Assembly: GCA_036172665.1 (NCBI GenBank)
Contig: CM069870.1
Coordinates: forward strand, 67,022,212-67,086,211
From: Prosopocoilus inquinatus
Taxonomy: Eukaryota > Arthropoda > Insecta > Coleoptera > Lucanidae
Reading direction: 5' to 3'
DNA length: 64,000 nt
Positions 1-64,000 of the stretch are shown here, piece after piece (position 1 is the first letter of the stretch; every line of letters begins with the position of its first letter). The position numbers and the translations under genes were made by a program. Below the pieces are notes generated by a model. The model had not been told where the DNA came from. It worked only from the letters and a program-made list of their open reading frames with translations, and did not search any database.

Positions 1-1129
1 GTACTACTGCAGACTGAATCCCATTAAATAAAATAAATAAATAAATAAATAATTAAGGGCCGTTTTATGAACAACTACACCATGTTAAAAATAATTGTTC
101 TCTTGCGCATCTATTTATTGCATATTTATGCTTGTCCTTTTGAAAAGTGATGGTGTTATTTTCTGTAGATATTTTTATACCTATCGTATAAGTCGTAGTT
201 TTTTTCTTTTTTTTTTTAGCCGCAGTGAATAGTAGAATATTTTTACGAATCGATCCCAGTGCCTGAGCTTTTTGGATGAATTTTTTTTTGTATAAAAATC
301 GAAAAAACGAAGGGTTATTAAAAAAAAGGATGAGATCTCAAGTTTACTATTATTTTAATTATTATTATTATTTGATTTTTCTGTTTTGTTTTAGCTTAGT
401 TTGTAGTACTCTGTCTCCGTCTATGAACCGTACTTGTGTGTAACTTTAAGTTAAATAATGTATTTTTAATTATTATTGACTGTGCAATTTCACATTCCAT
501 TTTTTTTTCTGTAATACTTTTTATTTTTGTACTTAGTGAATATTGTGATTTTTACATTAAATATTTATATCCGTTCAAAGTTTTTATTTAGGAAACCTTG
601 AACAAAAGAAGCATTATTGTGGTAAGTAATGTGATTTTAAGTAACCTGGGCGACTTTTTTTTTAAATTACGACTTTACTAAAAGTGCAGATTTTTTCCTT
701 GAAATTAGAGAAAAAGAAGGAAAATTGTTTTAACTATTAAAAAAATTAGGAAAATGCATAATATCAGTGAATCGAAAAAGATTCTTAGATCCTTTAGTAT
801 AGGCCACCGTCTGAACGACCGACAATATCGGGTTGCCTATCTAAGGCTTGTTTTCTTTTTTTTACAGAGAAGTCAAATTTATCTTTTTAACAAACAGGCA
901 CGTTATTAAAGTTAATTACTTATAATATTTAAATGATGAACATATAAAATAGCGACATCTTACTATCGCTTTTTGACCTAACATTGCAGTAGGATAGACA
1001 AATTGAAGCGGGATTTGCTCCTAATGAGTCCCCCATGCAAGGCGGCCATGCTTGCTGTCAAAGCATAATGAAAGATTTTAGAAAAATTTTGTGCAAATCG
1101 TTTTTGATTGCAGTGAGAACCTCGAGCAG

Positions 1130-1176
1130 CCTCTGGACAGCTGTTTCAGCCCTGCTTGGGGCTTCTTCAGCAGAAA
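1130..1176 (-). ncRNA. Type I hammerhead ribozyme, retrozyme A left arm
   Basis: On the minus strand: helix I TTTCTG, core CTGAAGA, helix II AGCCC/GGGCT with a 6-nt loop, GAAA, palindromic helix III ACAGCTGT, C17, then the helix I partner CAGAGG. All conserved core bases are present. Helix III has no room for a loop, a feature known from PLE and retrozyme hammerheads, which are thought to work as dimers. Confidence 0.8.
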
Positions 1177-1267
1177 CGTAGCTCGACATTCCCACTGCAG
1201 ACCATTCTAAATTTGCGAATAAATTGGGCAAGTCGTTTTTGGTCTGCAGTGGGAATGTCGAGCTACG

Positions 1268-1314
1268 TTTCTGCTGAAGAAGCCCCAAGCAGGGCTGAAA
1301 CAGCTGTCCAGAGG
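1268..1314 (+). ncRNA. Type I hammerhead ribozyme, retrozyme A right arm
   Basis: Plus-strand copy of the same motif. CTGAAGA is at 1274-1280 and the predicted cleavage is after C1308, just before CAGAGG at 1309-1314. It is identical in core and helices to the copies near 17.7 and 18.0 kb. Confidence 0.8.
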
Positions 1315-2959
1315 CTGCTCGAGGTTCTCACTGCAATCAAAAACGATTTGCACAAAAATTTTTCTATAATATTTAAAGTAAAATTAATAATTTTCCCCAT
1401 GAATACAAGTGGAAATTAAAAGAAAATAATTATAGATTATTAATTTTAGAACGTCTGTTATTTCTTTTCGGAAATCAGGAAGGATTGGCCAATTGTTTAA
1501 ACATTTAAAAATTAGGAAAGTGCATAATCTCTGTCAAGTGGGAACATTTTTAAAAGTTCCTTGACAGAAATTTATTTTTACCGTCTTTGTGTGTAGGAAA
1601 CCGCTCAAACGGCTGAGGTCATTGGGCTGCCTATACGAGGACCTTATTGTTGAAAGAAGTCTATTTTTTGACAAACTGACGTGGTATTAAAATTAATTGT
1701 TGATGATATTTAAAGGTAAATTAATACGGGGTTTCATTCACTGGGAAAAGTCAGGGAATTGAGAAAGGATTAACGTTAACATTAGGAAAAATTCGAGGAA
1801 TTTGCTTGTTTTAATCGAAAAGTCAGTGAAATTAATTGAAGAACTGGAAATTTGAATACAATTTTCTTTTCTAAAATTGGAAAAAATGGAAAATTATTTT
1901 AAATATTAAGAGAATTAATAGAATTGTTTGATTTGAAAAAGTGTATGACGTTTTTAACAAGAAGATTCGTGGGCCCTCAGTGTAGGCAACCATATAAACG
2001 ACTGTGATAGTTGAATTGCCTACACAAAGACTTCCTGTTGTCTAGAAAATCTAATTTATTATTTTTTAAACGATCAGGCATGTTATTAAAATTAATTGCT
2101 TATGGTTTTTAACGGTTATTCAGCAATTCTCTCCACGATACACGCGATTTTAAAAAAAAGACAATAAATTATTGATTGTATATCTACTATTTTTGTTCTA
2201 GAATAAGGAAATAATTCTTTAATCATGCATAAATTTGGAAAGTTGCATAATCGCAGTATATGGTAAAAGTTTTTTGAGTAAGAAAACGTCGGGAAAGGTT
2301 TCAGTGAAAATAAAGTGGGAACCCCTGTGATAATTTTCTTTATTAATACAACTGAAAATTTCTGAAATTGCGAAGAATTGGGTAATTGTTTAAACATTTA
2401 AAAATACGGAAAACTGCATAAGCATCTCAGCCAATTAAGAAAGTTTTTTTGACGAAGATTACTCTTACCGCCTTTAGTGTAGGCAACCGTACAAACTGGT
2501 GAGGTCACCGGGATGCCTATAATGTAAGGCATCTCCTTGATAAGAAGAATCTAATTTAATTATTTTTAGACAAACTTGTATATTATTAAAATTAATTGTT
2601 GGTAATTTTCCTTAAGATTAAGATTCTTTAATAACCCATTAATGCACGTGAAAATTAAATTACTATTTTTTGTTATTTCTGTTCTTTTTTCTGTAAAATC
2701 AAAAAGAATTGAATTGGAAAATTGTTTAAGCATGTAAATTTGGGGGGAAGTTGATTATATTTAATCTTAGTCAATTGTGAAAATGTGTCAGTTGTTTGAA
2801 GAAAAGTTAGGAAAAGCCAGTGGGAAAATTCTTCAGTTACTTAGCAAAAGTTTATTTTTACCGCCTTTGGTATAGGCAACCGTACATACTGGCGGGGTCA
2901 TCGGTTAGCCTATACTAAGGCATTTCGGGACTTTTACAATTGAAGGGGCCTCAAATTTC

Positions 2960-4123
2960 AGGTCTCAAAAATTGTTTAATTTAAAATGTTTGTTCTTATG
3001 CGTACATTCCTTCTTAATATATACGTATACGGTTCATTTTTCCTTTAAACATTAATTAAAATATGTTTGGAATCGAAATGATTAGAGCTGCAACACCAAA
3101 TCTAGACAGGGTTGCCAACCTTGCCCCGCAATGGTTTTTATCTTCTGTTTGTGCAATTTGTTGGTAAACGCAACAAATAAATAACTAAATGAATGAAATA
3201 TTTCTTTTCAATTTGAAGAATAGCTCGTTATTTAACAGTACCAGATGGCGCTGTAAGAAATCACTTCATGTTGACCGGTTCAAATCGAAATACTTGTCGA
3301 AATCTTCATTCATTTGGTAACACTGACTACGAATCTCCTATATATGACTCGGGGAGTACGTAATTGCGGTGCAAATATGACTTAAATTTTTTTTAACAAT
3401 ATTTCAAACAGTCTCGATTGTTTTTGGACATGTCCAGATTTACATAAATCTGAAATCAAGAAACTTGTGGAAATTATGCTACCGCTTTATCACAATTACG
3501 TTAACTTCTGGTCACCTATCGACACCTGGTGGCAAGTTGCGCTGAGAAGTCAATCCCGAAGCTACTTTCAGAAAGAGAAGGGTATGGGTTAAAACAGATA
3601 CGGGCGTCAGGGAGTAACCCCAGCCGATGTACGCTCAATGGAACCGACTCCCAAGTATCCACAGAGCGCGATATTTGCACACTCGATCATTCAAGATGGT
3701 TTTTACGACGCAGCAAAACACCAAAATGTACTTAATAATAAATATATTTAGAAGGACCAGGCTAACTTAGTACAAGGAGGTAAGCCTTGAGGATTTAGAA
3801 TAACCTAAATAATTCGAACTCGAATAACGAACTGTTGAATACTCTGATACGATATACAACTTAAACAGTGAACGAATTCAAATAGGTGCAGTGCATAGGG
3901 TTGTCACACGTCCGGATTTCCCTGGACATGTTCGGGTTTTACGGCAGTCCGGGGACGGGTTTTGATAACTGTCCGGATTTTAGCAAAGTCCCAAACCTAG
4001 ACAGAGAATCTGCCAAGACAATTAAAATTTACAGCACCATTTAATTAATGAGAAGGACGATCAACGGCTGAATGAAAAAGTTAGGGCATCAATTAAAAAA
4101 AAAATTAACATTGACGTCACATC
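2960..4123. other. No gene seen
   Basis: AT-rich sequence with no open frame showing recognisable protein features. A 'gtccgg'-rich stretch at 3900-4000 is related to one at 4395-4490, with the 4124-4236 foldback between them. This suggests one older repeat split by an insertion. Confidence 0.5.
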
Positions 4124-4236
4124 GTTGAATTCCTGGCTTCCGGTTGGAACCTCGGATTTTTTCTACTGACTACTAGAAGCAATCCGAGGAGAGACGCGGT
4201 TGCAACCGGAAGCCAGGAATTCAACGATGGACGACG
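4124..4236. repeat. Foldback element (~113 bp), family shared with lipase intron at 33.6 kb
   Basis: Arms of about 33 bp, from 'catcgttgaattcctggctt' to 'aagccaggaattcaacgatg', form a near-perfect inverted repeat around a short centre. The right arm and following bases (accggaagcc...gaattcaac...gacgacggcc) recur at 33781-33815 beside the hammerhead in intron 1 of the fourth lipase gene. No hammerhead core is visible in this copy. Confidence 0.7.
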
Positions 4237-4674
4237 GCCGCGGAAGCCTTCAAGTTAGATTGACGTCACAGTGGAAAAACAAATGCTGATCAAGAAAAGA
4301 TTTTTGTTAAAATGTTTTTTTTTTGGATGTAAATTAACAAATTTACCTGTTACAGAATTTTGCAAAAAAAACACATTTATAAAAAAATGTGTTTTTTCCG
4401 GACAGCGAAGATGCAATAAAATACTAGTGAAATATCTCCGCTGTCCGAATTTTGAACGGATTTTTAAGTGCCCTTGTCCTGGTTTTTAAATTTTAGAGAT
4501 GGCAATCCTACCTTCACAGGAACGTGAAACGATAATAATCCAATCTTCTTAAATGAAACTTGGCTTAAATTGCACGAGAAAACTTTAAACTAATACAAAA
4601 ACTTGTGTCGAAAATATTTACGTAAAACAATTAAATTTACGTGAATTATAAAACGATTTCGAAGTTCTAGAAGG

Positions 4675-5545
4675 TCGGTGTTGCAGCGTGACTCAGTTGC
4701 AGCTGTCTATCGGGAATGCATCATAAACTTCGGTTAATGCGATCGTACCAATATAGGTACGTCATAGTGGCGACCTCGAGGAAATGGAATTTTCTCTCTC
4801 GGAAATGCGTCAAACTTCGGTCAAAGCGATCGTAGCAACATCGCACCTCTACGACCCTCGAGCAGGTGCGTCTTAGTGGCGACCTCTAGGAAATGGAACA
4901 TTCACTGCGTAACTAGCCGCACACCTGGTACGAGAAAGAGCAGAAGAAAATGCAGAAGCGAAAATAAAATTCCTCTGTGAAAACAAAGAAGTCCTACTTA
5001 ATGTTTAACTTACAGATCTGGATAATCCGTTCGAAAAAGTTTGCTCGAAAGCAAATCAGATGACTCGTAAGACTTATATAATTCCAGACAGATTGCACTA
5101 TAGAATTTTGCAACCCAATTGTACACAAATTCACGCAACTAAACAAACCGCGTATTTACCTTAACGTGTCGAATAGTGAAGGGCGGTGAAGAAGGAAGCC
5201 GCCGAGTGCCGACTCCCTCTACAAGTCAAAGTGACGAGCCAATCCGAATACAGGACGCGAAGAGCGGGATCGCTTAAAACCAATGAAAATACTTAATTTT
5301 AAACGGCAAGAGATTGTCACTTCCGGGGCCCTATTCTCAAGTCACTCGACTATGTGTCGTATGCGAAAATGACGTCAAAATGACGTAGTCTTTTACACAA
5401 AACTACACAGATCGTTCGAGACTTGACGTCATTTTCGCATACGACACATAGTCGAGTGACTTGAGAATAGGGCCTCCGGGACGCAATGTTGTCACCTTAC
5501 TGAATCAAGCACATTCAACACGTGGTTGCCGAAAAGTAACTAGAA
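4675..5545. repeat. Dispersed repeat, copy 1
   Basis: Homologous along most of its length to 12655-13760. Shared landmarks are 'tggcgacctcgaggaaatgg', 'gcagaagcgaaaata', 'gagccaatccg', 'acgcaatgtt' and 'cacacgtggttgccgaaa' (the last with small differences). It has no ORF of note and the type is unknown. It is useful because the second copy serves as an empty site for the insertion at 5327-5474. Confidence 0.65.
5327..5474. mobile_element. 148-bp MITE with ~50-bp terminal inverted repeats
   Basis: It begins GGCCCTATTCTCAAGTCACT and ends with the reverse complement, and the arms are nearly perfect. It is flanked by TCCGG at 5322-5326 and 5475-5479. The paralogous repeat near 13688 lacks it and has one copy of the target, which confirms an insertion with a 5-bp target duplication. 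Confidence 0.85.
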
Positions 5546-6335
5546 ATCAACTGGTAAAAATTAGAAAAAAATCCATCTTCGCAGTCAGTTGTGAGAGTTT
5601 GTCAGTTTTTTGAGACGAAAAGTCAGAAAAAATGTTTCAGTGGAAATAAATTGGAAATCTTCTTTCTCTTATAGAACACAAGTCTTACAATTAATTTAAT
5701 TTAAATAACAGAACAGAGGCGTGGAAAACATACGAATATTTAAAAATGAAATGTTTCCTAGAGTTCATTTATTCAGTATTCAATATTATTTTAAAATGCA
5801 ATGACTATAAAAATTTGTTCGTTCGTAAACCTAGTTACATAGTCGAAAATAATAATTATGTATAATTACCTTGACATAAACAGTTTATTCTATCTTTCCG
5901 CTGGAAAATAAAGATAAAACTCTAATAAAATTGAGTAAAAGTAAACAAATCAGAGCTTAAAGTTTGTTTACCTAATTTTTTAAACGAATAATAAAAAAGT
6001 GTCTTTTAAACGAACAATAGAAAAATTATACATAGATTCTTGAAGGACTTGTTTATTTGTCACGCTTACTAAATTTTTTGATCGTTAAACATAGATTGAT
6101 TCTCCAAAACGAGTTATTCATGCTAAAGCCCCTTTCCGTCAGATACAGATCGCCTTTTTTTAATTTAAATGACGCGAGTGCACCGCTTCACAAAATTAAA
6201 CAACGCACGTAAGCATTCGCTTCAATTATCTGGAATCTAATTTGTTTACTCTATTCCGGAGATAAGCGAATGAATCAGATTTTCGTACCGCAAACCTGGT
6301 TACTGATTGGCGAGATACACCTAAGTTTCGTACAG
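5546..6335. other. Intergenic, upstream of lipase gene 1
   Basis: AT-rich with no ORF or motif of note. 5560-5660 weakly resembles the satellite at 0.7-3 kb. Confidence 0.4.
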
Positions 6336-6397
6336 TATAAAAGCTGAACTATGATTCGTAGAAGCAATCAGTTCAAAGTTAGTTAAGTCCAACTCAG
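6336..6397 (+). promoter_or_regulatory. TATA box, initiator and 5'UTR exon of lipase gene 1
   Basis: TATAAAAG at 6336-6343 lies about 32 bp upstream of an insect-type initiator TCAGT at 6368-6372. A good donor, CAG|GTAAGG, follows at 6397/6398. This gives a ~28-nt first exon without an ATG, to be joined to the acceptor TTTTGTAG ending at 6678. The spacing is what a focused RNA polymerase II promoter would show. Confidence 0.65.
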
Positions 6398-6680
6398 GTA
6401 AGGCAAGCCCTTGACTTATTTACCTTCTTGATTAAGTTAATAGTTTATTTTTTTATTATTTTTATTTTATTTGCATTTGCTCTCTTTCTTCTGTGTCAAA
6501 AATATTTTAACAAATTTGAAATCATTTTAGTAGATTAGATGCAATAATATCTTCTAGTATGCAAATAGTTTTGGGGGAATCCTCTCATTAAGGACTTGGC
6601 TCCTTCGCCGCCTCGTCGATTCATCCACTAAAACTTCATTTTACGTACTTGAAACAAACTAAACAGCTGCTTTTGTAGCA

Positions 6681-9600
6681 ATGGATGAAAGTTTCGTGCA
6701 TTTCTACCTCTTCGCAGACCCAAACGATTGTTCGAAAGGCGTCCGAATCAACTCGCTCAAAACCAACAAGTTCCCCATCAATCCAAACTTGCCCGTAAAA
6801 ATTCTCTGCCATGGTTGGATGGATGACAAGAAGTCTTTCTGGTACGAACCCACGGTTTCTGCGTATTTGCAGAAGGGTGGCGTGAACATAATCACGACGG
6901 ATTGGGGCAAATATGCGAAGGCCTGTTATGGAACTTCGGTGAAGACGGTCAGGACCGTTGGGTATTTCATCGCCTTGCTCATCACCGAGTTGGCTCAGAT
7001 TTATGGGATTCCGTTGAGCAATTTTCATGTCATCGGGCATTCCCTGGGATCTCACATAGCCGGATTCGCTGGTAATTTTTTTTAATTTTCAAAAAATTAA
7101 TCGCTACGTACAGGGTGTCCCACTTAAGGCGGATTCTTTCATACCTCTCTAGGTATTAATTTTAAGAAAAAATGTTTCTAATGAAACTTTTACAGGATCA
7201 TGTAGAGCATATTCTAAAATTACTTTGACGTATACAGAGTGTACATGATAGGTACGGATTTTACTCTTGCCATAGATATCCAAGCTATCCTAAGAAGAAA
7301 CTTCTATTGCTGAGGATGAGAAAATGAGAGCAAACTTGCCGTTTTTTTAATGGTTAAATATTATTTAGAAGTCGATCGTCTTTCGTTGTGTAAAAAAAAT
7401 CTAGCCGCTTTACGTACGACAGCTTTATTAAGCTGGCTTCCCACGGTGCGCACCTTCAAGTCTCCGTTTTAGTTCGTGAGGGGTTGGACGATTTCGGTGA
7501 TTTACGAAAAATAATCGACTTTTTTACATGCAAATAATTTGGGTCGCTTCTCAGACGTTTACTTCACAAAAAAAAAGAATAAACGTTGCTTTTCGAACGC
7601 CGCGCCGTTTGTTTGGTTTTGTTTTCTTAATCAAAACAAGTCTTCCACTTATTTTGTCAAGGTTTAGTTTCGGATGAATTTCACCGAAAATTAATCCAAA
7701 ACAAAAAATTAATCTTTATTTTATTTTTTTGGTAAGAATTTACTGAAAAGTCGTTCGTCTTTTGTTTAGCTTAAAAGTCGAGTCGTTTTGCGGACATCAT
7801 CGGTTTTAAAAGAGCCGAACCAATTGCAGCACTTGAGCAGCGGTCTTGAACGATCGCCTTTTGTTTTTAATCGAAATTAAATTAAATATTTTACTGAAAA
7901 GTCGATCGTCTTTTACAAATAAATCGAGTCGCTTTGCGGACGTCAACTTTATTAAGCGGGTTTCCCACGATGCGTGCTTCCAAGAGCGAGCACAAGTCTC
8001 CTTTTTATTTCGTGAAGGTTTAGATTTCTATGATTTGTAGAAAAATAATCGACCGTCTTTTGTTTCATCCAAAATTGAGTCACTTTGCTGATGTTGTCTG
8101 GAACGTTGAATGTCATCTTGTCGACCGTCTTTGCCTTTTTAATCAAACCGATCAATGTTTATTTTTCGACGAATTTCATCGAAAATAATCTTTTGTTTTA
8201 TCCAAATTCGAGTGGCTGCGCGGGAGTGCGCATAAAAGTCGAGCACAAGAGAATTAAAAAATTCAAAAGTCTGGTTTCTTTTTTCTTTTCTTTTTTTTTA
8301 TTGAAAAGTCAACTGTCTTATGTTTAGTAAAAAAAAATGTAACCGCTTTGCTGACGTCAGCATCATCAACATTTTGTTTTTAATCGAAACAACGGGTTCC
8401 CCTTTTATTTCGTGAACGCTGGAATGTCGACGAATTTCACCGATAAATAATCGACTGTCTCTTGTTTGATCTAAATTCGAGTCGCTTCGTAGACCTTCAC
8501 GTTTAGAGAAAAAAAGAAAGTGCAGACTGAGCGCTTGAATGTCACCTTTTCGATCGTCATTTGTTTCGATTTCTTGTTTTTTTTTTTAGTAGATTTTAAT
8601 TGAAAAATTGATTGTCTTTTGTTTCGTAGAAAAAATCGAATCGTTTCGCAGACGTCAACATCAATGGAACAGAACCACTTACCTACTGCATTTGACCTCA
8701 CCGGCGTTCTTGATGATCTCCTTTTGTTTTTAATCGAAAAACAATCGACTGTCCTTTGTTTTATCCAAATTTTGAGTAGCTTCGCAGATGTTCACGTTAA
8801 AAAATAAAAAATAAATAAAAATAAATAAATAAACGATGAGGTGCAAATTGAGCGCTTGAATGTTGTCAGCTTTTCGATCGTCTTTTGTTTTTAATCTTCC
8901 ACTTGTGGATTTCGTTAAGGTTTAGGTATTTTTCGACGAATTTCATTGAAAAATAATCCATCGTCTTTTGTTTTATTCGAATTCAAGTGACTTCGGACAG
9001 TCGAAGACAATCATAAACGATTAAGCGCGTCTAATTTGTCACCTTTTTAAACGTGATTTTTGTGTTAGGTGTCATTTGTTTGATTAAAAATTCAAAAATG
9101 ACGTTGTTTTCATAGAAATCGTTCTTTTTATACTAAAGTAAATTCTCGCTTGATGTGTAAAGACATAATAAATTTTTAAATGTCGCCCATTTTTCTAACG
9201 TTTCGCTCTCAACAGATGGTGTCTTTAGGGAATAGCGCCCGAATATTTTCGCATGAGAATCCCCCTAAACAAACGTAATTTGAGTAGCAATACGATAGCA
9301 ATAAAGCAAACAAACGCGCAGAGAAAGGTTCCTTTTTAAATTCGTGAAATATGCATCATATTTATGAACAGATAAAATAGCGACATCTTACGTTCGCTTT
9401 TTGACCTGACAATGCAATAGGATAGACAAATTGAAGCGGGATTTGCTCCTAATAAGTCTCCCATGCAAGGCGGCCATGCTTGCTGTCAAAGCATAATGAA
9501 AGATTTAGAAAAATTTTGTGCAAATCGTTTTTGATTGCAGTGAGAACCTCGAGCATGGCCGCCTTGCATGGGGGACTTATTAGGAGCAAATCCCGCTTCA

Positions 9601-12600
9601 TTTGTCTATCCTATTGCAATGTCAGGTCAAAAAGCGATCGTAAGATGTCGCTATTTTATCTGTTCATCACTCTTATATCGCAATTGCGAATAAATTGGGC
9701 AAGTCGTTTTTGTTTGCGGTGGGAATGTTGAGCTACGTCTCTGCTGAAGAAGCCCCAAGCAGAGCTGAAACAGCTGTACAGAGGCTGCTCGAGGTTTTCA
9801 CTGCAATCAAAAACGATTTGCACAAAATTTTTCTGTATCATATTTATGTCTGCAATGTCTAAAAAAAGAAGACTGCTACTTCAGGAACGTAGGAATTATA
9901 ACTGATATAAACTGTAACATGTTTTATGTACGTAGTCAAAGATAAAATAACATTTTTTCATAAATAATCTTTAAACGTTTCAATACAAATTATTAATTAT
10001 AATTTGGGAAAGACTCATTTTTGAACGCAAGTGTACATGAGCTTTTTTCTTCGTATTAACAAGTAGAATACGTCCCTGAAGTAGCGACAATATTTTTTTA
10101 CACCCTGTACATTTGCCATAAGTATCTATTTAATTAATTTTAATTTTGATGGTAGCTTAAACTAAGAAAGTAAATGAAATTATTGAAACCTAAAAAAATA
10201 CTGCCACAATTTTAGTAAAAATCAGAAACATCGTTTTTAGTCTTTTATAATTACGTCTCAGTTTTGAATAATAAATTAAATAAACAAATAACAAGGCGAT
10301 TATAAATTTAAGGTCACCAACAAATATTCTTACTTAATCTTTATAATCTGTTTTTTTTTGATAGATTGAGTCGTCGTACCTACTTCCTTATCTAATTTAA
10401 TCTGCGTTATTTACCGACACCTTTCCTCGACTCGTTAAGCATGTGTTTACATTTTTGCGATTGCGTGATTGCGTTCTTCAAACTTCAGTTTAGCCGAATT
10501 CTTGATTTCAGGAAAGAACATAATTGCGGAAAAGAGACAAACAATCGGCCGAATAACCGGGCTGGACCCTGCCGGACCGTCTTTCATGGGGAAACCCCCG
10601 GAGGCGCGGCTGTGCTCTGACGACGCGGCCTTCGTCGACGTCATCCACACCGACGCGGGTGGGGCCGGGTACAGGGATTCCTTGGGGCACGTCGATTTTT
10701 ACCCGAACGGAGGAACGAAAAAACAAAATGGCTGCAAATCATTGGACTGTAAGTTAAATAACTGCGGAAACAAAATTCAGTCATCATATCGCAGGAAAGT
10801 CTGCCTTATCTATAACGTAAATAATTACTTAATAATATTTACATGAAAGTTAAATTGATAACATATCGGTAATAATTACGTAAAAGGGGGTCTAATGAAA
10901 TTCGGGATAATTTCCTCGGTATTTAAATGTTTTGTTATAAGCAGGGAAAAGAATTCAGGTCACTTAGTGTTGGATGCTTTTTACGCCGAATGTACTATTT
11001 ACTCTTGCTACTTTCCGCGGCTCGAATTTTTATTGAGTAGGAGAGGAAGGAATGGAATGCGAGTTTTTCATTGCGCAGAGACTATTGTGGGCGGGCCTAA
11101 TACAGTCCGACTAAATTTTCATACTGTTTGCATAACAAGCGGCCCGAATTCTTTTCCCTGGTTATAAGCTATAAATAATATAACGGTTGAGTCGACTGTT
11201 TGAATTTCTCGCATACAAATTCGAATGATTAGGTTGGTACCAGTTCCGTAGCTGGGGGGGGGGGCGCCAAGGAAGACAGAGTCTGCCCTGGAAAATTTCC
11301 TAAGCTTCCTCTAAGATATTCTAATCTTTCAATATTTAACATCACAGGATGCCCTAAGAATCTAGCGAGATTTTGGTACTCTGTTTTTCGTTCGCATTAT
11401 CCACAGGGGATCAATGAAAATAAAAAGAAAAAACAGTCAATAAAACCGGAAACAAGGAAAATCGATGAAATTAAATAGAAATCAGAAGCGACGAAGAACA
11501 AAAAGTTAATAGTAGAGAGAATCTAAAAATAACCGACAAAATAAAACAAAAGGCGATCAATAAAGTTAAACAAAGACGAAATATTAAAAAAAAAACGGCG
11601 AACGCGAATCAGGAAAAATTGCCGAAAGTTGGTATAAAGCAAGAGATAAACGATAAAACAAAAAAGAATCTAACCTAACATAATATACAGCTTTTATACA
11701 TGATTCATTGATCAGTGACTTTTGAAAAATAAAATGAACATTTTCCGTTAATTTATTAATGTTAGTCTTAGCCCACGACTGTACCATGCGTATACCGGCT
11801 ATACCCTGTACCATATCTGTTGCACAAGTGACGAATATTAAGTAATCGATTTCTCACATACCACAATTGCGTACGCTAGAGGAAAAAAATGTTTTCAAGA
11901 TAAATAAATTTATTAAATCAATTCTACACTGTAATGGGTTTGAAAAAAATGGAAAAACCCTCTGTTTATATTAATGTTGATAAAGAAGAACGCGATTTTT
12001 GTGTTTGGCCAACATAGCGTTGCCAATTTGGTGTATTTTACACCAAATATAGTGTATTTAAAAAGCACTTGGTGCTAAAAATAAAGTTTTTGATGGATGG
12101 CCTAAATTCCGATGCATTTTTATAACAATCGGTGCAAATTCTAGTGTTTTTATAAAAGAAAAAGAATGTCTTATGGCCGGTTGTACCAAACACTTAAGTT
12201 GAACTTAAATTTAAGTACTGCTTATAATGTGACACTTGAGGTTACAAAACATTCAGTAAATCATATTCTAAGCGGTGCTTAAAGTTAAGCTGACCTTAAG
12301 TGTTTGGTGCAACTGGCCATTAGTATTTTTAGATTCTTCTCTCATTTGCGCTTCTTATTCCGAATGGAGAAAAAGGCGCCTGTGTTATTTGCCGCGTAGA
12401 AACTTTCAAAGTAACTTTACATAACCTTATTTTCATTGAAAACGTTCCTTAGAGAAGACGTTTGTGGTTATGTAATGAACTTACTTAGTAAAAAAATTAT
12501 ATTTAAATCGATTTCACAAAGTGTCTGTGGAAACAAAATTACAAATCTTATTTTATAATACAGTTTGACGCTCTGGGGTTTTCGCTGAAAATAGGAAAGC

Positions 12601-14439
12601 ACTAACCGATAAAAAAGAAAATTCTAGTTCCAGATAGACGACGAGGCGGCGTTGGCAGTCACTTGTCAGTAGGGTGACGCCCTCTCTCGCAAATGAGTCG
12701 AATCTCGGTCAGTATCGAGTATCCTTATGGTACCGCAATGACATTCGAGACAGGCGTCGTTTTGGCGACCTCGAAGAAAAAGGGATTTTCACCGTATACG
12801 AACGTAGAAGCTAGTGTTGTTAAATTACCGGTAATTTATTTTTAATGTTACCTTACCGGTCATGTTACCGTAATATTACCAATTACAGCTCAAGTGGCAA
12901 CATCTGGCCTCGGGATTACCAATTATACTTTTAAGTAAAAAATGTGATTTTTACTCAATTTTCTGATTAATTTGACATCGAACAAGTATTACATTTTTGG
13001 CTTTTATTAAAAATGAGGTTTACGATATTTAGATATTATGTATTTCCGCTAAATAAATTCACATGTAAACGAAAGTCATTTTAGGTTAGGAAATATTTAT
13101 TTCCTTTTCTTAGTAAAAAAATAATAAATAATCAAAAATATTCCTTAACCATTTCTTTCATTGGTTTACTTAAGTTTTGCAAGTGTGTTATTCGACATTA
13201 CGACAGAAGTAACATACGGTAACAAATGAATGTTATCTTAGCGGTAACATTGGAAATATACCGTAAGGTAATTTTAGCGACTCACAACACTAGTAGAAGC
13301 GAAAATAGAAACGGAGCTAAAAGGCGGAAATAGAAACGAAAGTAAAAGCAGATTCCTCTGAAAAACCAATTAAAAACGTGACCAATTAAAAACGTGACCC
13401 ACGCTACATCGCACCCTAATTACCTCTGATTTTAATGCAGATACGGTTTATCCGCTCGGAAGAATTTACTTAAAATCAAATCAGACGACACTTAGGGCTT
13501 AAAGGCTTCTAGATACACATGTATTTTAGAACTTTACGCACAAATTCACGATTCGAAATGGTAATGACTTCCGAAGCTAAGATCGAAGATACCCGAAAAC
13601 GGTTCAGCAAAAGAGCGAGCCAATCCGTGCACAGGAGCGTGATGCCTAAGAGCAATGAAAGTCTTGATTTCAAAAGACGTCATTTCCGGAACGCAATGTT
13701 ACCACTTACCAAATCAAGCACGTACCACACGTGGTTGCCGAAAGCAACTAGCAATTAATCCGTAAACATGTTTTCTTGTTCAAAAAAGACGCAGAATTCT
13801 ATCGGTTTTTAAAAAAATTTTTCAATAAGCGTGGTTGCCAACTATCGTTAATAGCTAAAAGCAAAACACCAGATAAACTGCGTCAAATTTAAATAGGCTT
13901 TAAACTTTGTCTTTGGCTTATTTTGGGCTCTATTTCATAATGGAACTAAACGAGACTCACATTCTGATGAGGAAACAAATATGTTTTCACATTAGCTTTG
14001 AAAGCTGACTGTGATTTTCATTTTAAAGTCTCCTTTAGTTCGATTATGAAACCGGCCCTTTGTAATTTTCTTATGTGGAATTTAATTAATAATATCGTTA
14101 AATATTAATATCTAATGATTTTTTGACTTATTTGTGTTTTGAAAGTAAAAATAATTTCGCCAGTACCTACTTTTTGGAACTGATTATATTTTTCTGTTTT
14201 TTTTTTTAGTTGGATGCAGTCACAAGAGAGCGCCCCTGTACTTCGCCGAGAGCATAAACAATTCAGGATTCGTAGCTGCAGCATGCAACTCATACCAAGA
14301 GTTTTTGGCAAAGTCGTACACCGAAAACGTCATGGCGGCGATGGGAGAATACGCCGATAAAAATCTCCGGGGAGATTTTTACTTGAACACAAATCCAAAA
14401 TCACCGTACGCCATCGGTGTTCTATATCCAAATCAATAA
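6681..14439 (+). CDS. Lipase gene 1: pancreatic lipase/phospholipase A1-like, three coding exons
   Basis: Coding exons are 6681-7071, 10512-10748 and 14210-14439, all with GT-AG borders and matching phases, giving 285 residues. The family hydrolyses ester bonds of neutral or phospholipids outside the cell. The nucleophile elbow GHSLGSH gives Ser121; [11 protein letters not shown] gives Asp149; GCSHKRAP gives His214. The HGW motif (residues 44-46) before the first conserved helix is also present. The first ATG after the 5'UTR exon starts [11 protein letters not shown], which is already the first beta strand of the fold. No signal-peptide exon was found between 6398 and 6678, unlike genes 3 and 4. 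Either a small exon was missed or the protein has lost secretion. Two introns of ~3.4 kb are swollen by repeats. AATAAA (14435-14440) overlaps the stop codon. The family call is firm; substrate is unknown. Confidence 0.85.
7370..9010. repeat. T-rich degenerate repeat array ('tcgatcgtcttttgtttttaatcg' type)
   Basis: A motif around 'gtcgatcgtcttttgttt...atcgaa', often followed by 'gagtcgctttgc(a/g)gacgtc', recurs at least eight times with irregular spacing. The reverse-complement form recurs at 54590-55340 and a related A-rich stretch at 11420-11580. It may be a decayed satellite. ORFs through it are chance. Confidence 0.5.
9367..9836. mobile_element. Retrozyme-like composite B
   Basis: A minus-strand partial unit (to ~9552) is joined to a plus-strand unit. 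It is flanked by the 12-bp repeat ATCATATTTATG at 9355-9366 and 9837-9848. The inversion junction 'cctcgagcatggccgcc' is the same as in composite C at 17470-17486. The minus-strand arm stops before its hammerhead; the plus arm has one. It lies in intron 2 of lipase gene 1. Confidence 0.8.
9738..9784 (+). ncRNA. Hammerhead ribozyme, retrozyme B (helix II weakened)
   Basis: Helix I TCTCTG pairs with CAGAGG, CTGAAGA is at 9744-9750, and GAAA and palindromic ACAGCTGT are present. Helix II is AGCCC against AGAGCT, so one pair is lost compared with other copies. Position 17 is A instead of C, which hammerheads tolerate. Confidence 0.65.
12174..12319. mobile_element. 146-bp MITE, PIF/Harbinger-like
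   Basis: Terminal inverted repeats of ~35 bp (TGGCCGGTTGTACCAAACAC against its imperfect complement ending ...AACTGGCCA). It is flanked by the trinucleotide TTA at 12171-12173 and 12320-12322. A 3-bp TTA/TAA target duplication is typical of PIF/Harbinger elements. It lies in intron 3 of lipase gene 1. Confidence 0.7.
12655..13765. repeat. Dispersed repeat, copy 2
   Basis: Paralogue of 4675-5545 (see there). It contains its own insertion at 12811-13293 and lacks the MITE seen in copy 1. The 79-residue ORF at 13519-13758 is not conserved in copy 1 and is not taken as a gene. Confidence 0.65.
12811..13293. mobile_element. 483-bp non-autonomous transposon with CTAGTGTTGT ends
   Basis: It begins CTAGTGTTGTTAAATTACCG and ends with 'ACAACACTAG' preceded by an inverted 'aaattacc'-like arm. 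It is flanked by TAGAAG at 12805-12810 and 13294-13299. The other copy of the host repeat (near 4950) is uninterrupted here. Several internal 'ttaccg(g/t)' repeats are present. The superfamily is not clear. Confidence 0.7.
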
Positions 14440-14613
14440 AAAAACACTTATCATTATTTATTTCATACTATATAACATTTAGAATTCCGCTCATTTACTT
14501 CACAGGTGTGACTTAAGTTGCCTACTCTCCAGTTCTCCAGTTTTTAACCACATGTTTGTTTATTTTAACATATCTAAACGACCACCTGATTGGAAGGTTT
14601 TTTTCTCGATAGC

Positions 14614-14775
14614 ATCCGTTACCACCAAGGTCGAGACATAATTGGGCAAACTGCCCTCCATTCTGTAGAGCGGAGAATGCTAACGGATGGGTGGAGTACG
14701 CTGTGGCATACGCACTATCCGCTCTATAGAATGGAGCGACATTTGCCCAACTATGTCTGGGCCTTGGTTATCACA
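14614..14775. repeat. Foldback hairpin between convergent lipase genes 1 and 2
   Basis: Arms 'accaaggtcgagacataatt...ctccattctgtagagcgga' and 'tccgctctatagaatggag...actatgtctgggccttggt' are inverted. It lies in the 398-bp gap between the stop codons of lipase genes 1 and 2. If transcribed it would make a long hairpin near both 3' ends. Confidence 0.7.
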
Positions 14776-14837
14776 TTTATAAAAAAAATGGGTAAGGGAG
14801 GATTGTTTATATAATTTCATTAAACAACTTTACACTT

Positions 14838-15837
14838 TTACAATTCGATCGCAAAAGGAGGTGTCGAATGCGTTGCAAAATAATACACGCCCTCGGCGTC
14901 CCTGGGCACATTTTCCCCAAAAACGATCGTCGTTTTTCCACTGCATTTTCCCGCACTGTAATCCCCCCAGCTTGCACATCGTGCGGCCTTGAAAGCAACG
15001 GAGTTCACCGACTCTATAAAATACAAATTCGAACGGGCGTGACTACAGTTATCTGAAAATAAAAATAATAAAATAAAAGTTACTAAAACGGCAACGCAGA
15101 ATTATTTTAAGTGAGATGGCAGCAACTCTTCAACCCTTCTCTCTTAAAAAAACAAAGAAAATTGTACTAACCATCTACTTCATAGGGTGGACACCCCGGT
15201 TGAAACTCCCCCCCATTCGGATAAAAATCCACGTCGCCTATCGGCGCACCAAATCCGTAATAACCAACGTTGGTGTGAATCACATCGAGGAATTCCGCGT
15301 CACCTTTCGCGAGCCTTCCATCCTCCCCCACGTCGACGTGTTCGAAGGTGGGGCCCCCAGGATCCGTGCCTGTAATCCGCCCTATTTTCCTCCCCGTTTT
15401 CGTGTAGATTCTCTTCCCCGCGAAGCCAGCGACGTGCGAACCCAGGGAATGCCCGATTATGTGCACCCGCTCCAGGTTAACCCCCGACGCTATTATGAAA
15501 TCGCCCAGAAAATAACCAGCGGGTTTTGAGTTGGCGATGGAAATTTCCAAGGCTTTGCTTCCGGCCTTGGACCAGTCGATGAGGACCACCGTGTGCTCGC
15601 CGCCGCCTTTGGCGAAGTACGCGTTCTTGAGGGGTTCGTACCAGTAGGTCGTTTCGTTGGAGAGCCAGCCGTGGATGAGGATCTTCAAGGGGTGGTTTGG
15701 ATTTATGCGCAAGTTTGAGACGCCCGCTTCGTCTGTGTAGACCCCATTCGTTGGGTTGGTGAAGACGCGGTAGGTCAAGTCTGTTTTTACGGCGTCCGCT
15801 AGTGAGAAGTTTACGGGGGGTAAGTTAAAGGTAGATT
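14838..15837 (-). CDS. Lipase gene 2: pancreatic lipase/phospholipase A1-like (5' exon not found)
   Basis: Two exons on the minus strand, 15837-15172 and 15052-14838, join at GATG|GTTAGT and TTTTCAG|AT with matching phase. The protein has HGW in 'LIHGWLSN', the nucleophile elbow [23 protein letters not shown] with the acid, and NCSHARS with the histidine, so the triad is intact. The acceptor at 15838 is good and leaves a one-base codon remainder, so a short upstream exon (start and signal peptide) is required. I could not identify it in 15840-16400. An in-frame ATG at 15874 lies inside the presumed intron and is not accepted. The order of conserved blocks matches genes 1, 3 and 4, so tandem duplication of one ancestor is likely. 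Confidence 0.85.
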
Positions 15838-16964
15838 CTGAAAAAAAAAGAAAAAAACAAAAATCAAATGGCAAAGAACAATAATATTACGCTGACGATA
15901 TAGATAGGTACAAAAGGACAGAAAATATCTACAAAACTAAAGATGAGCGCAAGAAAACTTGTAGATAGTGTACAAAATAAATCTTTTATAATTGCAGTAA
16001 CGTAAAACATAAGAAAATTGAACCTGGGGTTCAGTTTAGAATCGCCCGAAACGAGATAAGACGCGTACTTTTTCTTTTAAGCTCTCGGTATCTACGTAAT
16101 AACTAATTTCTATTTCAATTGTTAATTGTTTTTACCAACTTTTTTGTAACATCACCCTGCCTTCGCTTGGAACTCCTTCACCACACAAACCTCCTAGGTG
16201 GCGCGGTGATGTCGCTTGGGGTTGATTTCTCAAAGCTTCCCACGTGCGTCCGGTACACTACATAAGAATCGCATCAACAGGTTTCCACATGCTCATCGAA
16301 AAATGGAACATAAGGACTTTACTCAATATCGTATTTCATTGAATGCGCGAAATTAAAGTAAAATATATTAATTTCCTCGTAGAAAGAAACTGTCGTTGCA
16401 ATTCTCACCCTGTAGCTTATCATTTAGAGTTTAAATGAAATAAAATGCTTTTTTATACACATAGGAACTTTGAATTCTTACAATATTTTTGAGTGTAAGT
16501 CTTTATTCAGTAATAACAGAAAATTCAATTTTAATAGAGAATTAAAATTCAAGATCAAAAGAAAATTCAAACATAATTTAAAAAAACAGGATATAAAAGT
16601 AGTAACGAATTCAACAATAACAGAAAATTTGAAAATTCAAACAAGATTTAAAAAAATATAGAATCTAAAAGTAATATCAAATTCAATAGAAAGAAATAGA
16701 CAAATCAATAGTTAAAAACAAATTTAAAGGAACAGAAAATTCAAAAACAATTACAAGATAACGTAAAATCCGATATAATATAAAAATCGAAAATGAAAGA
16801 AGATGCGAAATTTGAAGAGAAAATTGTGTGAACTACTTTATTCAAAGATAATGAAAAATTAACTTTCAGCAAAAGCAACTAAGAAACTTTGTCGTGGAAA
16901 AAGATAATTTTTGTTTCTTTAAGAAACAAAAATGTGATATTCTAAATTATTAAAAAATTATAAC
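15838..16964. other. No gene seen; A-rich 3' half
   Basis: It should hold the missing first exon of lipase gene 2. From 16470 it becomes A-rich with repeated 'aaaattcaa' words. The 63-residue ORF there is low complexity. Confidence 0.4.
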
Positions 16965-17169
16965 TAAAAAAGTAAAATGAACATATAAAATAGCGACATC
17001 TTACTATCGCTTTTTGACCTAACATTGCAGTAGGATAGACAAATTGAAGCGGGATTTGCTCCTAATGAGTCCCCCATGCAAGGCGGCCATGCTTGCTGTC
17101 AAAGCATAATGAAAGATTTTAGAAAATTTTGTGCAAATCGTTTTTGATTGCAGTGAGAACCTCGAGCAG

Positions 17170-17216
17170 TCTCTGGACAGCTGTTTCAGCCCTGCTTGGG
17201 GCTTCTTCAGCAGAAA
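17170..17216 (-). ncRNA. Hammerhead ribozyme, retrozyme C left arm
   Basis: Minus-strand copy with an intact core (CTGAAGA, GAAA), helix II AGCCC/GGGCT and helix III ACAGCTGT. Helix I uses CAGAG opposite TTCTG. Confidence 0.8.
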
Positions 17217-17663
17217 CGTAGCTCGACATTCCCACTGCAGACCAAAAACGACTTGCCCAATTTATTCGCAAATGCGATGTAAGAATGATGAACATATAAA
17301 ATAGCGACATCTTACTATCGCTTTTTGACCTAACATTGCAGTAGGATAGACAAATTGAAGCGGGATTTGCTCCTAATGAGTCCCCCATGCAAGGCGGCCA
17401 TGCTTGCTGTCAAAGCATAATGAAAGATTTTAGAAAATTTTGTGCAAATCGTTTTTGATTGCAGTGAGAACCTCGAGCATGGCCGCCTTGCATGGGGGAC
17501 TCATTAGGAGCAAATCCCGCTTCAATTTGTCTATCCTACTGCAATGTTAGGTCAAAAAGCGATAGTAAGATGTCGCTATTTTATATGTTCATCATTCTTA
17601 CATCGCATTTGCGAATAAATTGGGCAAGTCGTTTTTGGTCTGCAGTGGGAATGTCGAGCTACG

Positions 17664-17709
17664 TTTCTGCTGAAGAAGCCCCAAGCAGGGCTGAAACAGC
17701 TGTCCAGAG
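17664..17709 (+). ncRNA. Hammerhead ribozyme, first tandem unit of retrozyme C
   Basis: Helix I 17664-17669 pairs with 17705-17709. The core CTGAAGA is 17670-17676. Helix II is 17677-17681 with 17688-17692. GAAA is 17693-17696 and helix III palindrome 17696-17703. The expected cut is after C17704. Confidence 0.85.
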
Positions 17710-17974
17710 ACTGCTCGAGGTTCTCACTGCAATCAAAAACGATTTGCACAAAATTTTCTAAAATCTTTCATTATGCTTTGACAGCAAGCATGGCCGCCTT
17801 GCATGGGGGACTCATTAGGAGCAAATCCCGCTTCAATTTGTCTATCCTACTGCAATGTTAGGTCAAAAAGCGATAGTAAGATGTCGCTATTTTATATGTT
17901 CATCATTCTTACATCGCATTTGCGAATAAATTGGGCAAGTCGTTTTTGGTCTGCAGTGGGAATGTCGAGCTACG

Positions 17975-18020
17975 TTTCTGCTGAAGAAGCCCCAAGCAGG
18001 GCTGAAACAGCTGTCCAGAG
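17975..18020 (+). ncRNA. Hammerhead ribozyme, second tandem unit of retrozyme C
   Basis: Identical motif exactly 311 bp downstream of the previous one. The expected cut is after C18015. Confidence 0.85.
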
Positions 18021-18299
18021 ACTGCTCGAGGTTCTCACTGCAATCAAAAACGATTTGCACAAAATTTTCTATAATAAAAAAGTAAAGTAAAATTTTAATT
18101 ATTAGATACCATGTTTCAATAATAATTATTTCTAATGGAATTTGCCTTACTTTGGTATATATATATTTTGATGCTTTATTACACGAGTTTTCTTATGCTT
18201 GTTTGTCATAGTTTTATAAGCTGTAAATGCCTGTTTATGTATGGGACGTTCAAATATAAATACGTTTGTCGTTGGCGTTGGTTCGATGAATGAAATGAT

Positions 18300-21200
18300 A
18301 AGAAACGACGTAGAATGTTAGTACATTCTTATGTTAGAAGAAGTTGCTAAGAATGATTAAGAAGTCTGTCTTTGCTGCGTTTTTTCGGGTATTATAGGCG
18401 CGCTACATTCCGTTGCACGTCATTAGTTAATGATGACGTCAGATGCACGCTGTGCTGGGGAAATTAACGTGCAGCACAGCCAGCAGCATCAGTCGTGACG
18501 ATTGTGGGTGTTTCTTAAACGACACGAAAATGAGCGCCACCTAATTTTAATCCGAGATAAGGGAAAAGAGGATCAAGGAAAAAGGAAACGACTAAACATA
18601 TGCAATAAAATATCAAAAAGGTTCAAAAATCAAAACAGTAAAACCAAAATATGACTAAGCCAATACGTTAACCAGAATGACAGTATGTATCGGGCTTAAC
18701 GTCACCAAATGTGTGGCGGATACGTCATCAGTCATCAGTTTCGCACGATTTGGGAGGGAAAGGCGAAAATTTGGTATGAAATAAAAAAAAAACTTCTCTT
18801 TGTGCCTAAAATGAATTATTCTTTCAATTCATCAACGCTGACTTCCTTGAAAAACAGAATTTAAATTAACAAAATAGAAAAAAAATTCGGTTAGGATTAA
18901 ATCGATTACCAGAAAAAAAAAAACAAACACCCACATTCGCGAAATTAATTTCAAATTGAGGAAATTGACTATTGAAAAGAAATTGAAACTAAAATAAAAT
19001 AAAAAACTTCAACGAGGAAAGGAGCGCTAATTAGTGAACTGAGAGGAACCGCACCGATTTGCCCCTTTTCGGGGCTCTCGGGGTTTTCATATCCCCTTCC
19101 TTTATTTGGATTGTAATAAACGGGGGCGATAGGATGTTGCATTTGCTATGCAAAAATATCCTCAATTGAATAATGCATAAATTATGGGCAAATATTGCAA
19201 ATCTCGAGAGCCGACTCCGTTCCTTCGGCGAATGAAGTCTCTGCTTCAAGTTGAAACTCTAAGAAATGCTCAGCCTTTCCTAACTGACTCTGACCTAATT
19301 ATAATTACGCATTACGAAACATTATAATAACATAAGGAGTAATTTAATCGCAACATTTAATTACCTATAAAAAACTTTATATCTATCCATACCGAATCTT
19401 TTATACAAATACCGTTGGCGTGAGGCGCCCCAAAGTAACGTTGAATATCAAACGAATTATGCGGCGTGAAGCGCCCAAAGCCACGTTAGCAACACATATA
19501 GTAAAATTCAGTAGCAGGCCGTAGCGCAATTAATTTTTGAACAATCCCACCTGATAACTCTTCCTCGCAGATTGTTCTACCGTTTTTTTCATCGGCGACA
19601 CCACAGCATCAGCGGTCCTTTGTGTGATGGAAATGCAGAATATCGGAAAAGCGTCGTTTTTCTTTAGCCTGAGCTCATCCAATGCAAAATGGGAGGCCAA
19701 AATTAACAGTTGTCGCCAAAGATAAGACTTGTAGCTTAACATAAGAACTTGTCGCCTAGCATTACTAACCTGTCCTGTACGTCAGAAATGAGACCAAAAC
19801 AACTCCGAGGAGTTTCCATGCCAAGGCAAAAACCGACACAACGTCGTAGACGAAGGAAACATCCCCGAGGTTCCTTCCAAAAGCTAATTTTTTTCGCCCC
19901 GAAGGACCAAAGCTGGTGTATGGGAAGTTGCCTCGTGCAATATCGGACGGATTCGACATCTTTCGTATGGGTCTCAGGTCTACTCGTCCAAGCTTAAGCT
20001 CCATTTAAAATCATCAGAATAGTTGCGTTGTTATGGCAACGGCACCGACTGTGCATGCCCGTGGATCGCGACCAATCAAAATAAATCGCCGCAGTCTAGT
20101 CTGACTTCACGAGAGATCGCACAGATACCAGCGCGACCAGGTATTTGGCTTTACGCATGTAAATTAAAGCATATGAGACAACTTCTCACATACTAACTTT
20201 GCTGAAGGACGGCACATACGAAAAGTGGGCCTAAGACACAGAGATGTCGCTAAACGACTGACATCGAGTTATACGCCTGGAGGACACCATGCCGAATAAC
20301 GTGTATTACTGAAAATAGATCAGGCCGCAGGATTTTAGTATGGCAAAATGAACTGAGTATGGAGTATCGCGCATTTTGTCACACATATGTTCGTTACTCC
20401 TCCGGTTACTTAACCTCTATGACGACTGACGCTCCGAAGCTCGTCGCAAATTAAACAAAAGGAGACTAACCATGCCCCCAAATGTTTGAAAGGAGGATGG
20501 CAACAGCAGGGACCAATGAGTCAAACTGATGTAAGCGAAAACGAATGGTTTTAGAGACCAAGGGTGAAACCAATTTAATCCGTCCAACGGTATATGAACC
20601 CGCAAAAACTCGAAGTTCGCATGAACTGATCTGATAGAAAAAAAAAAACAGACGTTACGGAAATTTTATGGCTGTTTAAACGCGTGAAATATTAATTTCG
20701 CCGCTATTTTCACGCACCAGAAAAAGAACTGCGTCTGCAATCGTTTCAACAGATGATGCAATCCTATCTAGAAAAAGAATAGAATCTCCGAACGATATCG
20801 TCTTTTTTTATAACTATAAAGGAATGCCGAGGCCTCGACCATATTGCACTAATTCATGGCCGGAATATTTCGAAACGCAAGCTGAAATAAGCGTTCAAAA
20901 CGAAACGCAAAATGTGCGATTATACGCAGATTGAGATTTAATTATATCAGCGACGACGAGAAGATGGCAAGAAAATATTTTTACCGCCATAAAAAAGCTG
21001 ATTGTGTTGCAATAAAATTTTGGCGAACTGGGTGCGCCAGTTGAAGCATTCAAACATAAAAAGAATTTCCCAATATTGCGAAATCGGAATAAATGAGAAT
21101 TGAACGGAATATACAGGTCGTTTCCTGAAAGCGGTTTTCCACACCGTAACAGCTGTGTTGATAAATACACTTTATGTGTGCAATACAATACAATACGGTG

Positions 21201-21340
21201 AGATTTTTTATAAAACTGAATATACTATGTAAAAATTCCTTTGTATTTTAAGTACTTATCAACACAGTATCATATCGTACATCATCATTAATTAATGACG
21301 TGCAACGGACTAAGCGCAGCTTGCATGTATCTGTGGACGA
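18300..21340. repeat. Old dispersed repeat, related to 29330-30300
   Basis: Shared landmarks with 29330-30300 include 'gcagcacagccagcagc(a/t)tcagtcgtga' (18470 and 29352), 'gcgtcgcaaatta' type words and 'ggaaattttatg'. A ~30-bp sequence (ccgttgcacgtcatta) at 18410-18440 is repeated in inverted form at 21283-21310 and may mark element ends. No ORF with recognisable domains; ORFs of 60-97 residues here are scattered and unsupported. Confidence 0.45.
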
Positions 21341-24292
21341 GTCGAACACTTATTTTGATTCACCCCATATACACGCAAAAATAAAATTGAGGGTAATTCT
21401 TTTTAGTAAAAGAAAGAATGGTCGATTACAATTTAGAAAATTAATGTTGATATTCTTAAGTACGCACACAAAACTTCTTACCTGCAATTGAGTGACCTAC
21501 ATTGTGCAGGAGGTAAACCATGAACACGCAGATTGAAAGCCGTCCTTGATCCTTGCTGTTGCTCATCGTGCTCTACCTGAAACGGTGAAAACGTTTTGTC
21601 TAAAAATAATTCTGGCTAACCGCAAGGTACACGTGGAACGAAACATTTAGCACAATTCAGCTCTCAAGTTGGATGTGTCAAAATGAAAAAAAAAAGAAAA
21701 AAGAATCTGTAATTGATTGCTTGCAAAATGCAGAATGTTTTATCTTTCTCTTACCTTATTACTGTCGTTGTAAGTCGGAAGGCGGAATGTTTGTTAATTT
21801 GTTTTAAACAATTTAGTAAGCGAGGTCAAAGTTCTACTTAAAACGAAATAAAAGCGATGTAAAGGCTGAAACACGTTTGAAGTTCGGTTTCGCAGGTGGT
21901 CGCGGTTTGGAGCTGACGCAATGTTTCATCATAAATTGTATTGTTTACACTTTATATGTTTGCGGTCTAGAGTCCGAGTATTTTCGAATCGACACAATAC
22001 CCAGAAACGTGAATTCGTAAGAGGGTCCAATAAGCCACTGGCATCTTAGCCGGAGTTCGTGCAGATTCGAGAGTATTTGGACTCTAGAATGACAAAAGTC
22101 GCGAAAGCGCTGCGAACGCGAACCTCAAATGTGTTTGAGCCTTAACGCGTAAGTACTCCAACACTGAAAACAGAGAACTCGCGCCCGTTCGGATTTGTCA
22201 ACGTATCAAAACAATACGTTTTGCGTTATCATCGTCGTTGCAATTTTAATAAAATGCAAATACTCAATAACTGTATAGTGTACTGGAAAGTTTGCAAAAT
22301 ACGCAATATCTTTTCTACTAAAAATTTACTAACGAGCATTTAGGGACACAACACGACAAGAACAGTCCTGTATTTTTTTTTTTAAACAAACAACAAAAAA
22401 ATATTCATTTCGTCATTTTGCTTTTGCGAGTTTTCTCGAAACATCAACCGATTATAAAAATGTGCCATCTCACTGGGTTTTCTGTGAAAAAAATTAAAAA
22501 TAAGGAAAAAGTAATTTTATAAGGGCGCCTCCACAATGAAGCTCAAAAAGTTTTTTACCTTGCTCTTTGGATTTCAAGAAAAAAATCTTCGCATGGAGGA
22601 ACAACTCAAAGAAAGAACGCTGCAGGTTTTCGGATTTCAGGAGAGTTCCTCCCGTTCAGAACAGAAACATAAAAAACGATTTTGCACGCTCCCAACTACG
22701 AAACGTACGCATCTTTAAAGTAAAGAAATAAATTGTTTCTATCTATATCTCGACGTCTGTGTATGTACTTCGCTTTCACTTCGAACGAACTTCTAATGAT
22801 TAAGGCTATCCCCGCACACTAATGAGGCGACAACGATTTTCTGCAAAACTTTTTTGACTATTTTTTCTGTTAGTGTGTTTTTTCAATGCTTTTTTAATAG
22901 GACGACGTGCACACCGATACAACAAGACAAGAAACAGTTTAAAACACGTCGAAACAATCGCACGTTTTTACTAAAAGCGTTCTGGTGTTACATTACTCAA
23001 AGAAAAGCGGTTTACTTTGTCATCAATATGATTAAGCCCTTTAATTTATGTATTAGAGAAAAAATAATTTTTAGAGAACGTTCCTAATGCTGTAAAATGT
23101 TTTGGCTGTAAACGTTTTCGTTTCATCAGATCATACGGTTGTGGCTGGCCGAAATGTTATACGTTAAAGCAGTAAAAAAACGTTTTCGCTTTACCAGTTT
23201 GGGGGCAGCCTAAATAAAATCATGAGACACGCAAATCTGATAAGAACGACTATTTCGACTTGTTTCCTACACAGCTGATGACCATGAGTGATGTATAAGT
23301 GGGTTTTTGAGCTATGGCTGGCTATTATTAGATATGAATTTGCTGATGATTAGATAATGACTTGCGACTTTTATGAAGTTACGAAGGGCAGCGTAAGATA
23401 AAGTTCACAAATTACACACTTAAGATAAGATGAATCACAAAATAAGATTGTTGAGATCAGGTTCGCTTGCACTGGTTACACATGAGTGTCTTCATCTCGT
23501 AGTACACTGCAACCAGTGTAAGTGAATCGAAAACGCTTTTATTTTATTTTTTTTAATTTATTTGTGACATTAAATAACACACAAAATTCGGCTTAAAGCC
23601 GTAGCCATAAATAATGGTATCGTCATAGCGTACGGTCGGTCCAGTTCTTCTTCACCAATGTATGGTGAAGACGTCGAAAGCCGGGTCCACATCTATGCTG
23701 CGCTGCTCTCCAAAAGGACCGTCACAACCAGCCAGCAATTAACACTTGTTCATCAAGCTTAAATAACTTAAGCCACGATAGAAAATAGGTCGTATAAAAG
23801 CCGAAACTAAAAATAAGTCGGAGCTAAAAAAGCTGTAGGTGAAGGAAAGTTTGACAAAAAGAACCTGCACGAAAGAGAAACATATCTGTCCTGTACTCCA
23901 AGGACGAGGCTTGAGACAAACTCTGAACTCTGTTCTAGCAGCGCCAAATGTAAACAAAAATAAATAGAGAATTATCTCTTATCTTTCTTGGAACTGTCCA
24001 TTCACATCTCTAGACTTGCAGTCTGCTTCCTCCCCTTCGGAAAATCTCTGTGACGCCCATGAGTACGATAAGAAGGAACTCATGTTGAAGATAATGTTGC
24101 TTACAGTACAAGAAATAACTTCGTGCTTAGTGATCGCTGCAGATAATCAAATCAAGGAGATTTTATGTCCGGCAATTCTTTGGGCGCAGCTTGTAGTATA
24201 TTTTTATAGCAATTTTAATTAAAAATTCATATTGTACGAAAACGTGTTAACATTTCTGAGGCAAACGTTTGTGTTCATAGTTATAACAATAA
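21341..24292. other. No gene seen
   Basis: AT-rich with short unsupported ORFs. A ~55-bp hairpin at 23462-23516 (cttgcactggtt / aaccagtgtaag) resembles the outer end of the foldback element at 34.6 kb. 23570-23960 resembles the repeat at 19.4 and 29.6 kb. Confidence 0.4.
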
Positions 24293-24626
24293 TGTTACGA
24301 ATTTGGGGGTTCACAAATTATAGTCGTTAAATTTCAGATCACTTTAATTAAAAGCTGTCGCTTTACACAATTAACAACACAATTGTAATGAGCTTGTTTA
24401 TCAAATAACACTTTAACAAAATGCACTTTCTGTTTATTCGAGGTACGTATCCTTCGCTCGCTAACTTCATAACTAACCCCTTCTAACGGATCGTACAGCT
24501 TATATAGCAGAGCCCTCTGTTGCTCGAACGTACTAGAATGACCGCCTAGCTTCGGTCATGTTCTGTGACGCAAGGTGGCGTGTCCGATGCTAAAAATAGA
24601 TCTGTTTGCCCGTCACGGCTGTAACA
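24293..24626 (-). mobile_element. Solo LTR (334 bp)
   Basis: Bounded by TGTTAC...GTAACA, with ATAA on both sides as a 4-bp target duplication. On the minus strand it reads TGTTACAG..., then CTATATAAG (TATA) and, about 80 bp later, CGAATAAACA (poly(A) signal). That is the promoter-to-polyadenylation order expected of an LTR. No internal retroviral-type genes adjoin it, so it is taken as a solo LTR left by recombination. The exact clade is not assignable. Confidence 0.65.
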
Positions 24627-26718
24627 ATAATAATCAGAGCATTTATAACAAGCATGCGAGAAGCGCACTTGCGTTTACGCAAAGAACTCTCTATTGTTCT
24701 TAACAGTAAATGAGACTTTAAATTTATTTAGATTAAATAAGGAATTATCCAAATCGCTTCAACTTTTTATATCTTTAAACTACATCGTTTCACATTTCTA
24801 GGTTTGCAGTCTGTTTTTCCCCTTCCGAAAAATATCCTGCAGTCCGCAACGCCCATGGAATTAAAATAAAATAATAAGGGAGGCTTAGGTCATCAAACTA
24901 ATATTTTAAACTCTCAGGTATAAGGCACCTTACCGCACATTAACAACATGTTTTGTCAGATCCTCCCTCCTTCTTAAGGGGTAATTTGAGGGGAAAACTT
25001 TCACTATTTTATCCGTAACTTTTCATTCATCATATTCTTTAGATTATTTATTATTAAAAATTATTACCAGTTTTTTTATTTAACACCTTTAGAAAAAAGC
25101 TATACTCCTATTAAGAAGGTGATCTTATTTCTTAATGCTGGATTCACCCTGAAAATATCAGGAGACTATTCTGAATCACTTTGCATATTCAAGGATCCCT
25201 TTTTTTACTAGATTTTTTCATCGTTTTATGTTCAGCGCAGCCTGTAGTATATTATTGTATATTCAAGGACTCATTTTTATTAGATGGTTTAATCTTTGGC
25301 AATAAGATTGCAATTTTCTTGGAGTAGCTTGCAGTATATTGTTATAAATTCATACTATATTGTCACGGTAAGCTTTTTGCGCGTACACCATGTCACGAAG
25401 AGACTTCTGGTTTGTAGGGGCGTAGATAGAGCTTTTAAAACAATTTGATTACAAAAACATACCTCTTTATTTGATTTTGACTAGAGTTAAATTAATCTCT
25501 GGGGTTCGGGAGTTTTCCCTGTCAGTTGTTGGGAACGTAATGAAAATTTCTGCGTTGCCTTGAATGAGGTGGACGATGGACCGGGCCAGACGATTACATG
25601 GGTTGCTGGTAACGGCTTCGGCTTTCACGGAACAGATACAGCGTCCGAGGGCGGCGATTACATCCTACGGTAACGTTAGTGCAATCTAGGGGAATGGACG
25701 GCGGCGTCCATAAAGGGTGGAAACGGCACTTCACTTGATATGAATCGAACTAACGATTTAGTTAATGATTGCTGACGACGGTTACAGTCCACGGGGAAAC
25801 GACAACGACCTTCGTTAGGGACCCACGAGGTCTTTTTTGTGAAGCGGTTATTGCGCTTCACAAAAAGGACCTCGTGAGTTTAGTTTAAGATTAAAGTTCC
25901 GAATTCGGCTCGGTCTATTTACTACATAAATCTGCTTATTTAACTAGGCCGCGATATAGCATCTGAGTTTGCTAAAAGCTTGCATGTATGTGTTCCAGTT
26001 TCAACACCCGCGCGTCGCTTTACGCTGAGTTCTATGATTTCAGAACTCGAATGTCATTACGCACTGAATATACATAACGTTTTTAAGTGTGTTAATTATT
26101 TCCGTAAACTTTAAATGGTTTTATAGAAAATCTGATCGTGACAATAGGAAAATGTGTAGTTAAATTTTCATGAACTAAAAGAGAATAATAGAATTAATAG
26201 AATTTTCAAAAAGTCTTGGATTTTGTGGGCGTTTTAGATGTATTTAGGTAGAAGTAAATGATAAAATTTCCGAAGTAACCATTCAAATCAGTAAAATCTT
26301 AAAATAGTTACGTATTAAAAGTAACACAACACAATATAAAAGCAAAAAGCTTCAAGTACTTGAAATAGTTAAGTAAAGAATTTTCACAGAAGTAATGTGT
26401 TAATTAACGTTCTTTTTTTTGTTCGTAAAATTAATTTAATTAAATGAATAATTTCGTTAACAAACGTGTTTCTCGTTTTCCTTCGATTTCTTTTCCCCAT
26501 CATCGTCACTTAATTGAACAATCAACGAAATTGCCAATTTTATTGCATCGCAACGCGCGTGACTAAAGCACGCATCGTTAGCACAAATCAAACGTAATCT
26601 AACAACAATTTTATTGTTAAACTATAATCCACCCGAGGTTACTTAAGGCAAGTGATTTTTTTCTTTTCCCTCGAAATGAGTTGCAATAGTCTTCGTCGTG
26701 TCCTTTCAAATTAGCGAA
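24627..26718. other. Intergenic upstream of lipase gene 3
   Basis: No gene seen. Related short repeats occur at 24000-24060 and 24795-24860 ('ttgcagtctg...ccccttc(g/c)gaaaa') and at 24180, 25220 and 25320 ('gcagc(c)t(t)g(t/c)agtatatt'). A perfect-armed hairpin lies at 25824-25876. Confidence 0.4.
25824..25876. repeat. 23-bp-arm hairpin
   Basis: 'cacgaggtc...gtgaagcg' and 'cgcttcac...gacctcgtg' are inverted around a 7-nt loop. Confidence 0.7.
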
Positions 26719-27819
26719 ATGGTTGCAGACGTCTTCGTCCTCTTCGTCCTGATTATTAGCGAAGGTAAGACAATATATTTGGAAAAAAATACGGAAAGAA
26801 AAAAAAAAAGTTTTACAGGGGGAGCCCAGAACACCCTCTTATCGGATTTAATCGCACAAGTCGGCCAAAATTTGCCAACGTTTTCATCGCCCGACGTCGA
26901 ATTCTACTTGTATACGAGGAACGTTTCGAATAAACCCTTGCAACCTGGTGGCTATTACGAAGACATCATCAGCGGGGCGCAAATCAAACTCATCATTCAT
27001 GGTTGGGGTGAAAACCGGGCTAGACCTTATTACGGTCAAATGACGGGGGAGTACTTGCGCAGGGGGGATTACAACGTGGTGCACGTGGATTGGTCAAGGT
27101 TGGCGAGGGCGATTTACACGACTTCTGTGCACAATACAATACGAGCAGGTAAGCCCCATTTAATCCCCTCAATTTGGGGTTGCAATAGTTAAAAAAGTTT
27201 GCAGGAAAATCAGTTGGGAAATTCGTGTCGGACATGTCTGAAAACAATGGCGTTCCTTTGGGGATGTTCCATTTGCTCGGGCATTCTTTGGGGGCGCACG
27301 TGGCGGGCATCGCCGGTAAAGAAGCACTTCAACAATCAGGGGGGAAAATTGGAAGGATCACCGGGTTAGACCCCGCAGGCCCCTTATACGAAGACATTCC
27401 AAATATCGAGCACAGAACGCTGGGCAAGGACGACGCTGATATGGTGGATGTGGTCCACACGGATGGGGGCGTTTTCGGTTACAGAAAGGCACTCGGGAGC
27501 GTCGACTTTTTTCCCAACGGGGGCGTCGGTGTGCAACCAGACTGTTTGATTTTGGGGCAAAACGGAGAATTCAACAGTTCTCTGCGCTACGGTACACGCG
27601 AATTCGAAATAAAAAGCATATCCTTTGGTTTCAGTTTTTTGCAGCCACACCAAAAGCCACGAGTACTTCATCAGGTCCATAAACGCAAAGATCGAAGCCA
27701 TGAAATGCGATTCGTGGGTGCAATTCCAGTTGGAAACTTGCAGATATCAAGACACGGTTGTTTTCGGAGAGGATGCGCCACCTTCGGCCACAGGAAAATA
27801 TTATTTTCGAATAAATTAA
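26719..27819 (+). CDS. Lipase gene 3: secreted pancreatic lipase/phospholipase A1-like, complete
   Basis: Exons 26719-26764, 26819-27148, 27205-27591 and 27635-27819 give 315 residues. The introns are very short (54, 56 and 43 bp) with GT-AG ends and consistent phase. Residues 1-16 (MVADVFVLFVLIISEG) are a hydrophobic signal peptide. HGW is at 76-78. Ser153 (LLGHSLGAH), Asp181 ([11 protein letters not shown]) and His259 (VFCSHTKS) form the triad, with spacing close to pancreatic lipase. The start ATG is chosen because it begins the signal peptide right before a good donor (GAAG|GTAAGA). The last acceptor is the TTTCAG at 27629-27634: it keeps frame and gives VFCSH, matching lipase gene 4, whereas the later TTGCAG does not fit the phase. 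Probably secreted, gut or hemolymph; substrate unknown. Confidence 0.92.
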
Positions 27820-29329
27820 ACAAGGAAGATCGGTTACTTATAGTATCATTTTAGGTCAGCGCAAGTATTATTAAACAATTAAGCAAGAAACTGAGTTTTC
27901 GTTACGGTTGAAATTTTCGTTATTAGGAGCCTGCTCATAGTTGGCTGTTGTTCCAGAAAGTTGATTGGTTTGTTACGGCGCAAAATATTCGTTAAACACC
28001 TGCAGCCATTTCGTCTGTTTGCGTCGCAGAAAACGCATCGTCCCGTTGCCGAAACGCAATTCGTCTCACCTAGATTTAATAATAACTTTACGAGTGTCAA
28101 AGAATTCCGTCAAAAACGTCTTTCTTTTGCCGTAAATGCTTTTTATTTGTGCACCAGCAAGACGTGCTGGAGAAATTAACTTTTGCACAATGCCAGGTAG
28201 TTGCTGAATCCTGATAGGTGTGAGAATTGATACACGCGAAAATACGTTTCACGACTCCTTGAGACGTGGACACTGAAAACGGTGTCAACCCCGCGAAAAT
28301 GTGTTTCAGGTCTCCCTGAGACGTAGAACACTGTGCTACGCCCCGAATTCAACATGAGAGATGCTTAGTTAATTAACGCGTCTAGTAACGCACCCCTCCC
28401 TTACACCCGCATATCGTGTGACGAGTTCGGTGACGAAACGAAACTGCATCGACTAAAACTCCTTTGATATTTACCGATAAAGAAAGCCGTCGCAAATGAA
28501 AAACTAATAAAATTCAAAATAGGAAATTCTTAATATACGCAGGCAACGAAGGCCTCTTTGATAACTTGATAACAAGTGGTGCACAATATTGCATCATATC
28601 GTTAGAAATTAATAGCTTTCCGCAGCAAAAAATATATTAGGGCGGCTTCCTTTGAAGTCTGTCGACAAACAAACGAGCTGCCGCGCCGCCTTGTAGCTCG
28701 TCGTATTAGAAATGCCAAGTAAATTTGATCTTAAAGCGATATGCCGATTGAAGAACTTGCGAAAGAAACGTGCGAGATGTAATTTACATTAAAATAACCC
28801 ACCAGTTTCTGGAATGCCAGTCATGCACAGGGGCGCACTCGATAAGCGAAATTTTGAATCGTAACAAAATTACGTGTTTTCGGATCAGACCAAAGATTGC
28901 CGACGGTCTTAAACGTCAATCATTCCCGGCGCAGACGGCAGACTGTTGTGATGGACTACCTGTAAGGCGGTGTCTTTGTCGGCAAACTTCAAAGAAGCCG
29001 AATGAAGCGTTTTCGCTTTTATTATTCGCCGCTTGGCAATCAAAATTACAAATGGGCGTTTGCAGCTGTTTGAAGGGACGTAGGCGTCGTCGATTGCCGT
29101 TGCTAATCTATTTAAGTGTTTATCTTTGCGCCAAGAACGCAGTCTCTTGACAAGCACACACGAGTGCTTTCATTCTTGGATTTAGTTCGATGTTCGTACT
29201 GAGCATGGTATTGATGGAAGTTTGGGGAATTTCCAAGTCTTGCTGAGTAGCAACCCCACACTTCTTGTCGGAACTTCGCTGCTGGCCATTAGAGGGTATG
29301 ATACACTATCTACGTCGATAGAAACAAGA
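27820..29329. other. No gene seen
   Basis: Short ORFs only. The 126-residue ORF at 28770-29150 has no recognisable domain and overlaps others in all frames. Confidence 0.4.
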
Positions 29330-30300
29330 TTCGTGCTAAGGAAATTAACTTGCAGCACAGCCAGCAGCTTCAGTCGTGAGGGGTGTGGGTGTTAATAAAA
29401 CGCGAACATAATTGAGTGCCATTTAATATTAATCGGAGTTTAAAGAAAGGGGGATAAAAGGAAATGATTCAATTTATGCAACAATTTTAATAACAACAAG
29501 GGTGTGTGCGCACTTAAAAAAGTTTAGAGGTTATGGAAACTTTTAAGTAAATTAAAACTATTAACAAAATGTTAAAGTAAATTCAACAAATGGTGGATCC
29601 GTCACTAGCTTTACATATTTAAATTTTTGATAAATTTTAACATCATTACTGGCATTAAGCGCCCAAAACAATCACGTTCCTTAATACCGGAACCATATTA
29701 ATAACTGAGGCCGTTTCCAAAAATAAGCCTGAATCAAAAATGGGCCGAATCCAAAAAGGCAGGAAAACTTTGACAATAGTAATATGCGCGAAGTGAGAGA
29801 GCAAAAGTTCCAAGCTTACCTGTCTTTCACAATGGGGACGCCGCAGAGACAACTCGGATAGTTTCAGTCCTCCAAGGCCACGCAAAAGTCGGCAAACTGT
29901 CGTACACAGGAGAAACCCTCACCCGAGTTTCTTCAACCAAACCAAAATGTATGACGTCCTTAGGCGGTCACACCGCGAAAAAACTGCAGTGCTCCTGCTG
30001 ATGTTGACCAAGCTTTGAGAACATCACAAGACGACTCTCTTGCTCCAGGTGCGTCGCAAATTAATAAAGCCAAAACGGACCGCACCTCCCTCGAACTAAT
30101 GAATTGAAAACATCATGACAGAATCAAGACCCAATCGAGTAGAAACTGACGTAAAGCAAACCAACCGCATAAAAGGTTAAAATATGAAACGTTGTCGGAA
30201 ATTTTATGACCTTCTAGACGTTTTAAAGTTTAACATTCAATCTGTTCTTACGTAAAGTTTAGAAAATTCACTAAAACAACGCTTGCTAAAGATAACGTCA
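29330..30300. repeat. Dispersed repeat related to 18440-20720
   Basis: See the entry at 18300. Same order of shared words, diverged and shortened. Class unknown. Confidence 0.45.
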
Positions 30301-31233
30301 CTTTGCTGTCAACTGACTAAATTGGGGGCTTTAGTGACATAGTCGTGTTCTTCATGCAAACTGATGCCTACCTGTTCAGGTAATAGCAAGTGGACGCCGT
30401 GACGGACGTTTCGGCGTCGCCGGCCAGCTTCAACGGGACAGGGGTACTCTCAAACTCTACGCGAGAGGAAAGCCAAGGCGCCACTTAATTCTTTTGGCTA
30501 CGGGGGAACCGCGTGGAAAATCAAGAAAACGCGTCCCATTCAAAATATTCTAATAATTCAAAACTTTATTTGCACAAAGATTATAAGACTAAAGTAACAA
30601 TTCGAATTAGTTTAATCAAAGCAGCCGCAAAAGCTAATGCGCAACAAAACTTAAATTAAGCGAATAAATTCAACAATTTCGCTTCTATATTGGCTAAGGC
30701 CTGCATTAAACTATTAGACGAAGCGTAAACCTATCAGAAACAAAAAAAAGAACAAATAAATAATAGGGCAAAGGCGGTTGACACAATTACACGAACAAAT
30801 CGTGCAAAAGGAAACAAAAATTATTCGCACGTAGGCGAGAAGTCCAGGAGGAACAATTCCGTAAAACGTACTCCGCTAAAGCAAATAGCAGTAAATTGTA
30901 AATAAATTACTTTAATCCTCCAGATCAAGAAATACGGAAATAGAAAAGGGTATGTCCGACTTGTTTTGTCGAGTTCCGTCTTCTGCGTCGCGTATCAGGT
31001 GATCCTAGGCGCCGAGGTGTTCGATGATGCCAGACAACTTTGGCGAAAAGCGCCGCGTTCCGATGTGAACGCTACGTCTCGGCGAACTCGGAGGGGGGGG
31101 GGGCGTATAGGCGCCGATTCGGCGGCTCGAAATTTATTAAAGGGGGGAGTAAAAGGAACACTCAAAAAAAACCCTGAAAGGAAAAGAATTTACGCGATAA
31201 AGACACCACTTTTCGAAATGCTTAATCACCTGT

Positions 31234-31234
31234 T

Positions 31235-31300
<66 letters not shown>
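31234..31300. repeat. (GC)n/(GA)n microsatellite
   Basis: About seven CG repeats run into about 26 GA repeats. An open frame of 155 codons at 30966-31433 spans it and contains an Arg-Glu run produced by the repeat. It is not accepted as a gene. Confidence 0.9.
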
Positions 31301-31304
<4 letters not shown>

Positions 31305-32563
31305 TTAATTATCGAACAAGCGTGGAAAATGACGAGGCATAAGAGCGCGAGGAGACTGCGGTTTAAGCCGGCCAAGCCGTCAGAGAAACACACCACCACG
31401 AGCTTGGGCGAAATTCACTTCACAAAACAATAGGATTAAACACCCACACCGAAACACGTGCAGTCTCTTCGAGGGAAGCGGCAGAATGAGCATTTCTAAT
31501 CCGTTCGGGGTGTCGCGTAGAAAAAGAGGGGTACAGAAGAAGAGAAAAGGACAAGACATCAACGCCAATCACTGTAAAATTTTAGGTCAGCAGCAACCAA
31601 CGGGTTCGAAATATCAAAGGTCATTTACCACACCGGCCTTTATTAATATTGCCGGGGCTTACACCAAATTTCACAGCTCTTAACGCCTCAAAAAATAAAA
31701 AAAAGAGCCTCGCCGTAATTTTTACTTCTGAAGCACTTTCCCCTAAAATTAATTTCACAAGGAAATTCGCCACAATGGGAAGAAAATGATAAGCAGGCGA
31801 ACGAAAGAAGAAAGATTTAAAGCGGAAAGAATTAAACTCAAAGCGGCTATTCAATAAATTCCGCGGGGCCAGTGAGCTAAAAATAGGGTTCTATGACACG
31901 GCGGCGAAATTCCACCAGATATTTGTTGTACAGGTGTCTCGGGGTCGGATAAAAATGGAACGGTAACAAAATTGCACCACAAATTAAAGCGAAGCGTGAG
32001 ACAATTTGCGTCATAAAAAGACTTTTATTTTGCGACGCAGTAAAAGTAAACGCGCCGTTCGCACACTACACCCTTATTGGAAGGGTTTCCTTATCAGGAA
32101 TCATTTTTTTCATTTTTCAAACCGTAACATCTAGCCCGAAGATGTACGTACTAATAAATGTTTCTTAACGTTACGATAGGCTTTGTAAAACTAGGAATTC
32201 TCCAAAAATTTTTTAGATGGAAGGAAAGCCGAATGTGAATGGCCGTGGTTCTTCATTCTTATGATGAGTTATTCGTTCTGTTAGCATGCACGGCATTGGT
32301 TTCTGAGAACTTTATGTTTCTAGTCTACTCTGAAGATATTTGGTAATGTTGAAGTTTATTTTTCAATTTTATACACTCAGCAAACGATGTTTAATGAAAA
32401 CTTCAAGCAGCTTTACAAAATTTATTAAAACTAATGATGCAATTCTGAGCCCGATCGTAAGCCTGTAAGGTGTTACAGAGCCATTTAAATACATAGACCG
32501 TAAATATGTTACGATGGTTACGATAGTGCTCAGAATTGCAGCATAAATCACTTCCAACTTGCA

Positions 32564-33910
32564 TTAACAACGGATGTCACTTTCATTCGTCCGTAAATAA
32601 TAATTCCCCGACGCCGTCCTCGGTATGTCTTCACCGAGCAAAATCGCCTTGTTCTTCTCACACCCTCCTCTTAAGTACCTCTCCCAGGACTCGCAAGGTT
32701 TCGCGAAAAACTTCTTACCCGCGATCGACTTTATAAAATATTGATGACTACTGGCATGGCTGCAAAACACTGGAGAGAGAAAAAAAATTGTAAACTTGCA
32801 GAAAAAAAAATATCACAACAACGGACATACGGTCTTCGTATTTCACGTCCAGTTTGACCAAGGAGCATCCAGGTTGAACGGCGGTTCCACCGTTCGGGAA
32901 AAAATCCACGTCGCCTATGGAAAACCGAAAGCCGAGGGTCCCGCCGTCCGTGTGGATCACATCGACGAAATCCGCATCGTCCTTGGACAATCTCTCCGTG
33001 TTTCCGGTGGTAATCAAATCGAAAATCGGGGCGGCCGGATCTAACGCGGTAATCCTCCACAGCTTCCTTCCGCTGAGCTCGAAGACGCGCTTACCAGCGA
33101 AGCCCGCGACGTGCGAGCCCAGCGAGTGCGAAATTAAATGGATGTTCTTGAGGGGCACCCCCCGTTTCTCGTGCAGTCTCACGATGAAATCCCCGATTTT
33201 TACGCCTACTGGCTTGGCGAACCTCGACGCTGTGAGATAATCGGAATCGCCTTTCGAAGACCAATCGGTTGTAATCACGTTGTAGAATCCCTTCTTGAGG
33301 TAGGCGTTGAGGGTGTTTTCACACCACGTGACGTTGTGGTGTTCCGTCCAACCGTGCACCAGGACCTTGACCGGGTGCTTCTTATTAATGACACCTAAGG
33401 CTTTGTCTTTGTTTAATAGCACCTTACTTCTTTGCCTGGTGTACAGGTAGTAAAGCACGTCGGTTTCGTTCACCTCATCGTTGCTAAGAGCTAATGATGG
33501 TAACTCGAATGGTAAATTGTTGGCTATTTTCAGGAGGTCATTGAAGAGGATGTTTTCTTGGAGGCCGATGTTACCTGCGACGGTGATTTTAGAGTAGCTG
33601 TGAACTGAACTCTTGATTTCCGGTTGGAACCGCTGCAGGTGGTGGTCTTGTTCGACTAACAAGAAGCAGGAGCAAGACCCACCAGTAGCACGACCACCAC
33701 CACCAGTGGCCCTGAGGAAGTTCTTCTGTAATGAAGAACGAAACGTCGGCAGTGGAATGAATCCGTGATACGCAGTACCAACCGGAAGCCAAGAATTCAA
33801 CCAGGGACGACGGCCAGGGAAACCGTGGAAACTGAGATTTAAAATTACTTACTTCTACACATTAACAGGAACGTCGCAAGTGAAAAATAATTCAGCACGG
33901 TCCTGGTCAT
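32564..33910 (-). CDS. Lipase gene 4: secreted pancreatic lipase/phospholipase A1-like with SHSLG elbow
   Basis: Minus-strand exons 33910-33853, 33604-32831 and 32769-32564 give 345 residues. Exon 1 encodes a signal peptide (MTRTVLNYFSLATFLLMCR) and ends at a consensus donor GTAAGT. The phase fits only the acceptor TTCAG at 33605-33609. HGW is at 103-105. The triad is Ser180, Asp208 (ITALDPAAP) and His282 (LFCSHASS). The usual GHSLG reads SHSLG: the first glycine of G-x-S-x-G is a serine (TCG codon), while the nucleophile is kept. Such a change can alter or lower activity. The long frame that reads upstream of exon 2 to an ATG at 33800 (Gly- and Arg-rich) runs into a ribozyme-bearing insertion in intron 1 and is not protein. 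Convergent with lipase gene 3, 4.7 kb away. Confidence 0.9.
33605..33852 (+). mobile_element. HHR-bearing retroelement filling intron 1 of lipase gene 4
   Basis: The 248-bp intron is made almost entirely of one insertion: inverted ends 'tttccggttggaacc' (33617-33631) and 'accaaccggaagcc' (33778-33791), a foldback part (ggtggtggtcttg / caagacccacc), a hammerhead, and a tail shared with 4219-4250. The hammerhead is antisense to the lipase transcript. Target duplications could not be defined. Confidence 0.65.
33700..33755 (+). ncRNA. Type I hammerhead ribozyme, second family
   Basis: Core CTGAGGA at 33712-33718, helix II GTTCTTC/GAAGAAC (33720-33726 with 33733-33739, one unpaired A before it), GAAA 33740-33743, minimal helix III ACGT 33743-33746, and C17 at 33747. 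Helix I is GCC/GGC next to the core plus CCAC/GTGG beyond an internal loop. All essential core bases are present. It differs from the retrozyme family in sequence throughout. Confidence 0.75.
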
Positions 33911-34588
33911 GGCGAACTATGTTCATCCGCAAATGAAATTCCCCGGTTTATTAAAGTCGCGTTTTTCTCATGGCGTTAGCTCATCGTGAATGCATAAATA
34001 ATTGTTGTGGTATTTGAGCGAGCAATGTCAAACTCGATCAGATTGTGATTCGTTTCCGTTGTTTTCGATGCGAAACTGTGATAAGTAATAGAAAAAAAAA
34101 AAAACGAAATTACTTCATGGTTATGAAATTTTGTTAATGTGACTCTAGCACTATTCTATTGTTTCTTTTTCTATTTTCTTTTCTTTTTTGATTTCTTATT
34201 TCGTTGATATTTTGTACATTTTTCGACGGGGCTCTGTATTATAGCTTTTTTAAGTTTTTTTTTTTTAATTGTGCGCGTTTGTATTTAGCTCGCGCGCGCG
34301 TGCGGTGGTGTTAGTAATTTCTATCTTACAATGTTGGCATTTCTGTCGTGCGTCCAGGGTTGCCATATTTGGCGAAATTCCGCCATTAGAGCTGCATTTT
34401 AGACAAGTTTGGCGTTAAAAATTTTATTTGGTACCTGGCGCCTGATTTGGGCTACTTTTGTTCTTACATAACAATAAAATTCTGCATTCTAATACCCGAT
34501 CATCTTAAAATTTTTTAATTGGAGTAAACCATGGTTTTGTGGTAGATGTTGACAATTCTGGAAAGACAAATGAAATTTTGAATTAATA
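33911..34588. other. Upstream of lipase gene 4; no gene seen
   Basis: AT-rich, with a (CG)n-rich patch at 34290-34303. No TATA box was convincing in the first 100 bp upstream of the start. Confidence 0.4.
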
Positions 34589-35590
34589 GCGATTTCGATT
34601 GGGGTGCATTATGTGCACTCAGTGTATCTTCATCTCGTTTTATTCCATAAGGATAAAACGAGATGGAGATACACTCAGTGCGCTGAGTGTATCTCCATCG
34701 AAAGCGCTAATATAAGTCATCTAATTGTTAGGTAATTAGAATTAAATTAAAGCTCGGTTCAATCATTGCAAGTTTAGTTTAACAAGTGTTACTTTACTTC
34801 CATAGCAATAGTAATTTTTATAATTCCTTTTACAGCAAGACATTGGGCGCGTTCAGCGGACGCTCAATTGTTTGTGATTGGTTATTATCTTAATCTAAGC
34901 CAATCACAAACGATTGCTGAGTGAGTAACTCAGCTGCTGATCGTTCGCTGAATGCACCTAATGTCTTGCTGTAAAATAATAATAACAATAATAATAATAA
35001 TAGACTTTATTGTGTTGTCAAAGGAAAAGAAATATAAATTTAAGAAACAAAAAAAATAACACAATCACAAGGTGAGATTCAATAAAACACTGCTCTTCTA
35101 TCTAAGCCTTGACCAAAAAATCACAAAATATTGAAAATCAATGCCTAAAACTAAAAAAAAGAAGCAAACTAAACCATGAAAGTAAAAACAGAAAATAAAA
35201 AAGATACAATATAAATTTACAAAAATACAAAAAAAAATAATAATAATAATAATAAAGAAGAGAAAATGATTTATTATGAATTTGTGAATCCGTGATGTGC
35301 ACACCGCCAAACATGACAAAAATTATCCTGTGATAATAATAAATAGGGACGAAATCAAATAAAATGAATTAAGTAAAGTTTTTAAACACAATTTGTTTAT
35401 CAAATAAAGCAATTTTCAATGTATTTTTAAATGAATGTATACTGAGACTTTTAAAGCTGTTCGGCAGTTGATTATATACCCGTTAAACCTGAAAAAGAAA
35501 AGGATCTCTCAAGTAATGAAGTGGAGTGATATGGAGGAGAAACTCTTCTTCTGTGTCTCGTGGTGATGTTGTGCACATCTGATCTGAATC

Positions 35591-36908
35591 TTATCTTATA
35601 GTACAAGTAACCTTACTGGTTACTAAAATTTTATGAAAGCAAGAAACCGTTTGTAAATATCTCCGATTTTCCATGTTAAGCCAACCGGCTTCAACTGCTT
35701 TATGAGAAGTGTGATCGAATTTCCGTATTCCAGAAATATATCTTAGACACGACTTCTGAACTTTTTGGATAGCGCGAATACAAAAAGAATCAAGAGCAGA
35801 GTGATAAATTGGAACGCAGTAGGTAAATTGAGATAAGACAAATGTTTCACATAGTTTTTGCTTAGTACGAGCATTGAAAATCCTCCTGAAGGGATAAAGT
35901 TTTCTCAAGAAAACGTAAGCATTATTAATGTACTGCGAAATCTAGTTTCTGTAACGAAACGTATTGTCTAATGTCAAACTAAAACTTTTAGCTTTATCAA
36001 CAATGGGTATCTTTATGTTATTAATATGAATATTTAATGAAATAGACAGTTGCTCACATGTTTTTTTCTTACTAAATAATAAGATTTTAGATTTCGTAGG
36101 ATTAATGTGTAAAAAATGCTTCAAAGAGTTGCTATGGACATATTCTAAATCGGAATTTACTTTTGACTTCGCAATACGCCAGTTGGAAGGTGTAAAAGAA
36201 CGGTATAACTGAGTGTCATCAGCATATATGTAGTGGTCACAGAATTGAATATGTTTCAAAAAATGAGGAAGTGTAAATTGTGAACAGTAATGGTCCTAAA
36301 ATGGAACCTTGCGGTACTCCCTGATGTATTTGAAGAGGTTCCGACAGAGATCTATCCACAGCAACACTTCGTGACCTATCAGTTAAATAGCTGTTAAGAA
36401 GGCTAATAGCGCCGTCATTTAACCTAATATATTTTAAAATAGCTAATAAAAGCCGGTGATTAACTGTGTCAAATGCTTTACCGAAGTCAAGCAACACAAG
36501 TATAGTTATATTACCATTATCAGTAACCGATAAGATGTCACTTTCAATAGAGCAGTATTACAACTGAAATTGGATCGAAATCCTGATTGATGAGATAGCA
36601 ATAGATCATAAAGAGTGACATAGTTCATCAACTGTGCCTTCAAAACCTTTTCAAAAACTTTAGAAAGTACAGGAAGAATACTAATCGGCCGTAAGTCTTT
36701 AAATTCTTCGGGTTGTTTGACTTTAGGTGAAGGTTTGACGATCGCAAATTTCCAAACATTTGGAAATATATTATTTAGAATACAGGTATTGACAATATGA
36801 CAAACAAATGGAATAATATGAGGACAACAGAATTTAATCATAGTACGTGATACGTTATCAATTCCAAATGAATTAGATTTCAGTCTTCGAATTATTTTCA
36901 ATATAAGA
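35591..36908 (-). pseudogene. LINE 1 reverse transcriptase, 3' portion, frameshifted
   Basis: Three or four overlapping frames (36988-36506, 36497-36237, 36259-35942, 35908-35591) together cover RT motifs and the C-terminal region. 'GVPQGSILGPLLF' and 'YADD' mark the palm. Frame changes near 36500, 36240 and 35930, so no full protein is possible. Confidence 0.85.
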
Positions 36909-37002
36909 TGTGAGTCAACAATAATCACAAAGCAACACAAAACCTGTGGCTGTAATCCAAATAAATAGTGAGAAAACCCCTCGACCACATTAATTCACTG
37001 AA

Positions 37003-37045
37003 AGCGAATACGTATTTCGGTAACGAAGTTACCATCTTCAGCGCT
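37003..37045 (-). ncRNA. PLE hammerhead ribozyme, left copy
   Basis: Reverse-complement copy of the motif at 38413-38455 with the same core and helices. Confidence 0.8.
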
Positions 37046-37161
37046 AAACTGATATTAAACTTTAAAACAACAAATAAACTAAACTAGACTAGCCGCACTC
37101 CCCCCCTCACTTTCTTTGTACCGTATTATGCATGCAAAGCAAACCGGGATTCTTCGAAAAT

Positions 37162-38028
37162 CTAAAGGTCGAAGAGGCAAGAAGCGTTCGGCCCGGACTT
37201 CTCAAAATTCATTAATCTATTCCTATTTTTGTGAATCTCCAAGCTTTCGAAAGAATCTAGGTTTGTTTTGTTATTAATTTGTTTGATTAAATCTATTTTA
37301 TTTACCGAATGATTGTTTTCAAGCATGTGTAAGGCAACACTGGATTTATCAAAGCGTTTGTATTTTAAATGAGCCAAGTGTTCTTTGAATCTAATTTTTA
37401 AGGATCTTTTTGTTTGCCCCACATAAATTTGATCACAATTTTTACAACTAATTTTATATATACCTGATTTATCCTCCGAATCTACTTTATCTTTTGGATT
37501 TCCCAGCAACGATTTTAAGCTGTTATTGTTGGTGTAAACTATTCTTAAACCTAATTTTTTAAAAATTGTATTCAACCCTTTAGTATATTGAGGATAAAAC
37601 GGCATTTTTACAATTTTCTTATAATCTACCTCACCTATTTTGTCAGATTTTAGTGTGGTTATTTTATTAATCTCTAATTTTTGTTTTTGTTTCCTAATAA
37701 TGTTATAGATTACATCGGATTGGTAACCATTGTACGTGGCGATTTTAATAATTTCTTGAAGTTCTTTACTATAATTAACAGTTGATAAAGGGAATGTCAG
37801 CATCCTATGCACTAAGAAATTTAAGGCCGCTAATTTATATTGTTTGCAATGATTTGAATCCGCGGGAATGAATCTATTAACATTAGTAGATTTCCTATAA
37901 ACGTTAAATTCTAATTTATTACTATTTCTAGTTACTAATGTGTCTGAAAAGGGTAGTTTATTGTTAGTTTCAATTTCATAGGTAAATTTGATGGTGGTGA
38001 ATTTAGAGTTTAAACTTTTAAGTGATCA
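37162..38028 (-). pseudogene. Penelope-like RT C-terminus plus GIY-YIG nuclease (5'-truncated)
   Basis: Open frame of about 289 codons. It begins in the RT C-terminal region (FTYEIETNNKLPFSDTLVTR, then VYRKSTNVN), continues through a basic linker, and ends in a GIY-YIG domain: GIYKISCKNCDQIYVGQTKR, then R-(x)5-EH and a helix. GIY, the Cys-x-x-Cys pair, YVGQT, Arg and Glu-His are all present, so the nuclease half looks undamaged. The catalytic RT motifs upstream are missing, so the copy cannot move by itself. It ends ...SCLFDL before TAG. Confidence 0.88.
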
Positions 38029-38296
38029 AATTTATGTGGGGCAAACAAAAAGATCCTTAAAAATTAGATTCAAAGAACACTTGGCTCATTTAAAATACAA
38101 ACGCTTTGATAAATCCAGTGTTGCCTTACACATGCTTGAAAACAATCATTCGGTAAATAAAATAGATTTAATCAAACAAATTAATAACAAAACAAACCTA
38201 GATTCTTTCGAAAGCTTGGAGATTCACAAAAATAGGAATAGATTAATGAATTTTGAGAAGTCCGGGCCGACCGCTTCTTGCCTCTTCGACCTTTAG
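38029..38296 (+). pseudogene. Inverted partial GIY-YIG copy of the same PLE
   Basis: Reads DQIYVGQTKRSLKIRFKEH to the C-terminus in opposite orientation. It is nearly identical to the minus-strand copy (one Asn to Thr difference near the end), so the duplication arose at insertion. Confidence 0.88.
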
Positions 38297-38412
38297 ATTT
38301 TCGAAGAATCCCGGTTTGCTTTGCATGCATAATACGGTACAAAGAAAGTGAGGGGGGGAGTGCGGCTAGTCTAGTTTAGTTTATTTGTTGTTTTAAAGTT
38401 TAATATCAGTTT

Positions 38413-38455
38413 AGCGCTGAAGATGGTAACTTCGTTACCGAAATACGTATTCGCT
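38413..38455 (+). ncRNA. PLE hammerhead ribozyme, right copy
   Basis: Helix I AGCG (38413-38416) pairs with CGCT (38452-38455). Core CTGAAGA 38417-38423, helix II GGTAAC/GTTACC with loop TTC (one unpaired T before it), GAAA 38440-38443, and palindromic helix III ATACGTAT. The expected cut is after T38451. PLE hammerheads with minimal palindromic helix III are an established class. Confidence 0.8.
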
Positions 38456-38498
38456 TTCAGTGAATTAATGTGGTCGAGGGGTTTTCTCACTATTTATT

Positions 38499-38859
38499 TG
38501 TGAGTCAACAAGTTGAAATGTAAAGTTACTGTTCAGAAGCGGTATTTTATAGTCGTCAAAAATATCGGTTGCATTACCTTGTGAAAGTACTGTAGGCAGA
38601 CTGTTTAAAAAGTAATTATTACACTGATTACTGTCCCTCAAGTGATCAGGTATCTCAGCATATTTATTTTTACCAACGCCAAGTCTATTAATCTGCTTCC
38701 ATAACTCAGTACTATCACGAGACCTAGAAATGTATTCAAAATAGGCTCTTTTTTCTAAATGTAACATTCGTGTTGCAAGATTTCTCAGTGATTTGTAATA
38801 TTCCCAGTGTTGTTGCAAACCATTTGTCCTATATCTAGCTTTGGCTTTATCTCTGAGAC
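38499..38859 (-). pseudogene. LINE 1, 5' remaining portion
   Basis: Frame RLRDKAKARYRTNGLQQHWE... runs to about 38500 and is then cut by the PLE. It continues at 36908 beyond the element. The 5' half of the LINE (endonuclease) is absent: 5' truncation on insertion. Confidence 0.8.
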
Positions 38860-38910
38860 GTAAAAGGAATTACAAAAATTGCTGTTGCTACGGTAGTAAA
38901 GTAACACTAA

Positions 38911-39038
38911 GGTCCAGTTTTACAATTGCAGCTCAACTTTGAGCTGAGGTTTAAACCCTTAGCAACGATTATTTCAACAATTGTTGTGAAGGGTTTAAGC
39001 TTCGGCTCAAAGTTAAACCGTGATTGTAAAACTGGGCC
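38911..39038. mobile_element. 128-bp MITE in the right arm of the foldback element
   Basis: GGTCCAGTTTTACAATTGCA... is inverted against ...GTAAAACTGGGCC, with inner arms 'agctcaactttgagc(t)' and 'gctcaaagtt'. The left arm of the host foldback (near 34770) is uninterrupted at the corresponding place. Confidence 0.75.
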
Positions 39039-39150
39039 TTATTAAACCAAACTTGCAATAATTGAATCGAGCTTTCTTTAATTTAATTCCAATTATCCGA
39101 CAATCAGATGATTTATAGCGCTTTCGATTGGGTTGCACTACGCGCACTAT

Positions 39151-40389
39151 GCGAGTGTTTCTGAACGCGCCCATTGAAAGTTAAAGTTAATTTGTGATGA
39201 ATAAACCGAACCTAAGACTGGGTTCGTAAAGTCTTTTGGGTAGCGCAAAGGAGTGAATAACATGAAAAGCAAGATATGCCAAATTATTTAGATGAGAGAG
39301 AAAGAATATTACCCAAGAAACACAGAGGACAGTTCACGAACACGCTCCAAATGTATTTGTATGTGTCACGCATTCAATGTTGCCAACTAATATTAAAACT
39401 CGTTTAGTGTAGTATTTTTTTGATCTTTTTATATTTTATCTTTCTTTTCTGTTTTAAGGAATTGATGTTTCTTTGCCGATTTCCTGAATTGCAAAAATTT
39501 TCGGCCGGAGAATCGCTGTTTGTCATTTATCTTTTTTTTTGTGTATCCATTTTTCTATTGTTTTTCTTTTGTTTTTCGCATTCCATTAATTGCATTTTTA
39601 ATCAAATTGGTTCTCGTTTTTGAATGACTCCTTTTTACAGTGCTCTCTTGTTTCCATCGTTTATTTGCAAAAACTTTCGTTGATTTTCATACTGTAACGT
39701 TGCCTTATTGGTAATCTAGTTCTTACCAAGAAGTAACGTATACTTTAGGATTTAGGGTTTGCGTAGCTGCATTAATTTAAGACAAAAAACAAGTACATTT
39801 ATTATCAGTATGAAATACGTTTACATGTTAGATACAAGAAGCACCATTACGGACGACATGAGTTCACGCACTATAATCAGTATATCGACGAACTGATGCT
39901 ATCGGAAAATCTATCGATATTTATATCTTCAGTTAACCTACTCTCCGGTGTGCGTGGGCGATTGATGTAACGCTGTGTTTTTGAAGTTCTCCATGATTCA
40001 TTTTTCTCTGTTGCCGGCTTATTATTATGTAATCATGTTCACAGTTTTCTATGCATTGTATGGATTTTAGATAATTATTTAGATAATTATTTCTTCTGTT
40101 AGAATATTTTGTCCATTTTGGTACTGTAGCACTTTTTTCTTTTTCCTAGTTTTGTTTTTTCGTCTTAAGATTCATTCGTTTTTTGTTTAACTCAGTCATC
40201 AATTTACTTTTGTTTTGTTTTGCCTTATTTAAGCTTTCGGATTTCCTACGGATTTCTTTTTTATTTTTCTTATCGAATTGATTTTTTTGCATTTTATTGG
40301 CGTTTTCTCGTCGTCTACCGTTTTGCATTTGTTTGGTGTCTATCACAGTTGTGCTCTTTTGTTTTATGCACTGGGCCTCGTTCAGAAAT
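39151..40389. other. T-rich spacer, no gene seen
   Basis: Contains MITE-end-like words ('tttctgaacgcgccc' at 39152, 'gggcctcgttcagaaa' at 40373) and a stretch at 39290-39320 inverted against 41412-41440. An older foldback spanning 39.2-41.5 kb may have been split by the LINE fragment. ORFs of 66-67 residues here are composition artefacts. Confidence 0.4.
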
Positions 40390-40439
40390 AAGCGAGGGGT
40401 CTACGTTATTTAAACATTATTGAGAGCCCAAGTAGGATT

Positions 40440-41398
40440 TTTTCAAAGACTACTCTTGTTACCAAAAAACTCTCCTGATTATTTAGTTCGCTTAGAAGTG
40501 GGTGCGGTTAAACTTGAGTACCTCTATAAACTGTCTAAACTGGCTTCTAAAAATTCTTAAAATGGAAAATAGCAGATTCCCAAAAATCGTCTTCAACCAA
40601 CTGCTAAAGTTACAAGATACTAATCTTGTTAAATTTAACTGGGCCTTACAAATGAAATGTATTTTTATAAAGGTTAATTGTCTGGACACTTGGAATTCTC
40701 TTTCCGTTGGACACCTTAAGGCATCTCTTAATAGATTTTTGTCTCGCTACCGACATAAACTTTTTGACGAAGACTTGGAAAGATTTAAACTCTTAGAGTT
40801 CTCCGCGCTCTATAAGTTCTTTGTCATCAAACCTAATCCAGCTCATCATTTATATTGCCCTCTACCAATAAAACTAATTCGACTTTTTTCTCAGCTTAGA
40901 TTGTCCTCCAAAAGGTACCTATTTCTCTGTTATAACGGTATCTCCCACTTCATAAACTGTAACGAAATATGCACAATGTGCAACTCTCTTAAACCTGAAA
41001 GTGTGGAGCACATATTTCTTGAATGAAAGATTTACGAGAGTATTAAAGGTCCAAAAATCGGTCACTTGCAAAATTAAATAATCCAAACCTAGATATAATC
41101 AAGGAGGTAGCTTATTTTTCTATTAATTTTTTAAAACTTCGTTCCTTTATTATTAACGAGTGAATACATTCTTAATTTTAAGTAAATTATCTTGTGTCCC
41201 TAAACTTTAATTTATCTCATTACCATGCATATATATCTTCTTTATTTTTTGAAAAACTTTCCATAGTGTTGCTAATATTAATATGTTCGAATTGTGCTTT
41301 ATTTTGTTTATGCTCTGTTTTTTTTTTCTTGTAACTGAACCCTTGCTATTTGATTATATGTCAAGAGAAGCAATAAATATATTATTTTATTATTATTA
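40440..41398 (+). pseudogene. 5'-truncated LINE 3, C-terminal ORF2 fragment
   Basis: Frames 40450-40557 and 40559-41023 encode the tail of a non-LTR retrotransposon protein ending in a zinc-knuckle-like ICTMCNSLKPESVEHIFLE. This is followed by a ~370-bp AT-rich 3' region and a 'ttattattatta' tail. A stop or frameshift near 40557 shows it is dead. It is unlike LINE 1 and LINE 2 in sequence. Confidence 0.7.
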
Positions 41399-43030
41399 AA
41401 AGAGAGTGCGCTCTGGGTAATATTCTTTCTCTCTCGTGTAAATGCTTTCGTGCATTTTCCTTTCCATTTCAAACGCCCAAAGTGCTCTCCCTACAGAATT
41501 TCTGAATGCGACCCGGTATTTCGTCGTTCGCTTCTTTTTTGTTTTTCGTGAATCGTGTTATTGCCTTTTTTTATAGTTAGCTTTTATTTCAGCTTGGTGT
41601 TGTCGATTTTCTTTTGTTTCTTTTCATTTCATGTGTTATATTTTGTTGCTAATTCTTTCATTCCTCTTTTGCGTCTGTTTTTCTTTGGAGATTAATTTGT
41701 TGTTTTAAATAAATAATTTTTGAATTTTGCTTTTGTTCGTCTCTCCTCCTATTTTTATAACGTTTAGTGTTTACGAACTTTTTGATTCATCCGGAAAACT
41801 TTTGCGCTTTTTCGTTCTGCTTGGTGTTGTCAATCTTCTTTTGTTTTTCGTGCCTTGTATTTTGTTGCTACTTTTTCGTTACTATTTTGTTTCTGATTTT
41901 TTTTGCAGGTTACAAGGCAGTGTATTGTTCGAGGTTAGGCAGTTTTAGAAAAGAAGCTACAATTTTTTGGACCTGGCCAATTTTATTAATATCAATCCGA
42001 ATTGTAGAGAATCATGAATATTCTGTTAGAGTAGAATAGCTGGGCAAGAAAAATTTGTCAATTTGATTTTTGTTTAAAACAAAAGGTTGCCGGGGTTGCT
42101 AGGCATTACAATTAAAATTCCGCGTTATGTATTTACTAAACAGATCCAAATTTTAAAAATATTTTTTATATTTTTGTTCAATAAATGACGCAAAACAGAA
42201 AAAATAGTAGGAGTGTTTTATACTATTATAAAAAGGTCAGCCTCTGATTATAACTGTAATCATTACAAAAAAAATCTGTTACTTACGTGAATAAAAAAAG
42301 TCTTGAAGTCAATTGCATTATCAAACTCGAAAAGCGTTAATTCAAGCATAGTCGTAGTGATGTTGTAATCGGTTTGCCAATATTTTTATTTAATAATAAC
42401 TTTGTGATTCAAACAACAAAAGCAAACAAAACTTTTGTCATAAAATAAAGAACAATGTTCACCGAGTGTTTAAAAGTCGATTTCTTCTTTATCGAATATT
42501 TTATTACATTTATGCAGAATCGTCGTTTTCCAAGATAAATAATAATGATTCTTTTTTCAACAAAGAAAAATCGTTTTTCAACCATCGATCGTAATTTGTA
42601 AATTTATTTTTTGTACATTTGCCTGCCGGCGGATTGTTAGCCATATTTTTGATGACAACAATAGATTCTTTATTAAATAGAGCGACCTCAAAGTCGCACA
42701 TCACGTGATGCTTAGCTTTAAAGTTGCTTACTATCAAGAACAATAGATTTCTTTGTGTAAACGCAGGTGCGCTTCTCACATGCTAGTATAAATATTTCAG
42801 CGAGTTTTGTTTTATGTTTTCTTTTGTGCTTGTAGGTTATTATCATTAATAATCAATACAATTATATTCTGTTGTTATTAAAATGTTGCTGTATTTCGCG
42901 AATTATTAAATAATTCGTTTTTTTTTTAATAACACCGCTCGGTTGCGAAAAGCAGCTTATGAATACTAAATTTCGTTTTTTTTTTAATTCACTTAGAATT
43001 CGAATATCTTTTGTTATTACCTTCCATTTA
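41399..43030. other. No gene seen
   Basis: T-rich to 42050, then ordinary AT-rich. The 73-95-residue ORFs show no recognisable domains. Confidence 0.4.
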
Positions 43031-43032
43031 TA

Positions 43033-43538
43033 CAGGGAAGGGCAAAAGTATGGAACCGGCTTAATATTCCTAAAACTGTTTGACGTAATTATTTGAAATT
43101 TGCTGTGTGATTCAGAGTCAATAGGACCTACATTACCAATTTGTTTCAATTGTTTATCTGCCCCGGTTTCTGAGATACAACGCCTACTTGATTTGTTTTA
43201 AATAACAACCAGTTGATTTTTTTCCTCTATTTAATAGTTCGTTTAATTCTTTAAAAGACCACATAAAAATATTTATCTATTGCATAAGAAAATTTTCGAG
43301 AAAATAATGTTTGAAGGAAAAAGTGTTTACACTGATATTTGGTATTTGTTTTCATGTTTTTAAGACAATTTTTATTAAAATTTTTTTTAGCGCTGTTTTA
43401 AAAACAGCCCATAATCTTGTGGTCTTCCAGTTTCTTTGTTAAAACTAGAATTTTTTTCGAATATCAGACAATAAACCATTTTTCCTAACTTTTTCATTCA
43501 AAATATTAAGCCGGTTCCATACTTTTGCCCTACCCTGT
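43033..43538. mobile_element. 506-bp MITE, Tc1/mariner-like ends
   Basis: CAGGG(a/t)AGGGCAAAAGTATGG at both ends in inverted orientation, arms ~40 bp, flanked by TA. No transposase. Confidence 0.75.
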
Positions 43539-43540
43539 AT

Positions 43541-44339
43541 ATTTTTAGGGCAAAAGGTAATGTGAAAATAAAATTCTTTCTTGTATTGAAACAGTCCACT
43601 ATTTTTTTGTTTCTTGTTTTGGTTAAAACAATTGATCGCCTCTTGTTTATGTTTTTAACGATCTTCTCGCCCTGAGGCCATTACTACAAATCCTAACAAC
43701 CTAAAGTAGAATGTTGAGATAAAATATTTAATACATAGGGCGTTCGCAGCAAGCTTCTACAATAGTTAACCTTTTTTTTGAATTTTACGAAGTAAAACAG
43801 AAGTGGTCTGGAAACTTTAATCCGCTTTAAAGTCACTTCATGAAAATGTAAACGAAGAAGCTGGCTTCTGTAGCGGCTTCCCGTGAACACCCTGTACATT
43901 CGACGAAGTCAAAACAGTTTAACTTTGCGGCATTTGCTTCTAGTGAATTTATTAAATGTTCGTTTTTTTTGAATACTGACTAGTAAGCTCTTAATTTTTC
44001 TTTTTCTTTTCCGTATGTATACAGGGTATTAAATTTTATACTCTATATTTTGTTTTAAAATGACGGGGGTAAAATTTTGATCGTATTGTAGGTAGATGGA
44101 CTAACGAGAACTTCAACGGAAAAGAATTTGGTCTGTTTTCAACATTTACAAACTCACTGAATACGTAATCACTTCCAATAACAAACATATTTTTGAGGTA
44201 GTGGTCACAACCTTGCCTGAGCTTCACTGCTTCTAACCTTTTTCTTTAGTTGTGGTAACATTTTTTTTTTTATTATTTAAATGTATTAACAATTTGTTTT
44301 ACATACGTCAGAGGTAAGGTAAGCAAAAAGAAATAAAAT

Positions 44340-44340
<1 letters not shown>
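43541..44340. other. No gene seen
   Basis: Isolated 'ccctgtacat' (43893) and 'tatacagggt' (44020) words look like ends of other TA-flanked MITEs. No paired partner was defined. Confidence 0.4.

Positions 44341-44343
<3 letters not shown>

Positions 44344-44390
<47 letters not shown>
44344..44390. repeat. (AT)n microsatellite
   Basis: About 23 AT repeats. A second (AT)n tract at 45425-45443 lies on the other side of the PLE and is the tail of LINE 2. The PLE may have inserted into one tract and divided it. Confidence 0.85.
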
Positions 44391-44394
<4 letters not shown>

Positions 44395-44513
44395 CCGTAG
44401 GCTTCCGCGGGTGTTGAATGCTGTAGTATTCTTCCGGGTAGTCCTCCGCGTTGAGTTCTCTAAAGAACTATTTGTCTTCTGACAACGTTTCGGCAAGATC
44501 TCACTTGCCATCA

Positions 44514-45050
44514 TCAGGTCTTCGCTGCTGCTTGCCTGCTTCTGCTCCTCGTCGTTACTCGAGTCACAGTGGCTTCTGGTCGCGCTGGTGGTGGTTTAAG
44601 TACCGTGTTGCGGTCACGCGTCGTTACGCTTGGTGGTTTTTCCGCTTGACTTCTTGTTGTTGGTTGATTGGGTCGTGCCTGTTGACTGCTTTCTCCTAAT
44701 CCTGATGGTCCGGGGTTCGCTGGTTTCTGGCTTCGGGTTACTGGTCCTCGACGGTCGGTGGATTTTCGGATCACTGGCCTCCAGGTGGGTGGTAGTCGTA
44801 AGGCATCATCTCTGGTGTTTAAGTTCATCTGATGTTTCTCGATTTCTATCGCTTCTCGGATGATGCGTTTGGTCTTGTGTTCTACGCTGGCAATTGTTCT
44901 GGTGTTGTCGAAATCTATTTTGTGTGAAGTCGCTTTTACGTGTTGTGCCAATGATGATGTTTTCTCGTCCTTCTCGACGGCCTTTCGATGTTCTTCTCTC
45001 CTGACGCTTATTTTTCTATTTGTTTGGCCTATGTAGACCTTGTCGACAAG
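44514..45050 (-). pseudogene. GIY-YIG domain fragment of second PLE
   Basis: Frame DLVDKVYIGQTNRKISVRRE continues EH...SLAQHVKATSHKIDF, then KHQMNLNTRDDALRLPPTWR, then a basic, proline-rich tail. The GIY part lies beyond the inversion point and is missing. The plus-strand copy (45050-45328) keeps only the first residues and the tail; the domain in between is deleted. Confidence 0.82.
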
Positions 45051-45067
45051 GTCTACATAGGCCAAAC
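45018..45067. repeat. Perfect 50-bp palindrome at PLE inversion point
   Basis: Symmetric about GTCGAC (45040-45045), arms 'tttgtttggcctatgtagac' and complement. It marks where the two PLE copies join with no spacer. Confidence 0.9.
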
Positions 45068-45319
45068 AAATGTCGAAAATCCACCGACCGTCGAGGACCA
45101 GTAACCCGAAGCCAGAAACCAGCGAACCCCGGACCATCAGGATTAGGAGAAAGCAGTCAACAGGCACGACCCAATCAACCAACAACAAGAAGTCAAGCGG
45201 AAAAACCACCAAGCGTAACGACGCGTGACCGCAACACGGTACTTAAACCACCACCAGCGCGACCAGAAGCCACTGTGACTCGAGTAACGACGAGGAGCAG
45301 AAGCAGGCAAGCAGCAGCG

Positions 45320-45367
45320 AAGACCTGATGATGGCAAGTGAGATCTTGCCGAAACGTTGTCAGAAGA
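45320..45367 (+). ncRNA. Hammerhead-like motif of second PLE (also 44475-44522, minus)
   Basis: CTGATGA (45325-45331), helix II GGCAAG/CTTGCC, GAAA (45351-45354) and a minimal AACGTTG helix III ending in GTC. Helix I is not evident: the flanks 'gcgaagac' and 'agaagac' do not pair. The inverted copy at 44475-44522 is the same. A ribozyme relic, or one with an unusual helix I. Confidence 0.5.
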
Positions 45368-45444
45368 CAAATAGTTCTTTAGAGAACTCAACGCGGAGGA
45401 CTACCCGGAAGAATACTACAGCATATATATATATATATATATAC

Positions 45445-47800
45445 ACATTAAAACCCTATTGCAATTCACGTTGCAGTGAATTTTGTTTTAAAATATTCTT
45501 CATGTGAGTAGATTGCCTTATTTATAAGGAAGTTCTTTACTTTTTGCTTAAATATATTAAGTGGTAATTTTCGTATATTTTCGGGCAGCGCATTAAAAAA
45601 TTTTATTCCAAAATAACTTGTACTCATTTGAGTTCGCCTGATTCTGTTGTTAAGAGGATATATATCACTTTTTGTACGTGTATCATAATCATGTAAGTTA
45701 GAGTGATGATTGTACAAGTTCATGTTATTTTTAATATAAAGAAGGCATTCTAGAATATAAAGTGATGTCAAAGTTAATACATTTAGCGTAATAAAAGCGT
45801 TTTTACAGTCGTCCTTGTATCCAATATCTGCCATAATTCGGATAGCACGTCTTTGTAGTCTAAAAATTATTGCTGCGCCACTAGAGTCACCCCAGTAGAG
45901 AATTGCATATGAAGCATGACTTTGAAACAGGGTTAAATAAGCTGTTCTTAGGTGCTTTTTTTGTTGTTTCTGAGATTACGGATTACAAAAATGTAACGAT
46001 TTAATTTGTTAGCCAAACTTTCGACATGCTTTGTCTATACAAGATGTTCATCTATCTCAACTCCTAGAAAATTTGTACTGATCGAGTAGTTTTCTAATTT
46101 CTCAAATGATCGAAGTGAAAACATGAGGTGTACAGTTTTCCGATCATTTTGACACAATTTGTTTGCATTAAACCAGGTGCACGCTTGTAATTGCGCTTCA
46201 TGATCCCTTTCAACAGCAAGTTCTTTTGTATCGCTCACTGATAGTAATGTTGCATCATCTGCGTAGAGTACAACATCACTTGATATCGAATTTGGAAAAT
46301 CGTTAATATAGATTATAAACAAAAGTGGACCCAAAACTGATCCTTGGGGAACACCAATATTTGATAGTAATATTTTAGATTTTCCATTTCTAGTTTCGAC
46401 ATATTGTTGTCTATTCTGGAGATATGATGTAAGTAATCTACAGCTCGTGGGGCTTATGTTATATGAATATAACTTTCGGAGTAATATTTCATGCGAAACG
46501 CAATCGAAAGCTTTGGACAAATCAACAAAAGTAGCTTTTTGAAATTGTTTATTATCAAAACATTGAATAGACGATTTAATTAAATGTGTGATTGCTTTTG
46601 TAGTAGACTGTCCCCCTCTAAAACCAAATTGTTTATCACTGAAGAGATTATTACTTACAAAAAATGTTGATAATTGTATAGACATAACTTTTTCTAAGAC
46701 TTTAGATAAGATCGGGAGGAGCGATATTGGTCGGTAATTATGCAAATTATTTAGTTCCCCTTTCTTAAAAATGGGTACAACTCTAGAAACTTTTAGGCAG
46801 CTAGGAAAAATTGCCTCCTTAATACACAAATTAATAAGTTTGGTTAATGGGACAACAATTATGTCATTAATAGCTTTGATGAGATTAACATTTAGACCGT
46901 AAGTATCTCTAGTAGCGGAAGCCTTCAACTTACATATTACTTCTCTAACTGCTACACAGGATACATAGTCAAAATTGAAATACTTTGGAGCACTACTAGA
47001 CATTTTAAGATGATTGTCTACAAAAACGAATGGATCAACATCACATTCAGGTATTTGACTAGATAGTGTTAAAGGAATATTAATAAAGAAATCACTAAAC
47101 ACATCACAATCAATTTCACAGTTAACATCATGTCTCGTCTTATTATTTCTCACTTGATTTACCACTTGCCATAATGCTCTAGATTGATTATTGGATTTAA
47201 TTACAAAATCACTGTTGGCTTTCACTTTGGCATTTTTCAAGGCCTCACGGTAAGTTGTCCGGAATCTGTTTCTTTCTTCCTTCAATGAGTTATCGCCAGG
47301 TCGCTTTTGGTATAATTCATTAAGAAGACATACAGTATTTCGCTGGCTACGTAGATCTTTGGTGAACCACTCGATCTTATTGTGGTTGATTGTTCTTTGT
47401 TTTACAATAGGAAAAGCCATCTTTATTGCGTTTTCAAGAGTATCAACAAAAAACTGGAACTTATCTTCTACGCTAATTGTATCTTCAGAAATAATACTCC
47501 AGTCGCAACCGTCAACAATATTAAAGAAATGTATTTTTCCTAAGTTTGTAATCGGTTGATACATGATCTCTTCAGTCAATCTCTGCCGCTGTGTGGTTTT
47601 CAATTTAAAAAATATGACTATATGGTCAGAGAAACCGAGGTTTATAGGTAGAACAGAAGTTAAATCAGAAGTAAAATTGGTGAAGCCATTGTCAAGTATG
47701 GAATTCTGCCCAGTACTAAAAGTAACTTTTGGGAAGAGATCATAACTTAACATAAGTTGCTTCGAATGTCAAATATTTTCGCCTATGCGGTGCTTTTTTT
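45445..47800 (-). pseudogene. LINE 2, CR1/jockey-like: endonuclease end, full RT, C-terminus
   Basis: A 572-codon frame (47753-46035) starts in the last part of an APE-type endonuclease (GFSDHIVIF), passes through a linker, and covers the RT: RVVPIFKKGELNNLHNYRPI, VDLSKAFDCVSH, GVPQGSVLGPLLF and VLYADDATLL (YADD near 46260). It is broken by TAG at 46035-46037, where the same frame continues, and by a frameshift near 45960. The C-terminal region resumes to 45466 (LHDYDTRTKSD, FFNALPENIRKLP). The tail is an (AT)n run. The 5' end is truncated. The RT core is open, so inactivation is fairly recent. Confidence 0.88.
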
Positions 47801-48271
47801 GGAAACCGACCACATCCTATCTCTCTTATAACTTAAAACTTCAGTGTTAGCTTATTTAATTTAGGTCTGTTTGAATGATTGGATGGACATCTAAAACAAC
47901 AACACTACTTGGAAGTTGAGGCGGATGTGACCCAAGTTGATATTCACTCGTTGGTTCAACAGCGCTTCAAAATAAGGGCGGATGTGGCCCGAGATGATTT
48001 TCACACGGTAAATCAAAGTGAGCCACAACATAAACTTACATCTTATTTTATTTGACAAAAAAATGTTATATTACAAACGACTATGGTACAAGTTTTTATA
48101 AAAATCTAATTAGTCAAAACGAAGCTCTTTATGGCACTTCAACTATCCCACATACATTACGAATACCACGAGTAGTAAAAGGTACTATAAGTAGGTACTA
48201 TCACGCTACGTTTGTATGTTTTTTGTAAATATTAGAAAATATCTTTTTGCTTCTGCTATTTTACATAAAGC
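47801..48271. other. 3' flank of nompC; no gene seen
   Basis: Two copies of a ~60-bp sequence ('ggcggatgtg(a/g)ccc(a/g)ag...tttcacacg'-like) at 47920-47960 and 47980-48010. Would contain the nompC 3'UTR. Confidence 0.4.
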
Positions 48272-48639
48272 TCAGTTTAGTACGCTCGGAGGCATTATGT
48301 TGTTCGGGATTTGTCCGTCATCTTCTTCGTCGCCGTTCTCGTTACTTCCTGGTTCCTTCACCTCATCCACCTGGCCCACGAGGGCCCTGTACTTCTTAGC
48401 GATCGCCTCCCAATCCGTGACGTGTTCAATCCGCGTCGTCTGCGCCGAGAAACTCAATTGGGATCCGAGTGGGCTGAGGTGTACCACGGAAAGTGCGACG
48501 GATTCCTTCGGAGCGACCTGGCTTCCCTTTTTCACCTTCGCCAACCACTTTTGCCCGGCTTTTGACCGGGGGCTGAGCTGTTGCTGCCTTTGGAAGCCGC
48601 CCATGAGGTGCACCAGGCTCGTGCGTTTCTTGGCGCGGA
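48272..48639 (-). CDS. nompC: nompC (TRPN channel) terminal exon
   Basis: Minus-strand exon beginning after TTTTGCAG at 48640-48642. It completes a GTC codon with the previous exon and encodes about 122 residues (VRAKKRTSLVHLMGGFQRQQ ... PPSVLN, stop TGA at 48274-48272). It is the cytoplasmic C-terminal tail of a NompC-type mechanosensory TRP channel: basic and Gln-rich, then acidic (ENGDEEDDGQ). Assignment comes from the preceding exon and the pore exons 11 kb upstream. NompC conducts mechanically gated current in insect chordotonal and bristle neurons, with N-terminal ankyrin repeats lying outside this window. Confidence 0.82.
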
Positions 48640-48699
48640 CTGCAAAAGTTCTGGGTTGGATTTTGGGGCAACATCACCGTTTGGTTTTACATTACTCAC

Positions 48700-48835
48700 C
48701 TCTTGATTTGCATAGTTTGACGATGTAGAAGAGCCACGTCGTTATCAGGTTGATGGGGGAAGGAGCCGAGGTAGTCCTGTGCATCGACCTAATTAGTTTG
48801 CTCAGGCCGAACTTCCACTCGATGTCGGATTGAGC
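48700..48835 (-). CDS. nompC: nompC penultimate exon
   Basis: Between TTTAG (48836-48840) and AGAG|GTGAGT (48700/48699). Encodes AQSDIEWKFGLSKLIRSMHR, then TTSAPSPINLITTWLFYIVK and LCKSR. This directly continues the TRP helix of NompC after 'DTYQRIQ' and is strongly conserved in the family. It starts at phase 0, matching both upstream alternative exons, and ends at phase 1, matching the terminal exon. Confidence 0.9.
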
Positions 48836-49503
48836 CTAAACAGATACATTCGAATACCGTACGTACCATGGGCGGGGGTCTTTTTTAAACAAAAAATTCT
48901 GAATGGGATTTTTGGCCAGACCAAAAGTTCAAAAATGTGGGATTTTCCTTCAGAAAACGCAAGACTTGAGACGGGTGAATTGGATTCAGATGATCTCTTT
49001 TCCGTCAGAATGCATGAATGAGATCTTTTAATAGATTGAGTTAGTTTGCGTCATCTTATTGGAACTGATGTGTCTGTATCTTTTTTATTTTGGAAAAGGT
49101 GTTTGTCCTTTGATGTTTCATAAAGAGTAACAAAGAGCATCTGAGCGTGGTTGGAAAAAACGACTAAAGCGCGTCCGTCATTGTAGGGCTTTGATCGTCC
49201 GACCACACTCAGCACTACACAAAGCATGTGCTCGTATAGTCGCACCTAAGCCACTAAATGAATATTTTTCCCTTGTTTTGAAAAGGGAAAAAACTGTACA
49301 AGCAACAATTCATTTTTTTGCTGCTGCTTTTCAAAATATTACAATCTTCTTTCCTGCAACACGTAATCCCCAGTACATTTTTCATTCTACTTACATCAAA
49401 AACACTTTCTCAAATCAACATGTTGCGAATCTCATGCTCTTTGTTGCTCTTCATGAAACCACTAAGGGATAACTTGAAAGTCATGAATATACAGTATAAT
49501 ATA

Positions 49504-50069
49504 CAGGGGGCAGCGTTTTGAAACGCAACATATATAATCTCATGTTAATTTAAAGATACTCGAATATTGTCTTCCCTAATTATTTTACAGCAAAATTCCA
49601 TTTAGGTTTCTTAAAGTACTCTTCAAGACGAATCTGTCTGTGAAGTTTGAGAATTTTTCATTCGCCCAGTTTCGAGATATCTACAAAAAATCAGTAACGA
49701 AATTCAATTATACCGAACTATCAGCACTGCCTTGATCAATAAATGTTAAAATAAATTACTGGAAAAGCTTTTTCTATCGATCCTTTTCAAAACGAACTAG
49801 AATTACTAATTACCTGTTCAGTGTTCACCATTATTGATCAAGGCCGAGCTGATAGTTTGGTATAAGTTGAATTTAGTCGCAGAATCTTTTTTAAATATCT
49901 TAAAACTCAGCGTATGAAAAATTCTCAAACTTCACAAACAGATTCGTTTTGGAGTACTTTAAGAAACCTAAATGGAATTTTGCCGTATAATAATTAGGGA
50001 AGCCAATATTCGAGCACCTTTAAATTAACATGGGATTTCCTACGTTGCGTTTCAAAATGCAGCACCCTG
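49504..50069. mobile_element. 566-bp foldback MITE, TA-flanked
   Basis: CAGGG(g/t)(g)GCAGC(g/a)TTTTGAAACGC ends in inverted orientation. The arms of about 270 bp stay alignable almost to the centre (e.g. 'gaaattttgc' / 'gcaaaattcc' and 'gatcaa' near the middle). TA on each side. Confidence 0.8.
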
Positions 50070-50144
50070 TATAATATACGTGGAATAAGTAAATACAGGG
50101 TTACAACTAATTAAAGGTCCACTATGGGGATTTCGTAAACTAAA

Positions 50145-51005
50145 AGAGATACTAAGATGGTGAAATTATAGAAAAGTCGCGCTAACATGAGGTCTAAAAA
50201 AATATGCAAAAAAAATCTTCTCTATTTTCATTCGTTTTTGAAATATCTTCAGAAAACTGAAAATTCCAAAATTTGAAAATCTCGAATATCTTCTTCATCT
50301 TTTAAGATAGAATCATAGAAAAACATATTGCAGTTCGAAGAAATAGGTTAGGTTTGACAGTTTCGTAGATACGACTGTCAACTGTTTCTTTTCTTGTGGA
50401 CGCTACCTTAGATATTCATAACACGTGACGCAGAAATAATTTTTGAATACGACCATATCAATATTTATGCTTTTGTTTTGAAACAAAATATTAAGTTACT
50501 AAGAATTTTTGTTAAAAAGTATTTTTTTTATGTAAAAATATAACTAAGTACCATAATTGAGAAAGTTTTTTTAATTTAAATAATAATTTTAGCTCTGAAT
50601 GTTTACACGCATCCGCCTACTAGATATTTTTTTTTCAAAATATTTTATTTTAAAATAAAAACATAAGTGTCGTATGGTCGTATTCAGATTTTGTTTTGGT
50701 ATGACGTGGTATAAATACGTCCTTAAGAAAAAAGACAGTTGACAATCGTATCTGCAAAACTGTCAATCCTAATCTATTTCTTTGGACTCTATTAGATTGC
50801 TCATCGAATTTAACATAAAAGTATCGAATTTCATGATCCTACTTTAATAAATAAGAAAGACATTCCAGATTTTCGAAAATTAGAATTTTCAGTTTTTTGA
50901 AGATATTTCAGAAACGAATGGAGGTAGAAACGATTTTTTTGATCATTTTGATAGGCTCCAAAACAGCGCAACTTTTTTGTAATTTAACCGTCTTTGTATA
51001 TCTTA
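50145..51005. repeat. ~860-bp foldback element
   Basis: Arms of ~300 bp: left 'gtcgcgctaacatgaggtc...gaaatatcttcagaaaactg...ggtttgacagtttcgtag'; right has their complements in reverse order ('ctgcaaaactgtcaatcc...cagttttttgaagatattt...gcgcaac'). The outer ends are less clear than the arms; 'tacaggg' at 50094 may be the left end. Confidence 0.7.
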
Positions 51006-51239
51006 GTAGAAAACAATAAAATAAAATAAAATAATTTACTAATATAAAATTTAATAAAATGGTTTGCTAATTAATAAAAACTCATAAAGGTAGAATAAAT
51101 TAAGAGGTAAGCTAGATTATTCTTTACGATAAACAAAATTGAAACAATGTAAATATGTAAGAAAACGAAAACGAAAATTTTTGAGTGGCAAGATTTTGAA
51201 AATTAATTAAAATATAAAATGAAATAAAATACAAAATGA

Positions 51240-52080
51240 AACGACTCATTTTTTTTAGAAGACTGCCAGCTTTTAAATAAATATTGACTTGAATTAAATT
51301 GATTTTTGAATAACAAGAGCACTTAAAGCGACTAGTTACTGACCCGCTTATAGCTTCACACTAAAAGGGCTGCCCACTTAAGCGGCTCGCTGTCCAAGTG
51401 AGATAATTTAAAAAAAAACAGTTTTTAGAATTTATTGATCTTTTTAAGATTTCTAGGTTGAGTTCAGTCAGTTTTGCTTGTGTTGAATTCTGAAAGAAAA
51501 AATTGATTCATTTTTTTTATTTATTTATTTTTTTTACTTGGGTTGAATAGCGTTAGGTTGAGTTCGCTTTGAGGCGGGTTGGATTTAATTTTACTTGAGT
51601 TTTTTTTTTAATAGTTTTTATTGGTTTAGTTTAGTTGGGTTGGGTTGGCTTTGCGATGAGTTGTCGTTTGTTTTAGAAGATTGGGAGCTTTTCACGACGG
51701 TAAAAGCACTACCCGCTTAAGTGGCTTTTAGTACAAGTAAGATAATTTTCTTTTTTATTAAAAAAGCACTTTTGGTTTTTATTTTTTTTTTAATTTCTGG
51801 GTTGAGTTCAGTAAGTTTTGACTTTTTTATGATTAAAAAAAAATAATAATAAATGCTGATAAATTTTTTAATTTCAATTATTTTGCTTGGTTTGAATAAC
51901 GTTAGGTAGAGTTGACCTTGAGAGGGGTTGGACTTAATTTTGACTTTTATTTTTTTAATATATTTTTTTTTGATTTAGTTTTGTTGGGTTTGGTTGACTT
52001 TGAGATGAGTTTTTTGTTTTAATTTCAAGTTTAGCTGATTGGTTTGACCTGGAAATTAACTAGATTTAATTTTAATTGTT
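51240..52080. repeat. Two-copy T-rich tandem duplication (~410 bp)
   Basis: Words 'gggttgagttcagt(c/a)agtttt', 'ggttgaata(g/a)cgttaggt', 'gggttgga(t/c)ttaattttac' and 'gttgggttgg' occur in the same order in 51240-51670 and 51670-52080. Confidence 0.65.
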
Positions 52081-54539
52081 TTATTTTTTAATAATGATTA
52101 ATAATAATAATTTATTGATTTTTTGTTTTATTGTTGCTTGTTTTTAAAGATAGATTAAAATTAAATTGAAAAGTACAAATACAAGCGTATAATTTTTTTC
52201 CACTGCAAAAACTAATTTCCAGTTTAAAAATAATTTCGTTTTTTTTAATTAACAACAAAAATAAGTAACTAATAATAATTCCATACTGTTGTGCAGTTAA
52301 GAACAAAATGAAAAATAAGTAAATAAGTAAAATAAAATACATATTAAAACGTTACCACTTAATTAAAGCAACCAATTAAATTATTAAATCAAGTAAATCA
52401 TAAAATTGTTGTAACTGTAAAGGTTTAAGAAAACAATGAAATTACCTATAATTTATTTGGTATGATATAAAAAATAAAATAAAAACGAAATAGAGATATT
52501 TAACAATACAGAAAACGATAGAGAATCAATAAAATAAAAATTATACAAAACAGAATTAGATAAATTAGTAGTAAATGTAAATAATCTGACAAAAGAAGAA
52601 TAACAAAACAGAAAACCAAATAAAAAAAAATCGCAAAAAGAGAGGACTTATGAAATTACAATTAATTTTAACCACCACGGGGTTCATTCTTATGGGATTG
52701 GCGGCCTATCAAGGACGATTGTATGCATGTACCTTAGCAACGTGCTAAGAAGTTGCAATCTTGGAAGTGTTTGGTAGTAGCAGCTTACAACGTTTTGCAA
52801 CCTCGACAATGTTCAGTTGTAGAAACATATCTTGCAATTATGATTCGAATGACTTCTATATCTTCATATAGTATAACAAACAATTATTTAACTAAATAAA
52901 TAAAAGAAGAAAAAATAAAATAAAACGCTATGTACACAATGAAATTATTTTTAGAATTCATGACGTACTCAATCTATTAAAATTCGGGGGCACGAATGTA
53001 ATATGCAAAAATGTTTCAATAAAGTTCAAAAAACGGAGCAATAACATTATTAGAAATCACAATCATACCGGGATTATTAAGCACCCCTCTCCATACGAAT
53101 ACGCTTTTCAATTGTATTGAAATTGAATAATAATTTTTACTTATTTATCTGACAATATAGTATAATTTAATTTATTATGTATGTAAAATAGTTATTTAAA
53201 AGCTAGTTAATTCTAACGTCTTCGACTTACACCCTAATTTAAATCCCCATTATTAAAGGCAAACTGTTTAACAGTTAATTTCTTAGCGTATTGAAACCAT
53301 CAAAGAAAGTTGCAAACGCTCTAAACTGTTAAACCAAATTATCTTCAGGTGTTGAAGAATTTCAAAATTTAACTGTAAAGTTAACTTTCCCATTTGATAA
53401 TGAGATCTTCAAACTCCATTATGATCGAGCGGCCGTTTAGATTTGCCAAAACAAACATCCAAAATTTCAAATTCAATTTAATGGAGAGGAGTGTTTGATA
53501 AACTCAGTGTTCTCGGATATGTATGTAAAATTATTTACATAAGTTTTAAACGAATGTCATTTTGAAATTAAAAAATTTCATACAGGGTGATTCAGAATAA
53601 GTGTGCGGCCCGTTAACCACAGATAGTCCTTCAAAAAACAAAACAAATAACTGTAGACATAAGGGGGTCTAGCTTGCGTAGTACTTGAGATAAAATGGAT
53701 TAAAAATTCACATGTAAACTTGTCGGTGGTTACTGGAATAGTTGAATGGGATCATTTAACCTTGAACTGAAACCGTAAAACGATTTGTTTACGACTCTCT
53801 GAGGAAAGATTGCGTAATGCGAACAATGAACTTGATGTAAGTGGGATACAATAATAATTTTGTCAGTGGAATCGTGTTCGTGTCTATAGGCGTATCAATT
53901 CACAAAAATTTAATGAAATTCGTGCATCTTAAAATTACTTGTCCTACGAAGAATTGACTTCCAAGCGCGGCTCTTTAGGATTTTTTAAAAGAACATTTGT
54001 ATTACCACAGTGTTTTACGAATTTGCAATTGTTTTACGTGTGAGGTAATCAATCGAATTAAAGTGAAGCGAATCATCTTTAATTAAACATTACAAATAAA
54101 AAAAAATCAGTTTATGATGACTCCATTAACACAGTTGAGGAAATGGCATTTTTGCTGGAGCAAAAGAAAATCAAGAATCTGCAAATCACTGCCCGCTTTT
54201 CGTGATTCATTAGGCTGACATTCACACAGTACTTTTGAATGTTCTTGGGTGGTAGTATACTTGGCACGCAGACTTGCTCGTGCACAGAAGAAAAAGCTTG
54301 CACTTCAAGTACGCGAGTCAAAACGTGCAACCAGAAGTAAGTGCAGTTTTAATAAATTAAAGAATAAGTTAAATTTGGCCGAATGAGCTAGCTAGCCCTA
54401 AGACGCGTTGTGTATGGCGGCCTATTCATCAATCATGTGAATAGGAGCACAACAAGAAGGTCATATCGAATATTTGTTACGAAAAACGCAAATTACATCA
54501 CATAACAATTACTGTTGTTCATTTTTATTTTTATACGTG

Positions 54540-55420
54540 AAACAAACTAAACAAACTCAAATCGAAAACAAAACAAAAAACAAGATCATCAGTTGACTGA
54601 CGACTAAAACCAGTAAAAAACAAAATAAATGAAATCGATCAAAAGAAAAAAAAAAGACAAAGGTCGATCAATTAATTACAGTAAAAATAAAATAAAATAA
54701 AGTCAAATGAAGAATAAACAAGAAATATAACAAAGTTAGGACCGAAATAAAAATTGTATAAAACTGACAATAAGTCAAATTGGTTTGAAGATTGGCAAGT
54801 CTTGTCATCATTCATGACGCAAAAATTAATCTGTAAATGGTAAAGGAAAAGGACGACCAATTAATAAATTAAAAAAGAAACAGAATAAGGTCAAATCGAA
54901 TGTAAGAGAAAACAAAATTGGCGATCAATGGATGGGGTTAAAACGTAAAATAAACACACAAAAAACAAAAAAACAAAAAACGATCAATTGATAATTAAAA
55001 AAGTTTAAAATAGTTTTTAAAACTTTAACCGGACACTGTTTAAATAAATTCGAAGGAACCCTAAACGTTTCGTCTATCGCTTGACAGCTTCAGGAGAAAC
55101 AAAATTTCATACTACAAGAGTCGACTTCAATGATAATTAAAAACAAAACCATAATCAAACAAAAGAAATACAAAACAAAAGATGATAAATCGACAGGGGT
55201 AGGAAATAAAAACAAAACAAATGAAATCTACTAAAAGAAAAAAAAAGCAAAGGTCGATCAATTGATCTTATTAAAAATATTCAATTAATTCAAATTCAGT
55301 CAAATAAGTGAATAACTGAAAAAAGACAAAAAAAAGAACAAAAGACGATCGGAGATAAGACGAAAACAAAAATTCTATGTATACAGTTAAGCAAGTCAAA
55401 ACCATTCAACACAGTATTGA
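54540..55420. repeat. A-rich degenerate repeat, reverse complement of that at 7.4-9.0 kb
   Basis: Repeated 'aaaggtcgatcaattgat', 'aaaacaaaa(g/a)acgatc' words. A possible decayed PLE end (55055-55110 minus: 'ctgaagctgtc...gacgaaacg') lies within it. Confidence 0.45.
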
Positions 55421-55469
55421 CGAAGCTGTATAGTAAGTCTGCTCACATTGCAGTGGAGCCCCTCCTCCT

Positions 55470-55524
55470 CCTCCTCTGTAAAGCGCTATTTCGGCCCTAA
55501 TTGGGGCCTCATCAGCAGAAGAAT
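55470..55524 (-). ncRNA. Lone hammerhead ribozyme, related to the retrozyme family
   Basis: Minus strand: helix I CTTCTG pairs with CAGAGG (extended by further pairs), canonical core CTGATGA (55515-55509), helix II GGCCC/GGGCC, GAAA, helix III around AGCGCT, and A17 before CAGAGG. Flanks (TGCGGTGaa...CGAGCTA; ccactgcaat) match the 311-bp retrozyme unit. It is a diverged relative, with the canonical U at position 7 where the four clusters have A. The rest of the unit is not recognisable. Confidence 0.78.
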
Positions 55525-55795
55525 AGCTCGAGAAATTTCACCGCAATCCAAACGACAGGGATTAAAACTAATAATGCGTGTATAAAATAAAGTCAATTTG
55601 AAGCAAGAAAAAACAAAAGACAAGACAAATAAAATAGAGTCAATTGGAAATTAATATGCTGCCTGAACTTCTTAATTATCGGGGGGGGGGGGGTCATTTT
55701 AACCGTGTCTACTACGTTCGTGTTTATTTTAATTATTCGTCGGTATAATACGATGAGTCATCTACATAAGTATTTATAATAGGGAAATGTACGGG

Positions 55796-56003
55796 TACGA
55801 AGATGCCTCGCTGTTTAGGTCGCGCTCGATACCGCGATGTTACCTCGCTGTAAAACAAGCGTACAGTTTTAAATGGAACCGTGCGTATCGAAAATCAATA
55901 GCAGCGCGCATCTTCAGCGTGCACGGTTCCATTTGAAACTGTACGTTCGTTTTACATCGCGCGCGACCTGAACATCGAGAATGAACAGCGAGGCATCTTC
56001 GTA
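55796..56003. repeat. 208-bp foldback element
   Basis: Arms of ~90 bp: 'tacgaagatgcctcgctg' to 'cagcgaggcatcttcgta', with inner arms 'gtacagtttaaatggaacc'-like. Likely a MITE. ORFs through it are not genes. Confidence 0.75.
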
Positions 56004-56258
56004 GCCTAACGCTCGTTGTGTCTGGAAGCTCGCCCCTTAAAAAGATCGCGCCTTCATGCACTTATGAACCTGTGTGAAGATTCGAATATTCAGTACGTAG
56101 AGATGCAATGTTTTTTATAAAAAATAAGTTGCGATTAAATAATACTCCTATTAGATAATAAATCATAACGCGCACAAGGCCAGAGTCAAGTAGAATTGAG
56201 ACGCACACGGCACGACTCGCAACAGGAGACAATGAAGTCGTAGACTCGACTGCAAGGT

Positions 56259-56305
56259 CATAATTAGGTGCAATATTGCAAGTTGCAATATTGCACCTAA
56301 TTATG
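56259..56305. repeat. Near-perfect 47-bp palindrome
   Basis: 23-bp arms (cataattaggtgcaatattg...) around a single central g. AT-rich, no known site recognised. Confidence 0.85.
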
Positions 56306-56718
56306 CACTCGATTAAGGATTTTTTATGCATAGGAAAAGACGTCCTCTTGTTACGGATCCAAACGGGAAGAAGTACATGACAGTTCTCGCAGCGGACGAA
56401 AAGTCGATCTGCTGAGTCCTTCGAGTGAAGCCCCTCGACCTAAAGACGTGTTCCGTCCCTCGTTGAAGTTTATTTTTTTTTTAAATTTTGATTAACTTTT
56501 ATTTATCGGTCGGTTTCCTCGGTTTTTAATTAACTTCGCGAATGAAGATACAACTCTTTTTTTGTAATCTATTTAATCGTAACCGAATGTTAAAGAAGAT
56601 GCACACTCGTTAGCAAAAGCTGGAAGGTATGGAAGTATAGCTAAGTATTGCAGAAGGTATCGATGTTTTATTTATAAATCATCAGACTGAGACACTTTTT
56701 TTTACCTGCCAAGGGCCC

Positions 56719-57203
56719 GTGATTCGGTGTTCATTAAATCTCTCTTATTTTTGTATATGAAAATGGTTTCAAATCCGTCTAATTCCCTGTTGCTTGACGT
56801 TGCTTTTACTAACCTAAGATTGTTTGAATCTATTTTATGACTGGCGTCAAAAATATGTTGGGCAACACTGGATTTTTCAATTCTATTGTACTTTAAATGA
56901 GCTAAGTGTTCTTTAAACGGTGTCAGTGTATTTCTTTTTGTTTGCTCAATATATTTTTTAGTATACCCATTTTCATATACAAAAATAAGAGAGATTTAAT
57001 GAATACCGATCTTGGGCCTTTGGCAGGTTCTGTGTTGCTTGACTTGGTCGACGCAATCCGGTGAGACGCTCGCTTTAGAGAGCACGCTTCATTGGAGCGG
57101 AACGAATTAGTATATAAGGTAGCGAAAGGCATGACACAGTCACTTCTCTTGTGATCAAGAAGAAGGCAGAATAGCTGCCGAAATGCGTATATAGTTTTTA
57201 AAC
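56719..57203 (-). pseudogene. Third PLE fragment, GIY-YIG C-terminal half, inverted copies
   Basis: Minus strand encodes EYIEQTKRNTLTPFKEHLAH, then LKYNRIEKSSVAQHIFDASH, KIDSNN and a C-terminus like that of the PLE at 37.2 kb. An inverted partial copy follows on the plus strand from ~56974. Its end (57152-57195) has a hammerhead-like 'aagaaggcag...ctgccgaaatgcg' with the CTGA core lost. Decayed. Confidence 0.7.
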
Positions 57204-57285
57204 AAACTTTTTGTGAAAATTTTTTTTTTTTTTTTAGAAAAATTTTGTGCAAATCGTTTTTGATTGCAGTGAGAACCTCGAGCAG

Positions 57286-57332
57286 CCTCTGGACAGCTGT
57301 TTCAGCCCTGCTTGGGGCTTCTTCAGCAGAAA
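57286..57332 (-). ncRNA. Hammerhead ribozyme, retrozyme D left arm
   Basis: Same sequence as the copies at 1130 (minus) and 1268 (plus). All core and helix bases intact. Confidence 0.8.
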
Positions 57333-57620
57333 CGTAGCTCGACATTCCCACTGCAGACCAAAAACGACTTGCCCAATTTATTCGCAAATGCGATGTAAGA
57401 ATGATGAACATATAAAATAGCGACATCTTACTATCGCTTTTTGACCTAACATTGCAGTAGGATAGACAAATTGAAGCGGGATTTGCTCCTAATGAGTCCC
57501 CCATGCAAGGCGGCCATGCTTGCTGTCAAAGCATAATGAAAGATTTTAGAAAAATTACATCGCATTTGCGAATAAATTGGGCAAGTCGTTTTTGGTCTGC
57601 AGTGGGAATGTCGAGCTACG

Positions 57621-57667
57621 TTTCTGCTGAAGAGGCCCCAAGCAGGGTTGAAACAGCTGTCCAGAGG
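57621..57667 (+). ncRNA. Hammerhead ribozyme, retrozyme D right arm
   Basis: CTGAAGA at 57627-57633. Helix II is GGCCC with GGGTT, so two substitutions are both kept as G-U pairs. GAAA, ACAGCTGT and helix I CAGAGG intact. Substitutions that preserve pairing are the kind expected under selection for the fold, though two changes are weak evidence. Confidence 0.78.
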
Positions 57668-59535
57668 CTGCTCGAGGTTCTCACTGCAATCAAAAACGAT
57701 TTGCACAAAATTTTTCTAAAATCTTTCATTATGCTTTGACAGCAAGCATGGCCGCCTTGCATGGGGGACTCATTAGGAGCAAATCCCGCTTCAATTTGTC
57801 TATCCTACTGCAATGTCAGGTCAAAAAGCGATAGTAAGATGTCGCTATTTTATATGTTAAAGTTTTTGTGGTTAGGAGGTTAAATCAATTTTCTTTGTTC
57901 GTTTTGATTGTGGAAAATTACAAGTTTTGATTGTTAAATTATTAAATTAGTCATCTGACTGTCTTGACATTGTCCAGCAAGGTTTTTGAATTCTAAGAAA
58001 CCGTAAGTTTAAGCATTTTTGTAGCTACCGGTCTTAAGCTAGATTCATTGCTAGGTGTTTTGCGTTGGCGTTAAAATTCTACGCGATTCTATTGGCCCAA
58101 TTTAAAAGTACATAATTTGTTTAATTAAACGAACCAATCAAACGGCTATCCCGTAACGCGGCGATGAAAAATCGCCTATCAATGAATCCAACTTTAGGCT
58201 GAGCTTGGTTTTTCTTTTTTCCAGTTGCGGTTTCAATTTTTAACTACCCGACCAATATGGGTTGTAGCTTCACATTTTTTAATCAGAGGCAGAGTTTTTC
58301 TAAATTTTGTAATGTTTAGATAGAACTTAATTGTTACATCTTGCAGGCTCTGAAAAAGACTTTAAATAAATCCGAAACTGTTAGCTGAATGAATAAAATT
58401 GTGTTTTCGTCCTAAATCCGATCAAGTTTACTTTCAAAAAACAACATTTATTTTTTGCTGACACAGTGACACAGTTTCTAAAACATAAACAGTTAGTTAC
58501 CCCGATTTTAAAAACACATTGACATTACGCATCGCATTCCAATAGTCATCGGTGCTACTCAAACGGTTTCCATTTGAGGCACAAAAGACGTTGGTTTTCG
58601 AAACGTCTCCGATAATTTTTTTTCCCTTCATTTGTTGACTTGCGTGACATTAGTAAACACGCCCCTAACGGCTCGGACACTTATTACGAATCACCCTGTA
58701 CATTTCAATTTTGTTTGGGATCTGAAATAATTTACACATTCCATTTTTAATGTTGTTTTTCAACTGGTACCAGTTCAATCTTTTTCTCGCAAATTAAAAC
58801 ACAAATTGATCATTTTATTTTGTGAAGTTAAAAGTAAATACGTAAAGGTAAACTTATGGTAACCTGGCGAACGAATAAAGTGACTTACAAATTCCTGATA
58901 CGCCTCTGTAATATGAGCACATTTTAGTAAAGCTCGGTTTTCCTTCAAGTTCGTTGGCCGCCGGCGACTATCACGACCGAGTATCAATCAACAAACAAAT
59001 TGCAAACTGGTTATTGATGTTCGGTTGTGATGGTTGGCGGCAGGCGAATGTGAAGGAAAATCGAGCTCAATATAACAAATGACCTTTAAAACTAAAATGA
59101 CTTTGAGCTACAGCCATAGAAATGGGTAAAACGTGAAGACACCATACATAGAAGAAATTTCGAAATTATTCCTTGGTGGTAGGTAGACTTTGTAAGAGAG
59201 AATTAGTCGAATTTATTAATATTATTATTTTTTTTTTGTTAATTACATGCAGTTTTATGTACGTAGGTAGTTTTTTCCTAAAACACGGACGGACAATAAT
59301 AATTTTCAAGCCAATTCGTTATCTATACTGACCAAGCATGACTACTGTTACCGTTATCTCTATCTATGTTGTCGCGTTACCTAAAATGGTGAGTGGCGGT
59401 GTTGAAAGCTGCCTGACTATGAGTGTAAGCCAAATCTGTCGTAATTATGATCCAGCCCAACAGAACTGGTGCGCATTCAGCCAAATGGGGCGTGCGGTTG
59501 TTTCGGTCACATGCTTTCAACAGTTGTTTCGTTAC

Positions 59536-59765
59536 CTGAATTCTCTGATAGGTATCGGTCATCATAGCGATGAGCAGATTAATCAAAACGACCACCGAGA
59601 CCAACATATAAATCCCATACATCGTCTTAAAAAGCGCCTCGGTCCAGTAGGGTTGATTGTTATTATGGGTAATTTGGTAATTCTCTGTTTTTAGTTTGTC
59701 GACGTCTGTTTGCCCGAATATGGCGAAAAATAGCAGCTCGAAAGCTTTGAGCGGGTTCTTTTGGA
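59536..59765 (-). CDS. nompC: nompC alternative pore/S6 exon b
   Basis: 230 bp between GATTCCAG (59766-59773) and CAG|GTAACG. Encodes QKNPLKAFELLFFAIFGQTD, the extracellular linker (VDKLKTENYQITHNNNQPYW), S6 (FKTMYGIYMLVSVVVLINLL) and IAMMTDTYQRIQ. Phase 1 in, phase 0 out, identical to exon a. It is homologous to exon a, nearly identical in pore helix and S6 but different and of different length in the pore linker. Confidence 0.88.
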
Positions 59766-59791
59766 CTGGAATCACAAAGCAAGATAATTAC

Positions 59792-60024
59792 CTGGATGCG
59801 CTGGTACGTGTCAGACATCATAGCAATTAGTAGATTAATTAGAACAACCACAGACACCAGCATGTACACGCCGAACACCACCTTGAACAGGTTGTCCGTC
59901 CAGTTCGGCCGGTACGGGGGCAGATTCAACTTTGGGTCAGGTTTTATTGTCAACTCGTCATACGTTGTCTGCCCGAATATGGCGAAAAACAATAGTTCGA
60001 ATGCCACCAACGGACTCATTACCA
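59792..60024 (-). CDS. nompC: nompC alternative pore/S6 exon a
   Basis: 233 bp between TTTAG (60025-60029) and CAG|GTAATT. Encodes VMSPLVAFELLFFAIFGQTT, linker (YDELTIKPDPKLNLPPYRPN), S6 (FKVVFGVYMLVSVVVLINLL) and IAMMSDTYQRIQ. 'NLLIAMMSDTYQRIQ' followed by 'AQSDIEWK' is the NompC signature. Exons further 5' (S1-S5, ankyrin repeats) are not seen before 64000. Confidence 0.9.
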
Positions 60025-60385
60025 CTAAAGAATACGAGCACCATCAGTTAACTGAATTTCATTTGGTCAGTTTTACATTTACGACTTATAGCGAACAAAA
60101 CAAGAGGCTTCCATGCTACTAATAATACACCAATAAATAACTCCTACGTCACTGGTTATTCATTATTCTACAAAATTTCAACCCGCCAATTCGATCATCA
60201 TCATCAAAAACTTTGTTGATTTAATTCCCAAAACTATTGGTCTAAACCAGTGGCTTCCAAGCTGGTTCCTACGGACCTCTGGGCTCCGTTGCAAATTGAA
60301 ATGAATTTGGAGGTGGACCAAGACATGAAAGTTAAATTTGTAATTTTGAGATTCTGTTAGGTTCTTTTGTTTGTGGTGTTGCAGT

Positions 60386-62343
60386 CAGCGGCGGCGCGTG
60401 ATGATTTCCTGCGGGTGGGCAACAACTGCAAAAGGGAAAGATGGGGTCTGCATTTTTCAAATAAATTTGCTTTTCGGGGCTTGTAATTCTTTTAACTAAA
60501 TTTAAGCGAGAGATTTACCGAGCTTTTTCTCGGCTTTCCGACGCCCTTTACCAAAAAAAAAACCAATCGACGAACGCGTTCTTGAATTACAATCAAAAAT
60601 CAAAAGCGCCGCGGTTTTTATTCGCTCAATTAACTGAACGTCTCTCCCTCCTCTCGCGATCGCGCTTGCAATTTTTGAATTCAATTTAAGAGGGTGATTT
60701 ACAGAGCTTCTTCTCAGCTTTCCCACGTTTTTTACTAAAAAGCAATCGACGAACGCGTTCTTCAGTTACAATCAAAATTCAAAAGCGATGCGTTTTTTAT
60801 TTGCTGAATTAACTGAACGTCTCTCCCTCCCCTAGCGATCGCGCTTGTAATTTTTGAATTCAATTTTAGGGGAGAATTTATAGAGCTTTTTCTCAGCTTT
60901 CCAACGCTTTTTACCAAAAAACAATCGACGAACTCGTTCTTTAATTACAATCAAAATTCAAAAACGCCGCGTGTTTTATTTGCTCAGTCTCTCCCTCCCC
61001 TCGCGATCGCGCTTGTAATTTTCGAATTCAAATTAAGCTCGGAATTTACTGAGCTTTTTCTCATCTTTTCAATGCCCTTTACCAAAAAACAATCGACGAG
61101 CGCGTTCTTGAATTACAATCAAAATTCTAAAGGGCCACGTTTCTTATTTGCTCAATTAACAGAACGTCTCTCCCTCCCCTCGCGATCGCGTTTGTAATTC
61201 TTGAATTCAATTTAAGTGGGGGATTTATAGAGCTTTTTCTCGGCTATCCAACGCTTTTCACCAGAAAACAATCGAGCGTATTCTTGGTTTACAATCAAGA
61301 TTCAAAAGCGACGCGTTTTTTTATTCGCTCAATTAACTGAACGCCTCTCCCTCCCCTCACGATCGCTTCTGTAATTTTTTAATTTAATTTAAGTGGGGGA
61401 TTTATAGAGCTTTTTCTGAGCTTTCCAGGGCTGTTTACAAAAAAACAATCGAGCACATTATTGGGTTACAATCAAAATTCAAAAGCGACGCTTTTCTTGT
61501 TTCCTCAATGAACTGAACGTCTCTCCCTCCCCTCGCTATCGCGCTTGTAATTTTTAGATTCAATTTAAGCGCGGAATTTACTGAGCTTTTTCTCATCTTT
61601 CCAACGTCTCTTACCAGAAAACAATCGACGAACACGTTCTTCAGTTACAATTAAAATTTAAAAGCGACATGTTTCTTATTTATTCAATTAACTAAACGTT
61701 TATCCCTCTCCTCGCGATCGCGTTTGTAACTCTTGAATTCAATTTAAGTGGAGGATTTATAGAGCTTCTTCTCAGCTTTTCAACGCTTTTTACTAAAAAA
61801 CAATCGAGCCCATTCTTGGGTTACAATCAAATTTCAAAAGCGAGCGATTTTTATTGCCCAATTAACTGAACGTTTCTCTCTCTCTAGTCGCGATCGCGTT
61901 TGTAATTTTTGAATTCAATTTAAGTGGGGGATTTATAGAGCTTTTTCTCAGCTTTCCAACGCTTTCACCAGAAAACAATCGAGCGCATTCTTGAACTGAA
62001 CGTCTCTCCCTCCCCTCGCGATCGCGCTTGTAATTTTTGAATTCAATTTAAGCGGACATTAACAGAGCTTTTTTTCAGCATTTCGACGCAGTTTATCAAA
62101 AAAACAATCGGCGAACGCGTTCTTGAATTACGATCAAGATTCAAAAGCAACGCATTGCTTATTTGCTCAATTAACTAAACATCTCTCACCAAAAAACAAT
62201 CGACGAATCGACTACAACTGCAAAAGGGAAAGTGGATGTATTTTTCAAACAAATTTGTTTTTCGAGATTGCCCGGATGAGGAACCGGAACGTGGAACTTC
62301 ATAGGACAGGGTGGGCACTGCCCACTCCGACGAGCCGCCACTG
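60386..62343. mobile_element. hAT-like non-autonomous element carrying a satellite array
   Basis: Terminal CAGCGGCGGCGCGTGATG against the complement of the right end, CAGTGGCGGCTCGT, i.e. the CAGNGGCG type known from hAT elements. The 8-bp flanks are GTTGCAGT (60378-60385) and GTTGCAGG (62344-62351), one mismatch. Subterminal 'caactgcaaaagggaaag' occurs in direct orientation at 60423 and 62215, bracketing the tandem array. No transposase. Confidence 0.75.
60505..62210. repeat. Tandem satellite, about ten units of ~177 bp
   Basis: 'gagctttttctcagctttccaacg' recurs near 60520, 60704, 60882, 61049, 61231, 61406, 61582, 61761, 61938 and 62063, each followed by 'acaatcgacgaacgcgttct', 'caatcaaaattcaaaagcga' and 'ctctccctcccctcgcgatc'. 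The last interval is shortened to 125 bp. Confidence 0.9.
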
Positions 62344-62351
62344 GTTGCAGG

Positions 62352-63700
62352 TGTTCAAAATAAAAGTGGGAAGATGGAATGTCCAAAACTTCCTTCAGGA
62401 GAAAAGACGGAAATTATTTCCGAAACTCCCTTCAGGAGAAAAGACAGAAACGTAACGATACAGTCACCTTTCTGTTTTTTCTTCCGAAGGTAGTTTTGGG
62501 CATTCTATTTCTTCATGTTTTATTTTTTTTTGCTGCATATATTTATAATTTGGTATTTCGTTCATAAGCTTGGATCTTTTTTTGTGTTTTTGTGTACCCC
62601 CAGGCGCTGCTGGTTAAGCGTAAGACTGATTTTTTTAAAATTTTCTTTCGTTTTGTTTATACCGCGTTTTCCTTTTGAAAATTTAGCTCCTTGTGGTGGG
62701 CCATCATTCTCCTCAAATCGATTGGATCATAAGCTCATAAGCTAATAAGCCGCAGGAGGACGCTCTGAACATCGCCAAAGTCGTTTCTTTTCCTTCGACC
62801 TACAGACGCTGTTGCGAGCTGGGACGCCGCAATCCTCAGTTTATTTATTTCATTTTCATTACGATGTGAAAAATCGATCCACGTTCCTCGGATTGGTCGG
62901 TGATTGTGCCGTTTCGCGGTGTTTCCAGTTTTTATTGTTGTCTGCGCCGAATTTCCAATCGAGTCGGCGCTAGTGATCGGCGATTTTGTTTTTAATCCAA
63001 ACTTTCACTCCTTCCACGCCTGTTCCTTAGCTGACCCGTTTGTTTGTTTAAAGAGTTAAATTTTTATTGTCTTTAGTTTTTTCTAAGGCGTGTTTCGCTT
63101 CTTGGCGAATTTCCCGCACTTCCCTTTCGATTGCACTCCTGAGAGGAAGCGTAAGATTTTTCTACCTCTTTTTTCTTCCTGGCAACGTGTTGTGTGACGT
63201 CACTTCGCGTAGTGTAATTTTTCGGGGTTTGTCGGGATGTGGGCGTATTTTGAACCATTTTTGGGATCAAACATTGCTTGAATATTTTTTCAAACTGCGA
63301 ACTCTGTGGGAAGGATTTAATTACCTGTCACAGTTTATCTGTTTAGCTGTCGTAACAAAGTCAGGGGTTCTGTTTTCTTTTTTTATTTATATAGAGACTA
63401 TTTATACCGCTGTTGTCCCATATACCTATTCTTGGTTTCATTCTTTCGGAATGCGTAATGTCATAATATTTTCTCCATTTTGTTTTTTTTTTTGCATTTC
63501 ATGTCTTGCGCGCTTCACGCTATTCTTTCTTGTAGATGCTAAGAGTCAGTAAGCTGTGCGAGAGTACTCACGCCGACGCGCAAATGCCCTTTTGTTTGGG
63601 CCCTGTAAAGCACAATAGTTTCGATACTAATGCTATGCTTTGCTATTAACAGCCCAATACGGGGTTGGTTGTTATCACGTACCACTTCGTGTGTTATAAA
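62352..63700. other. Upstream nompC intron (presumed), no exon recognised
   Basis: Direct repeat 'aaacttccttcaggagaaaagac' near 62387 and 62426. T-rich ORFs (60-161 residues) have hydrophobic, composition-driven sequences and no family match I can recognise. Confidence 0.4.
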
Positions 63701-63707
63701 CACAGAC

Positions 63708-63861
63708 CGGATCTTGGTACATGTACCGGTGGAAGGATGGAGGGAGGAGTAGGAGCGGGCGGTTGCGCCTTGTTGTCTTGCGTTGATTTGAATCACAGTC
63801 CTATTTCGAAGGCGCGACCGCCCGCTCCTACTCCTCCCTTCCACCGGTACCAAGATCCATT
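63708..63861. repeat. ~150-bp foldback element
   Basis: 'ggatcttggta...ccggtggaaggatggaggg' inverted against 'ccctcc...ttccaccggtaccaagatcc', with GC-rich inner arms (gagcgggcggt). Likely MITE. ORFs on both strands are produced by the arms. Confidence 0.8.
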
Positions 63862-64000
63862 CTGTAGTTATAAATAAACGTACGATTTTTGCTGAATCTG
63901 AACATCCTTCATCTCACGATATTTACGCTTGCGGGAGGGAATTCAAACATCATTTTATTTTCTTTTGCCTCTACCTGGGGCATACAGTCGGGTAAACTGG

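Follow-up and report, generated by a model that had tools for sequence, protein, structure and literature searches.

What kind of element occupies positions 16977 to 18074, and which machinery inserted it there? The initial annotation described this locus as a tandem dimer of a 311-bp hammerhead-ribozyme unit and read it as a retrozyme-like element. We followed up this reading in the window, that is, the whole 64-kb stretch of DNA that was analysed. A direct repeat with a period of 311 was recovered at 17476-18075 (1.93 copies, with 22 nt missing from the second unit), and each unit carried one type I hammerhead (HHR) motif at the identical position, with C17704 and C18015 as the scissile residues, as had been stated. 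The term "tandem dimer" fits the plus arm with its 1.93 direct units, but it does not describe the whole locus, which is a head-to-head palindrome. The left 503 bp (16977-17479) are the 311-bp unit in inverted orientation and carry a third HHR on the minus strand. The locus, referred to below as copy C, thus consists of a minus arm of 1.62 units and a plus arm of 1.93 units joined via 4 bp of microhomology, and two of its three HHR motifs are on the plus strand and one on the minus strand. The 12-bp target-site duplication noted before was found to bound this entire structure. In unit numbering, where position 1 corresponds to 17476, the minus arm (503 nt) starts at 237 and passes round the unit to 117, and the plus arm (599 nt) starts at 1 and stops at 288. 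The features of copy C are as follows.

16965-16976, left target-site duplication of copy C, TAAAAAAGTAAA
16977-17479, minus strand, minus arm, 503 bp or 1.62 units; outer end 117, inner end 237
17162-17226, minus strand, type I HHR motif of the minus arm; predicted scissile bond 17176/17175 (coordinates from unit positions 179-243)
17476-17479, AGCA common to both arms at the inner junction
17476-18074, plus strand, plus arm, 599 bp or 1.93 units of 311 bp; outer end about 288
17654-17718, plus strand, type I HHR motif 1; predicted cleavage after C17704
17965-18029, plus strand, type I HHR motif 2; predicted cleavage after C18015
18075-18086, right target-site duplication of copy C, TAAAAAAGTAAA

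Four head-to-head copies with common outer ends

When the 311-bp unit was searched against the 64-kb window, three further copies (A, B, and D) were found.

921-933 and 1365-1377, duplication of copy A, TATAATATTTAAA
934-1364, copy A, head-to-head; inner junction 161/132 with a few filler bases
9355-9366 and 9837-9848, duplication of copy B, ATCATATTTATG
9367-9836, copy B, head-to-head; inner junction 237/1; 94% identical to copy C
57204-57215 and 57859-57870, duplication of copy D, AAA[C/G]TTTTTGTG (1 mismatch)
57216-57858, copy D, head-to-head, reversed relative to copy C; inner junction 123/276

All four copies were head-to-head, and their outer ends were fixed, at 114-121 in one arm and at 282-289 in the other. 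In local alignments, the arms extended from inner start to outer end as 161 to 121 and 132 to 289 in copy A, 237 to 117 and 1 to 282 in copy B, 237 to 117 and 1 to 288 in copy C, and 123 to 114 and 276 to 288 in copy D. These end positions are accurate to about 5 nt because, at some ends, a few bases also belong to the duplication. The duplications were 12-13 bp long in all four copies, each different and one with a mismatch; because each copy has its own duplication, copies A-D are separate insertions. The chance of three further copies matching within 7 nt at both ends was approximately 1e-7, with a tolerance set post hoc and a sample of four copies from a single 64-kb window, two of which share an inner junction.

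The inner junctions differed among the copies, except for 237/1, which was common to copies B and C. These two copies have an identical inner junction, and each arm of copy B is shorter than that of copy C by exactly one 311-nt lap. As the duplications of the two copies differ, their common junction may have arisen repeatedly. The arms of copies A, B, and D comprised at most approximately 1.04 units each, compared with the 1.93 direct units in the plus arm of copy C, and no long tandem array of the 311-bp unit was present within the 64-kb window. A tandem array of a different, 179-bp unit was observed at 60479-61982 (8.5 copies, approximately 80% matches). Copy D had an oligo(T) tract at its position-288 end, equivalent to an oligo(A)-like tract at the 3' end of the sense arm, and the joined flanks of copy D, representing its empty site, matched nowhere else in the window. 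The longest stop-free stretch in any of the four copies was 103 codons, and the sole ORF of at least 120 aa overlapping a copy (56923-57504) had no Pfam match. In addition, a search of the HHR string against viral contigs, from which records of the window's own genome were possibly excluded, gave no matches.

Coding pieces of other kinds were also observed in the window. ORF pieces resembling lipase exons lay on both strands at 6681-33800, and the piece at 32748-33800 matched Pfam Lipase; the best named homologues, among the best 120 of 467 matches, were from Trypoxylus dichotomus (56%), Popillia japonica (54%), and Oryctes borbonicus (60%), so that the host is probably a beetle. Two ORF pieces resembling TRP-type channels were located at 59377-60025, with a Pfam Ion_trans match in the one tested. 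Palindromes of another kind were represented by a symmetric, MITE-like one of 586 bp (49494-50079, 81% alike) and by smaller similar ones at 5323-5479, 12170-12323, 34584-34712, and 38908-39041.

Hammerhead motifs and predicted RNA folds

HHR cores were found at nine sites in the window, eight of them within the four repeat copies and hence non-independent, compared with a mean of 0.275 and a maximum of 2 in 40 first-order Markov sequences, which are not real insect DNA. At the level of sequence, CUGANGA, GAAA, and UH were kept in all eight HHR motifs of copies A-D. The stem pairs examined were intact except for one C-A mismatch in stem II of copy B, and the remaining stem changes in copies B and D preserve wobble or Watson-Crick pairing. 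Stem III of these HHRs is the palindrome CAGCTG with two intramolecular pairs only. According to the available text of PMC7229834, axolotl HHRs with a short stem showed better activity as dimers. No pair of HHRs on one strand was present in copies A, B, and D. A diverged related HHR on the minus strand (55453-55540), in which stem II is kept, two stem I pairs are broken, and stem III is different, is possibly an older member of the family.

The covariance-model check suggested in the initial annotation formally failed. Rfam gave no matches at the gathering score in the whole window, but a permissive scan of 16900-18150 only placed Hammerhead_HH9 on exactly the three HHRs, at 15.8 bits and an E value of 1.3 (gathering score, 52). 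The low covariance score may be due to the 2-bp stem III. The permissive scan returned 22 matches, none reaching its gathering score. Those ranking above HH9, namely MIR8742 (58.3 bits; E value, 6e-12; gathering score, 130) and other microRNA, snoRNA, and CRISPR models, were judged to reflect the long inverted repeat or chance.

The predicted circular fold of the 311-nt unit had a free energy of -112.6 kcal/mol, versus -73.9 +/- 5.2 kcal/mol for 200 shuffles (z = -7.5), and the predicted antisense circle had -86.5 kcal/mol. The predicted fold has a multibranch loop at the base of the HHR rod, and both end points of the copies fell in largely unpaired stretches of this loop. The mean unpaired probabilities were 0.60 at 100-126 and 0.72 at 278-300, versus 0.34 overall, with single positions within these stretches as low as 0.27 and 0.01. 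All of these predictions are thermodynamic and ignore co-transcriptional folding. The earlier proposal that a dimer transcript would self-cleave to unit-length RNA became doubtful, as the predicted fold of the full plus transcript of copy C leaves one of the two HHRs free: HHR 1 was sequestered by the inverted arm (stem II probability, 0.0), and HHR 2 was free (0.99). The single HHR of the full minus transcript was likewise predicted to be sequestered, and only a transcript initiating within the plus arm was predicted to have both HHRs free (0.98 each). The retrozyme loci in the window look more like insertion products than obvious circle sources. The retrozyme-like reading itself is well supported by the 311-nt unit, the type I HHR motif, the lack of a long ORF, the duplications, the four copies, and the stable predicted circular fold.

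Penelope-like element fragments in the same window

The window also contains fragments of Penelope-like elements (PLEs).

36909-36921 and 38499-38511, duplication of PLE fragment 1, 13 bp, TGTGAGTCAACAA
36922-38498, PLE fragment 1, head-to-head; arms 36958-37436 (minus) and 38022-38500 (plus), 99.8% alike over 479 nt
37162-37812, minus strand, GIY-YIG ORF in PLE fragment 1, with a Pfam match
44391-45424, PLE fragment 2, head-to-head; arms 44418-44768 (minus) and 45074-45424 (plus), 100% alike
approximately 56704-57215, PLE fragment 3, containing a 63-nt piece in inverted orientation; HHR-like motif near 57180

The best homologue of the ORF at 37162-37812 (P0001) combines reverse transcriptase (RT) and GIY-YIG in one protein and showed 60% identity over the whole query. 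Fragments 1 and 2 differ in sequence. No Pfam match was obtained for fragment 2; the 11 matches listed included a GIY-YIG-named protein (67% identity, 46% query coverage) and an RT-domain protein (72% identity, 35% query coverage). The left arm of fragment 1 is longer by 37 nt, and this tail is predicted to form a hairpin of about -8 kcal/mol (no shuffle control). The left arm of fragment 2 is longer by approximately 30 nt, and the extra stretch has no separate hairpin in the predicted fold. Fragment 2 sits within an (AT)n tract that masks its duplication, and a 54-nt perfect palindrome lies at its junction (45018-45071). The head-to-head layout with one longer arm was therefore found in two of the three PLE fragments, namely, those with settled ends. 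An HHR-like motif lies 50 and 61 nt ahead of the shorter end in these two fragments, and the corresponding distance in the retrozyme is 59 nt; the PLE motifs were chosen by eye, were not matched by the core scan, and had their scissile positions assigned by us. The distance between the two start sites is 140 or 171 nt for the retrozyme and approximately 30-37 nt for the PLE fragments, and the ends of the retrozyme and of fragment 1 had only words of 7-8 nt in common among the matches listed.

Copy D adjoins or lies in PLE fragment 3 and starts approximately 33 nt beyond the GAAA of the HHR-like motif beside it. PLE-like remnants were seen by eye near 55100 (minus strand) and 57170 (plus strand). 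As to other RT sequences, a long RVT_1 ORF, taken for a LINE, was observed at 46035-47753, and a second, weak RVT_1 piece, under the Pfam cut-off, at 36506-36988.

Arm variants and the template of each insertion

Position 235 was A in copy C (three of three passes) and G in copies A and D and in the covering arm of copy B. Near position 279, copy C had four T (four of four passes) versus five T in all arms of copies A, B, and D. The passes of copy C differed from one another at one base only, the outer-end position 286. In the arm overlap of copy B, variants at 27, 64, 73, 89, and 110 were shared by both arms, that at 73 also occurring in one arm of copy D, and unshared variants were present at 22, 69, and 88 in the left arm and at 49 and 248 in the right arm. 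The arms of copy D differed at four sites (73, 202, 216, and 278). On balance, the shared variants favour a single template RNA or source locus for each insertion, followed by later mutation; arm-to-arm copying or gene conversion would give the same variant sharing. The scissile bond 229/230 was read through by at least one arm in every copy. Therefore, the template was not cut there and was circular, multimeric, or an uncut transcript; the copies are compatible with both a circular and a multimeric template.

A proposed route of insertion and its alternatives

We consider it probable that copies A-D represent a dispersed, partly young family of animal (non-LTR) retrozymes for which the insertion machinery was most likely that of a PLE. 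In the available part of PMC11167929, the purified PLE protein of a lizard nicks and extends both target strands, begins reverse transcription internally at two adjacent RNA sites matching the genomic tail, and favours AT-rich DNA. In the route proposed here, a source locus elsewhere would be transcribed and its type I HHRs would cut the transcript, after which part of the cut RNA would be ligated into 311-nt circles or left multimeric. A PLE ribonucleoprotein would nick both strands of an AT-rich target approximately 12 bp apart, and each nicked 3' end would prime minus-strand cDNA at one of two fixed internal sites, at about 288 and about 117. Both cDNAs would extend for up to approximately two laps, and their free ends would be joined, in some copies through short homology. 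Such an insertion should yield head-to-head arms that meet at a variable inner junction, and its outer ends should be fixed but asymmetric and flanked by a 12-13-bp duplication. Ribozyme activity of the retrozyme HHRs, the RNA circles, the PLE as mover, and priming from both strands are the steps that we infer.

The four like-ended head-to-head copies with different flanks and duplications were counted for PLE-type two-site priming, and the same layout and similar HHR-to-end spacing in two PLE fragments were counted for a PLE as mover. The location of both end points in one predicted multibranch loop also spoke for the proposed route, as did the variants shared by the passes of copy C and by the arms of copy B, the read-through of the scissile bond, the arm of 1.93 units, the RT and GIY-YIG domains in the best homologue of fragment 1, and the head-to-head inverted PLE copies of PMC3846280. 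Against a PLE as mover were counted the wider start-site spacing in the retrozyme, the lack of words longer than 7-8 nt common to its ends and those of fragment 1 among the matches listed, and the RT ORF taken for a LINE together with the oligo(A)-like tract of copy D. The route as a whole was further weakened by the inner junction common to copies B and C, as independent events need not share one, by the unshared arm variants of copy B and the four differing sites of copy D, by the missing Pfam match of fragment 2, and by the choice by eye of PLE HHR-like motifs that the core scan did not match. In addition, HHR cleavage was dispensable for PLE insertion in vitro (PMC11167929, available part), which makes it harder to argue that the HHR has a role in PLE-type insertion itself. 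What ties the retrozyme to PLEs is anatomy that they share in a single window, together with biochemical work published for a different species. No open frame in copies A-D is long enough for RT and GIY-YIG; hence, the retrozyme is not itself a PLE, and it appears to work like a PLE passenger.

A more specific version of this route seems to us possible rather than probable. A PLE enzyme dimer may hold a single circular retrozyme RNA by the open loop at the base of the HHR rod, its two subunits each using a different target strand to prime cDNA on opposite sides of that loop. If this is true, two reverse transcriptases would run one behind the other round the same small RNA, completing up to two laps before the cDNA ends are joined. 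The head-to-head copies would then record, as genomic fossils, target priming that was two-sided and circle-templated, and by definition animal retrozymes would become non-autonomous PLE passengers.

Alternatively, a LINE may have moved the retrozyme, and the inversions would be due to twin priming, in which cDNA synthesis from the second target strand starts at an internal site of the one RNA. Twin priming likewise yields antisense-left, sense-right products with duplications, and it is expected to be occasional, with a variable second start. Here, all four copies were inverted and the second start was confined to 8 nt. The arms of copy A are almost contiguous, as expected from twin priming (121 versus 132), but in simple twin priming the outer left end should adjoin the inner start of the right arm, which fails in copies B, C, and D. 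An RT ORF taken for a LINE is present in the window. The sense arm of copy D terminates 3' in an oligo(A)-like tract, and no clear A tail precedes the duplication in copies A, B, and C. Nematostella retrozyme repeats have 15-bp duplications that have been called LINE-like (PMC4918200, available part). The two PLE fragments of the window show the same asymmetry as the retrozyme copies. Overall, movement by a LINE with twin priming is unlikely.

Self-priming, in which a single cDNA would snap back and serve as its own template, perhaps from an antisense template as put forward for Penelope in PMC3846280, is quite improbable as an explanation of the copies. In the available part of that paper, head-to-head PLEs with palindromic junctions were explained in this way, and both the 54-nt perfect palindrome in PLE fragment 2 and the 4-nt microhomology at the inner junction of copies B and C fit such a snap-back. 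In a snap-back, the copied arm should stop where the first began, but each of the four retrozyme copies has outer ends separated by 140 or 171 nt, and the two PLE fragments show an offset of approximately 30-37 nt. Simple snap-back as the sole cause was ruled out by these differing outer ends, although it may aid the joining of the arms.

A fold-back, MITE-like DNA transposon with a chance hammerhead sequence would account for the long inverted repeats and the constant duplication length, and MITE-resembling symmetric palindromes do occur in the window (49494-50079). However, the outer termini of the copies are by eye not mutual inverted repeats and the inner junction is variable, which is the reverse of transposase substrates, and arm lengths of copies B and C that differ by exactly 311 require a repeated or circular template; this reading has very little probability. 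Inverted chimaeras do arise in some libraries, but an assembly or library artefact does not agree with four loci that have different 12-13-bp duplications and the same ends, nor with arms of copy B and of copy C that carry shared variants absent from the other copies. Such an artefact, or a decayed satellite DNA of the HHR type known in animals (PMC7229834, available part), is very unlikely.

Comparison with known systems

The plant LTR retrozymes described in PMC4918200 are likewise HHR-bearing non-autonomous retroelements with a proposed circular RNA route. They differ from the retrozyme of the window in their type III HHRs in LTRs and their 4-bp duplications, and they have a PBS and a PPT, according to the available parts of PMC4918200, PMC7761336, and PMC7229834. 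The animal non-LTR retrozymes (Cervera and de la Pena 2020, PMC7229834) share with the retrozyme of the window a type I HHR, a unit of 170-400 nt, duplications of more than 4 bp, a self-paired predicted circle, and PLEs in the same genome. In the available text of that paper, the animal elements are tandem repeats and inversion of retrozymes receives no mention, whereas all four copies here are head-to-head with two fixed ends. Neither a description of an inverted or head-to-head retrozyme nor a report of a retrozyme in Coleoptera was found in the literature searched, which covered few subscription papers. The retrozyme family in the window is new, in a head-to-head form with fixed asymmetric ends. 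In the parts available, PLEs are regarded as a strong candidate for the mover of animal retrozymes (PMC7229834), and either LINEs or PLEs have been suggested (PMC11722881). The copies bear on what moves animal retrozymes and on whether circles serve as the template.

The retrozyme also resembles PLEs with inverted pLTRs and a tail (PMC3846280 and PMC11167929, as far as available). Both are head-to-head with asymmetric ends, short duplications, AT-rich targets, and an HHR upstream of the start sites; the PLE start sites are approximately 30-40 nt apart versus 140 or 171 nt in the retrozyme, which is non-coding and has a 311-bp unit. In the available text of PMC3846280, head-to-head is the commonest PLE inversion, a 31-bp tail is optional on one inverted pLTR, duplications are 8-10 bp where present and lacking in some copies, and the head-to-head form is ascribed to self-priming on an antisense template. 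Within the window, the fixed ends, head-to-head arms, duplication length, and HHR-to-end spacing connect the retrozyme with PLE fragments from its own genome, and the retrozyme end points provide exact positions that can be checked in the existing in vitro assay. Priming from both target strands would offer a sense-template account of the head-to-head layout of PLEs, in contrast to the antisense self-priming of PMC3846280.
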